This document shows positions 1-64,000 of a stretch of 64,000 bases of DNA, piece by piece. This stretch comes from Lineus longissimus. Taxonomy: Eukaryota; Nemertea; Pilidiophora; Heteronemertea; Lineidae. Both the position numbers and the translations under genes were made by a program. The stretch is taken from NCBI RefSeq assembly GCF_910592395.1, contig NC_088310.1, positions 441,501 through 505,500 of the forward strand, given 5' to 3'. Below the pieces are notes generated by a model. That model was given only the letters and a program-made list of their open reading frames with translations, was not told where the DNA came from and did not search any database. The stretch's first letter is position 1; each line of letters starts with the position of its first letter.

Positions 1-1
1 A

Positions 2-3000
2 CCACCCTTCCTGATGGACGATCCTGAGAATAGAGACCAGCCCGCTCTCCACATGAGCCGCAATGAGTCTATGGCCTTCCAGAAGCTGATGTCCCCTGCA
101 GAGGAATTTTGGCAGTAAGTTTGTAACGGCCTTTGGGTGATGCTGTCTCTAGTTTCGATTTACGATGGACGAGGTTTGAATACCAGGGATGGTTAGTCAC
201 GTCCATTCTTCTTCTCTCTATTTGCAGGTTTCATGTGTTAGAACTGACTGATGATGTCGGCATCATGGGCGGCATACGATGGCAGCTTGTCTTATGTCAC
301 CTCGCTGCCTGGATCTTTGTCTACCTGTGCCTAATAAAGGGTATAAAGTCACTGGGAAAGGTTGGTACCGCGAGGAGATGGCATTGTTGATCATGGCCAT
401 TCTAACGGCATATCTCAGATTCAAGCCTAATAAAGGGTATAAAGTCACTGGGAAAGGTTGGTATCGCGAGGAGATGGCATTGTTGATCATGGCCATTCTA
501 ACGGCATACATCAGATTCAAGAGACTGGCCAAATCCAATGTAATTGACTTTAGAAACGTCGTTTTGAGATGAAGGAAAGGTACCACTATTGAAAGCAGAT
601 ATTTGTAAACATGTATATAACAAAGGATTTAACCGTACCTTCACTGCATAATTTGCATATTCATAACCGTGTTTATGCAGCTGACGAATAGCAAACAAGT
701 GTAGGCCTATTGATCAAGTCATTAGGTCATACGCGTCAGGAATGATTGGGCCTTATTTGTTGTCGTCAGGCGGGTCCATACCCCTTGATGCACACGGTCC
801 ATTGCCTGAAGCGACCCGCAAATGAGGGGTTTTGTTGCCGCTCGTTGCGATGGTCATCTGGCATTACCTGAACTTGGGCTTCACTGAAGGAGTACTAGGC
901 CCTGGTTGATTTTTAGCCTGGACTCAACCGGTAGATTGCTGAAGACAGTTTGACCAACCGAGCAAAGACCTCAGTGTTCCATTCACTCATCTCATATTCT
1001 CTCCTTCTGTTCCAGGCTGTTTACGTGACCGCTATCGCTCCCTATATCTTTCTCACCATCCTTCTCGTCAGGGGTTGCATGCTTCCAGGAGCAAACGAAG
1101 GCATTAAATACTACATCACACCTCAGTGGGAAAAGCTCAAAGATTTCCAGGTACAATAATGTTGTGAATGTCCACAGTGACTTCGCCGCCTCAGATGTTA
1201 TAGGCCTACTACGCATATTTCCCACTCCAAGCTCAATAAGATGCTACTTGGTGGTACAGACCACTCCGCACTCCACAGCTCGTTGTAGTCAGGTAAATGC
1301 TGTTAAAACGGAATGACATGTTGGTACATCCCAGAAGTCTCAGGTGCAGGGGTCTTTTGTGACATAGTCGTAATGGGCATGAATAAAGAATGTTTAGGGA
1401 ACACTCAGAAGTAGATAACACTGCGGTGCGCCACACAACATAGGCAAGTGTATTGTCATTGTAATAGCTGTTCATCACCAACACTATCATATTTTCCTTT
1501 AGATTTGGTCGGAGGCGTTCCTTCAGATATTTTACTCCGTGGGTCTTTGTATAGGACCGGTCCTGACCTTCTCGAGCTTCAACAGGTTCAACAGCAACTG
1601 TCACAGGTTAGTCCCCCTCACACTCGCACAGGCACTGCCTATACCTCTGTCTAGTTGGCACTAGCTTAAGTTGAAGCTGACATGCATGCATAAAAAAGAT
1701 ACTTTTAGCCAAGTTGCTAGCGCATATTTGATTGTCGTTTCATTGCGTTCAATCCATGATCGAGTTACTTTCGATCTTTCATATTTGCAAAAAGGAATGA
1801 TAAGAATACTGACAGACAATATTCGCCAAATGTCTGACGCACTTGACGCAGTCCAATATATTGCAGTCGTAATATTCATCAGAATATCAATATTTACCTC
1901 TGGTACATACTATAGGCCTAGATTTTAAAAGTTCCCACTGCACGACTCCACAGCATATGGGCCTACATTGTTATCACTTGTCACATCTGCTGAATCTGGA
2001 CCCTTTGGTTTGATAATAATCAATGGTTAACACGTCAATATATAAGGAACAACGTGTTTCGCATATGGTGTTGATTCCAGGAACTCTCAAAGGTATAGGC
2101 AGCCTAATCACGTCATTGGGACTTTGTTTTAGAATCAAGTCAAACGACTGTATTCACGGTGTCGATCAAAGACAAAATTATTTTAAAAAAAACCCTTTCG
2201 CTGCATGAAAAACCCTTTTAATTTCAGAGATGCCTTATTGATCACTATCATCAACTGCCTAACAAGCTTTTATGGAGGCTTTGCCATTTTCTCTATAGTG
2301 GGCTTCATATCATACAGAAGTGGTATTAAAGTAGAAGACGCTATCACCTCAGGTAAGTCTTAAGCGCCGCAAAGACGCTGCCACCTGCGAGTCAACGTCA
2401 AACCCATCGGTTAGTGCTTCCTTTCGGCGTACATAGCAGCGATGATAATTCAAGATAGCTGCAGTTAAAATCGCTGGTTTGCGCGTCGCTTCAGTTACTG
2501 TGGCAGTCATATTGATTATCAAAATCAAATTATCAGATGGACCTCTTTGCCAAGTAATGTTTACCACCATCACCGAGGGCACTGCCTAAAATAACGACCA
2601 CCGCCTAAAGATCTGGGCAAGGCTGTTCCTCATCGCCAATTCTTTTTCAAATAAAAAAGTGTTGAAGAATTCTACCGAAATCCATAAGCCTGTCCACTGA
2701 AGAGCACTGGACACACTATTGTTATAACTGGAGAGCACTGGACATACTATTGTTATAACTGAAGAGCACTGGACACACTATTGTTATAACTGGAGAGCAC
2801 TGGACATACTATTGTTATAACTGAAGAGCACTGGACACACTGTTGTTATACTAAAATGCTATGAAAAATTGTCTGGTTAACAATATCGATCAGGGCCGCC
2901 TCGAATAGGCCGGCCAGAATTCCAAACAAGTGCAAGTATTGACGTTTGCGTGACAGCCAGACATAATTTCTTTCGGTTTTTGGCTCACCGTAAGGGGAGT

Positions 3001-3019
3001 CTATACGATAGCGCTGTGT

Positions 3020-3083
<64 letters not shown>

Positions 3084-6000
3084 ATCCTAACAGTGGCACG
3101 TTTCTTAACTGCAAGGGCTATGAACTTGAAACTTTGTACACAGAATGCCCTAGGTCAGCTGACCTCTGACACTGATTTTCGGTCCGATCTGATTCTCTGT
3201 TTGGCCACCAGGGGGCCAAATGTCGATATCTAAAAAGTGTGATATCTCGCTTATTAGTGACTTGTTTTCGATAAAACTTTTGTTGTAGGTACTCATAGCA
3301 AATATACATTTTATATTATACGGGTTTTTAATTTGACCTTGTTTTCAAGGTCACAGAGGTCATATGGCGTAAATTGGCCATTAGAGTGTAAACTATGGCA
3401 CGTTTCTTAACCACTAAAGCTATGAACTTGAAACTTGGTACATATAACCCCCTATATCACATAGCCTCTGGTGCTGAATTTTGGTTTGATCTGATTCTCC
3501 ACTTTGCCACCAGGGGGCCAAAAGTGGATATCTAAAAAGTGTGATATCTCGCTTATAAGTGACTTGTTTTCGATAAAATTTTTATGGTAGGTACTCTTAG
3601 GAAGAATACATCACATATCTTACGGGTTTTCAATTTGACCTACTTTTCAAGGTCACAGAGGTCATATGGCGTAAATTGGCCGTTAGAGTGTAAACTATGG
3701 CACGTTTCTTAACCACTAAAGCTATGAACTTGAAACTTGGTACATATAACCCCCTATATCACATAGCCTCTGGTGCTGAATTTCAGTTTGATCTGATTCT
3801 CAACTTTGCCACCAGGGGGCCAAAAGTGGATATCTGAAAAGTGTGATATCTCGCTTATAAGTGACTTGTTTTCGATAAAATTTTTATGGTAGGTACTCTT
3901 AGGAAGAATACATCACATGTCTTACGGGTTTTCAATTTGACCTACTTTTCAAGGTCACAGAGGTCATATGGCGTAAATTGGCCGTTAGAGTGTAAACTAT
4001 GGCACGTTTCTTAACCAGTAAAGCTATGAACTTGAAACTTGGTGCATATAACCCCCTACATCAGATAACCTTTGATGCCGAATTTTGGCCTGATCTGATT
4101 CTTTATTCGGCCACCAGGGGGCCATAATGGAAAAAGGAAGAAGTGCAATATCTTGCTTATTTGAGTGAATTGTTTTCGATAAAATTTTTATGGCAGGGAC
4201 TTCTAGCAAGGATACACCACATGTCCTACGATTTTTGGATTTGACCTCCTTTTCTAGGTCACAGAGGTCAAATGGCGTAAATTGGCCATTAGAGTGTAAC
4301 TATGGCACGTTTCTCAACTGCTGAAGCTATGAACTTGAAAGTTGGTACATGTAACCCCCTACATCAGATAATCTCTGACACCGAATTTTGGCCTGATCTG
4401 ATTCTTGATTTGGCCACCAGGGAGTCAAAACTGAAAAAGTAGGACATGCAATATCTCGCTTATTAATGACTTTTTTTCGATGAATTTTTTATTGCAGGGA
4501 CTCTTAGCAATCACACGATATTGATCTTGTTGATGTCATAGACAATTATTGGTTGGATCATAAACTTATATATACTGCCCTGTCTTATTACTTGACATCA
4601 ATACACATCTAAAAAAAGTCTTCATGCCTGATTGTGTTCACCATATTCACCTCTAAACTAAGCATGATCCTGCCTACTAAAAGATGTATACGGTGAGCAC
4701 AATGGCCCCTGGCCGTTTCATTTAAATATAAAAGCCAAATGCGTAGGCTTTATATTTGGCAAAGCTCCAGCCTCCAGTCATGGAATCAATTGATCTTGAC
4801 ATGCAGATGTGTGTATGTTTGATTATATACGCATTCAAGTAAAAGAGCTACCCAAATTTTCCTGAGCTCAGGCAGCAATTTTATTGATCAATTCACTGTG
4901 GAGTTATATCACCAAGACGAACACAATGATAATTTAGCTCTGAACTTCTCAAGATGAAGGAGATACGGGGCCTTCCGTCGAAGTGGCGATGTCCTTAATA
5001 AATTTGCCATGCTAGGGTGTGAAAGTGGGTATTCGTGTGTCTTAGAGGAGTTTTAGACCTTAGTTTTCATTATTTCTCGGTACCATTAGATTCATCAATG
5101 GTCGGTTTGGAGGTTGAGGAATCTTTGTGATGACGGATAGAGACCAACCTAAAGCAAATCTAATCTTCTTGCAGGTCCTGGTTTAGCGTTCATCGCTTAC
5201 CCAGAGGGCTTGGCCCAGCTTCCCTTTCCTCAGCTATGGTCAGTCCTCTTCTTCTTGACGCTCTGTACTTTAGGATTCGGCACACAGGTAAACGCCCAGT
5301 CATCTTGAATACAAATCAAGTGGACGCGATCCGGACCCCGTGTCTTGTAGGCTCATTTGATATAAGATTAGGAGAAGTGTTATGTCTTCTCATGTTATGG
5401 TAAGCTTGGCTCTCATTGATGGCATGACTTAAAGTTGGAAGCTGCTTTCAGATAACCCAGTTACAACAACAATTGCTACTCATGGTTCCCTTCCATTTCA
5501 GTTTGGTCATATGATGACAGTCGTGTCTGGTGTGACAGACCGGTGGCCTCAGTACTTCAAGGGCAAGAGTCGGTGGATCCTCACAGTTCATACAGCCATT
5601 GGTATATTAGTGGGTTTGGTGTTCTGTACGAGGGTAAGTGGGTAATACTAAGTTCTCTAATCTCCTGTTGAAACTTAACTCCATACATCTGCCATTGGCC
5701 CACGATCTAGTGTACTCATGTGGGTGGTCATTCAGACGCCAAATCACAGCAGATGTCTTTCATGAACACCGGTTTATTAATTCGTTAGCAGCGTGCACAA
5801 TGACAGCTGTCGTGAAAAGTCAATACGATTGCAGATTTCTTTCATTTAACAAAACCAGATGACAATGTTTTGGTTGATGTGTGATTTCGATTGAAAATGG
5901 TGTCTCATTTACGGCTATTTTTCAATATCATGATATAAATGCTGTTTGAACCATTGTATGCCCACACCTGCTTATAATCATGAAACTGCTGGTGAGACTG

Positions 6001-7908
6001 AATAACAACTTCACAATTAAAGTCAACCCCTTACACTCTGGTTGACCAATCTGGGACGAATGAATCCACACAAGCTCCGTCTGCTACATGTATTACCTTC
6101 AACTAACTCTTCAGACTCAGCACTATTGTATAAGAGTACTTTTTCTCATCCTCGGATAAAAAGCCCTTTGGCGTTGCATTTCGAGAGTCAGTATAAATTT
6201 CAATTTTGCATGTTTCAGGGCGGGATGTACTATTTCCAACTGGTTGACTGGTATGGTACGCCATTCACCATGGTTCTCAACTGTATCTTTGAAGCTATCG
6301 CCATCTCATGGATTTATGGTGAGTGATCGGACAAAAGAATCTATTCGATGATTACACTCTGAACAAAACGGATACGCTACCTTACTTTGTGAACGCAGTA
6401 GCACGATAGAAGAGTTTACGATTTACTAGTATGATCGGAAGGTCGTGAGTTCGAGAATCTGCTCTTGCCCCAGTACTAGGTGGCTAGTATCATTGTCATG
6501 ATGAAGGTATCGTTACATCAAGAAATCATGGACATCAGTGGCTATTTTCGAAGCACAAACATGTCACACCATTTGTGTGCTAAGAAATTTCGGAACTGTT
6601 TTGTTATTACTGAATGTCTTAATGAGTCATGTTACATGCTGATGCGCGCTCTTTTATTCATGTCATTTGTGTCTTTCAGGACTGAACCAGATCTTCAGCG
6701 ACATTGAGTTGATGTTAGGCAAGAAGCCTTGGATAACATACAAAGCATTCTGGGGCGTGATAGCCCCTGTCCTCATGGTGGTAAGAGACACAATGATTTG
6801 CTCATCCAGGGCAACCTGGGTCTCTGTATGCTATTCTCCAGTTCAAACCTTTGGAGAGGACATTTCTACGGGCAATCCAATACTATGTTCTCTTGCCAAT
6901 CGTCTCCCACTCTGATTATGTTTGTTTATTTCACTACCATCAACACAGTGTCCGATCAAAAACAAATATTTTTTCGTGTGCAAAATCGCTCAATCGCTCG
7001 TATAATATTGAACCAAGTTGATGAACTTTGTATCAGAATTTGAATCACAACAACGTCGAAACGAAATATTGAAAACTAAGCCATGCAATGTATGAAAAAG
7101 TTTTCTTAAAAACGCCTCTTGCTCCCATTAAGGTTTTTTCTTTCAATTTTCAGGTTTTCTTTACCTATTCTATGACGGGTTTCGTTGAGCCGACCTACGG
7201 CAAGTACACGTATCCACGATGGGCTATCGGCATGGGATGGCTGGTCGCCCTGGCCTCTATGTTGCAGATACCGGGATTCGCCATCAAGAATCTAGTTATG
7301 GCGAAGGGTTCATTCAAAAAGGTACGGCTAATCAACTGACATTGTTACCGAGTTTGGCTGGTCGCAATGGGCACACCTTCATGACCATGTGACATCTACA
7401 TCATATTATTCACTTACGGCTTTATCATATATTGTTCGTGCTCACCTTGTGTAGTGTTTTTCACATCGTTCTGGCCAAACATTGGCAGGTGCTTAGTTGA
7501 ACTCAGGAATGTGACCAGATCACCTTTTCCAAAAGATAGTGGTGTTGCACAACACTAGATTATCCTTGGGGTAGGCCTAGTCAATGCAGTTTCGCAGTGT
7601 CAACAAAAGCCAGTCAACTATGACACCGGCTGCCCAGGGCTGTGTAACATTACTATTTGTGATCACACTGTTACAGTTTAGTGACAAGAGGTCAGCCAAG
7701 TACCTTTGGCCAGATCTGTCTGAAAAACAACATGCACTGATCGATGGCCTATTGTTGTGTTTTCCAGCGTCTACGGACAGTCCTGTCACCGTCTGAGTTA
7801 TGGAAACCCCAGTCTAAAGAACACCAAGCAGGGTACAAGTACAGGACGAACCTTGGAGCTTCAAATGAACATTACAAGCTGAAAGAGATAAGCACGGAGT
7901 CATGTTAA
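2..7908 (+). CDS. SLC6-family Na+/Cl- dependent transporter, C-terminal part (11 exons, 5' end outside window)
   Basis: Exons: 2-114, 228-360, 1016-1150, 1503-1606, 2228-2352, 5175-5287, 5502-5633, 6219-6318, 6680-6780, 7154-7321, 7768-7908 (stop TAA). They join in phase to about 454 residues; SLC6 proteins are usually 600-700, so TM1-TM3 and the N-terminus lie upstream. The visible part runs from the end of extracellular loop 2 (SPAEEFW) through TM4 ([18 protein letters not shown]), [12 protein letters not shown]6 ([11 protein letters not shown]), [15 protein letters not shown]7 ([14 protein letters not shown]) to TM12 ([19 protein letters not shown]) and a short cytoplasmic tail. The family uses Na+ and Cl- gradients to import amines, amino acids or osmolytes at the plasma membrane; the substrate cannot be told from this part. 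Residues matching the Cl- site in TM6/TM7 (Q, S, N, S) are kept, but TM8 reads LGFGTQFG where the family usually has LGLDSQF, so the Na2-site Asp and Ser are Gly and Thr. Confidence 0.93.
331..522 (+). repeat. 96-bp tandem duplication spanning an SLC6 splice donor
   Basis: Two near-identical 96-bp copies (331-426 and 427-522). Each contains the last 30 bases of SLC6 exon 2, the donor AAAG|GTTGGT and the start of the intron. The first donor (after 360) must be the functional one: reading on to the second donor (after 456) meets an in-frame TGA at 388-390. Confidence 0.9.
2698..2852. repeat. 31-bp minisatellite, five copies
   Basis: The unit begins AGAGCACTGGACA and recurs at 2701, 2732, 2763, 2794 and 2825. 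It lies in the 2353-5174 intron of the SLC6 gene. Confidence 0.9.
3019..3083. repeat. (GTC)n trinucleotide microsatellite
   Basis: About 21 uninterrupted GTC/CGT triplets immediately upstream of the 302-bp tandem array, in the same SLC6 intron. Confidence 0.95.
3090..4520. repeat. About 302-bp tandem repeat, nearly five units
   Basis: The landmark TATGGCACGTTTCT recurs at 3394, 3696, 3998 and 4301, and a diverged first unit starts near 3090. Units 2 and 3 are nearly identical; the outer units are more diverged, and the array fades at about 4515. Each unit carries the phrases CACCAGGGGGCCA and GATATCTCGCTTAT. No coding potential is seen. The array fills much of the largest SLC6 intron. Confidence 0.9.
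7596..7712. repeat. Dispersed repeat copy related to the flanks of the 33-bp array at 15 kb
   Basis: This copy has one GGGCTGTGTAACATTACT unit followed by TTTGTGATCACACTGTTACA and a tail ending GGTCAGCCAAG. The same left and right flanks bracket the expanded array at 15080-15962. It sits in the last SLC6 intron. Confidence 0.8.
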
Positions 7909-9078
7909 TGGGATGACACAAGGCAGGCTAATGCATGCCAGACTGAATATGAGGTGGAAATCTTTCTGATCAGAGACACCCTAACTTTGTCACCACATTC
8001 CCACAAAACACTAATTAGCTACATCAGTTGCAAACCTACCTCTTCATTAAACATGACACCGAGGTGTAGTCCCATGCTGGGAGCAGGTCGTGTCAGAAAA
8101 GGAAAGGTTGGAACTGATTGTGTCTCGAAATGACAATCTACCACATGTACACATCATTTACCTTCACCGACAAAGTTATGTTGACTCTGTGTCTACATAT
8201 TTAATCTATCAGTTGATGATCTCAATTGATGAAATACGGCAGCTACTGCATTCTTTTGCAAAATCACTTAGTCAGCTACTTGAAGATGCTTGCGCAAGAA
8301 GTTGTCAGATATATTACGAATTCAATTTTCACCGTGACAGAATTGGCACTTGACGCCCTTCAGTAGTGGCAACCTCCATGTACCCCCCTTGGAAAATGAT
8401 CGATGTCACTTTATTGCACCGGTATCAAACAAGGCATTTGAATGCAAGTTCGGGATTTGCAGGGTATAAAGCTCGGCTGTGAGATTGACTGTATAAAAGA
8501 TTGTATTTCGTAACATCAGCACCCTAAAGTTTTAGACGTTTGATCTTGATCATTTGCTTGGTGGAGGCATTGGTATAGCACTGGGACACCTTTAAAAAAT
8601 AAGCCAAGGAAAAATAAACTTGTAGATACTAGAAGATTTGCTTAGAGGGTCTGTGACAAGTAATTCTTCTTCATCAGTTCTAAAATCGAAAACACAGTTC
8701 TGTTTTGAAAATTGATCAAGAAAAATTGCATGACATCTCCTTCGCAAAAATATGTAGTTGCTGTATATAATCATTGCTTATAGATGCTGGCTTTCTTGGG
8801 TGACCCTTAAAGCAGGAGTAGGTTGCTGTCAGAAATCTCGAGTGTTCCTCATTTCTCAGTGTTCCCCTTCAACAAGTTGACATAATAAGCATGCTCCGAG
8901 ACAGCAATGCACTGGAAACGCTGTATCCTTTGGAAATCAGAGGTTAATGTTCGCTCGAGAAAGGAAAAGCACTGCGATTCGTGCCACCGAGGTCTTTCGT
9001 GACATGCTCTTGGTTCTACGGGTCATTCCCAAAAGGTCACGCAATTTAAAGATGTTTGTTTTGAGTGTGTCAATGATG
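7909..9078. other. Convergent intergenic/UTR region between SLC6 and the GLYAT-like gene
   Basis: No supported gene. It would hold the SLC6 3' UTR. An AATAAA on the plus strand at 9166-9171 could serve SLC6, about 1.26 kb after its stop codon, but no nearer signal was identified with confidence. Confidence 0.5.
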
Positions 9079-9084
9079 TTTATT
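9079..9084 (-). promoter_or_regulatory. Putative poly(A) signal of the GLYAT-like gene
   Basis: AATAAA on the minus strand, about 135 bases downstream of the GLYAT-like stop codon at 9218-9220. Confidence 0.5.
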
Positions 9085-9217
9085 AGTTAACGAATCGACT
9101 GTCACGAGTGTGACTGATCACCAATCTGCATGTTGGACAAAGGTATAGCTTTGCCTTTATGACACAATAAACAGTCATGATGGAGCCTTACGCCCCTCAA
9201 AATGAACTTGTCTTTTG

Positions 9218-11309
9218 TCAGTTTCGTGTAAGGGCATTGAACATCACCCAAAAGTACTTGTCACTAGGGTATTCCCTGTAGCCACATTTCTGATGAACTA
9301 GACTTGACTCTACGTTCGTTTCCAAAACAAACGACATATGATATTCCAAGCCCGTATCTTTTATCTGCCTCCTCGCCAGCTGGGTCATAATCCATTTGGC
9401 GTAACCTTGACCTCTGAACGCTGGCTTCACGAAGAGCTTCCCCACCGCACCGTAATCCTGTATAAACCCGTAAGCAACCAGCTCTCCTGTCTTGACCGAT
9501 GTTAGACATAGACTCGGGAAACGCTCCAGGCAGAATTCTATGTGCTCTCTTGTTATGTCACGAGTCCATGCTTTCTCAATTTCGTCAATATGGAAAGGTT
9601 TTTTGATAGGTCCACTGATGACCTCTCCTTTAAGAGGCCTGTAAGAAATGGAATAGTATGCTTAAATGGCAGCTGCATCATGGATGGAAAAGCTGAGCCT
9701 ATCGGAAGAACTAATGATGTTCAGGGATAGGGAGACGAAGCAACTCATGGTCAGAATGCTCTAGAATGTACTCGACGATGTAAAACCTTGGTAAAGCCTG
9801 ATAGACCAACTGCCAGTCAGGGCATACTAATGATGAGAAAAGATATGTCTTCTGGTGACCTACAGACTTACGCTTCAGGTAGTGTCTCTTCCGTCGCAGC
9901 GTATAATATGTAGTTGACCGAATCCTTTCTTTGTAAACCGTGCTCCTCTTCAAATTTCTTCAAAGTCGACTGATAAGTGTAATCGAGACCTGAGGGAAAG
10001 ACGGTAGTTACTTAGATGAAGGTGAACTGCGGAGGATTATTTTATTCTTTATTTAACCAAGCTTTTGAAATGGAAGCTCCCAAGCCTGATCAAAGCTTCC
10101 TGAGCTATGAAGAGACAATTTAGTACAACTTGTTTTATGGCGATTAGTTATTTTGCTGATGTGCGGACAGAATATGTAGCACAAACCTATGTAATGATGG
10201 TCTTAAGTGAGAATGGTTAGGTTAACACAGTACTTAGTCTTTAAACAAGGTGCTTCTATTGCCAAAGGAGAAGCCATCTGAGGATGGATTGTCAATAAAG
10301 TTGCCAGTTAGTCCAGGGGAAAAGCCTCAGTAGCGTTCATTAAGAGACCAACCTGCAATCCAGTGTTGTTTGGTGAAGTCAAACAACGTCTGATCAGATA
10401 GTATCGACTCCAATATGATACTGTTTTGCTTTAGGGCGAAGAATTGGGTGAAGGTAGAAGCCAGGCTCTCCTGAAATGTAACAGAAAGATGATGCAAGTT
10501 GTGAGCTATCACCAAAACTCAAACATTTCGACCTTGCATCTTTATTGGCGATGGTATTTGAGAGGTTCAGCTTTTGATTTGAGAAGCCTGAAGAGACCAT
10601 GATGAAGAAGCGGCTTGATAACCGATTTCGAGTTGCCTGTTGTCGGAAATGCGATGAAACTGTGTCTTTAACGTCTGGTATGCCTAGACGTAAGGCTACG
10701 AGGAATCGACTTGATGGTGTCAATCAGAGAGAAAGGCACCTCGTTCTCGGATCACACTCTGAACCTTCAAAGCATTGGTCGATTCATTCAATCAACAGAC
10801 TTCCTTAAATATCTGAAAACCTAACTGATGGAGGACTTACGGTGCCCTTTTTCCTTCTCGTCAAGACGTGGGTAACATCTGGCCAGCTGTCCACAAACAC
10901 ATCATAGCTCACCACGCTTTCAAGTGTCTTCTGGATTCGGAATAGGATCTGCAGCAAACAAACACAAAAGGAGGTCGAGTGGCAATTTTGGAAAACTGAG
11001 TTAGTAGGCCTACCATTATTTGACTACGTAGCCTCCTCCAGGCCCGATGTAAATGCAAGAAAGATTGACAAGGCTACTGAGTAAGTATAAGCATTGGACT
11101 AGACTGCCCTAATGTATCTTCCTTAGCCTTGTGGTTTAGGTCATTTCCTTGCACTGGCATCCTTAGTTATTTCGTGAATCCAGCGTCCACGCAGGCTGAA
11201 GCGATCTCAGACGAAGAAAAGGATGACCTACCGGTAATGACTGTGGTTGATATTGCTTGAGAAGAGCGACCAGTGACTCCAGTTGGTTTAACTTCAGATG
11301 GCAAACCAT
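9218..11309 (-). CDS. Glycine N-acyltransferase-like (GLYAT/GNAT fold) enzyme, 5 exons, 280 aa
   Basis: Exons in transcript order: 11309-11232, 10948-10841, 10470-10353, 9989-9872, 9638-9218. They join with matching phases into 281 codons including the stop; vertebrate GLYAT is about 295 aa. The N-terminal part has the family pattern LNQLESLVALLKQYQPQSLP, then VDSWPDVTHVLTR (compare VDxWPDF in GLYAT) and a region ending FDFTKQHWIAG. The last exon carries the acetyltransferase domain: FPSLCLTS, a beta strand VGKLFVKPAFRGQGYAKWIM whose R216-GQG-YA matches the acyl-CoA pyrophosphate loop (Q/RxxGxG/A), and a final KCGYREYPSDKYFW segment. The family conjugates acyl-CoA to glycine or another amino acid, often in mitochondria; the exact substrate is not predictable here. 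The start is the ATG opening the first exon that keeps phase; further upstream coding cannot be excluded. Confidence 0.88.
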
Positions 11310-11872
11310 TATTGTTGTGTAGTACTTTTCGAAACTTGATATTGGCCGAATCTCATTGGTTACCTGCCATGTACATATCGCTGGTGGACTGACTCTCTGT
11401 CAGTGCAGTAAGCCTGTAGGCCTACTTGACTGACTGTCCTCTCGACATAGAGATATGATTACCTCAAATTATACAATTCACATTCAGCGATTGTGCTGAA
11501 TTGACCCGATAGATAGAACTCGCAGATAGAGGTCGCAAGATAACAGTTCGTTGCAGTGTCGACTTCGCATTGCCGAGTGTCATTCTTTGACGCAATCGAA
11601 ACCGTCTCTACATCAGTCTACCAGTTGTCCTTCTGCCTCACTCTTAGATCCCCTTGTCTCACCATCACGCCATTGTCTAGCTAACCCCTTATCTGCTTCT
11701 CTACCTCATGTACAATACCATATCGACGACCCGATGATGCAATAGATCGACTCGACAATCTCATAATCATTGCGTACTTTGGTTTGTCATGCAACTGCTA
11801 GTTCATGTGACATCACAGGAAAATCGTGACAAAGCTTTTGTTTATTGTAGGGAGCGCCTGGGGTCAACCGAA

Positions 11873-14800
11873 ATGGGTGAAAGAAGCTTTGAGGATATTT
11901 TGGACCTCATCGGCCACTTCGGGCCCGCCCAGGCGCTGATTCTCTTCTTTTCATGCAGTCTTGAAGCAACATGTGCCCTAATTGTGTATTACTTCATGTT
12001 TGAAGGAGGTCAGCCAGGCTTTTATTGTGTCCATTCTAACTCAAGTTCGGCCAACGGAGCACTGAATCTGACTTTGGATGAGTGTCCGCCAACTGGGAAA
12101 ACGTGTTCGAATATCACTTATTTAGATGAATTCACGTCAGTCGTCACGGAGGTGGGTGTAGTTTTTTCACTGATGTTAATTCCATGTACTCATCATATGT
12201 AGCCATCTGTTTTGTCTATTGTCGCCACTATCTGATGTGGATATCAACAGTTCGGCGAGTCACCTTTGCGAACTCTTGCTGACGAACCAACCCTTAAAAA
12301 GAACCGTTAAACGTATTCCCAAAAGGGGCGTTCCAAAGCAGTTTAGTTTTTGGAATTTTGATATGCTGACTCGATCAGTGATTCCAAGGGGTGCAATCAA
12401 AAGGTGTAAACAAACCGATGTCATTTGAATTGATAAGGTGGTGAGCGAAATCGCATTAGAACGGCACGTGTGTTCTTGCAAAGAATTAGTTAAAGTTTCA
12501 AAAGGCAACTTCGAAAGGTAAGAATTTAAAAAATGTTGAGAACTAACTTATAACAGAGATGATCCCTTATTTCAGTTGAACTTTGTGGATTTCGATTGGC
12601 TTCTCCTAGTGTTGAAAAATATCAGCTTTGAAAACATCTTCATATGACATCTCGCTTTGTCTTTTGCCCTTCCAGTGGGACATGATCTGTGGCGATGCGT
12701 ACATTCCTCGATTACTAACCAGCCTGCTGTTCGTCGGCCTCCTGGTTGGTGCCTTTCTTGGGGGTCAGCTTGCCGACATCTATGGAAGAAAGTGGACCTT
12801 GCTAGCTGCCTGGGCTCTAATGATGTTCGTGCAAGCAACCAGTGCGGTAGCCCCGAGTTGGCCGGTGTACGCGGCGGTCAGGGCTGTTGCTGGTGTCTCT
12901 GGAGGTACGTTGCATTCAAAGAACTGCTCCAGCTCTTTCTAAAGTAGACAACTACCAGAGTAGTATTCGTTCATTTAGTTCTGCTATTCTTTTAGCTTCT
13001 GCACGTGTGTGCAGATAGATGCATGGGCCAAGCGTACTCATCAGGGCAAAGGAGCAGTTAGAAGTTCCTTTAACTCAAGTATATCATATTTCAACGATTC
13101 ATTCCTTGATCTCTTCTTTCTAACCATTTCAGGCGCCGTTGCGACCATAGCAACTGTACTAGCCGTGGAGTTTGTCGGTCCAAAATGGCGCCCGTTGCTC
13201 TCCATCCGTTTCGGCTGGCGGGTTGGCAACTTCATCATCATCGGCCTTGCCTATCTTCTGCCTCAGTGGCGCCTCCTAGTGGTGGCTTCTGGATTGTTTA
13301 TGTTCCCTGTTTTTGCACTCGCAATTTTGTAAGTATTTTGTCATACACCGTTGAAGATTATTCATATGACTGAGCTTTCGAGATCCCAGAAAGTACTTTC
13401 TCAAGTTGTATGTTTCTCTCTCATGACTTGTGTCTCTCGCCAGCTTTATGCCAGAAAGTTCCCGGTGGCTGATTCAGAAGGGGAGATACGAGGAGGCCTC
13501 CAAGGTGTTGACATACGTGGCCAGGCTGAACAAGCGGGCCCCGCCTGATATGAAGCTCATCATGGAACTTGGGGAGGAGAAGGTCAACAACAACTACACC
13601 TTCCTTGATCTGTTCAGAACCAAACGATACGCTGCCCAGACTCTCACTCTCATGTTCGGGTGGTAAGTATTCAGTCATCTGCGAATCCAATTTCTCAACT
13701 TGTTTAACATTTGATGACTTTCGGTATAATTCATTACAGTTGATGTTAGCATCAGTTCTGACTTCCAACAGCAACTCTTCTCTTGATCTTCAGGTTCGTG
13801 AGCAACACGACGTCCTATGGCCTGCAAGCGCAGATCTCATCTGCTCTTGTCGGCGACATCTACCTCAATTCGTTGATTGCAGGTAGCATGAATGTGGTAA
13901 CTGTCATCATCGGTGCTCTCATGATGAAATGGTTCGTATAACATTTTGTGTCTTTCGCTTTGGCTTCTATTTCACAGGAAATGTACCGATCATACCACTC
14001 TATGAAGCATATTGTGACCCAACCAGCCAGGCTGTGCCTGAGATTTTGTTTGTCAAGGTTTTGCCATCCTGAAACCGTATGTTTTAAGAAAAAGTGTCTG
14101 GGACTACTCTGAATTAGGCTAAGCCAAGATGGCGGGGAACATAAACAGCCGCAAGGCGGCTTCTGATTCGTTTCTTTGTTACTTGGACAACACTGACATC
14201 GTTCTCACATGCGAGGTTTTATGAGAAGCCTCATTAATATCCTTCGTTTCTTCTACAACTTGTACATCATCTCCAGGATGCCGCGGCGAATTTCCTATGC
14301 TGTTTTCATGATTTACCCGATCGGTGCCATGGCGGCCATCTTGACCCTCGACTTGACAGGCTACATGGTCGGCAGAGAGATGTTGAGGACGATGTTGGCT
14401 CTCAGCTCCTTCGCTGTCCTCGCGTGTTCGTGGCAGGTGGACATCCTCTACAGTACCGAAGCTTACCCGACACTCGTCAGGTAGGTCTATAGCGCGATCT
14501 TGATGCGGCTCGGACTCTTTTCACACCATTGCGGTTTATTTGGCCTCGCCAGTGTAGGCCTATCGACCATCCTGAAAGCTGTTTCATGGGGGTCGATGAG
14601 ATCAGGATTTGCCCAGACAACTCCTTCAATAGCCATCAGAATAATCGGAATGTAATCCTAGGTGTTAGCGGGCTTGGTCTAAAGACAATATCGATCACTT
14701 TGTTTTTAAGCGAATTTCACGAATGACGTGTTGGAGAGATCGATGAATTCCTTTGCAAACCAAATATACATGTACCTTTGAACATGTATGCCTAGTGTTC

Positions 14801-16197
14801 AAAGGCTATAAAGTCTCAGGCTGACTCCGTCGTGTGGCAGCTAATCGCACCTCTGGTAAACGATCTCGCTTACATTTCATGGTTCTCTGATGCTTTCTTT
14901 AATTCAATCGTCTTGCCAATCTTCCTTTACAGAAACATCGCTACTGGCGCCGGTAATATAGCAGCGCGAGTCGGGGGTATACTGGCTCCACAAATTGGAC
15001 TTTTGGTAAGATATTTTGTAACAAGAATGCTCTAAGTACAATTGTGCTTTTTATCACTGAGATGCAGACAATAACAACTAAAGCCGGTCAACTATGACAC
15101 CCACTGGGCTGTGTAACATTACTACTATGACACCCACAGGGCTGTGTAACATTACTACTATGACACCCACAGGGCTGTGTAACATTACTACTACGACACC
15201 CACAGGGCTGTGTAACATTACTACTATGACACCCACAGGGCTGTGTAACATTACTACTATGACACCCACAGGGCTGTGTAACATTACTACTATGACACCC
15301 ACAGGGCTGTGTAACATTACCACTATGACACCCACAGGGCTGTGTAACATTACTACTATGACACCCACAGGGCTGTGTAACATTACTACTACGACACCCA
15401 CAGGGCTGTGTAACATTACTACTATGACACCCACAGGGCTGTGTAACATTACTACTATGACACCCACAGGGCTGTTTAACATTACTACTATGACACCCAC
15501 AGGGCTGTGTAACATTACCACTATGACACCCACAGGGCTGTGTAACATTACTACTATGACATCCTCAGGGCTGTGTAACATTACTACTACGACACCCACA
15601 GGGCTGTGTAACATTACTACTATGACACCCACAGGGCTGTGTAACATTACTACTATGACACCCACAGGGCTGTGTAACATTACTACTATGACATCCTCAG
15701 GGCTGTGTAACATTACTACTATGACACCCACAGGGCTGTGTAACATTACAACTGTGACACCCACAGGGCTGTGTAACATTACTACTATGACACCCACAGG
15801 GCTGTGTAACATTACTACTATGACACCCACTGGGCTGTGTAACATTACTACTACGACACCCACAGGGCTGTGTAACATTACTACTATGACACCCACAGGG
15901 CTGTGTAACATTACTATTTGTGATCACACTATTACAGTCTAGTGACAAGAGCTCAGCCAAGGATCTATCTATAAACATTACATATCATTCCAGGGAGTGT
16001 TTCATCCTTCCTTGCCATACGCGATAATAGGGGCCCAGGCAATCGCCGCCTCCATATTGATGTTCGTGGTGATGCCTGAGACCAAGGGGAGACCTCTACC
16101 GGAGGGGTTGCCACCGAGAAGCTGGGGAAAAGGCTCCAAGACATGTAGATACAAGGACACCAGTAAGGAGGCGCAGATACAAGAAACAAAGTATTGA
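11873..16197 (+). CDS. SLC22-family organic ion transporter (MFS), 8 exons, 513 aa
   Basis: Exons: 11873-12151, 12676-12904, 13133-13328, 13444-13662, 13794-13931, 14277-14480, 14933-15005, 15994-16197. All phases match and the 514 codons fit the usual 500-560 aa. Landmarks in order: MGERSFEDILDLIGHFGPAQ at the N-terminus; TM1 and an extracellular loop with Asn-glycosylation sequons; WDMICGDAY; the MFS loop motif GGQLADIYGRKWTL; PESSRWLIQKGRYEEASKVL; LDLFRTKRYAAQTL; GDIYLNSLIAG; VDILYSTEAYPTLVR (family YTxELYPTxxR); RNIATGAGNIAARVGGILAP; and PETKGRPLPEG at the C-terminus. The family moves organic cations, anions or carnitine-like zwitterions across the plasma membrane; subtype is not assignable. 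The exon-5 donor is GTTCGT, weaker than the others but required by phase. The last intron contains the 33-bp array. Confidence 0.92.
15080..15962. repeat. 33-bp minisatellite expanded inside a dispersed repeat
   Basis: About 25 units of 33 bp with core ACACCCACAGGGCTGTGTAA, in the last SLC22 intron. The length is a multiple of three and the unit lacks stops, so both strands are spuriously open (repeating MTPTGLCNITT on plus). The flanks GCCGGTCAACTATGACACC and GATCACACTATTACAGTCTA match the single-unit copy at 7596-7712. Confidence 0.95.
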
Positions 16198-16401
16198 TCT
16201 GCGTCTACATTGACTTCTTTCTATCAAGTCTTACCGGAGACTGCACCACGCGTGATCGATATCTCCTTAAAGAAATTACATAAAAGTCGATGATATAGTA
16301 TATATATTTTGCTAGCTGTTTTTAAACACATAACATGAAATCCAAATTGAACTTTTTTTCAAAATCTATATTAGGTGCTATCGAAGTGGTTGTATACACA
16401 C

Positions 16402-16407
16402 AATAAA
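16402..16407 (+). promoter_or_regulatory. Putative poly(A) signal of the SLC22 gene
   Basis: AATAAA about 205 bases after the SLC22 stop codon. Confidence 0.55.
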
Positions 16408-16682
16408 CTGTGATTTGAGTAAAACACAAAGCTTTTAATACAACTCGTATTTCAGTTTTCGTCTTGTGTTGCTCACAAAGCGTTTGTTTTTGGTAAAACC
16501 GGTGGTTCCCTACATGGAGTTCTCCTACCTTGACCAACTACACATATCTAATGAACGACCTCTATTGGCAAGTGTTCGTAGCGTAGCTTCAGATAGCAGC
16601 GGCGGAAGCCTTCGCAGAAGAGCTCCACATCAATGTGTGTTATCGTTATAATTACCGATTTCCAGGAACTCGATTGTGAGCG

Positions 16683-19600
16683 CTAACTCGAGATTAGCTT
16701 GCAGAACTCTGGAAAGAAATATGTATGAAGATCGCGTTTAATAGGTGGACAAAATAGAAGCTGAAACGATTAACTCATATGAAGTACCCCATCCTGAAAT
16801 TCAGGTTTTTGATACTCCTACCTCATGTAAGAAACATCGACAGGCGGAGTATATTCAAAACTACTGGTTATGCCAGGATAGAAGAACCCTCGCGTGTCCT
16901 GGTAGCATTTGCTGTATTCAAACTGAGAACATCAAATGCATGTGCACATCCAAGGAGGCTACCGCGGTGACGTCACATCACGTGATCCCGACCCATATTA
17001 GTGATCGCTATGGCCAATCAGATTCAGTCTACTGACAGCACCAGCACTGAACACATCTCCACGTCTCACTGTCTGGTGCGCTCCTGTACACAAAAACACC
17101 AATAGACATGAAATATTGCAATACCTAGTATGGATTCTTCCTGTGTAAAATAAAATTTACAGAGCAGATTAACTTCCACGAATAAAAAAGACGTTTGGCG
17201 TGGCCAAAGTGCGGAAATAATGTCTCCGCTAAAATACACTACGAAATACACTAGGCAATGCACTACGCAATATACAGTAGAGATGCAGTTGAGTTTGTTA
17301 TTGTTTTGACTTAAAAGCCCGCCCATATCATAATATATTCATGTATTCATTAAGTATGAACTCATTTCTGTCCCATACAACTCTAAGAACAGTCAATTTC
17401 TCCTTGAATCATCACCGAAACCGCGATATCCGCAGGAAGATTTCGTTCTAGTGTCCGAAAATGCATGATCTTACAGGGGCGCTAACTTGACAAATAGAGG
17501 GGATCTATGGGGATCTATGCGAGTTTTAGGTATTACAGGTCTCGAACTTGTAAAATCTGTAAACATGCCTCCAAATCCCATTATGATAATGAAGAGATTG
17601 CCCCATATCTGGGAGACTGTTTTGAAACCATCGCTAATTTTGGAAGATCGGTGCCCGGCTATTTGGTTAAAAAAAACCCCATTTTCCCCCATCAAAACAG
17701 CACTTTTCATTATTCAAATGATAGCTTATTGTCTGAAGACTTATTTCATAGCAGAAAAGTACTAATAACTCTGATTTGATGCGAAAAATCAAACTTTTTT
17801 GATGACTTGATTTTCCCTTGGCCGTGGATCGAGTTTGTTTACAATATGCAGCGCCATCTTGGAAAAGCCGTGACGTCACCGCGGTATCCTCCTTGGTGCA
17901 CATCAGAGGTTTGAAATCCCTCACACTCTAAGATGTTATTTGTGATGCCAACAATCACAAGTACTGGTAGTGTCATCGGAGTGAGGGAAATGCCTCGTAG
18001 GGGCATCCATGTACATGTAATTTACCGCTTCAAATTACCATTGAACTTACCATTATAACTGATCCTCCCGTCCTGGTCCTCGTCAGCCTCCGTTATCATC
18101 GCCTCCACCTCCCGCATGGACAGATTCTGCCCCAGATCCGTCATGTAACTCTTTAACTCTTGCGCAGTGATGTAACCATCATTATCTTTATCAAAGGCTT
18201 TGAAGGCTGCTTGTATCTCCTCCTCTTGCTCCTTAGGCCGCAGCTTCCGCGACATCAGCGAACAGAACTCGTTGAATTCGATTGTGCCGCTCTCTGAAAT
18301 CACAATTCTCATAACTTCATATCACTGATTTGCTAAAGAGACGGGAACCGGCCCCAATCGATTGATGGCCCGAAGGTTCCGTCAACAGCTTGCTGCCACA
18401 GCTAGTAAGATCCGATCTGTCGAGGCAGACCAAGCTTCTTTGCTTGAACCAAACAACCTAACCAAACAACTTGAAGGTCGTTCTTGCTTTCTCATTGGTT
18501 TATGTTGCTTTCTTATCGGTTTAAAAGCGCTTTCTTAGCAAGATCTCCCACTTAGATATCTGCTCATGGTTTTGCAGGATGAGTATTCGGCTGTGTTACC
18601 AAAATGACTTGGAGGCAATACAAGGAAACAGGGCAAGAGGCAGTTTTCGTAAATGCCCCGAAGCGCCAACGCGAACGCCTACCTCGTGGTTCGACCTCAT
18701 AATAACGACGTCGAACAATAATGGGATAGGCGTTCACGTTGGTTTTTCGGGGACTTTGCGAAAACTCCCAATTAATCTTACCATCTTCGTCTATGTCATT
18801 AAGCATATGCACCAGTGCCTCCTCGGACGCCGTGTAGCCATGGGCGGTCAACACGGAGCCTAGCTCTCTGGCCGTGATCTCGCCAACATTCTCAATATCG
18901 AACAGGGAAAAGGCCTCACGAATCTCTGCAAGAGCGACATGAACTATTGTAGAAAGACTTAGCACTCCATGTATTCATTCGAGCAAGATGCTACAGTTGA
19001 ATATCACGTGTTGTACAAGGAGACGATTGGGTGTGGTGGGCATCGTACGCTGGCTCACATCGATAGTTAGATCAATTGCTGCCTGATTAAACTCGGTCTG
19101 GGTACCGGGGTGGTCGTGTTACCGGGGGCCTTGTAATTGTAATTAGAGAGGAAACCATACGGGACCGGCGATTTGTTGGTCTTCATAGCGGGATGGTCGC
19201 GTTACCGAGGCTGTCGCTGACCGGGGTTCTACTGTATATCTTTTCAAGAGACGTGTATCACAAGAATAGGACGTTTATCGGTGAAGCAAGAAGAAGCCAG
19301 TTGTTTTGTTTGCATCTGAGGGGCTGTACTTACCATTCACCTGTTCATCCGTAGGAGGAAGGTCTACCTATAAAAAGCAGAGATCGTCTAAGGATTCGAT
19401 TTCATCGACTGGTATAAAAGATCGAAGCAATTGGATACTGTCATGGCAATAACATAGAGGAAAACGTCAATGCACTGAAGGGCGATCTGCCCGTGACCTA
19501 AAATCATCGTCAGTGTCATAAAGGAACAGCAAAATAAGGTGTATGGTTGTTTCTTCCGTTCCATGACCCACTCATCGCACAGCGATATTGCTCACATATA

Positions 19601-20209
19601 TCGAATAGGAACGATAGATGCGTTCCCCCGTCATCATACTAAAGCATAGTGATTGGGTATTATCATGATTACCCTAATTACACTATTTGCTTGATTGACA
19701 TTGCAAGGACACCGTTCAATTACAAATGATAAACTGATGACGGAGATGAAAAATAGGTTAATGAAGTTGGCAACAACCCATGCCAGCCGCGAAGTCTCAC
19801 ATCAAGCATTCTTCTTTTATATTGAAAAGGCAAAGCTGATAATTAGGTCAGGGGCCTAACCTGGAGATACACAATTAAAAGAATGATCTTACAATAAAAC
19901 ACAAAGTGAAGTCTGAAACATAATGACCAGCTTCATTGTTGTAAGTTTGAGTGAAGAATCCTTCACGATCCTGGTGAGATTCCGGCAAGAGTATTTACCG
20001 ATACCAAAACATGACTATTAGTAGATATGTAACAGCCAATGTGGTGACCATCAGGTAACGTTTATGACGTTTGGAAGAGAACTCAGAATTATGTGAACTG
20101 TAACCTTTGGCTTTGAAGCTTCAAGATTATACTAGTAACCTACCAAACTCACTCGCCTTGACGTAAATAGGATGTCTGGGTGTAGAGTGTTCTCAGATTG
20201 TTTAGCCAT
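16683..20209 (-). CDS. Calmodulin-like four-EF-hand protein A, 5 exons, 167 aa
   Basis: Exons in transcript order: 20209-20153 (tentative first exon, MAKQSENTLHP...), 19367-19334, 18925-18782, 18293-18051, 16708-16683. All phases match, giving 168 codons; calmodulin is 149 aa, so this protein has a longer N-terminal leader. EF1 (DIENVGEITARE) has Val at loop position 5 and probably binds Ca2+ poorly. EF2 (DEDESGTIEFNE), EF3 (DKDNDGYITAQE) and EF4 (DEDQDGRISYNE) are canonical. The last 26-base exon encodes EFCKLISSS-stop. The family are Ca2+ sensors that bind target helices in the cytoplasm. The 144- and 243-base exons equal those of paralogue B at 22437-27372. The first exon was chosen because it opens with ATG and ends in phase 0 at a GTGAGT donor; it is the least certain part. 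Confidence 0.85.
16940..17902. repeat. Inverted repeat arms flanking about 890 bp
   Basis: The arm at 16940-16976 and the reverse complement of 17870-17902 share ATGTGCAC, CAAGGAGG and ACCGCGGTGACGTCAC, with a 3-base indel and one mismatch. The arms lie in the last intron of calmodulin-like gene A. The interior has no coding evidence, so this could be a short non-autonomous DNA transposon. TGACGTCA is also the CREB-site core. Confidence 0.6.
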
Positions 20210-20214
20210 TTCAT

Positions 20215-21547
20215 TCAAAGATGAAACTGAGACGGGAAATCCACTCTCTCACCAAATGGAACCAACTTGGTCCTTGCGATCTCCCACTGTATTCCTCGGT
20301 GATTGAATCGTATTCCTCTTAAAACTCCAAAGCACTGGACCATCTTCACCTCAAGCCATTCACCTTCTGTTAGCCACGCTGACTGAAAGCTAACTCTATA
20401 CCTCTCAAGGCCATACGTCCCACTGGCGGTCAATGTTGTGGATTTTGTTTCTCTCCACCACATCTAGATGGCGAAGAAGGAGGGGCCATTTCCACACCAG
20501 TTCATCGATGGATGCCGGTTGTGTCGGTTCGCCGGGCTCTATTGAGGGGTGAAAGGAACTGAAGAGGGGCCTTCAACAAAGGATTCCGACTCGTATACTG
20601 GCTGTGACTCATAACTAGTGTATGTCATCAAATGGCTTTCTCGTATTGGTCAGCGTACGAATATCCGTTGTAGTATATGTGTTATCATTGCCTCTTCATT
20701 TGCTGACTAAAACCACATAAAGCTTTCCTAGAGGTTACCTGCCTTCGTCTTCCTCGACAATCATTACTCTCCTTCTCTTTGAGGTGGTTTTCTTTATGTT
20801 CAGCGACATCCATTGATCTACAAGGTTGATTTCTCCAAGATCTGCATGACGTTAGAGATCCATGTGATGATGATGATGATGACGACGACCATAATGACGA
20901 TGAAGAAGAGGACGACGGTGACGAGGCCAAAGCAAGCGCTACATGCAACCTATAATCCAAACTGCAACGTGAAAATACCTAAAAGTCATACCGTCCTATC
21001 CTTCAACAACTCTAAGAATGTCATTCAAATCTTGATATGCAGGCTAAGAAAGAAACATCAAACCTATATTTACCTGGTGATAGGAGAGACACCGTCTTAA
21101 TTCCATGATTGTTCAGACTGAAACGCTTCACAAAGTAGTTTGTAAACCATTGATGTCGATAAGATGGAGTATTTTCTCGGTCACCTTGCGATTTTATCTT
21201 CAGGTAAGCGTTGCCAGTCTTACCGTTGGCTTTCCTACCAGGCCAGCCATGCCTTAAAGTCGTGCCACGTTTACGCGGATTCGATAGAAGGAAAAGATGC
21301 TTTTTATCGACTGAAAACTTAGCACCAGGAGAGCACATGATCGCAGTATTGGTGGAGCGCGGGTCGAACTAGAAGTGACTTCCAATCCAGGGGGCGCTGC
21401 AACCCCAGCGAGGTCACCGCTTGTTCTTTCAGAGATCGAGCTCAACCGAGTGTTGTACAACCAGCTCATGTTGGTTTTTAAGAGGTAGTCTCTGACACCT
21501 ACCGGCGATTTCGTGTAACTTAGTCTGACCTTCTGTATCCAGCCCAT
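20215..21547 (-). CDS. Unrecognised minus-strand gene model (tentative)
   Basis: Candidate exons: 21547-21503 (starts MGWIQKVRLSYTKSP, donor GTAGGT), about 21317-21074 (contains GNAYLKIKSQGDRENT and ends LLSPG; start 21317 keeps phase, but the stronger CAG acceptor would give 21310), and 20841-20739 (DLGEINLVDQWMSLNIKKTT, phase matched). After these, two overlapping open frames occur: one through about 20540-20410 (TQPASIDELVWKWPLLLRHL, ending QWDVWP) and one at 20463-20215 (contains GEWLEVKMVQCFGVLRGIRF) behind a strong acceptor. Neither joins the 20739 exon in phase, so an exon or a frameshift is missing from the model. The protein was not recognised. The last open frame stops 6 bases before the proposed ATG of calmodulin-like gene A. 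Confidence 0.35.
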
Positions 21548-22436
21548 ATTTCCTCAGGCAAGAATGGCTTTGTTTACAAAGGGATTGGTTGTTCCAACTA
21601 TCAACATAGCCGCGTTAAACCTATATGTCCCGATCGAGATCTGTTTATTAATGCATGTAGATCGATTACGTGATGGGGGGGGGGAGATCAATAAAAAGTT
21701 ATAATATTGATCAGAGTTTGCAGTCAAACTGAGTCAAGATAGTATATTGAACGAGTTTTTGGCATGTCGTCTTACACTTAAATCGAGTTTACATCATCAT
21801 CAGGGTAACATTTTGCGACCAACCTTTAGATTCAACTTTTCAAATCCTCCTCACCAGTCTTTCCATCTGCGACATCGGAAACTCACGGGGGAACGCTCGT
21901 TTCGTTGATGTAACTCCGCAGCCAGCCTTGGGGAAATCAACACTATCCCAAACCGGAATAAGAAATGTATTGTTTTTAAATTGCTATGTGACGTTTCTTC
22001 GTAGCTGATGCCACTGCGTGTTTCGTCGTTTTCTCAGCCCGCAGCTGTTCTTGGAGACAGTTGTAATTAGCGACAATAAAGATGGTCGTTACCAGTTGGG
22101 GCACAGGGAAGCTAGAATAGGTAGTGAATTATTAAACGCGGCAAGGGTTCCATAAGTCAGTCTGCTGCTTTCAGTTGGAAACAAATTCTTGGGATCGATT
22201 CTTGTGTAGAAGCTGTACAGGTCTGGAGTTTCGACGGGTCAGTGCTGTATCCGAGTTTCGGGTTGGTTTTACAACAATCTTCAGAGAGCGAAGACGGACA
22301 TCTTTTCGCTGTCTCCAATCTCATAGCTGTCGCGATCAAAGCAGTAGATGCTGTAGATGTTCTGGATAGAGACGTGTTGTTACTTTGCTAAGAGCTTTAA
22401 CTCCTGGATATTTTACACACCTCTTGATTGGTAAAT

Positions 22437-25400
22437 ATGGCTGATGACGTGGAGGTGAGTGACAACATTCTTATTCCTTTCCCTTTTAGATATAGGCTTT
22501 TTATGTTCAATGAATTACACAAATTGTCAATAAGCACGTTTATTAAACTAGTAGACTGTCTGGTGAACCTTCCAGGATCATGAAACTACAATGCCTTTCA
22601 CGAAGCGATGGAACATTCTCTTGGGCTTTCCCCCCTCACCGTGACAGGGCTTCCCCTTCATGGAGAACCTCTCATGGAGACCGAGCAAAACTTCTCATAG
22701 CTGCCTACAGAGCAACACTCTATCTTTTTCCCAATCGCCTCCGCAGTTTAGTATATAGTGAAAACAGAACGTTGATTCGTTTCGACAGGAGAGGTCCCCA
22801 CATCCCAAAGCTACACGGCCCACCAATTAGCCGCATCGATCGAGACCGTGTCCTTCCTTGGGGACATCACGCGGCAGGTTTCAGTGGGCTTGGCCTTGAG
22901 TAAGGTACTAGAGCATAGAGTTTCTATTTCAATTACAGTTAAAAGCATTTGATGATATGAAACTTTCGATGCTTTCAAATATTGCTGATAATGCTTGGAT
23001 GTCTTTTGTTAGTGTTATGCTCTCTGTTGCCCAGGAACCAATGGAGAGCGTGGATATTAACTCGTTTGATCTTCAATATAACGGTGTTGAGGTCGTTTAG
23101 TACGTGCCTAATTCAAGTCAATGGTCCTATCACAATGCTATGGCAGTATTTTGACAAGGATCAAGTGGCTAAACCTTCAGTGTTTTCATTTTCTACTGTT
23201 TATTAAAGCTGTCCTCTCTGGCATTACGGTTAGTAGGATTTGAAACGGTTTCGCCAGTCATGCCAGTGCAGCGCTTATCGAGTTTGTGACCCAGTCATTA
23301 CCACCACTGAGTCGCAAATTTGCTGCAACAGGACTAAAACATATCTGTTCTAAATGTGAATTTCAATAGTCGAAATTGCTAACTAACAAAAATGATTTTA
23401 AAATCAATAATGCCTCAACAATAAAATACCGATCACAGTGGGGTGTGATTCCAAACACGGCATTGTAAACCGTATTATGTAGTTATATTTCAAAATATTA
23501 TTTCAAATGATTTGAAGCATGAATATTTAGTATGCATTGTTATGAAGTCGCTACATGTATATGAAATTGGTTCGTCAACTAAAAGTGTCTTCGAGGGGGT
23601 TGGCTGCCCTCAATAGTAGACGTTTTGTAAACATTTCGGAGTGATTACCGTCGGTGGTAGATGCGTAAGATGAAAACCAAGGTAGGTTGAGATGTGAGAT
23701 ACAGGAATATCAAGGACATTTCAGATCAGGTCATTCTCTCTTTCCAATGGAACTATGCAATTCTGAACTTCTTCATTGGCACTATGCAATTCTGTTTCGA
23801 ATATCTGACTCAGGTACTGTGAATGTGTCAAATACTCCTACCACTATCGTAGACCAGCCCAGAGGAACCTTGATAAGAACACATCATTAGTGGGTTGAGA
23901 GTTGTGATATTTTCATGTCGTTGCAGGCGCTGATTGATCAACTTACTGAAGAACAAGTAATCGGTGAGTGGCTCAATGTTGCTTTGCAGTTTTGCCTCTT
24001 CCCCGACAGCCCTGGCTGAGTTTCCTCACCAATTCGGTTCGAATATCGATTCTCAGAAGTATTCTACATGTATTTTGTTGATGAACAATGGGACACCAAG
24101 AACATAAAACATTCCACACTGGTTGTCGCTGGAGGAAAGAAGAAGAAAATGTAAAGTTAGGTTCCACCGAGATTTGAACTCGGATCGCAGGATTCAGAGT
24201 CCTGAGTGCTAACCATTACACCATGGAACCTTCCTGGATGACCAATGTTCTTCGAGGCGGATATACTGGCTGTCACTGGAGGAAAGAAGAAGAAAAAGTA
24301 AAGTTAGGTTCCACCGAGATTTGAACTCGGATCGCAGGATTCAGAGTCCTGAGTGCTAACCATTACACCATGGAACCTTCCTGAATGACCAATGTTCTTC
24401 GAGGCGGATATACTGGCTGTCACTGGAGGAAAGAAGAAGAAAAAGTAAAGTTAGGTTCCACCGAGATTTGAACTCGGATCGCAGGATTCAGAGTCCTGAG
24501 TGCTAACCATTACACCATGGAACCTTCCTGGATGACCAATGTTCTTCGAGGCAGATATACTGGCTGTCACTGGAGGAAAGAAGAAGAAAATGTAAAGTTA
24601 GGTTCCACCGAGATTTGAACTCGGATCGCAGGATTCAGAGTCCTGAGTGCTAACCATTACACCATGGAACCTTCCTGAATGACCAATGTTCTTCAAGGCC
24701 GCTATATATATAAGCTTAATCAAAGGTGTTTTAATTGGGAACAATGACAGCTGGCCTTGGTACACACACTCAACTCACTGCTGCTAAAAGGACTGGATGT
24801 ACACATTACGACTGGCGGCTTTCTTTTGGCTTTATGTTTGCGTAGTTGCCCTTGCTCATTCCTCCCCATCGCACCTTTCACGAGACGGGCAACAGGTTGG
24901 CATGGCTGAAAGATCTGGGGATCCTCTCTCCAGGCATTCTGGTTGTGACTTTGTCCTCATGGGAGCTATGGCTGTGCCTATACAGGGTGTCACAAGGACG
25001 TTCAGTGCATGCTCATATTCTGGTCGCCTCCCTCTTGGTGTCCCCTGGTCTCACCATGCCTGGCGAATCAGTTTCAAACTCTGTATCAACAAATCAATCA
25101 ACAAATCGCATGAACGGACCATTTGATCCGTCTTATGACACTGATAATGAATAATTAATGAAACATATGTATGTTTAAACCCTCAGAAGGATATCGACCA
25201 TGTAAGTGTTTTCATTGTCCGAACTACTAAAATATGAACCACTAATCGGCTGTTCGCTTGACTTTAGGTCTTTATTCGTCTTGTTGTGACTTAGTATTGA
25301 TGTGTTCCGCTCTGCTCACATTATTATGTCATGTTGTTTGTTTTGAGGCATTGATTAATCAATGGCATCAGTGTTGATACATAACGAGGGACCACAAACT

Positions 25401-27372
25401 CTAATGTACTCGTCTACATCTGGTGTAACACGTCTGTACTCCTACTTTCTGTGTCCATTTGAAATAGGCCTACCACCCTGGGTGAGCCAAACATGACCAC
25501 GGGGTGACGGGAACCTATAACAAATCATTTTGACATTTGGTGGTGTCTGATGATAATTTCCACTCTTTCCAAATCATCTGTGGACAAAGTCACAACCAGA
25601 ATGCCGGTGTGACAGTTTCAAATGTCCCAAGATTGAGCCTGTCATGAGGACGAAATGATTCTAATTGTTCGATGGATTCCAAAACCACAACATGACTCAA
25701 GCCCGATTTTGCAGTAGGTGTTTGGAATCCGGACATCGAAGTTCGTCCTCAATGTCCGACCCAAAATCTGAATACTTCGGCGTCCTGTTATCTCAGTCAA
25801 TTTGTTTTCATTTTCGATAGAAATAACATGTTGCACTTTGCCGTAACGTCGATCTCATACTTACACAAGGGCCTACAACACAGACTGGCAACTCTTGGCG
25901 CCTTACATGTATGCTCAATTAAGCCCTACAAACACTCGCGACAAATGTTATCCAAAGACAATGTTTGAGCATTTCATATTTTACAAACGTTAACTTCCTA
26001 TGCCTATACATGGTGTACCAAAAAGGTTTTAAGTCGTGATATTCCGGCGGCATTTGAGTTGTGACTTTGTCCTCCAAAGACTGATTTTGGACAAATGGAA
26101 ATTGTACACAGACAACGTGGAATCGCCCATAGGTTATCATAGTTGTTCATCTTTTGTTCTCATAACAGAAGAAAGTAGATAGGTTACAGCTCTCCTTGGC
26201 GTATGGTTGAAAGGGGAGCACTTTCACCGTCCACAATGAATCTTTTTCGGCGGGATGAAAATCCTTCAGCGTTTTCCTTACAGAAATCCGTGAGGCGTTT
26301 CGCTTGTTCGACAAGGACGGCGATGGGACTGTATCTACACAGGAGTTGGGGACGGTGCTGAAATCACTTGGACAGGCACCAACAGATGATGAGCTAGAGA
26401 CCATGATTAACGAAGTGGACACTGACGGTAAGTGATAGGGCAGCGAGTTGCCCAGTCATCAATCAGCCCCGCAGTTGATGGATGACTGTTCGGCAACAGC
26501 GGCAACCAAAGCGACCGGACATCAACGAAGACGCGTCAGGTAAGATGACCCGTTACGGTTTCGTGCATGGTCAATTACACTATCGGAGCTGTGTGACTTA
26601 GGACTCTACATCTCTCGTCTTCAGGCAATGGTATCATCGAGTTCTCAGAGTTCCTCGCCATGATGGCAAAGAAGATGTTAGGGGGAGAGTCCGCGCTTGA
26701 CATCCGGGAGGCGTTCAAGGTGTTTGATCGGGACGGGCACGGCTACATCACGGTGGCAGAACTCAAACGCGTGATGACCACCCTTGGGGAGAAGATGACG
26801 GAGGAGGAGGTGAATGAGATGATATCAGAGGCAGATGTGGATGGGGATGGCAAGGTCGATTATGAAGGTAAGCACCAAATGAAGCAATGGCCGCCTGGGT
26901 GTCTGATCCGATCTTTCAGATCGCACAATTTGATGTTCTTCAGCTTAAGACATTAAAAGCTGGACACCACACGAGGACTGCGGTTTCGTGGGAAGTTGCG
27001 CCGCCACAGGGCCAAACAAACCACTTGTGCCAACAGACTCAGGTTGCGAAAGTAGGCGTATTCGGGATAGTGCAAGCCATAGCATAACAGTTCTTTATGT
27101 GAGCACTACGTTTGTCGCACAGCTCCTGACTGAGTTTACAGTATATCATTTTCAAGCAAAGTCCTGCTGTGTCCCAGAAGTGTCTCAATTGGTCTCCGTG
27201 ACGTGTTTGAGACGCATGGGGACAGACGTTCGCCTTCACTGCCGCAAAGGTTCTCACTCGGACATAGCCACAACCAACATAACCTGCATGAGATGGTCAC
27301 AATCAACCAGCCAGCATTAAAAATACCATTCTCTCTTATTCAGAGTTTGCGGAAATGATCAAGTCGAAATAG
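22437..27372 (+). CDS. Calmodulin-like four-EF-hand protein B, 5 exons, 156 aa
   Basis: Exons: 22437-22454 (MADDVE), 23927-23963, 26284-26427, 26625-26867, 27344-27372 (stop TAG). The 157 codons join in phase. All four loops are canonical: [48 protein letters not shown]. The LTEEQVIEIREAF start and the linker [14 protein letters not shown] follow the calmodulin/troponin-C plan, and the C-terminus is EFAEMIKSK. Expected role: cytoplasmic Ca2+ sensor. It has the same 144- and 243-base exons as gene A on the opposite strand, so they are duplicated paralogues. Intron 2 (23964-26283) hosts four tRNA-Gln genes on the opposite strand. Minus-strand tRNA transcription would run against this gene. Confidence 0.93.
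24159..24230 (-). tRNA. tRNA-Gln (anticodon CUG), copy 1
   Basis: 72 nt. Reading the minus strand: acceptor GGTTCCA, D arm GTGTAATGGTTAGCAC, anticodon arm CAGGACTCTGAATCCTG with CTG at positions 34-36, T arm with box B GAGTTCAAATC, acceptor TGGAACC plus discriminator T. Every stem pairs. A TTTT run follows as a Pol III terminator. There is no intron and no encoded CCA, as expected in eukaryotes. Confidence 0.96.
24306..24377 (-). tRNA. tRNA-Gln (anticodon CUG), copy 2
   Basis: Identical in the tRNA body to copy 1 and offset by exactly 147 bp. A TTTTT terminator run follows on the minus strand. Confidence 0.96.
24453..24524 (-). tRNA. tRNA-Gln (anticodon CUG), copy 3
   Basis: Identical tRNA body, again offset by 147 bp, with a TTTTT terminator run. 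Confidence 0.96.
24600..24671 (-). tRNA. tRNA-Gln (anticodon CUG), copy 4
   Basis: Identical tRNA body, offset by 147 bp, with a TTTT terminator run. As the highest-coordinate copy it is the first in minus-strand order. Confidence 0.96.
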
Positions 27373-28464
27373 GACACACCTCATGAGGATGATAAGACAG
27401 AATGGACTAGGCCACAGTTGATGAATCCATTCAGAGGACAATTATGCTGGAAATACGACCACCAGCCGACAATGCTGGATACTTTTGAATTCCTACAGCA
27501 AGTCCCGAGTCTGAAATGGAAGGTTTGTGGCTTCACAGCAAGTGGATATATCGAAGTGTGATAAAAGGAACTGGATTAGTTGTAGTATCAAAGATGGAAA
27601 TTGGAGGGGGAGGTCCGCACACTGCAACTAAAGAACTGAAGAGAACATGGTTTTATCTTTAGTTATGACTTTATTTGTCAGTGAATCTTCATCATGTTCA
27701 TGTCAGATTCAAAAATACTACTTTTATGATACATGCATAGATATTCACTGCTGCTTCGAGTGCCACGATATTGGGAGTATTAAGGTACATCCAAGCTAGT
27801 CTTGTCCTTGAGGTCATTAGATGTTCTAACAGGGGAGTGAAGAAGGCCTGGTCCGAGACGATTTCTATTCTTGTGTATAGATCAGAGGTGATAGGCCTTG
27901 TCCTGGTTTTCAGTGGCACAAGAAGGACATCCAGGACTCGACTTTCTTGACGGGGAGTCGAAGCAAAGTCTTGACAAAATCATGCAACAAACAAAAGTTT
28001 GCACTTTACAATATGACAGGTCATATGGTTTTGAGTTTCAAGTAAAAACAGTCAGCTCGGTTAATCTTTGCACTGCTTTCTTAGGACGCCACGGGTGATG
28101 TGCACAGCACTTCATGTGATTGTCACATGGCCCCAAGAAAATACAAGTCTGATCTCGTGTATTTGGTGAGAATATCACTCAGATTCTTGTTTCTTGATTG
28201 CTAGTACAACATTATTTTTGAGTTCTTTAAAAATAAAAAATAAACATGTAAAAAACAATGGTTTTGTTATCAGTTTTATCTGTACAAAAGGGAGGACAAG
28301 GATGAGAACAATTGGGTTATAACTCAAGATTACTGGTTGACATGCTTTCTTGTATCATGATTGAAATTTTCTGGATTCTGTACCAGAAAGAAACAGGGAG
28401 AAAATGCTACTTTTCCTGACCTCTCTCAAGGATTGGACTGAGGTGACGTACAGTTGAGTTCAAT
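27373..28464. other. Convergent region between calmodulin-like B and TTC13
   Basis: No supported gene. An AATAAA at 28232-28237 (plus) is a candidate poly(A) signal for calmodulin-like gene B, about 860 bases after its stop. The rest is non-coding. Confidence 0.5.
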
Positions 28465-28503
28465 CAGAGTCTTTCAAATAATGATTTTATTTGAAAGACT
28501 CTG
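28465..28503 (-). promoter_or_regulatory. Perfect 17-bp hairpin holding the putative TTC13 poly(A) signal
   Basis: CAGAGTCTTTCAAATAA pairs perfectly with TTATTTGAAAGACTCTG around a 5-base loop. On the minus strand the stem-loop junction contains AATAAA (28486-28491), 26-31 bases after the TTC13 stop codon at 28517-28519. Confidence 0.75.
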
Positions 28504-28516
28504 GTTTAATCATGGC

Positions 28517-31500
28517 TTATTCTAACGGAGCAGCATTTAACACCTCTATAATACTTCTGACAGTAGGGAAGACTTCTTCAACTGATGGCAGCATTGATAA
28601 GGACGTACTCAACCTGAAAGGCAAAAATGAACAATGAAAGATAAGACACCAGCAGACAGTTCAAGTATTTTCAACTCGGTAAATCAATTCTAAAAAGACT
28701 TTAGCCAACTCTCAATCAATGTTGAAATGAAACCCCAGGCTCCAGGCTCTAGCTAAGGGAGCACTGGGTAAGCAGATCGTTATGTTGTGAAGTGTGGAGT
28801 GTATTTCCTTGGGACTCATGTAAATATAAATCAACTTTGCCAAGGTGCAGTCAGAGGCTGAAAGACATACCTGCCAGTCAGAGGCTGAAAGACATACCTG
28901 CCAGTCAGAGGCTGAAAGACATACCTTTTTATGTTCATCCACTGTTTGGCAACAAGAATGAAGGCATCTGGAGCACCTGACAGCATCGCTTCAACGTCAA
29001 CAAGCTGAAACAGAATCCCACATGAATGTGTATGAATATGTACAGATTAAACCATGCCTGGACCCTGCAACATCGATCGCCAGAATGGCTCAAAGACTAA
29101 GCTGGATTCGGCTGGGACAAGTGTGCCGATGGCCATGGCACACACTCCAAAGGACACCAATCTGATGGACAGCAGAAGGAACAGAAATGGAGGCCGTCCA
29201 AAAGAGACCTGGCGACGTATTGTAGAGAAGGAGGTGATGCTTGTTCTGACCTGGGGAAACATCTACAGACAGACTGCCGACAGATCAGGGTGGCGGGTTG
29301 AGGCCTGATGTGATCTCTTGGCACGAAGAGGACTAAGTTAGTAAGTCACAAACTCTGCTCACCTTTCCCTGCGGTATCTTCCCTGTGACCTCCTTCCCAA
29401 TGGACATGATGAGACCGAGGGCGACGCTGTAAGCAACCACACTCGAACCCTTTGATAATGGCATCAAGTTGTAGAAGTAATAGACCAAGGAGAGCATGAT
29501 GTTAAGGATGCTGTCAAACTCCTGAAAATTGAATAGAATTGTCAACATTGGTTTACAGTTCACAACCCGTAGATGTATTTCATACAGAGCTGTCAAATGT
29601 CTTTGAGCACTAGCAGAAACTATTAGCCAGAATATAGTCTAAAACTCACCACAATCTTTGATATTCCTGTCCTTCTGATTTCGTCATTGAGTTTATTAAA
29701 GAGGAAGTCTAACTCGGCGTGGAATGTTGTTGTTCGACCTTTAGTGGCAGCCAGGTTGATCGAGAATAGAATTCGACTCGCACTGCAAAAGAATCAAATA
29801 CAATACATGTAAATTCAACTCAGAGAGTTTTAGAGGCAGTGTCAAAATCACACTGCACTGCAATGAATGAGCCAGACTTTACCAGGCCTCTGCGGTAACT
29901 CAAATACTTCAGGCAAAATCAACATTTCCTCTCTCTTTTATCCCCTAAATTCTACATGTATGGCGAAGGGCTTACCTCAGGAGCTAGTCACTGAGAAGCA
30001 GCTAGGCATTTGGAAACAAGCTTTTACCCTGAATAACAAGCTGGGCCTCTGTGATCATTAGTGATATTTCCTACTTGGCTTAGGTTCTTGACAAATGAAC
30101 TTGACAACCTCCTCAGCTCTGTCTCATCATCACTTTGGTTGGTACTTGCTACTCACTTGTCTCCTGTCAGTGTCAGAATGACGCCTTCAAGTTGATGTGA
30201 GTTCTTATCACGATAACTGGGCACTTGTGTTGGCACCATGAAACCTTGAGGGTTGATATGTCTCTTCTGTAACAGTAGGAACAGTCACGTTTACTGTAAC
30301 ATGAGTAGTAACACTTGGAAGTGTTCTATCGGGACATTCCCTGTTGACCACATCCTGACAAGAAGCCCAGATGAAGAACCCCTCAGGGAGGTATTCGCCA
30401 TCTGGAACCTGTATCGAGGACTAGCGATTGGGACATCAGGATCAAATACGACGGCACCCAATCACTTACTGCCCATCAGCAGATGCAGAGGAAGTGATTA
30501 CATACTGGTTGCTCTGCTTGAGGACTGCTCACCATAAAAGTTATGTCTGCAAAGCTATGATTACTGGCTTTACTGCAAAACCAGTAAGATCTCGTGAACG
30601 CACCTTTGCTATTCTCAGTAGGTCATCACATGTATCTGCCCTGTCTATCTCCTCCCTGAAGCCTGGGTAGCTGACTGCACCATCACTGTTGTAATGCTCC
30701 ACTGTCGTCTTGACTAGCTTGAAGACTAAGTCATAGTACTGCATCATCTGGATATTCACCACATGTCCCCTGAAATAAGACAAACTCAAATCAACATGAT
30801 GCATTTAGCACAAGTCTGATGGCATGATGGGTCCCATGTTGAGGTTATTGGGATTTAGTTGTTGTTACAGGCATCTTGACACAAACGGCTCAGCGATCTG
30901 GCTCTCAATAAAGTAACACATACAACGGAAGATGGACTTATTTCTGCCTTGTGACGTCAGACTGGGCTCTGACTTATTGAAAAAGGAAAAACTAGGACTA
31001 GGACTAAGAAACATCTCTCCTTCAGCCTTGTAATGTTCTGGACATGTGGAGTGACTGAAGGTTCTACATGTATCACATGTACATGAACAGACAAACAACA
31101 CAGATGTGAATCGCCAAACAGAAAAGAGAATGAGATTTGTTGTGGATCATGTGTGAGTTGGAATAAGATGGTGAATCTTGAATGTAGGACTGGCAGAGAC
31201 ATAAAGACTCCATAGATAAAGACACAAGCCTAGGTGGGCTTACTAGGTGCGTACAGCATAACAGGTGACAGCAGTTGGGTGAATCTCAGTTACAAGTACA
31301 GGTCATGCACTCTAGCCTACAATCAAATTCATAGATGATACAGATTTCCAAATGAATCCCTTTGGTTCAAATGCTAGCATCATGTAACATATGTAATGGT
31401 GTCTGTGACAATATGAGGGAACGGACCATAAGGAAAGGTTTCTAACAGTGGCTGGAAGAAAGGAGCTCATCTTGAACAGTTTTCCATCCAACACTCATGC

Positions 31501-34500
31501 CAAACAACAAGCAACAAGCGTCAGGTTAGCATACAACATCCCTATGTTCTGATGTGTGTTGGGGGTGTGTGGGGAGAGGGGGGATCATTACCTTATAAGT
31601 AATATCTCACTGCGAGGTTGCAAAGGAAGAAATGAATAAAACTAACAATAGAGACGCCATCATACTGCCTGGATTCAATAATGCACTTTAATCAATTGCT
31701 TGATACTGGTCATAGAACACAGTGGACACCATGACAGACATATGGTCAGCTGGCAAGAAGAGAAAGATGGTACGGCCAGTTAACTAGAGGCCATTGAATA
31801 CTAGCTAACATCATCCTGCAAGGCACTGAAGAACATACCAACGACATTACTGACCAAAGTAGATCTAAATGACAACGAGGACAGTGACAGAAACGACTGG
31901 ACAGAACCACAAATTGTTGACTTTTCCGATCGTTCTGAAGACAGAACAGTGCACACGATGAGACTAGGTGAATGAAATGGCCTCACAGTCACATGATGAT
32001 GATGGTGGTCATCATGCATATACTTACTTGATGAAATTGATTTGCGACTGGAATCCATTACTTTTATCTTCTCTCATCTGGTCCATCCAAAACACGGGTT
32101 GATCAGGATTAGCTACTCGCCGATACTGCATCGAGATGTTAAACAGGTGCCGCCACGTAAAGGCATTTCCTTTATAATGAAGATTCCTCGGTCCCTTCCA
32201 AAGTCCCTGAAACAGCAATATCATAATGTTGTTCAATGGGACTTGTCAGACATGTAAATACTCTCTGGTATCTCTAGATGGTGAAGATTAACAACAGCCA
32301 CTCCAATCAAGTTTCCTAAAAGTAACTTATTTCAGACAGATGAAATAACGAAACTCTCGCTCACCTCCATAACTTGTGCAATATGAATGGCAGCCAGACC
32401 CATTGCTAGATTCAACCGTTGGTTTGGCAAGAATCCATCGCTGTTCACTTGAGTAAGGGCACCAATCTTACTCGCTTTCAGTATTAACTCTTGCACGTCT
32501 TGGGGATAATGTTTGAAAGAGGCTGGAGAAACATCTCTGGAGGAATAACGGTATGCATTAAGGAGTATTCTTAACAGATGATTCTCATCTTTGGTCATAG
32601 CAAAGTCATCTGTTGACCTAATACCACATTGGTCATCAAATCCAAACTGTCGAGGGGCTGCGGAGAAGAGATGGGCAGACCGAGACCACTCCTGATATTG
32701 TGAAGACTACTGTATGCACTATGAGTCTCCATTGAGCCTCAACAGGCTTCTAAGGGCTCTGTCATGCTTTCACCAGAACAAAGGACATGAATGAATGCTT
32801 ACTTTAGGTTAGGTTGTATGCCATGCTGCTCTCTGTAATCAGTCTGCAAGAAGGTGGGAACATCATATCAATGCAGAGGAGCAAGTATTCTGTGGGTTTG
32901 TGTGGGTAGGATAGACAAGCAATGACCACCAGTGAGTTATTCGTTTCTATTCTAGAAGGGCTGATGGTGAACAAGTGTAATCAAGTCTAAACCAATCAGT
33001 CCTTGGTTGTGACAACACTGCCATCAAAACACCTCATATTTTCCACTACCAAAACTGGTCTACTGAAGCGACATGATTTGAGGATGATGTGTGTTATCTT
33101 AGTACGCATGTTTCTGACCAGTTCCTTGGCACTCACCATGGATTGCAGTGGTTGATACTTGATCCATTTATCTTTAAACTCGGGCACAAAATCTTCATCT
33201 GCCCGCAAATCTAGAAATGGAGTGTCTACATGGGCGTGGAGGTATCGGGCATACTCTGTAAGAATAAAACAGGTATCGGGCATACTCTGTAAGAATAAAA
33301 CAGGTATCGGGCATACTCTGTAAGAATAAAACAGGTATCGGGCATACTCTGTAAGAATAAAACAGGTATCGGGCATACTATGTAAGAATAAAACAGGTAT
33401 CGGGCATACTCTGTAAGAATAAAACAGGTATCGGGCATACTCTGTAAGAATAAAACAGGTATCGGGCATACTCTGTAAGAATAAAACACAGGTATCGGGC
33501 ATACTCTGTAAGAATAAAACAGGTATCGGGCATACTCTGTAAGAATAAAACAGGTATCGGGCATACTCTGTAAGAATAAAACAGGTATCGGGCATACTCT
33601 GTAAGAATAAAACAGGTATCGGGCATACTCTGTAAGAATAAAACAGGTATCGGGCATACTCTGTAAGAATAAAACAGGTATCGGGCATACTCTGTAAGAA
33701 TAAAACACAACCCTCTCATGGCTTGGAAGAGGCAGGAAGAGTCAATATATGCAGAGAGTTTCGCAACCCAAGATGGAACACAAACAATCCGAGTTCATTA
33801 AGTAACTTTTGCTTGAGAACCATCTCATCGAGTCATAGAGGAGGGTTCAATAGATGAACTGGTTGGCTCAAGATTCTCAACACCTACCTCTGAGATAGTG
33901 AGCACGGATGAAGTCAGAGCTGACTCTCATGACAGTCAGAGGGTGACCAATCATCACCTACAAATAGACATGGTGAAATTATCTGATCAACTCTGGCTAT
34001 CAAGTCTCATCAGGCTAAACTTGGACAGGTCAGACGAGCTTAAGCACATGATCGTGAATGGCAAGAAATCAGTGAATTCTCGACTTGACAAGGCATCACA
34101 ATTTGTTATGGAAACAACAATCAAAGATACAAACACGAGTATCAATGACACTTTACATCACTTTCTAGTGATTGCAAAAGACATTCAAAGCAAGGCAGCC
34201 AATTAAACGTTTTCTGTCAAGTCAACAAAACAAGCTGAGCAGCATCCCATGGCTGAGATCATTTCTTGGGCCAGGGGTTAGTGTTATACCTTAGTGTGAG
34301 TCTTGACAGCATCAAAATAGTTGCCCCTTGCCAGGTGGATGACCCCCTTCATGTACATACACCTCTGGTTCTGAGGGTTGACAGACAGGCATTTCTGAAA
34401 GGAGACAAGAACAGGTAGTGAGCCTGGTAGGCCAGGTTAAGTTACTCAAAGTCATCGCTAGGCGTCTCTACCATATCATAGTAAGTAAGCACAGCTTGGA

Positions 34501-37500
34501 CCAGTGTCAGTCCAGTCAGCAGAACAAATACAACTGATGACAGGATTGATCACCAGAATAGGACAATCTACCCGATAGAAGACTAACAAATGACCAAAGG
34601 AAAAGTACGTAAGTTACCTGAAAGTCCACCAATGCACTGTTCAGGTATCCAGTCTGGTAAAACATTAACCCTCTCAGCTGAAGAGCAGCAATGTGTTGAG
34701 GGTTGAGGGTCAAGGAATGATTGAAGTTCTCCATGGCTAACCTAAAGTTACCGATGCCACTGTAAAAATAAAGAAATATTTGAATGCCAAGACACAACTA
34801 TTGATATTTGAAAAGGCATTTCTTGACAAGTGCAGAGCTAAATTATCCAGGCACATTAATGGTACCTAGTTCATCCAGTGGATGCTCTTGAAACCTGTCA
34901 ACAGCAAACCTCCTAGCTGTGTCTGCCCTTAGCTCTTTCTCACAATACCTTGAGGTACACGTCACCAAACATGCGAGAATTTATCTCCTATAATTTGTTA
35001 GCACCAACCTGTATGAGTGAGCCATACTTGTGAAGGCATCGAGATGATCCGGCTTCATTTTGATAACATCTTTAAAGACTGCTATAGCATTCTGAAAGGA
35101 AGAGTCTATAGTTATCATTAATCATGGCATTTTCAAGCAGACTTTGGGCTTCGCCTTTCCTGAGGCCAGCACATGGTTAGCAAACTACTAGAACCCATTC
35201 ATCAGATATGTGTGCAGCTGAGCAATTAAGTCGAGACCTTTTCACTGTGAACAATATTGAATGTTCATGACAGACAACAAATGCCGTCAACCATGAAAGC
35301 AGCATCAGCATATTGGGAAATGAGACCTCACATGATGAAAAGGAAGCCGAAAGGATACTGCCTCCAATAAACAATAGAGTAATATTGCTCACCCTGAGCT
35401 TCCCCTTGTAATACAGTGTTATGCCAAGGTAGTAGAGAATACTGAGCTTGTGGGAGTCATTCATGTCCAACGCTTCTCTGAAGTTCATTTCAGCAGAGGT
35501 CAGATCCTCGCTCGATAACGCCATCACACCACGTAAGAAATATAATTTTGCTGTTGGTCGTGTTTTTAAAGCTTGGGAGATGTCTTCGAGAGCTTCTTTA
35601 GTTAGGCCGGCCAAAGCCAAAACCTGCAATGGAGAAAACGAAAACTTTATATTCAGGACACATCGGCTCATTTTGTCTCCAAGTAGATGAGTGATCCCGT
35701 ATCTGTTCCACATTCACATCAGTGACAAAGTAGGGCCAGAACTCTTACAGAGCAACAACTACTCTCCTGAGGCCCCCTTAGCAAAAGTGGCTTTCTGTGA
35801 AATAAAACTATGAGGCCACAAGGCCACATAACCCTAGCTTCAATGAGTCTTCACTGGCGACCTGTGGGTCTCCATGTTGTTGGCCACATAACCCTAGCTT
35901 CAATGAGTCTTCACTGGCGACCTGTGGGTCTCCATGTTGTTGGCCACATAACCCTAGCTTCAATGAGTCTTCACTGGCGACCTGTGGGTCTCCATGTTGT
36001 TGGCCACATAACCCTAGCTTCAATGAGTCTTCACTGGCGACCTGTGGGTCTCCATGTTGTTGGCCACATAACCCTAGCTTCAATGAGTCTTCACTGGCGA
36101 CCTGTGGGTCTCCATGTTGTTATTCCACTGTGTTGAAATGCAATACTTGGCTTCTTACCTCAGCTCTTCTCTCATAACTCTCGGGAATACTTCGATCAAG
36201 ATCAATAGCTTTCGTGAAATCATTATAGGCAGCATTGAAATTCGCCTGAAAGACAAGAGACAAAACGAAGTGGTCAATTTTTCCATTGAAAACATCAAAG
36301 CCGAGCATGTCAAAACAACTTAGATGGACATGGCACTCTCAACTACTGGCACTATCAGGATGGCTGCCCTCTCTGTTGAAGCTGAAGTTTATTCAAAATA
36401 TCACCTGACGCCATGAGCCACACAGTAACCAGTCCTGGCCAAATGGACATCAGTAAATCACACTCACCTGGAGTGACTTTCTTGCATACGCAGAACCACG
36501 TCCATGATAGGCAGGTATCATATCAGGATGATCCTTAAACGGAAAATTGGATACTTCAAGGTAAAGTGACAAGGAATTAAAAAATGAGTCTGTCTGAAGT
36601 CAAGTCATTTTACAAGATTGACCAAAAAATAAAAGCTCCTAATAAATTTGGTGAAACAAGTTAGCCAGTGACAAACATCCTGATCCAGTTTACAAGCAGC
36701 TGACAGCAGCCAAAGTACATACCAATCTCACATGATTGTGCATCCATCCTTCACCGCCGAGAACTCTCCTCTGATATTCACCACCGATAAGTCGGCCAAA
36801 GTAATTACTGTTTCAAACTTAGTTGAGATAGCAATTACTTACCTCGATTTGAGATAGCAATTACTTACCTCGATTAGTTTAGTAAAGTGAGTTATGCCTT
36901 CATCAAGATTATCAGTGTTTATCAGTACTAAACCATAAGCTGAAAAGGAAGATATTTTACTTTACACCAATAATGGCACCAAATGGTTCTCAAATAACAT
37001 TGTCTGCTGCATGTTGAAAATTACAGTGAAATTTTGCCATTTCACTGAAGAGATGCTAATTGATACCGCCACACAAAAAGGGATAAGGTGGCTAAAGGGG
37101 GCTAAAGGTGGCTAAAGGGGGCTAAAGGGTTTCTATATTCTCTAACCACATTTCTTACAACAGAAGACTTTATATATTCGATATTAAAGACAGGTTTCTG
37201 TAAAGCTTACCTATCCTCTTATCTATCTTAATGTTGCCTGTGCCGAGTGGCACCAGTTTCTGTAAAGCTTACCTATCCTCTTATCTATCTTAATGTTCCC
37301 AGTGCCGAGTGGCACCAGTTTCTGTAAAGCTTACCTATCCTCTTATCTATCTTAATGTTCCCTGTGCCGAGTGGCACCAGTTTCTGTAAAGCTTACCTAT
37401 CCTCTTATCTATCTTAATGTTCCCAGTGCCGAGTGGCACCAGTTTCTGTAAAGCTTACCTATCCTCTTATCTATCTTAATGTTCCCAGTGCCGAGTGGCA

Positions 37501-39198
37501 CCAGTTTCTGTAAAGCTTACCTATCCTCTTATCTATCTTAATGTTCCCTGTGCCGAGTGGCACCAGTTTCTGTAAAGCTTACCTATCCTCTTATCTATCT
37601 TAATGTTCCCTGTGCCGAGTGGCACCAGTTTCTGTAAAGCTTACCTATCCTCTTATCTATCTTAATGTTGCCTGTGCCGAGTGGCACCAGTTTCTGTAAA
37701 GCTTACCTATCCTCTTATCTATCTTAATGTTCCCAGTGCCGAGTGGCACCAGTTTCTGTAAAGCTTACCTATCCTCTTATCTATCTTAATGTTCCCTGTG
37801 CCAAGTGGCACCAGTTTCTGTAAAGCTTACCTATCCTCTTATCTATCTTAATGTTCCCTGTGCCGAGTGGCACCAGTTTCTGTAAAGCTTACCTATCCTC
37901 TTATCTATCTTAATGTTCCCTGTGCCGAGTGGCACCAGTTTCTGTTCAGCAATGGTGTCAGCATAGGACTGAAAACAAACACAGGCTTCAGACCAAAATC
38001 ATAGATAGAGAAACTCCTTTCAGCAAAATTAGGTGATATTAATGACTGAACGACAGACAGTAGATAGAAGTGCATGCCTCAAGCTTAGAGGCAAAGGGTT
38101 AAAGGCTATGGTTTTATGAATGCCCATTGTCATTGAATGAGACTGGGAGAAAAAGTGTCACACCCTTTCCAACGTGACCTAGAACTAGAAGGTGCTGCTA
38201 TGTCAATCAAGTTGATCATTTCCTTCACAGCCAACTCACCTGAATCAACTCCCTGCTTAGTTTTGGTTTATCAGTAGAACACGACCCTCCTTTACTGTGA
38301 TCTTTCAAGCTATGAATTAGGGAGCTGCTGAGAGTTGAACATATGTTGATAGGAACATCATCTCGATTTTTTTCTGAAATTAAAATGGAAAGATAACAAA
38401 GTAGGCTGGGCCTAGATCAGGCACAACACAGACATGGCAGTCAAGATGTACTGAGTTCAAAAGTCTAGAAGATTAAAAACCAAACTATTTGAACAGTGTT
38501 TTTGTTCAGCCCAGCTGAGCAATTTTTCTAATTGGATTTTGCGCTATATAAATGCTATTTGTATGTATGTATGTATGTATGCCTGTGGAATACGATCACG
38601 CCATAGGCCTACATTCATTGCATACAGCATGCAGTCAAAGTGGATGCACTGTCAACATGCCGAGTGCTCTGGTGTTCCTGGTTTTTCACTTGGCTCAAGG
38701 TTACCCATCTTTGTGAAAAACGTGTGACCGGACACCGGAAGCTAACACACCCACATATAGTTCATGAGGAGTGAAATGGTTCAAATGCCGTCAAGTACCA
38801 GTCTCCCTGCCTCGGCCCTCAAGTGAATCGAATGGAGGAGTTTGGTGAGTCTATATTTTTACAGGTTGTCTATTGACCTGTTCCAATCTCATAAGAAACT
38901 TACCACACTCAGAGTGAAGTTCAGCGATGATAACAGCGAGTGCATGCAGAGGATGTGAAGCCCCAGGTGCCGAGGAAGATCCCAATCCCAGCTGAGAGAG
39001 AATCCCTTGTTTATCATTGCAATGGAGGCATTCTCCCTGTAGTGGCATCAATTGTTTCACTTTAAATATCTGCTCTCGACCATCTTGAGTAGTTATGTGA
39101 ACATTTGTCACATCACACTGTTGACAAACTGTCGACGAGAGTGTGAAAACAATCTGCAAAAAGACAAATCCACGAAAAATCGATCCTGTGTCCACCAT
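28517..39198 (-). CDS. TTC13: Tetratricopeptide repeat protein 13 (TTC13), 21 exons, 898 aa
   Basis: Exons in transcript order: 39198-38904, 38373-38240, 37968-37893, 36939-36869, 36533-36468, 36245-36159, 35623-35393, 35091-35009, 34759-34618, 34394-34290, 33957-33888, 33255-33137, 32843-32803, 32617-32365, 32206-32028, 30769-30604, 30266-30157, 29782-29650, 29521-29363, 29004-28925, 28613-28517. All phases match, giving 899 codons; human TTC13 is about 860 aa. The N-terminus has a signal peptide (hydrophobic FVFLQIVFTLSS, then Cys-rich QQC...CLHC). TPR helices follow (YHGRGSAYARKSL, AAYNDFTKAIDLD, LYFLRGVMALSSED, ALQLRGLMFYQTGY). The C-terminal half has TTC13 hallmarks: YARYLHAHVDTP, GFLPNQRLNLAMGLAAIHIA, YRRVANPDQPVFWMDQM, MLSLVYYFYNLMPLSKGSSV and the ending VFPTVRSIIEVLN. 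Function in animals is poorly defined. Four exon edges are covered by tandem repeats (separate entries). The 32617 acceptor (GGTATTAG) is the least certain. Confidence 0.95.
28848..28924. repeat. 27-bp repeat, about 3 copies, ending exactly at a TTC13 splice donor
   Basis: The unit CAGTCAGAGGCTGAAAGACATAC plus CTGC runs up to 28924, and the exon starts at 28925. On the transcribed strand each unit reads GTATGTCTTTCAGCCTCTGA then CTGGCAG, so it contains a donor (GTATGT) and acceptor-like AGs. Confidence 0.9.
29054..29330 (+). mobile_element. Non-LTR retrotransposon fragment (reverse transcriptase C-terminal tail)
   Basis: The translation contains GRPKETWRRIVEKE followed by W..IYRQTADRSGWR and, past a stop codon, CDLLARRGLS. 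This is the typical end of many LINE ORF2 proteins (RGRPKxTWRRTVE...AxDRxxWR). It is short, interrupted by a stop and lies antisense in a TTC13 intron, so it is a dead fragment. Confidence 0.7.
33240..33706. repeat. 31-bp minisatellite, 15 copies, built from a TTC13 splice acceptor
   Basis: The unit AGGTATCGGGCATACTCTGT plus AAGAATAAAAC repeats with one 2-base insertion (near 33488). On the transcribed strand each unit reads GTTTTATTCTTACAG|AG then TATGCCCGATACCT: a polypyrimidine tract, a CAG acceptor and the first codons of the exon that begins at 33255. Confidence 0.95.
35821..36120. repeat. 60-bp tandem repeat, five copies
   Basis: Five essentially identical 60-bp units starting at 35821, 35881, 35941, 36001 and 36061, in the TTC13 intron 38 bases from the donor at 36158. 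Open frames on both strands here follow from the multiple-of-three unit and are not genes. Confidence 0.97.
36825..36876. repeat. 26-bp tandem duplication of a TTC13 splice donor
   Basis: GAGATAGCAATTACTTACCT plus CGATTT occurs at 36825 and 36851. On the transcribed strand both copies read AATCGAG|GTAAGT. The exon boundary fits at 36869. Confidence 0.9.
37201..37944. repeat. 62-bp minisatellite, 12 copies, built from a TTC13 exon end and donor
   Basis: On the transcribed strand each unit has 49 bases of exon sequence (AAACTGGTGCCACTCGGCAC to AAGAGGATAG), the donor GTAAGC and CTTTACAG. Donor positions recur every 62 bp from 37893 to 37211. Units differ only at a CCC/CCA/GCC position and one G/A. 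Confidence 0.96.
38555..38582. repeat. (GTAT)n microsatellite
   Basis: Five to six GTAT repeats in the first TTC13 intron. Confidence 0.85.
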
Positions 39199-39860
39199 TT
39201 TCGACGTAGGAATGATTTTCTCGCCTCCTTCGTGTAGATCTCAACGCACCTGCTGGTTGAAAGCACAAATATTAGGAATATCACATCAAAAGAATCATTT
39301 TCTTTATGAAGACAATGTCACTTTTCAAATCTAGATACATGAGAAATTTCTTTGATATATCTAAAATGACCTCTTGTCTGATATACTTCTAAATATCATA
39401 CCATAGAAGAGGTATCAATACAAGAATATATCAAAATGTCCACAATGTAAACCATGGGAAATTTAAAACCTTTTTGAAATTATGCCTGACCCGAACGTCT
39501 ATATGAATCTGGATCTCTTTTCTCTAGGACCATCACTCTTGTTCCCGGCGTGGTGTCTCACTGCTTGTTAGAATTTGGGTCATACTTTCCCTGAATAGCT
39601 TCTCTTCATTGGGTTGCTGCTCTAAAGGGTTCTGCAACTCTTTTAGTCTTTACATTGGGCTAGGAAATTCTTCCAGGTCCAACTCTGGTCCCCGAAGTTG
39701 CTGTTAGGCTGTAGGGGGATTTCTGCTCAGGCATCATGCATCATGCATCATGCTGGAGCATTTTTAACCCCCCCCCCCTCTCTCTCAATAAGTCCTGGCT
39801 GAGCCCTGTGATTTAACCCAATTCAACATGATTCTTTTCTACTGTGGGAAGGACATCTTG
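39199..39860. other. Upstream region of TTC13
   Basis: No gene seen. It should hold the TTC13 promoter and 5' UTR. A short segment at about 39785-39840 (TGGCTGAGCCCTGTGATTTA) is repeated at about 42550-42600, so it is a dispersed repeat. Confidence 0.45.
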
Positions 39861-39861
39861 T

Positions 39862-40090
39862 ATCAGATCGGAGGTTTTGGGCCACATGGTGTCTTCCATC
39901 GGAGGTAGGGTGCAGGTGTCTCAGATCGGAGGTTTTGGATCACATGGTGTCTTCCATCGGAGGTAGGGTGCCTCAGATCGAAGGCTTTGGATCACATGGT
40001 GCCTCCCATCGGAGGTAGGGTGCATGGTGCCTCAGATCGAAGGTTTTGGATCACATGGTGCCTCCCATCGGAGGTAGGGTGTCTCAGGTC
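39862..40090. repeat. About 55-60 bp tandem repeat, four copies
   Basis: CAGATCGGAGGTTTTGG-like starts occur near 39864, 39920, 39974 and 40034, each followed by ACATGGTG...CATCGGAGGTAGGGTG. Confidence 0.85.
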
Positions 40091-41060
40091 CTTGTGACTT
40101 CCTCATCTCTCTCATCATGTCGTCAACACGGTGGAGCAGCCAGGACTGATTCGGCCTGGCTGTGACTAATTCCTCATCTCTCTCACCATGTTGACAACTT
40201 GGCAGAGCAGCCAAGACTGATTTGGCCTGGCTGTGACTGTCTCATCTCTCTCACCATAATTATTGTCAACACGGTGGAGCAGCCAGAACTGATTCGGCCT
40301 GGCTGTGACTGTCTCATCTCTCTCACCATAATTTTTGTCAACACGGTGGAGCAGCCAGAACTGATTCGGCCTGGCTGTGACTGTCTCATCTCTCTCGCCA
40401 TATTAACAACTAGACAGTGCGGCGAAGATTGATGTGGCCTGGCTGTGACTGTCTCATCACTCGCATCATGTTGTCAGTACGGTGGAGCAGCCAGGATTGA
40501 TTCGGCCTGGCTGTGACTTCCTCACCTCTCTCATCATGTTGTCAGCACGGTGGAGCAGCCAGGATTGATTCGGCCTGGCTGTGACTTCCTCATCTCTCTC
40601 ATCATGTTGTCAACACGGTGGAGCAGCCAGGACTGATTCGGCCTGGCTGTGACTGCCTCATCTCTCTCACCATGTTGACAACTTGGCAGAGCAGCCAAGA
40701 CTGATTTGGCCTGGCTGTGACTGTCTCATCTCTTTCACCATAATTATTGTCAACACGGTGGAGCAGCCAGAACTGATTCGGCCTGGCTCTGACTGTCTCA
40801 TCTCTCTCGCCTTTATTAACAACTAGGCAGTGCGGCGAAGATTGATGCGGCCTGGCTGTGACTATCTCATCTCTCGCATCATGTTGTCAACACGGTGGAG
40901 CAGCCAGGACTGATGCGGCCTGGCTGTGACTATCTCATCTCTCTAACCATGTTGACAACTTGGCAGAGCAGCCAAGACTTTTTTTGCCTGGCTGTGACTG
41001 TCTCATCTCTCTCATCATGTTGTCAGCACGATGGAGGAGCCAGGACTGCCAAACAGTTGT
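40085..41060. repeat. Degenerate 65-70 bp tandem array, about 14 units
   Basis: Units contain GGAGCAGCCAGGACTGATTC followed by GGCCTGGCTGTGACT and CTCATCTCTCTCACCATGTTG. Two sub-types alternate (CACGGTGGAGCAGCC and TTGGCAGAGCAGCC). Two more units occur at 45668-45785. Confidence 0.9.
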
Positions 41061-41136
41061 GTGAGCTCACTAGAGCTTGCACTTACATAATAGTGTAAAA
41101 CTAAAATTTATATAATATATTATATATATATGTATA

Positions 41137-41605
41137 ACCGTCTTCGGATGCGCATCCGATATGCCACGAGATCCTTTACCGTCAATTCCCTTACCGTCTT
41201 CGGATGCGCATCCCGCGATATGCCACGAGATCCTTCACCGTCAATTCCCTTACCGTCTTCGGATGCGCATCCGATATGCCACGAGATCCTTCACCGTCAA
41301 TTCCCTTACCGTCATCGGATGCGCATCCGATATGCCACGAGATCCTTCACCGTCAATTCCCTTACCGTCTTCGGATGCGCATCCGATATGCCACGAGATC
41401 CTTTACCGTCAATTTCTTTACCGTCATCAGATGCGCATCTGATATGCCACGAGATCCTTCACCGTCAATTCCCTTACCGTCTTCGGATGCGCATCCGATA
41501 TGCCACGAGATCCTTTACCGTCAATTTCTTTACCGTCATCGGATGCGCATCCGATATGCCACGAGTTTTTTTGTTACCTCACCGTCAATTCCTATACCGT
41601 CATGG
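41137..41605. repeat. 56-bp tandem repeat, about 8 copies, with a 14-bp palindrome
   Basis: Each unit contains CGGATGCGCATCCG, a perfect palindrome, then ATATGCCACGAGATCC and ACCGTCAATTCCCTTACCGT. Overlapping open frames are repeat-driven. An AT-rich TATATATA tract precedes the array. Confidence 0.92.
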
Positions 41606-42741
41606 ATGCCACGAGCTTTGTTCGCGTTGTAAAGGTTTCGGGGATACGACTAATGCATGCGAGCACCGTCGGCGGAACCCCAAACCGCCCTCTCGATCTA
41701 TCCGTAAGAACAAATCACTCTCGTGACCGTCACATTTACGGACTCCGGACCTCCAGACTTTAGAGACCGAGCTTTTCTTTACCTTACAATTACTGTATAC
41801 TCGGCACCTCACTTATATGTGTTGTTTTTTTCACATACATTGTTCTCGTGGTTTACGGAAAAGTAGGCCTAAAAAGTTATAGTGTCTAAAAACAATATTC
41901 AGTTAATGGAATTACACTTTTTTCCATTACTGCTTGATTGATATTGCCCTAACAACTTTTTCATGAATCAATTTTGAGCATTATGTTTACAACGTAGTTA
42001 TTATAGCACGAAATATGAGTCTAAAATGCCAAATACTTGCAACTATTATGTTAATCACTGAAATCATAGTGTACTAATTGCTCGCTATGAGCTAGGTTAT
42101 TGCGCCCCTAAACCAACGCACTGACAACGCTACCTCTCCCGGAACTCAAACTTTAACGTGAGTTAATTGTAATCTTACTCTCTATATACCAAAGTGATTT
42201 ACCTAGAAATACAGTTGCACTTCACTGAAAACTAATGATGTGTTGATGAGTTCAATGAATCCTTCGATTCCTTTGGTTTTCTTGGCGAACTGACGTCCGA
42301 CAATCAATGACCCGTTGACGTGTACCTGCAATGCGCCATTGCCGTAGTGTGTAAACAGATCTAATTTTGGACGAAACTCATCCCCTCACAAACTTTGGTC
42401 CATTTCGCCAATGATGACACTGCTTCTAGACTGTACCACAGCACTTTAAGCTGTAGCAGCGCTAAGCAAGAGTCAAGACAAATGTCCGCTGCCAGCCGCT
42501 GCTGGACCAACCCCCTCGCCCGCCCCCCCCATCATGATATCAGATTCAGAGGCCTGGCTGAGCCCTGTGATTTAGCCAAATTCAATATGATTCTTTTCTC
42601 CTGTGATGTTAAGGCCCTTGTGTCATGCAGCGTATTCGGTAGCACCGGTACACAACTTATGTTAAACCGCGACGTCTGCTGCAATTCAAATTGCATATGA
42701 CGCCAACGGAATTGTGACGACTTGTTTCTCAAATCTTTTAG
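41606..42741. other. Stretch without a supported gene
   Basis: AT-rich non-coding sequence. Upstream exons of the tentative plus-strand gene at 42742 could lie here, but none could be joined in phase. Confidence 0.4.
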
Positions 42742-43404
42742 TGAACAGTGATCACGGGCTGTGGGAATTGCGAAGGGATGGTGTAGAGTATCGCCACAAC
42801 AATGTTGATATGATCACCTGTCGTTTCAGCGGGCATGACTTGGTACATCCAGTGACCCAGCAAAAAGTAGCCTCGGTACAGCCAGAAGTAGCAACAACTC
42901 GCAAAAGGGGATCCTTGTCTGACTGGTGGCTGGACCACATGGTAGGTCACCATCAAATAAGGGAGTGGATCCAGCACAGCTGGATAGAGGGGGCCCCGTT
43001 GAGGGCGAAGCCTGAATATGGTGAGGGCTCGCCCTCACAATCACATGAAAGCGCAGTAGGCGCTCACCCTCGAAGGGAGGTCTGGGGGTCTCCAGCAGGA
43101 AAATTTTGAAACTGAGATGCTCTCAGATGCGTTTCCCAAGTGTCTGAGAGACGATGTTTACTCGTTAATTCACTGCAAAGAAATGCATAACGAAAAAGCC
43201 ACCTAGGTTTTCTTCTTTGAGTTGTGAGGAGAATATTTCAAATCATTTGAGCAGCAGTGTCTAACCTACAACGCCGTCAATGATTTCCACTGTGTTTTTG
43301 TTTTCACTGTTTCAGACACTTGTTGGAAAAGGAAGGACCAAAGGTGCCATCGTCGAGGGCCCAGATAGATGAAGAGATTGAAGCCTGGGCTGCACACAAT
43401 CCTG
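42742..43404 (+). CDS. Tentative plus-strand exons of an unrecognised protein
   Basis: Exon 42742-42941 lies between a good acceptor (TCTCAAATCTTTTAG) and a GTAGGT donor; it reads NSDHGLWELRRDGVEYRHNN, then GHDLVHPVTQQK and GSLSDWWLDHM. A second acceptor at 43311-43315 (TTTCAG type) opens a frame with HLLEKEGPKVPSSRAQIDEE and IEAWAAHNP, but phase from the first exon would instead read TLVGKGRTKGAIVEGPDR-stop. A third segment after 43703 (KSPPTDDLIQVYQRLQSKAV-stop) may be the end. No combination keeps phase throughout and no family was recognised. Confidence 0.3.
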
Positions 43405-43524
43405 TTAGTAACAAAAAAAGAAGGAAAAAATGCTGTCCCATTTGTCCATATGCCCAGCGCCAGAACCCATTTATACATCTGGGTAGTGAGGCAAGTGTCT
43501 AAGAGACCTGCCTGAGTCTCTCAC

Positions 43525-43605
43525 CGACTGTAGGATTAGAACCAGGGACCTCTTGACCTCTAGTTGAGGCCTGAGCCACTAGTCCATAGTGTGTCGTGTA
43601 GATTC
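43525..43605 (-). mobile_element. tRNA-derived SINE head
   Basis: On the minus strand, AGTGGCTCAGGCC (box A-like) and GGTTCTAATCC (box B-like) are spaced as in a tRNA, but the cloverleaf is imperfect. This is the 5' end of a SINE whose body would extend to about 43430. Confidence 0.6.
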
Positions 43606-44089
43606 ACGCTGGTCTTGCTCTTCGATCTTGTCACGTCACATCCTTGTCCCTTGCTCTGCCACAATCATGTACTGTATTGAATTGAATTCTATTTTCTGTC
43701 TTCAGAAAATCTAGGAAGAAGTCGCCACCCACTGATGATCTCATCCAAGTTTACCAAAGACTCCAGTCCAAAGCAGTGTAGGAGAGGAATGGTGGCCTGT
43801 TCGAACAGGCATGGACTGAATCGCCAGCTCTCATCTCCCTAGTCACTCCGATGGCCACGTGTCGCTCCTCGATCATTGTTATTTTGAAAAATCCTGCCAA
43901 AATTCTGTTGACTGTTTGTTGTCGACAAGAGTCTATGTTTCATGAATAACAAGGCTGTGTTCTGTACATTGTATTCCGTCTTTAGTCTCCTGTCTTTGCA
44001 TCTGTTTTCATTATTTTGTTGCCTTAAAAGAGGGCAACGTTAAGTCGGTGAATTGGTTTGGATGGAGATGACCCTTAAGAAAAAAATCT

Positions 44090-44275
44090 CAGATTCACCA
44101 TGGTAAAATCGGAGTTGACCATGCTCACCATGGTGAATGCAGCGTTCACCATGGTGAATTCAAAGTTTACCATGCTCACCATGAATGTAGAATTTACCAT
44201 GCTCACCATGGTAAAATATTTCACCGTCCCAATTCACTATGGTGAAGTGCTGTCGGATTACCATGGTGAAATTGA
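44090..44275. repeat. Cluster of ACCATGGT palindromes
   Basis: At least five ACCATGGT octamers plus several ACCATGCTCACCATG variants within 185 bp, separated by non-identical AT-rich spacers. Confidence 0.75.
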
Positions 44276-44336
44276 GACACATTATTTTATCCTTAGGGTA
44301 GGCCCCCTACACCAACACTTTCTCAACACCAATACT

Positions 44337-45103
44337 TGACCTGACCCAATGTATGTCTGCCCTTATCAGCCCAGAAACTCCCCAACCCAAGCAAAATCAT
44401 GAAGCCCATCGCACTATTGTCCGTCTTCTGTCATGGTACAGGCAACGGCAATTGCGATTGGTGAAATCCCAATATCTTTCTGTCTGCATGGTCTGTGGGA
44501 TGTGGAAACAATCAACCTCTGCCAGCTGCTTATCTATTCAGATTGTGAAGGCCTTGACACAACATAAAAACTCTGACGCGAAACAACTACCCTCTGCCAG
44601 CTGGTTATCTGGTCAGGTTGGGAAGACCTTGACACAACCTAAAAATTACACTAAGGTTACCGCTAATGAACTTTGGAGACGACCGGACAGCCTACGTAAC
44701 AACCAACCTCTTCCAGCTGGTTATCTGGTCAGGTTGGGAAGACATTGACACAACCTTCAAAGGGTCCTTTAGCTGTACAAGACAACATTACACTGTGATA
44801 CAAGACAACTGATTTGGTTGTACCGTGGTAATCATCTCACAAGGACGGAAAATGGAACAACCAACATCTGCCAGCTGGTTATCTGGTCAGGTTGGGAAGT
44901 CATTGACACAACTTCAAATGGTCATTTAGCTGTACAAGACAACTGATTTGGTTGTACCGTGGTAATCATCTCACAAGGACGGACAATGGAACAACCAACC
45001 TCTGCCAGCTGGTTATCTGATCTCACGAGACTGGCAGTACACAATATCTACCTGACAACTCTTTAAGTACAACTTGAGTACTACTTGGGACCACAGTCAT
45101 CTT
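44337..45103 (+). mobile_element. 5'-truncated retrotransposon 3' tail, copy 1
   Basis: Starts near CTTGACCTGACCCAATGTAT and ends ACTACTTGGGACCACAGTCATCTTA. It matches 46903-47464 closely, with an internal sub-repeat (CCAGCTGGTTATCTGGTCAGG) present more times in this copy. There is no ORF. Confidence 0.7.
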
Positions 45104-45429
45104 AAACGTGCCACCAAAATGACGTCAATATCTACATAAAAATACTTTACTTGATCAATTTGTCTACAGTGTAATTTTGGAAAGAAGCCCTCAAATTCGT
45201 TGTCAGTCCTCGTTTGATTTTTAGCCGTAGCACTAGCAGCCAATAGCTGGTCTCAAATCATCCACAACAATCAACAGAACATTGGGTTTCTGGGAATGTG
45301 CGATACCTGAAACAAATGCCAACACAACCGAGATGAAAGTGGATACAGAATTGTGACAAAGATACTGATGATAACATCACACATGCCAATGGAGTATTTA
45401 ATTGTGCTGGCTCCTCAATTAGAAATTAC

Positions 45430-45980
45430 TCGAAGAGAAATTTGTCCAAGAGACATCTCCAATAATCATATGGGCAGTCTCATCAGTCAGTCGGTCCTAA
45501 AGATATTTCTAATAAACATGGGGACAATCTCTTCCGAGTGGTAATCTGTCCAATTGACCACGACCAAGTATCTGATTTATAGTAGGGGCCTATATGTAGA
45601 CTAGGCCTGTGGTCTGCTGGTATGACACATATTTTGGGTATTGTAAAATTGTTATGACAAATATTGCATGTTGTCAACACGGTGGAGCAGCCAGGACTGA
45701 TTCGGCCTGGTTGTGACTTCCTCATCTCTCTCAACATGTTGTCACCACGATCGAGCAGCCAGGACTGATTCGGCCTGGCTGTGAATAATCATACGGACAG
45801 TCTCATCAGTCAGTCGGTCCTAAAGACATTTCTAATAAACATGGGGACAATCTCTTCCGAGTGGTAATCCGTCAAACTGACCAAGACCAAGTATTGACCA
45901 AGACTGATTGACAAGACTAGGCCTGTGATCTGCTGGTATGACACATATTTTGGGTAATGTAAAGTTGTTATGACAAATAT
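45430..45980. repeat. About 330-bp tandem duplication
   Basis: CAGTCTCATCAGTCAGTCGG occurs near 45476 and 45797, and GGTATGACACATATTTTGGG near 45619 and 45935; the first copy's tail is followed by two units of the 40-41 kb array. Confidence 0.85.
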
Positions 45981-46244
45981 ATAAAAAAAACACTTACATT
46001 AGAATAGTTGTTAGTGTAAGAGGTATCTATCGATAAAATCAAGATCACTTTCAGGTTGATATTTCTTGAGATGAAAACGAAAGAACATATTAGTGAAGGC
46101 ACATTAGCAAAACCAAAATATTGATCTTTCAGAAATTAGTTAGGTATCAAACTTTCGTTACTCTGGACATCGAAGTGTTTGAAGTAGTCGTGATCGCGTA
46201 ATAGACGAACGCCTGCTTACCTAATACTTGAAGCACAGTGACAT

Positions 46245-46784
46245 GTGCATTCATGCATGCATGCCATGGTGACCAAATTGAGGATCACCGATTGTTGCTG
46301 TCTGGGACATGTCCTATCCTCCCATGCAGCCATTGCAGCCCCCTACATCCTCTATAACGGTACCGGGACTGTTTACAAGGAGACAAGGAGACACATATTG
46401 ATGGATACCATCGGTATGTCGCCTCGAGAAGCCGGTTTCAATGACCACTCGTACTCTGGAAAGAGGCTGAGATTGCTCTGGGACTCACTGGTCGCCACGG
46501 GCCCGGCTATAAAACACCGGCGCCCCGACATGCTCGTCTTCGATGAGAAGGAAAAGGAGGTCCTAATCATCGAGATAGCTGTCAGCTCCGACAGACACGT
46601 CCTAGCACGTGCGGAGGAGAAACGATCGAAGTACCAGACGCTCGCAAGAGACCTTGCCCGAATCAACCCCGGTTGGAGGACCACAGTAGTCCCCATCGTA
46701 GTTGGGACCTTGGGCTCCGTATGTTCTATACGGATGGAAGCTGCGAAGCTAGGTAAACTAACACGGAGGAAACGCTTGATTTAG
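46245..46784 (+). CDS. Retrotransposon-derived restriction-like endonuclease domain (5'-truncated ORF)
   Basis: 179 codons. The central segment RRPDMLVFDEKEKEVLIIEI followed by AVSSDRHVLARAEEKRSKY fits the PD-(D/E)xK endonuclease found at the C-terminus of several non-LTR retrotransposon polyproteins (PD...hhDhAhP.D.nh...E..K..KY), and VVPIVVGTLGSV is the usual closing strand. No reverse transcriptase precedes it, so the copy is 5'-truncated and the ATG is not a meaningful start. Confidence 0.65.
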   Translation: MHSCMHAMVTKLRITDCCCLGHVLSSHAAIAAPYILYNGTGTVYKETRRHILMDTIGMSPREAGFNDHSYSGKRLRLLWDSLVATGPAIKHRRPDMLVFDEKEKEVLIIEIAVSSDRHVLARAEEKRSKYQTLARDLARINPGWRTTVVPIVVGTLGSVCSIRMEAAKLGKLTRRKRLI

Positions 46785-47464
46785 GAATGCCAAAGGTCAG
46801 GAGTCTTTGGAACTAATCAAACAATCAAGCAGCACCTCTCCCGGGACTATAAGAGCTACTGCTACTCCTTTTGTAACATGGGCCACCTTTGTCCCCAAGA
46901 CTTGACCTGACCCAATGTATGCCTGTCTTTATCAGCCCAGGAACTACCCTATTGGTGAAATCCCAATAACTTTCTGTCTGTGGGATATCGAAACAATCAA
47001 CCTCTGTCAGCTGCTTATCTATTCAGATTGTGAAGGCCTTGTCACAACCTAAAAACTCTGAAACAACTACCCTCTGCCAGCTGGTTATCTGGTGAGGTTG
47101 GGAAGACCTTGACACAACCTAGAAATTACACCAAGGTTGACGCTAATGAACTTTGGAGACGACAGGACAGCCTACGTAACAACCAACCTTTTCCAGCTGG
47201 TTATCTTTTCAGGTTGGGAAGACATTGACACAACCTTCAAAGGGTCCTTTAGCTGTACAAGACAACATTACACTTGCGTTCTACACGGGTGATACAAGAC
47301 AATTGATTTGGTTGTACCATGGTAATCATCTCACAAGGACGGACAATGGAACAACCAACCTCTGTCAGCTGGTTATCTAATCTCACGCGACTGGTAGTAC
47401 CCAATATCTACCTGACAACTCTTTAAGTACAACTTGAGTACTACTTGGTACCACAGTCATCTTA
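46785..47464 (+). mobile_element. Retrotransposon 3' UTR/tail, copy 2
   Basis: From 46903 it follows the endonuclease ORF and is homologous to 44337-45103, ending ACTACTTGGTACCACAGTCA. The pair looks like two truncated insertions of one family in the same orientation. Confidence 0.7.
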
Positions 47465-47935
47465 GTCTGGCACTTATAATTGAGGTTAATGTAACGTGTG
47501 CGAGGAGAGGAGCATTCGGCTTATCTCGAGGATGAGTAATCAGAGGTGCTCGCCTGTGGGAGACCTCTCGTCAGTACAGTACAGTGATCTCAATATTAGC
47601 AAGCATGGATTTAAGATCTAATCTTGATAGATATTTATTGTGTCTTTGCATTATTATCGACAAGTATGTATGCGGACAAAAGGCAAGTCCTAGAGGTGTG
47701 ATATTTACATTAAGTACAAATTTGCCTGAGAATAATATTGGCATCATGTGGAACTAGTGGAACCGCTCGTAACTGACTCCTCTGTTAGCAGAATAATCTT
47801 TTTAGAAGAGACAGTGAGTTTCGTCCCCAAAATAATTCGTTTCTATGCAATTTGACATCCTCTAATAAGTGACACCTCTCCATTAATGACAGCATTTGTC
47901 TGTCCTAAGGGTGTCCCTAATAGAGAGGTTCAGTA

Positions 47936-48610
47936 CATCAACCGAGTAGACTATCTGTTCCATCAACTGAGTAGACTATCTGTTCCATCAACCGAGTAGA
48001 CTATCTGTTCCATCAACCGAGTAGACTATCTGTTCCATCAACCGAGTAGACTATCTGTTCCATCAACCGAGTAGACTATCTGTTCCATCAACCGAGTAGA
48101 CTATCTGTTCCATCAACCGAGTAGACTATCTGTTCCATCAACCGAGTAGACTATCTGTTCCATCAACCGAGTAGACTATCTGTTCCATCAACCGAGTAGA
48201 CTATCTGTTCCATCAACCGAGTAGACTATCTGTTCCATCAACCGAGTAGACTATCTGTTCCATCAACCGAGTAGACTATCTGTTCCATCAACCGAGTAGA
48301 CTATCTGTTCCATCAACCGAGTAGACTATCTGTTCCATCAACCGAGTAGACTATCTGTTCCATCAACCGAGTAGACTATCTGTTCCATCAACCGAGTAGA
48401 CTATCTGTTCCATCAACCGAGTAGACTATCTGTTCCATCAACCGAGTAGACTATCTGTTCCATCAACCGAGTAGACTATCTGTTCCATCAACCGAGTAGA
48501 CTATCTGTTCCATCAACCGAGTAGACTATCTGTTCCATCAACCGAGTAGACTATCTGTTCCATCAACCGAGTAGACTATCTGTTCCATCAACCGAGTAGA
48601 CTATCTGTTC
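47936..48610. repeat. 25-bp minisatellite, exactly 27 copies
   Basis: The unit CATCAACCGAGTAGACTATC plus TGTTC repeats 27 times (675 bp) with essentially one substitution, in the second copy (CTGAG). It lies about 390 bp beyond the stop codon of the 7TM-pseudokinase gene. Confidence 0.98.
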
Positions 48611-48999
48611 CATTAGAGATTTAACTATGAGGTAGGAAGAACGGAGGGGTCGTTTTGATTTGGCACAAGAAAATACAAAGCTGAGACAAACGGTTAAAAA
48701 TGCGTCGGAAGATTTCCTGAAGTCAAGAAGGTCCATTCTACAATGCCCCCAAATTAACATAACAATAATAGTGCCCTTGAAACTACATATATTCCTAATG
48801 TGATTGATTCTCCTAAAGTTTTCAAGAACAAAAGGTGGCACTTATATACATCGTGTCCTCAACGTGTCCCACAACAAAATCTTGCACTATAAACTGCGTC
48901 CTGAACCTAAATGGATCCGATAGCAGAAGGTTGGGCTGATGCAACTGTGTCCTTCGTATGCCAACAGACGGTGTCATAGTGAGTGCCACTTGTAACTGC

Positions 49000-51900
49000 T
49001 CAAACGTGGCCGACGGCAAAAGGTGGCGCTGAAGTGAGGGCGTATTGCAACTCCTCCGCGATGTCCTCTGCGGTGGGTGGCTGTTCCATGAACCAACATA
49101 CTCGCATCATAGCGAACATCTGCAACGAAAGGAGGAGGGAAACAAATTTAATTATCTCTCATGGAATAAACGTCTCAGTTACAGGGATTTTGCAGTGCCA
49201 CTCTTTCTCCATACACCGTATTCCCTTCTTTTCACTAATGTGACATAAGTTTTGATGCCGCCGAATACCATTAGGCACCACGGGTGGCGCTAAACCGGCC
49301 ACTGGATGAATGAGTCTGCACGTGACAGACTAGTTTTGATTTTTCGTCAAGACCTCAACCTCGCTGATGCTAATTTCAACTCACCAAGTTCCCGATGACT
49401 CCGATCTTTCCCGAGCGGAACATCGTCTCCATGATCGCCTCCGACTTGGACTCGTCGCCATTGATGAAAGAATCAAAGTCCAACAAATCAAACACGTTGG
49501 AGAGATCCTTGCAGTAGCAGATTTGATGGCTGCCAATGCCGTAGTTCACGTGATTAGTCATGTGAGCAACCTTGGTTAATCTCTCTTGGAACTCATCTCC
49601 ATATATACTTGAGTTCGGACGGCTCCAGTGAGCCATGGAACTACCATTGTATATACGAGATGTTTGGCTGACAACGTCTGCTCGTGATGACAACCCGCGG
49701 CTTTGCAGGCTGACATCTCGCCCACGAGATGTATCACGTGATGTACTTCTCTGTGGCCTTTGGAAAGCGGTGGATTTGAAGCTGACCGGAGACGGGACAG
49801 GCGTCTCGTTCAAATCTGTTTGTTCTAAGTCACACACAACTAAGTCGTCTTCAAGATTATTCGGTTTTTGTATTCCTAATTCCTTGAAGCTTTTCGATGG
49901 CTGGATTCTTTGGCTTGTACGTGGTTTCACAACAGTGATGATATTGTTTTTTGGTAGAACAGATTCCTGAATGCCACTTGAAGATGGGGTGGTTGACATC
50001 GTCGATGAGACGACGACAGATTTCGCAGACGACGAACTTGATTTCGTATGACCAGTCTCTCTGCTACCGCTTGGTGGCATTGCCTGTTCAGAGTCCCATA
50101 ATATAAGCACATCATTATTCCCACCTATCTGGGCGAGACTAGTTTTGTTCTGAGCAGACGATCCTTTTTTCTGATGAGATTTTCTTGGCGGGATGTCCGG
50201 CTTTGCCAACATGATTACACCGTCACCACACGTGTCCAATGATATACCAATCGACTGATAGATGGCGTCGTCGTCGTTAAACCTCGCATCCCCAAGTCTT
50301 GACGACTGAGAAACGAAATTTGATTCCCCAACTGCGCCATTGTTGTGATAAGAAGGGTTAGGCGCAGCCTTTACTAATTCGAATGTTTCGAATGAAACAG
50401 TGTCCTGTTTTGTTGGCTTTGACTTTGGAATGACCTTCAAAGGCATCGTCTGCTTCAGAAGGTATTTGTTGTTGTCAAAATATCGTGGCAAGATTTTATG
50501 ATTGTCGTCTGTCTTTGGTCTCATCTCCAGATTTGCCTCTCCAGAATCAGTCTCACTCTTCTCACTGTCATTCTTAGAGGAACCCGCGCTCGGAATATCA
50601 ATATCATCGCCTAGAATATATTCCTCTGTAACAGTCTCGTAATTTCCCGTCAGCGGCCGCTTACGAGTGATTCTCCCTGTGGCACTGTCGTCATAGTAAC
50701 TTGATTCAATCCCACTGTCCTCACTCAACAGGTGCTCGACATTCGGCTGAGCTATCTTTCCATCAGATGTTGGTGAATCACTCCCTGCGTTTATCAGCGC
50801 GATAGAAGAGTTCGTACTCTCAAGCGAAGAACTGTATTCACTCGCGTCATCCTTTTTGAAAATGTTATTCACTAAATCGGGACACGGAACCGACACATTA
50901 GATTTGCTTGGTTCCATCGCGGGCTCCGGGGTCGCTATGCTATCAACATCCGGGGCAGTAGACGGTCTGCTGCCGGCAGTTGATGGTCTACTTCCACCGT
51001 CACTATCAGACCATCTCTGACTTCCCCTATCCCCCGAGGCTGCCGGCTGACTTCTCCGTCTTTGAGACCCATTCGACCCATTCCAGTTTATTGGTTTGTT
51101 CGCTTTCTGTTTCGCGTACGCCGCCGTCGGTCCATTCGCAAACTTTATGGTGTGAACTTTGTTCTTTTGAAACCGAATCTTTTGCGGGAGCAAGCGATCC
51201 CTTAAACTTCGCCTCAAACCGCTGTTTCTGTCTTTCATTCCCTTAGTGAATGCAGCGTTCTTTTGCTTAGAAACACTGACAGGGTCAATTTTCTCGGGCG
51301 CTGTCCGGAGCTTCCCACCCCACGCCATCCTGACACCGGCGCTGGACGGTTTCTCAAGTTCTTGTTCCGATAGGACCGGCTCGCCCGTATCCACTGAAAT
51401 CACTCGTGCTGCGTCAGGTAGTGGCGGCTCTGGCGTACAAGGATGAGCGTCACACCCGTCAATGTTCACCTGCATTGTGGAGACAGTTGTGAACTGGTAA
51501 GCACCGTCATTGACGTTGTCTTCGGCGAATGGACTTCGGTCCTCATCCGAGTCGCCCGACTCGTCCTCGTTGTAGTGGGCCATTCTGCCCTCGGCGGGAC
51601 AACGATCCGTGTGACCAACACCATCACTCCCTCTGCTCCACCTATCATAGAGACTAGACTGACTGTTACTCCTGCTACTGCTCGAGTCCTCAAAACTCCC
51701 AAGACGGCGCTCCACAGCCTCGACGCGATCGTAGTGGGCCAAGCGACTCTCACAGCCGTCGGAGCGAGAACTACTCCTATCGGAAGACCACGCTCGGCCA
51801 GATCTGACACTTGATTGGTTATTACTGTCGGCAGAACTGGATCGATCTGACTTCATAGTTTTACTATGCCGCACGTATTCTAGACGACTTTCACAACCTT

Positions 51901-54900
51901 GGCTCCTGACACTGTTCGAATCCTCGCCCAAGGATAACGATTTCGCACTCAAATGATCAGATCGGTTACTTTGGCTGCTACTACGAACATATTCTAAACG
52001 ACTCTCGCAGCCATGACTGCGCACGTTCTCTCCCGCCAAAGACATCTTCTCGTCTGGCGCGCCTGTCAACTCTATCGGTACGCTTGCGCCAAGCGGCGGT
52101 TCCTCCTCGTCGTATGGCACAACATCGTAGTCAATCTCTCCGTCGATATCGACTTCAAGATTGACATTAGTCTGAAGTCTACAACTATCACTTAAAGGCG
52201 TCGACTTTGCCTCAGGGAAATCTACCCGCATACTCCGTGACGGTCGTTTTGAATCGTCCTCAAAATCCGAAACATTTGGCGAATATTCCAGCACATGCGA
52301 ATCTCCTCCATCCGGTTTCAGCGGCGGCATCTCTACCCTTAACTTCTTGTCCTCCACTGGCGATACTTTCTTATCATAAAGTTCAACCGCTGACATCACC
52401 CTTGGTGAAAATCGATTGTCCACACGGTTAACTGTACTGTCCCATGTTTCTTCTGGTACATGCTCTTCTTTCTCTTCCTTGATACTGTGCCTAGAATACG
52501 CACCAATCGACCGATCCCTTCGTGGCTTCGGCCCGAAATCTCTATAGTCTAACTTGAGCGGGGCGAACTTCGACCCTAAACCAGTGATACTGGTAGCTTC
52601 ACGAGACAGATTCAACTCATTCTCAAATGCTTCCTGTTTATCAGCTTCAAGGCCTAAATGTTTCTGGAGATTCTTACTCCTCCTAATCCTCTCATCAGAT
52701 GAGAAATAGTCCTCGTTCATGTCGCCTAAGATCGCATTCTTCTCATCGAAAATGTCTTGGCTTTTTTCTAAAGGCATTTTGACCTTTAACGGGTTTTTTC
52801 CCGTCTCGCCTAATGCTTTTGCTTTTAAGGAGGCCGTACTCCCTTGGTAGTTAGGAGACACAGAGTTCGTTATAGAGACCCGTGATGCTGTCACAGTATC
52901 TCGCTTCCCCGGCCGCATCCTGAAGTAATACAGCGACATGACCATCTCCAGTAGCACCAAGGCGAAAGACCTTATGTCCGGCGCGAAGAGGTTCTGATCG
53001 ACATTGGCCAGCTGGGAGAGTGAGAAGACTTCGGAGACCTCTTCCGCGGGTGCGTTCCTGCGAGGCTTGATCTTCACCTTGGCGGGAAAGACGTCTTTGG
53101 ATTCCTCAAAGTCAGCGATCACGCCCGTCATAATCATGTTCTGGAAAAAGACAGGAGATGTACAAGGCCGCGATTAAATAGAGTTGACTTTTTCACGTGT
53201 TCACGTTTGATGCGTGAGGTTTCATTCCCTGATGACTATGGAAAGTCATGCAGTGCGGGCCTGTCTACGCCTAGGGTGTTAAAGCCTGGTTGTGATTAGG
53301 CGTCATTGGGTTGTTTTTGATGGCAAGTATTTGTAATTCTACCTCTATCTTTTACTTCGTTCTGAATAACTTGTGACCCAGCGATGGAAAATAATTCCCC
53401 TTCTGCGTGAGATTTCTCATTTCCTTTCTATAGTACATATGTTGGGCTTGCCCCAGGGCCAATGTAAAGTTAACGACCGCAGTCAAGCAGGCAGCATTAA
53501 GACCTTATTACATCAGTTTGTAAAAGTGAATTATAGTTTTGACAAAACCCCCATTTATAAATGACTACATTAATCTTATTTTAGTTCTTATTCGGCTTAA
53601 TTTCGTTGATACCCTAAGCACACAGATCAGAAACCAAGCCAAATGCATATTCGGACTAATTTTATAAAAAATATTTGCCTTCTGGATGTAAAGGGTCTAT
53701 TAAAACTAGATTAGTATAACACTTTGGGTCTAATGGAAGACATTCTTTGAGAAGTTAAGCCTCAGTGGAGATTTAACCCACACTCACTTGAAAACCTAAG
53801 ACCAACTCAACACATGCCAGGCTTTAGGTATTGCAAGCAAATACATGACAGCAGACCATCTTATCTCCGTCAAAGGAATTCGAGCAACTAAACACGGCCT
53901 CCACTGTCACCAATCGTCATGAGTTGATACGTAGGGCCCAGTTGATCATAACGAGTTACCTCACGCTAAATTTGACTTGGCGTTACTAGTATAAACCGTC
54001 AAGTTACTGTTCACGTCAATATAGGACTATCCTTATCTAACCACTTGGCCTTGTTAGTGCTTCTTTTCACCTTGCTGCCATCCCTTGCCTTGTGCCCACA
54101 ACCCCCCTCCTGTGTCAAAATGTCACACAAGAAGATTGAACCAAGGCCTTACTCAAAACACCTCACATTTCTTTTGAAAATACGACACTTGTGATGTTTG
54201 CGAATGTCAAGCATGTCAAGAGAGCTCAAACTACATATTCTGAAGATGATAATATCCTCTACATATCAAATTAACATGAACTCCGGTATGCCATTAAAAG
54301 CAACCCCTTTCAAATTATCAATGGGCCTTCTCTGAAGAGCTGTACATTGGTCTCGATCTGCTCCTGTCGTTGAGACTCTGGCCTATTCTGCTCAGTCGAG
54401 AAAAAGGGCGGACACACTTGAGATGTATGAGGTGACAAGTTCAAAACGATGTCTAAACTTGTCTTAAAGGGATCTTATCCATTGAACAGCAGCAGTAACG
54501 AGCATCCCCCCATTATTCCCAAATGGGTCAGGGACATATATGTCACCAATTCTGACTGTCCAGGCAGAAAACAACCACCTGTGACAATCATCAAAGTTTG
54601 GAACAAAACGTATATGTATTCTGATTTAGCCCTTGTGTTTTCTAGTTGTATAATAATATGCTTCGTACCTGAAAGGACCCTGTTATGTAGATACAGTGGG
54701 CTGAGAGCTTGTTGTGCAGGATACCGAGGGACTTGAGATGTGACAACCCATTGGCCACGTCCAAGGTGATACTATGAAGGCTGCCTTCGGTCAGCTGTTG
54801 GATATCGTCGATCAGGAGGCGGCGGAGACTGCCCAGCTCGCAATGGGCGCGGCAGATGATGCTGGAAAGGAACACCAAAAGCAAACGATAACATCAGAAT

Positions 54901-57900
54901 CAAGTGGAATATCAATATCATTTAGCAAATGAAGCATGCTGTGCTGTACCAGAGTGTATTTCATATCGTTCTGGTCAAAGGTACTCAGTTGAACATACAT
55001 CTCAAAGATGGGAAAAGAATCGATCAGAATATTCAAAAGTCTCATCCCTAAACCGTTCCCCATACAACAGCTATCACAGACACCCCACAGAACAGCGTCC
55101 ACTGTAACTTGTGACCCCCATATACCCCCTGTATCCACTGTCCACCCCATTGCAGCAATCTTTTCATCTCTGCAATACAAAACCTTTCCTCTGCCCTGTC
55201 CTCACAATGACGGCACAACAAACAAGACCAGTTACGCATCAAGTTCTTTAGAAAGTCTTCCACGGACTCTGACACAAGCTGCCACCCAGCCAACCTAAAA
55301 TGCGGCCAAACAGACGTATCAAACACCAGATCTCTAATCAACGTTCCTGAAAACCACAATTTGTGAAGTTTCAGCTCAATTTGTCCACCTTTTTAGAAAC
55401 GTCTACAAAAGGGTGGTGCCCTTTTCATGCCTGGGTAGTGATGAGGCGTACGGGGAGGAGGTTGCGGTGACGGAGTCGAAAGTGTGTTTACTGGTCCGGC
55501 GCTTTGGCGACAGGTATCCTCGGAGACGACGGAACGGCGTATAGAGGAGGAGACACTAATATATGACGAAGGCGACAGTGCGGGAGGACAAATGTCCAGA
55601 TGCATTGATTGAAAGGGTTTTTGAAGGAGGAGCAAGTTTTGAAACTGCTTTTTCCTTTTTCGTCATTGGTTGTTAGCACAATTGTGATGAAGCAACGTAT
55701 AGTGGTTGAATCTATCCCCATTAGTGCTGATGTTGATCTTACAAGTTGAGGGTTTTAGTCAGACCAACAGCCCCCGTGGACTTCGCAGTACAAATCTGAC
55801 CCATTTGAGTGCGCATGCAGGACCAGCGTAATGACTGTACATCGTGTCCTTCAACGAAATCATAAATTCACCATCATTCCTCAACACAATGCCACCTATT
55901 CTGGTCCCTTGAAAAGGACGTCACATTCCTGTCCCTTTGTATCTGTATTTGGTGCGATATCTTGTGTCCCCGCCGTGTCTCCGGCTGTGCACCCAAGAGC
56001 AGGCATGATTACACACAAAGACTAAGACCAGATCTCTCCGCCTCTGAGCGCTTCCATGAAATATCGACCAGACGTTCTGTGTCCCTGTCATTAGTGTTCA
56101 AGTATTCTAACTTCCTAACGTGAACAAATCGCCCACACTTGACTACCTCTGTCCTCTAAATACTTCCTATTTTGGGAGGGGTTCATTGTGATGCTGAGGT
56201 GTTTACAATGTGGTTATGAGAAGGGCAAACCATACATCGTCAAAGAATCTGGTTTTCAAAACGAATTGTCATGTGAACTCCGTTCTGTACAGAAGACAGG
56301 ACGAGTAAGCGTGAAGCACGAGATGTGCAGAAGAAGATGTGCCTTTGTATTGAACATAAAACATCTGAACGGAACTGATTCAATGCTCTGTTTGAAGTAA
56401 TCTTCTGTGGCCGTGATCTGGTGGCCTTGATACTGAGGAGGGTCTAGAAGTGACAGGTGCAGACGGGGAATACGAATTTACCATCCAGCATCAAGAAAAA
56501 AGGATGTTGAAATCATATAACACCATGCTTTCCAATGACATTTCAAGTCAACTCACCGACTAGATTTACCAAACGGCATTCCTGTGATGAGACTGAGCAT
56601 CTCATCATGGCGATTCTCCTTGGACGCCCAGAGGTATTGCGCCACATTGGTGTGGCTCTCCTTGGAGAGTTTGGCAGCTGTCTTGATCTCACTGGCCCAT
56701 TTCTGTTTCTGGTGAAGAGGGAAGACTTTCATGACACCGTCGAGGTGACGACGGTCGTGGTACCAGTAGGTGAGGAGATTGAGAATGCCAGACTGAAAGA
56801 TCAAGTGAGTGCTATCATCAATAAACTTCTTCACCAAAACCAGTACCAGACCTGTATGAGCTTGTGTCTCTATTTTAGCACTTTCGTGCCAATAAACGAT
56901 TCAAAGTAGATGGTAGCCGACGACCCTTCATTCAGTGCTGTAATGAGATCTAGTACAATCTATCTGTTCATCTATTTTAAGTCAAGTGCTACTTTCGCTG
57001 TATAATGCAACCTTCTGGAAGATTTTGCTTTTCTATACAAGTGTAGTTCTCTGCTCGAAATGTAGGCCTACGGTGGCAACGCCAATCTACAGCAAGACTT
57101 CATCAGCATTATGACTTGGGTAGGACTTGCAATGATCAGGTTATCTACATGACTTGAAGATGCCCACGATGTTGCCATATGCATAGCCGAGGTCGATCTC
57201 ATTACTGCACTAGGCATATCATACCTACCCTCTTGTTCCAACTGGAGAGAATCTTAGCATCCTGGAAGCATTCAGGAATCTCAAAGCCTTCCTGGAAGAC
57301 GACATCCAACGCCTTATTAGTAAGACAGTTCTTATTCGGCGTGTTCTTCAGATAGATGATGAGAGGTAGCAAGGCATGGACGGCTATCCCTACAGCCAGG
57401 ATGTATCCGAGGGTCCACTTGAGAGTTATCCGGTCCATGGAAGAGCCGCCAGTAAAGGCGACAACCACGCCGCACATGATGATAATCCACCGCATCACGT
57501 CAACAGTAGCCAACCTCACTGTCCGTTTCATTAGAGATTTCCGTTTCTGTGTTCTGTATTGCGAGATTGTAATGTCTGAGAACTCCTTCTCCAGCTTCTG
57601 TATCTTGAGGAAGGAGGCAATGATAATGCCAAAACTGGCAATGAGGGTTAAACAGATTAGAAGGATGAGGATGAGGGAGTACACCCAGCTGTTTTGGCCT
57701 GGTAGCCTGATTGGGATACAGTCGTAGAAGTAGGCAGAGTCCGTGTCGATGTCTGGGGCGATCAGAGGCAGGAAGCCGAAGAAAAGGCCCAGGAACCATA
57801 CAACACCTGTCACTGACGCTGTTATGATCGTACACATCTTTATGTTTCCTTTCAGGCGCTTGGAGCCTCTGTCTATGATGAACTCCACCTGCCAGAGGTA

Positions 57901-58215
57901 GAGAACGACTATGGTGACTAGTAAGGTCCCGGACGAGATTAGGGTCGAGAACATGAGGAGGTAGCCGCCGCCCTTACAAATCCCGTCCTCGGGAAGATCT
58001 TGGTCGAGGAGAAGCAGTAGCAGCGCCAGCCCCGTGATCACCTCTGAAAGATCACCGAAGATGTTCGCCAGTTTTAGCGGCATGACAAGGATCTTGTGTT
58101 CCCTGAAACTCCTCCATAACGCCAGCAAGATATTCCCAATGATGCCAAGAGCTACCAGAGTCGTTAACAGGTAGCTGGCTATCTCTTGGCTATGTTCACC
58201 GCTGGGGAAACTCAT
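49000..58215 (-). CDS. Seven-transmembrane receptor-pseudokinase fusion, 5 exons, 1,763 aa
   Basis: Exons in transcript order: 58215-57229, 56792-56557, 54861-54669, 53140-49385, 49119-49000 (stop TGA); every junction keeps phase. Residues 1-329 form a rhodopsin-like 7TM: TM1 with GN (27-28), TM2 LANIFGD (49-55), Cys80 and Cys166 as the likely TM3-loop disulfide, TM4 Trp140, TM7 P284-Y288; no DRY. Residues 330-540 form a kinase N-lobe and part of the C-lobe: VMK351, alphaC Glu364, hinge and GSLRRLL, then HNK (457-459) in place of HRD, ADFE in place of DFG, and DIRSFALVLLEM as helix F. About 1,150 Ser/Arg/Asp-rich residues follow before helix G and FAMMRVCWFMEQPPTAEDIA complete the C-lobe. Expected at the plasma membrane, with the pseudokinase as a cytoplasmic scaffold. 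The fold is tyrosine-kinase-like. An in-frame TAG lies eight codons before the ATG, but extra 5' exons remain possible. Confidence 0.85.
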
Positions 58216-59341
58216 GGTTAGAGCTAGCCCCTTATAATCCTAATAAATCACTTTTCCCTGTCAGTTTCATGGTGTAGAAAGAGACTTTCTAGTCGGCAGA
58301 GAAATTAGTCGTTGCGTCTCTATCAGCCATTGTGCTCTCGGAATACTTGCGTCAAATTGATATTCTGTTCCCACGAATCTGCAAAGATAAATGCGGAGAG
58401 CAACTTTGAGTTATCGTTTATATGAAATAACCGTGATAAAGAATTATTCATGGCAAAGTGTGCTCTGACACTGGATATGCTGTCAGAAAATAGGTCAGTA
58501 CTATCTCTTCAGCAAGGAAATGCCAACGTTGACAATTTGCTGAATCTGTAAGGAGGGACATTGCGTTAGGAACTGTTGACAGCACTCATCCCTTCTCAGG
58601 TTCTTTTGTTCATCTAGAGACGTGGAAGATCCAACGGTGTCAACGAATCCTTCATTTCAAGTCCACGGAATGTTCTCACAAAGTGATCGGGTCGAGTGCT
58701 CGATCATTGCTCTCTGCCCAGAAGGAGATTATTCACCATTCAAGTGCGGTACCTCTTTATATCTATTGTAAATTAAAACGTTGCCATATTGTTCTTAATC
58801 CTCTGTGAAAATACTAGAACACTCCAAGAAACACGTTGGACAATTCTCACCAAAGTTCTGTTTTAATTGAAATAGCAAGGATTTCTGTTTTGGGTATGCA
58901 GTGACCCGACCATCGTGAAGATAGGAAAGGGAAAGGAAAGCACTCTTGGAAACAAGGTTGGGGTCAGAAAAGCACCAATATGCAGCAAGTGCGAGTATCA
59001 TTAGGCCTACAACTAGCCCGGAGAAGAGGAGGGTTCTTTAAGCTCAGTGGGAGAGGGATGGCGTTGTGGAATGGTCTAAGATTCAAGTTCCAGCTCAACT
59101 TTGGGGCTGATTTTTGGTTACATTTGCCTCAAAACACAGATTGTTTCTCGTTGGCCTATATGCATACGCTACGGACGTATAACTGACTGAAGTTAATACT
59201 TGAAGATCGGGAAATGGCCATTCATCTGTCATTGAGCTAATGGAGCAGCACGTGAAGGCTAACTTGCCAAGCAAACTTCTCTCATATCCTAAGCAGTGTT
59301 CTCCGCTGCCCATTTGGTAAGGTGTTAAAACCTAAGCTTAC
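58216..59341. other. Upstream region of the 7TM-pseudokinase gene
   Basis: It should contain the promoter/5' UTR. One weak candidate minus-strand exon at about 58944-58851 (SAFLSLSYLHDGRVTAYPKQ, donor GTGAGA) does not join neighbouring candidates in phase. Confidence 0.4.
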
Positions 59342-59540
59342 CATATGACCAAAGGAAACTGAGTAGAGAACACTGCCTCTGTATTGTCTTGGACGTGCCA
59401 CCAGTAGAATCGGGCGTTGTTATAAATCTCTTGACGGCACAAATGGTGTGAGAATAGAATAGCTCGTACCAACACTCGCTGTCCTTGCCGTAGGCCAGAC
59501 ACATGTATCATTGACCAGATTTCAAGTACCATCATGCTTT
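59342..59540 (-). CDS. Candidate isolated exon of an unrecognised protein
   Basis: 199 bases flanked by a strong acceptor (CCGTGGCTGTTGTTTCAG) and a GTAAGC donor, open throughout: IWSMIHVSGLRQGQRVLVRA, then NNARFYWWHVQDNTEAVFST. It starts in phase 1 and ends in phase 2. It could be an extracellular-domain exon of a longer 7TM gene or a separate gene. Family not recognised. Confidence 0.4.
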
Positions 59541-61823
59541 CTGAAACAACAGCCACGGGCCACGGAAATCTCAATGGGATTCCATAGAAAGTTTTAGTTG
59601 GAATTCGTTAAGAAACTACTGGGAAGGTGGTTATAGGTGCTTTGAGAAAAGGGACCAGTTTTAACCAGTGTGGTTCTGGCATGTGGACATCCACAATCAC
59701 ATCTATCATCGACACAGTAAAAGCTGGAGTTTTGTTGAAGCCTTAAAAGTGACCATAGAGCTAAACTCTTTGAAGTGAACTTACAGTTGTGGGTTTCAAA
59801 CATAGTGGATGTAGAATATACCAGGGAAATATCGGTCTCCTTTGTGCAAATGCTCTACAAGCGACGACCCTAGCCAGGCTTACAGGCTCTAGGCTAAGCA
59901 AATCGCCAATTCTTCACTTTTAATGATACTTTATGTAACAAGAAGACACTATTTTCCTTTTCAACTTGGATTCGCAAATCTAAATCGACAAAGCTGAAAT
60001 TTGAAGTGGTTAATTCATCAAAGTTGATTAAACTCAGTGCATGATTCATTAAACACAACGTAAGTTTTGCCAGTTTTTTCCAAAGACCAAATCAGTTAAG
60101 GAAATATAGAGTCAATATTGGCTAGCTTTACTTTGGCTGGCATGTGGAAGCACAAGGTTACTTCGTGCTTGCAGCGAATAGCTTGCATTCAGTTTAAGGT
60201 AGCCGTCGTGGTCAATGTGCACCCTATAACTCGTTGGTGATTATGCAGTCGCTAGTCCCAACCCACGCTATTTGATCACAGACACGACATGGAGCCCCGA
60301 AAGGTGATTGAAACGCAAAGGACACAAGACTTTGAGGACAATTTGAATTACATATCCAAGTGGTTCTAACAAAACAATATGAGATTCTACTTGTTGAAGA
60401 TGTTATTACAAATCGTCATTATTACGGCTCGCACATTCCTTTCTTCCATTAGTTGTCTTTGATGACCACTGCATACCCATTAAACCACATGTTAAACAAA
60501 GAATTTTCGTACTGGTTTGATCATTTTGTGTTAATTTGAGAAGATCCTAGTAAGACATGCACATGGTCATGGCTCGAGGTCACTTCATCACATCGTTTTC
60601 ATGGTCGACATGCAAGGAAAGAAATCTCGTGCTAGGAATATCGGTAGCTCATGGTGCAAATTAGGAAATTATCAGGGGTTGTTACCAAAACCACGAAATG
60701 AGATGGCCATCGTATGACAAAGATCGAGCCAGCCATCGATGGTAAAGCCCCTTCCTGCAACTAGGCCCTCGTGGAATCGGACCTAGAAACCATCAAACTA
60801 CTTACAGTTTTAGTCTCTGGTTACTTTCAAATGCCAACTGATACGGTGTGACTGATGTAACTTGATATATTTCTCCAAGTCTTGGTGCGGACGTATGTTT
60901 GAAAGTGTGGTTTGTAGGGGTATGGCATATCACCCACTCAATGAAATTGGCCAGAGTCAGTATGGTACCAAGAAAAACTTAGTTAGAAAATCTTAACGTA
61001 AACACAAGATTAACACCAGCATGCTAATTTCAAATATTAGCATAACCACGGAACAAACAGCTCAATACGCTCCACTCTAAAACAAAGACGAAAAGGTCTT
61101 GTTGAGAAAACAATCTTCTTTCAGTTTTTCAAAGAATGCATGTGTTGCTTTTGTTTCTATGAGGGGTTGACACGAGAGAAAATAAGCAAGTTCAGGGCAT
61201 GGAATCAAGGGCCTCTGGAAACGTGAACATGCTTGGCATGGACTCGAACAATGGCCTCTGCAAGTAGATTGCTTTAGCTAGTACTTTACGTGTCAAATCT
61301 TGACCAGGATGTGCTTCAACTAAAGACTGAATCAGTGGTCTGTTAAAACAATGCGACGTCTGTTCAAACAAGGAAGTTTAAACTTTCTTTCAAATAAACC
61401 AAAATCATCAGTCCCAAAACTTTTTTGACTTTGAACATTTTTCAAAATTTTGACTTTTTTCTCCTAACCCTGAAAAAATTTCTAAGTACAAATTATTTTT
61501 TCACTCTTTTTTTTTTCTGCTCAAAATGAACGAACATCATCGGTCCACAACTTATGTATATTTGAGGACAAAGGTAACAATTATTGTAGGCCTTCGTTTA
61601 TTAGCTGTACTTTACATAGGCCTACCAGAGCGATACAAAGTGTACAAACAATGTTGTTGAATTTGTTATGGTTTAGCGGTATGGTGAGGATATAAAGGAC
61701 GAACCACAACAGAAATGTGTTCAGCAACAATACCAAGTATTCCCCACAATGACACTTTTATCGACTTACATGAAATACGGTACAATATGAAATAATAGCA
61801 AGGGAAATATCAATAAAACATAC
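59541..61823. other. Stretch without a supported gene
   Basis: AT-rich, with frequent stops in all frames and no clear repeats. Confidence 0.5.
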
Positions 61824-61999
61824 GTATCTTGGAATGTTTTGGTGGCCTGTTTTGAACCTTGGGCAAACTTTTCTTACACGGGAAATATCGGGAGGGCCTA
61901 CATCTGTAAGGCCACTGGTATCAAACAACTTGTCAAGAAATTGATTCTTCTTGGCATTCACGTACTCACTGGTACGTGGTTGTTTGTCTCTCAATTTTA
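61824..61999 (-). CDS. Candidate isolated exon of an unrecognised protein
   Basis: 176 bases between acceptor GACGGTTGTTTCAG and donor GTATGT, open: KLRDKQPRTSEYVNAKKNQF, then FDTSGLTDVGPPDISRVRK. It ends in phase 0, so it does not join the 59540 exon directly. Another open minus-strand segment at 62440-62270 (LDLSTPIVIPADFHLTVVEN) could be part of the same gene. Confidence 0.33.
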
Positions 62000-62451
62000 C
62001 TGAAACAACCGTCAACAAACGCGGAGTTCTACACAGTGACAGTACTATCCAACTACAGTGGACCATCAAGTAAGATCAGAAACTAAAGCAATGGGAATCG
62101 TTTGCGGTTTGGCTTCAGTAGAATGGCGATGTCGGTTTCACTGCTACTTTGGAAGGCTGGTTTCTGGTTGTAATCAACGAAACCAATATGACACTTGTCA
62201 TGTACAAATGGTTTCTGATGGTGAAGCTACTTTGGATGACGAGATAAGTTCAAATTTAATGTGACAACGATTGAGGAAGGCTTGTGGCACTCCTTGTAAG
62301 GTATGGCTTCATGAGAGCTTGCGGGCATGGTGTCTGCACCTCGTCCCGTTTGTGTTTGGTTCTCCACGACCGTCAAGTGAAAGTCCGCAGGGATCACGAT
62401 AGGGGTTGATAAGTCTAATATATTCCCCTGCGGGGCTTTTAGTTGTGTCAC

Positions 62452-64000
62452 TATTGTGGCACGCGTGGCAACATACCGAAACCTCAGGTGGTTAAATGGA
62501 ACTAATTTGATCTAAAGTGCCGAATGCATACTATGATTATGACACCATTTGTTTGTTTTCGAACTTAAATACTTCCTGATTGTGCCATCCCGCTGCCTTA
62601 TGTAGGCTTGATAGATGGACAGTCACAGTAAGTCAATGAAATGAGCAATTTTACAGGTCATTAGCCAAGTTAAAAGGTAAACAGGGTCATCCCAGGAGAG
62701 AATATAATAAAGAAGATAGCCAATTCATCCCCTCATCAAGCAGTCAATTACTGTTGACGATCAAAACTGCGCGAATCCGATTCAGGAATGTCGTCGCTTT
62801 TTTCAGTTTCTAATCAAAACAAAAGGTACTGAACAAGATTTGGTTCTTTAATATCAATTAAACTCTGTCTAATGGTGTTAAATGCTCATACATGCTTTTA
62901 GTCATTATATGCCTTTTATTCTTAATGCTACTGCACTCAGTGACCAAACCTCTAAATCTCAAGGGCAAGTTTTAGTGAAGGCCTAAAAGGCCTCGACTTG
63001 AGAAATCTCCTTAAGCCATTTAAGTGAGCTAATCTCGTGAACTTTAGTTTGAACCTCTCTGCATAAAACCAGTCAATGATGAGAGAATGAGACAACAACC
63101 CAGCATGCGATGACCTTTCCCCAAGAAGAGAATGGTCATCCTAAAGGCCTGGCCGGCAAGAACTAACACACTCACGACCCCCACCGTGGGACAAAATAGG
63201 AATTGGATTAGCCGGATAAGAAGTTTATATCGAAGAAATATCTGCTTAACACTTTTATGACAATAAAATATGGCATGGGTTGTGGCCGAAGGTCCAATTA
63301 GAGTAAGCCTGGTTATTCTGCTATCACAAATATTTGATAGTTTACAATCGTTTCAAATCTCACAGTGTGGCATCTCAGCAGCTACAATACTGCACTTGTA
63401 GCCTGTCGTGAGGCCACATCCAGATCAATGGTAGAAGGAATTTCACCCCGATCTGGCCTGCTCGGACACCACAACATACAGGGAGGGATGTCGCCAGAAT
63501 CAGATCGATACCACGCTTATACGCTTCTTCCGTTCGGGCAAAGACGTTTAGAAATTCCCTTCAGCACTCGAGACAGCAATACCTCTAAATAAAGTAGGGT
63601 CTGTCACCTGCTTATCTGCTAATCGAGATGGCCGATAAGTAGTGAAAAGCGAACTTAGAGAAAAGCCATTGCGAGAGGAGGAAATCATGTTAATAACTGG
63701 GCCATCAGTGTGATTCTGGTATTGATCCTCAGCTAATTGAATCGATTGCTGCAGATGCCAGACTTGAATTTATGTCTTAAAAGTAAGACTTTGACAGAGA
63801 GAGATAATCGATTCACTGACATCAATCCCATTCATGGTCAGACCCGGCACGACACCGACCGTGTGGATTGTCTGAATGTCTCCCCTGAGGGACGGCAAGT
63901 CCTCAGATTGGGCTCCACGATTGAATAGGTGTCGATATCGCAATTGAGATATTCGAGAACAGTGGCACTGGTGTTCAATACTTCCTTCAGAAAAGATGCC
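62452..64000. other. Stretch without a supported gene
   Basis: No exon, RNA gene or repeat could be supported in this end of the window. Confidence 0.5.

Follow-up and report, generated by a model that had tools for sequence, protein, structure and literature searches.

Does a single gene of the nemertean Lineus longissimus place a seven-transmembrane (7TM) receptor and a kinase-like domain on one chain, and if so, is its output likely to be catalytic? The question is raised by a stretch of 64,000 nucleotides from contig NC_088310.1 of assembly GCF_910592395.1 (positions 441,501 to 505,500; the whole stretch is called the window below, and all coordinates are given within it). Five phase-matched exons had been predicted there to join the two domains.

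The gene model itself holds. On the minus strand, from 58215 to 49000, five exons and four introns give an unbroken frame of 1763 codons that ends with a TGA stop codon at 49002-49000. All four introns are of the GT..AG kind, with phases 0, 2, 0 and 0 and lengths of 436, 1695, 1528 and 265 bases, respectively. Coordinates and phases of the five exons agree with the original prediction. Exon 1 (57229..58215, minus strand) is a 987-base open frame that includes the start codon, the 7TM domain (approximately residues 11-291) and the first 38 residues assigned to the cytosol (292-329). Exon 2 (56557..56792, minus) encodes the kinase N-lobe with K351 and E364 (residues 330-408), and exon 3 (54669..54861, minus) encodes the part from the hinge to the catalytic loop, with HNK replacing HRD (residues 408-472). 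Exon 4 (49385..53140, minus; 1252 codons in frame) covers residues 473-1724: DFE in place of DFG, a helix-F-like segment DIRSFALVLLEM, and a stretch of about 1,100 residues in which S, D, E and R abound. Exon 5 (49000..49119, minus) adds the last 39 residues and the TGA. Given the stop-codon frequency of the window, an open run as long as exon 1 has a chance of about 1e-8 per position, and one as long as exon 4 about 5e-30.

Splice sites were scored with simple consensus weights on the minus strand of the 10.1-kb region 48500-58600. The donors of introns 1-4 rank 5, 3, 4 and 2 among 614 GTs by this simple scoring, and the acceptors rank 22, 6, 2 and 1 among 711 AGs, many acceptor scores being tied. 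The top-ranked donor (53787) lies inside intron 3 and is unused in the model. A further coding exon upstream of exon 1 is unlikely, because the exon 1 ATG sits only 24 bases past an in-frame stop.

A tblastn search of the 64-kb window for a second copy, run with the complete protein at E up to 1, returned only its own five exons, the match of exon 1 extending slightly into intron 1. The window holds many tandem repeats. A 25-base repeat (47936-48613, 27 copies, 99% matches) starts about 390 bases past the stop codon of the gene, and a 33-base repeat (15091-15916, 25 copies) has long open frames on both strands. Four tandem tRNA-Gln genes (anticodon ctg; 24118-24706, minus strand) lie in a 147-base repeat with 97% matches. 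Other coding stretches include calmodulin-like EF-hand exons on opposite strands (18025-18321 and 26597-26953), an exon of an SLC22-type organic ion transporter (12616-12939; the best solved match is SLC22A6, E 3.5e-10), a GNAT acetyltransferase exon (9221-9661, minus strand) and TPR-like exons whose Pfam scores are under the cut-offs (34519-35713, minus strand). A 180-codon open frame at 46242-46781 looks by eye like a part of a LINE-type element, and Pfam has nothing for it at E up to 0.01. Transporter, EF-hand, TPR-like and GNAT exons among many tandem repeats are in keeping with an animal genome; genes of sponges and choanoflagellates are usually more compact, which makes a bilaterian the likelier source.

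Topology shows the 7TM part clearly, and HMM matching shows it weakly. By hydropathy, seven hydrophobic regions pass the threshold used, all of them in exon 1 and none in the rest of the 1763-residue protein. Inner loops 1-3 contain 16 K+R in 50 residues vs 3 in 54 residues of the N-terminus and outer loops; the loop boundaries in this count were drawn manually, and it excludes the C-terminal piece 291-329 (5 K+R, 5 D+E). The predicted topology is therefore one of seven transmembrane helices with the N-terminus outside, and this charge distribution would put the rest of the protein, from the kinase part onward, in the cytosol. The Pfam profile 7tm_1 covers residues 132-255 at 19.9 bits (E 5.4e-4), short of its 30.5-bit cut-off. 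No chain in PDB matches the 7TM part in sequence at E up to 1. A single-sequence structural model of the exon has seven long helices at the positions given by hydropathy, at low confidence (pLDDT 52, pTM 0.35). With this poor model, a PDB fold search at E up to 10 returned 68 matches, the best with E 0.98 and none at 0.001. Among the best 50 of the 68, TM-scores reach at most 0.28 by query and 0.32 by target, and many of the matches are GPCRs while others are channels or ABC transporters; we did not count them. Two other Pfam matches of exon 1 (E 0.09 and 0.16) are taken as chance, and an NCBIfam match to RegB is far below its cut-off.

The residues named earlier for this domain are all as described: N28, D55 in LANIFGD, C80, W140, C166, and P284-x3-Y288. 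The first five fit class A landmarks. The class A motifs DRY, CWxP and NPxxY are not conserved: V104-L105-Y106 stand at DRY spacing from C80, TM6 has no proline, and the TM7 motif reads LPLIIY.

Statistically, the kinase part is real. Pfam family PF07714 matches residues 330-1763 with 31.4 bits, above its cut-off of 23.1, whereas PF00069 stays below its own. Smaller matching pieces score from 27.9 to 36.2 bits: exon 3 alone 27.9 bits (E 1.8e-6), exons 2 and 3 together 35.1 bits (E 1.1e-8), exons 3 and 4 together 28.5 bits. Of the seven pieces tried, exon 2 had no Pfam family, either by itself or preceded by the final part of exon 1, and no kinase match came from the first part of exon 4 by itself or from helix F joined to the C-terminal tail. 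Most of the score thus comes from exon 3, with about 7 bits from exon 2 and little from exon 4. NCBIfam matches of the kinase part to MAD6 kinase (E 7.8e-4) and PsbU are far below the cut-offs, and the PsbU match on exon 4 (0.11) is taken as chance.

A sequence search of PDB with the kinase part found 105 distinct chains at E up to 1. LRRK2 takes the top 18 places (E 3e-6 to 1.2e-5); further down the best 60 of the 105 come MLKL, RTKC8, PTK6, MET and LIMK1. The alignment with LRRK2 extends through the helix-F-like DIRSFALVLLEM in exon 4. For a query of exon 3 extended by the 17 residues after it, the best PDB match is the MLKL pseudokinase (E 1.7e-4), and LRRK2 is the next one. The domain had been described as tyrosine-kinase-like; its best matches are LRRK2 and MLKL, the tyrosine kinases PTK6 and MET being weaker ones. 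LRRK, MLKL, LIMK and the activin receptors are members of the TKL group.

The N-lobe deserves separate consideration. As a query of 108 residues it has just two matches in PDB at E up to 10, the activin receptors 2A (0.061) and 2B (0.1). Each alignment has two single-residue gaps, and VMKVFPLHQKQKWASE falls on AVKIFPLQDKQSWQSE of 2B. The 2B alignment puts K351 at the VAIK Lys and E364 at the helix-C Glu. K351 in the role of the VAIK Lys does not sit easily with where the Pfam match begins and ends (residues 27-138 in exons 2 and 3 vs profile positions 24-135). Both residues are present as originally predicted, and the assignment of K351 to the VAIK position is likely rather than certain. From where the Pfam and PTK6 matches start, K366 is a second candidate; the activin alignment favours K351. 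With the whole kinase domain as the query, no TGF-beta type II receptor is found among the best 60 of 105 matches (E up to 1) or among the best 60 of 175 (E up to 10). A single-sequence model of exon 2 (pLDDT 53, helices only) is too poor for use.

Kinase matches stop at or before helix F, and the long region that follows is of a different composition: S, P, E, K, Q, R, D, G and N make up 64% of residues 556-1690 vs 42.5% of residues 1-555. It has no Pfam match inside and is probably disordered. Three close copies of a GCESRL(E/A)(Y/H) stretch lie at residues 849, 887 and 934, with a looser one near 990 (51557..52018, minus strand). When nine short-motif patterns were counted on residues 561-1690, one DSGxxS (DSGIES; shuffled mean 0.12) and one NPxY (NPSY; shuffled mean 0.09) stood out, single motifs being weak evidence. 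The other seven patterns are absent, at or below the shuffled level, or only slightly above it.

The original prediction took residues 1700-1763 for a part of the kinase fold, for which Pfam and PDB searches give no support. The tail RVCWFMEQPPTAEDIAEEL, encoded in exon 5, looks like kinase helix I only by eye: in Pfam it has no family, either alone or joined to helix F, and in PDB it has one irrelevant RecA match (E 0.85). Its addition to the query does not raise the LRRK2 score (29.5 vs 30.4 bits). The long region may be an insert within the kinase C-lobe, as the earlier reading of the last exon implies, or a simple tail after the kinase domain.

With moderate confidence we regard the locus as one gene for a "GPCR-bigram", i.e., a divergent rhodopsin-like 7TM receptor with a cytosolic TKL-type pseudokinase and a long serine-rich region, which would act as a non-catalytic receptor. 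The exon chain, the frame, the topology, the kinase homology and the loss of catalytic residues are read from the DNA itself; the way of working is proposed. Binding of a ligand to the 7TM domain would move the pseudokinase or change its conformation; without phosphorylating anything, the pseudokinase might then bind or allosterically control a partner such as a kinase or an adaptor. Other kinases acting on the serine-rich region could create docking or turnover sites there. The output of the predicted receptor would thus be of an allosteric or scaffold type.

The best surviving alternative accepts the same fusion and lets it signal mainly through G proteins, the pseudokinase and the serine-rich region regulating only desensitisation or trafficking. 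It is consistent with the conservation of N28, D55, the C80-C166 pair and W140, with a basic inner loop 3 (8 K+R of 26 residues), and with the presence of DSGIES and NPSY in the long region. However, DRY, CWxP and NPxxY are not kept. Since the DRY position is V104-L105-Y106, TM6 lacks a proline and NPxxY is LPLIIY, G-protein coupling is probably weak or absent, and we judge this alternative rather unlikely.

A less probable alternative, which we consider unlikely, is that two adjacent genes have been wrongly joined through in-frame splice signals: a small 7TM receptor made of exon 1 (with other 3' exons or with intron retention) and a downstream kinase-like gene. This concerns the join of exons 1 and 2, which creates the fusion and is the least supported of the junctions, being backed by splice signals and an open frame. 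Exon 1 alone encodes a complete 7TM domain, and no homology crosses the join, as judged by Pfam searches on exon 2 with and without the end of exon 1. At rank 22 of 711, the acceptor of intron 1 is moderate and weaker than the other three. Further acceptors in phase lie downstream of exon 1: among the 20 in-phase joins listed as opening at least 55 codons, 56432 alone (score 4.57, opening 58 codons) outscores 56792 (score 2.98, opening 79 codons). On the other hand, the donor GTAGGT (57223..57228, minus strand, phase 0) is a good one, ranking 5 of 614, and the frame of exon 1 continues for only 8 codons past it before a stop. Exon 2 is in a compatible phase, and no ATG lies in frame between its acceptor and the stop ahead of it; a gene for the kinase alone would therefore have to use a different first exon or to start at M350, inside the domain. 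Finally, intron 1 is just 436 bases long and contains neither AATAAA nor ATTAAA, but this absence says little, because both are equally absent from the 1.1 kb that follow the stop codon of the gene. A single gene encoding the 7TM domain and the pseudokinase is the best reading of the locus, and a partly supported one.

The translated sequence confirms the earlier reading of HNK for HRD (residues 457-459) and of DFE for DFG (482-484). The alignments with MLKL and LRRK2 set the register, by which the position of the HRD Asp is occupied by Lys459. By the usual criterion, the loss of at least one of the VAIK Lys, HRD Asp and DFG Asp, the domain would be classed as a pseudokinase. Because the HRD Asp is lost, phosphotransfer by the domain is unlikely; binding of a nucleotide is possible, because K351, E364 and D482, the Asp of DFG, are kept. 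That the domain is an active atypical kinase is very improbable: K351, E364 and D482 are present and some atypical kinases do function with displaced catalytic residues, but Lys459 stands at the HRD Asp position, Cys464 is by spacing at the position of the catalytic-loop Asn, and a glycine-rich loop is not seen by eye.

How does such a receptor compare with known systems? In parts, it resembles proteins of other architectures. MLKL and other TKL pseudokinases are similar to its kinase part from the hinge to the catalytic loop (CELGSLRRLL vs CELGTLRELL) and also have a degraded HRD; MLKL is not a 7TM receptor. About 50 N-lobe residues align with those of the activin (TGF-beta family) type II receptors ACVR2A and ACVR2B with two single-residue gaps. 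Those are single-pass receptors; their E-values are only 0.061 and 0.1, and none of them is among the best 60 of the 105 whole-domain matches. A scan of IMG/VR for the 7TM exon turned up 29 pattern matches, none of them a relative.

Fusions of GPCRs with kinases are on record from oomycetes, amoebozoans, choanoflagellates and sponges (PMC12716839), so the earlier account of known cases, which spoke of unicellular eukaryotes and a few early animal lineages, was about right. The taxon table of this 2025 eLife survey includes Branchiostoma floridae and Nematostella, and its Discussion has "GPCR TKL/Ks" in a list of the families uncovered in metazoans; we take this to mean the sponge GPCR-TKs. Its authors state that, as far as they know, the function of no GPCR-TK, TKL or K has yet been characterised. 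An earlier article presents GPCR-TKLs as restricted to oomycetes and amoebozoans and metazoan GPCR-bigrams as rare or nonexistent (PMC5784254, in the part available), and another considers possible modes of work of such chains, including those with an inactive catalytic domain (PMC6033456, likewise in part). The amphioxus GPCR survey PMC2246102 contains no word that starts with "kinase", and PMC8662651 none that starts with "GPCR" or "7TM". The titles and abstract openings of those matching papers that were listed, with preprints and most subscription papers outside the coverage, yielded no report of a 7TM-kinase gene beyond the four groups named above.

The nearest systems share the general plan and differ in particulars. 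The GPCR-TKL/K proteins of acanthoecids carry a 7TM domain and a C-terminal TKL-type kinase on one chain, as the Lineus gene does; in the available part of PMC12716839 they are reported from acanthoecids only, with neither kinase inactivation nor a 1,100-residue region described, and the likeness is one of description. The GPCR-TKs of choanoflagellates and sponges in the same survey also combine a 7TM domain with a kinase and reach early-branching animals. Their kinase is described as a tyrosine kinase, whereas the Lineus domain matches LRRK2 and MLKL best and tyrosine kinases more weakly. The GPCR-TKL bigrams of oomycetes and amoebozoans have the same order of domains (PMC5784254 and PMC6033456, as far as covered); in Phytophthora infestans, 8 of the 17 have a DEP domain after the kinase, whereas the Lineus protein has no DEP match in Pfam.

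Against this background we tentatively suggest that a bilaterian 7TM receptor, fused to a dead TKL/activin-receptor-II-like kinase domain and a giant serine-rich region, may serve as a ligand-gated pseudokinase scaffold, which either arose anew or was kept from a holozoan GPCR-kinase ancestor. Such a receptor type would be undescribed in animals beyond sponges in the portions of the literature covered here. If this is true, and a fusion with a dead kinase exists in another animal, then 7TM-kinase chains reach beyond the base of the animal tree; such chains could also work without catalysis, and the Lineus gene offers a place to test that.
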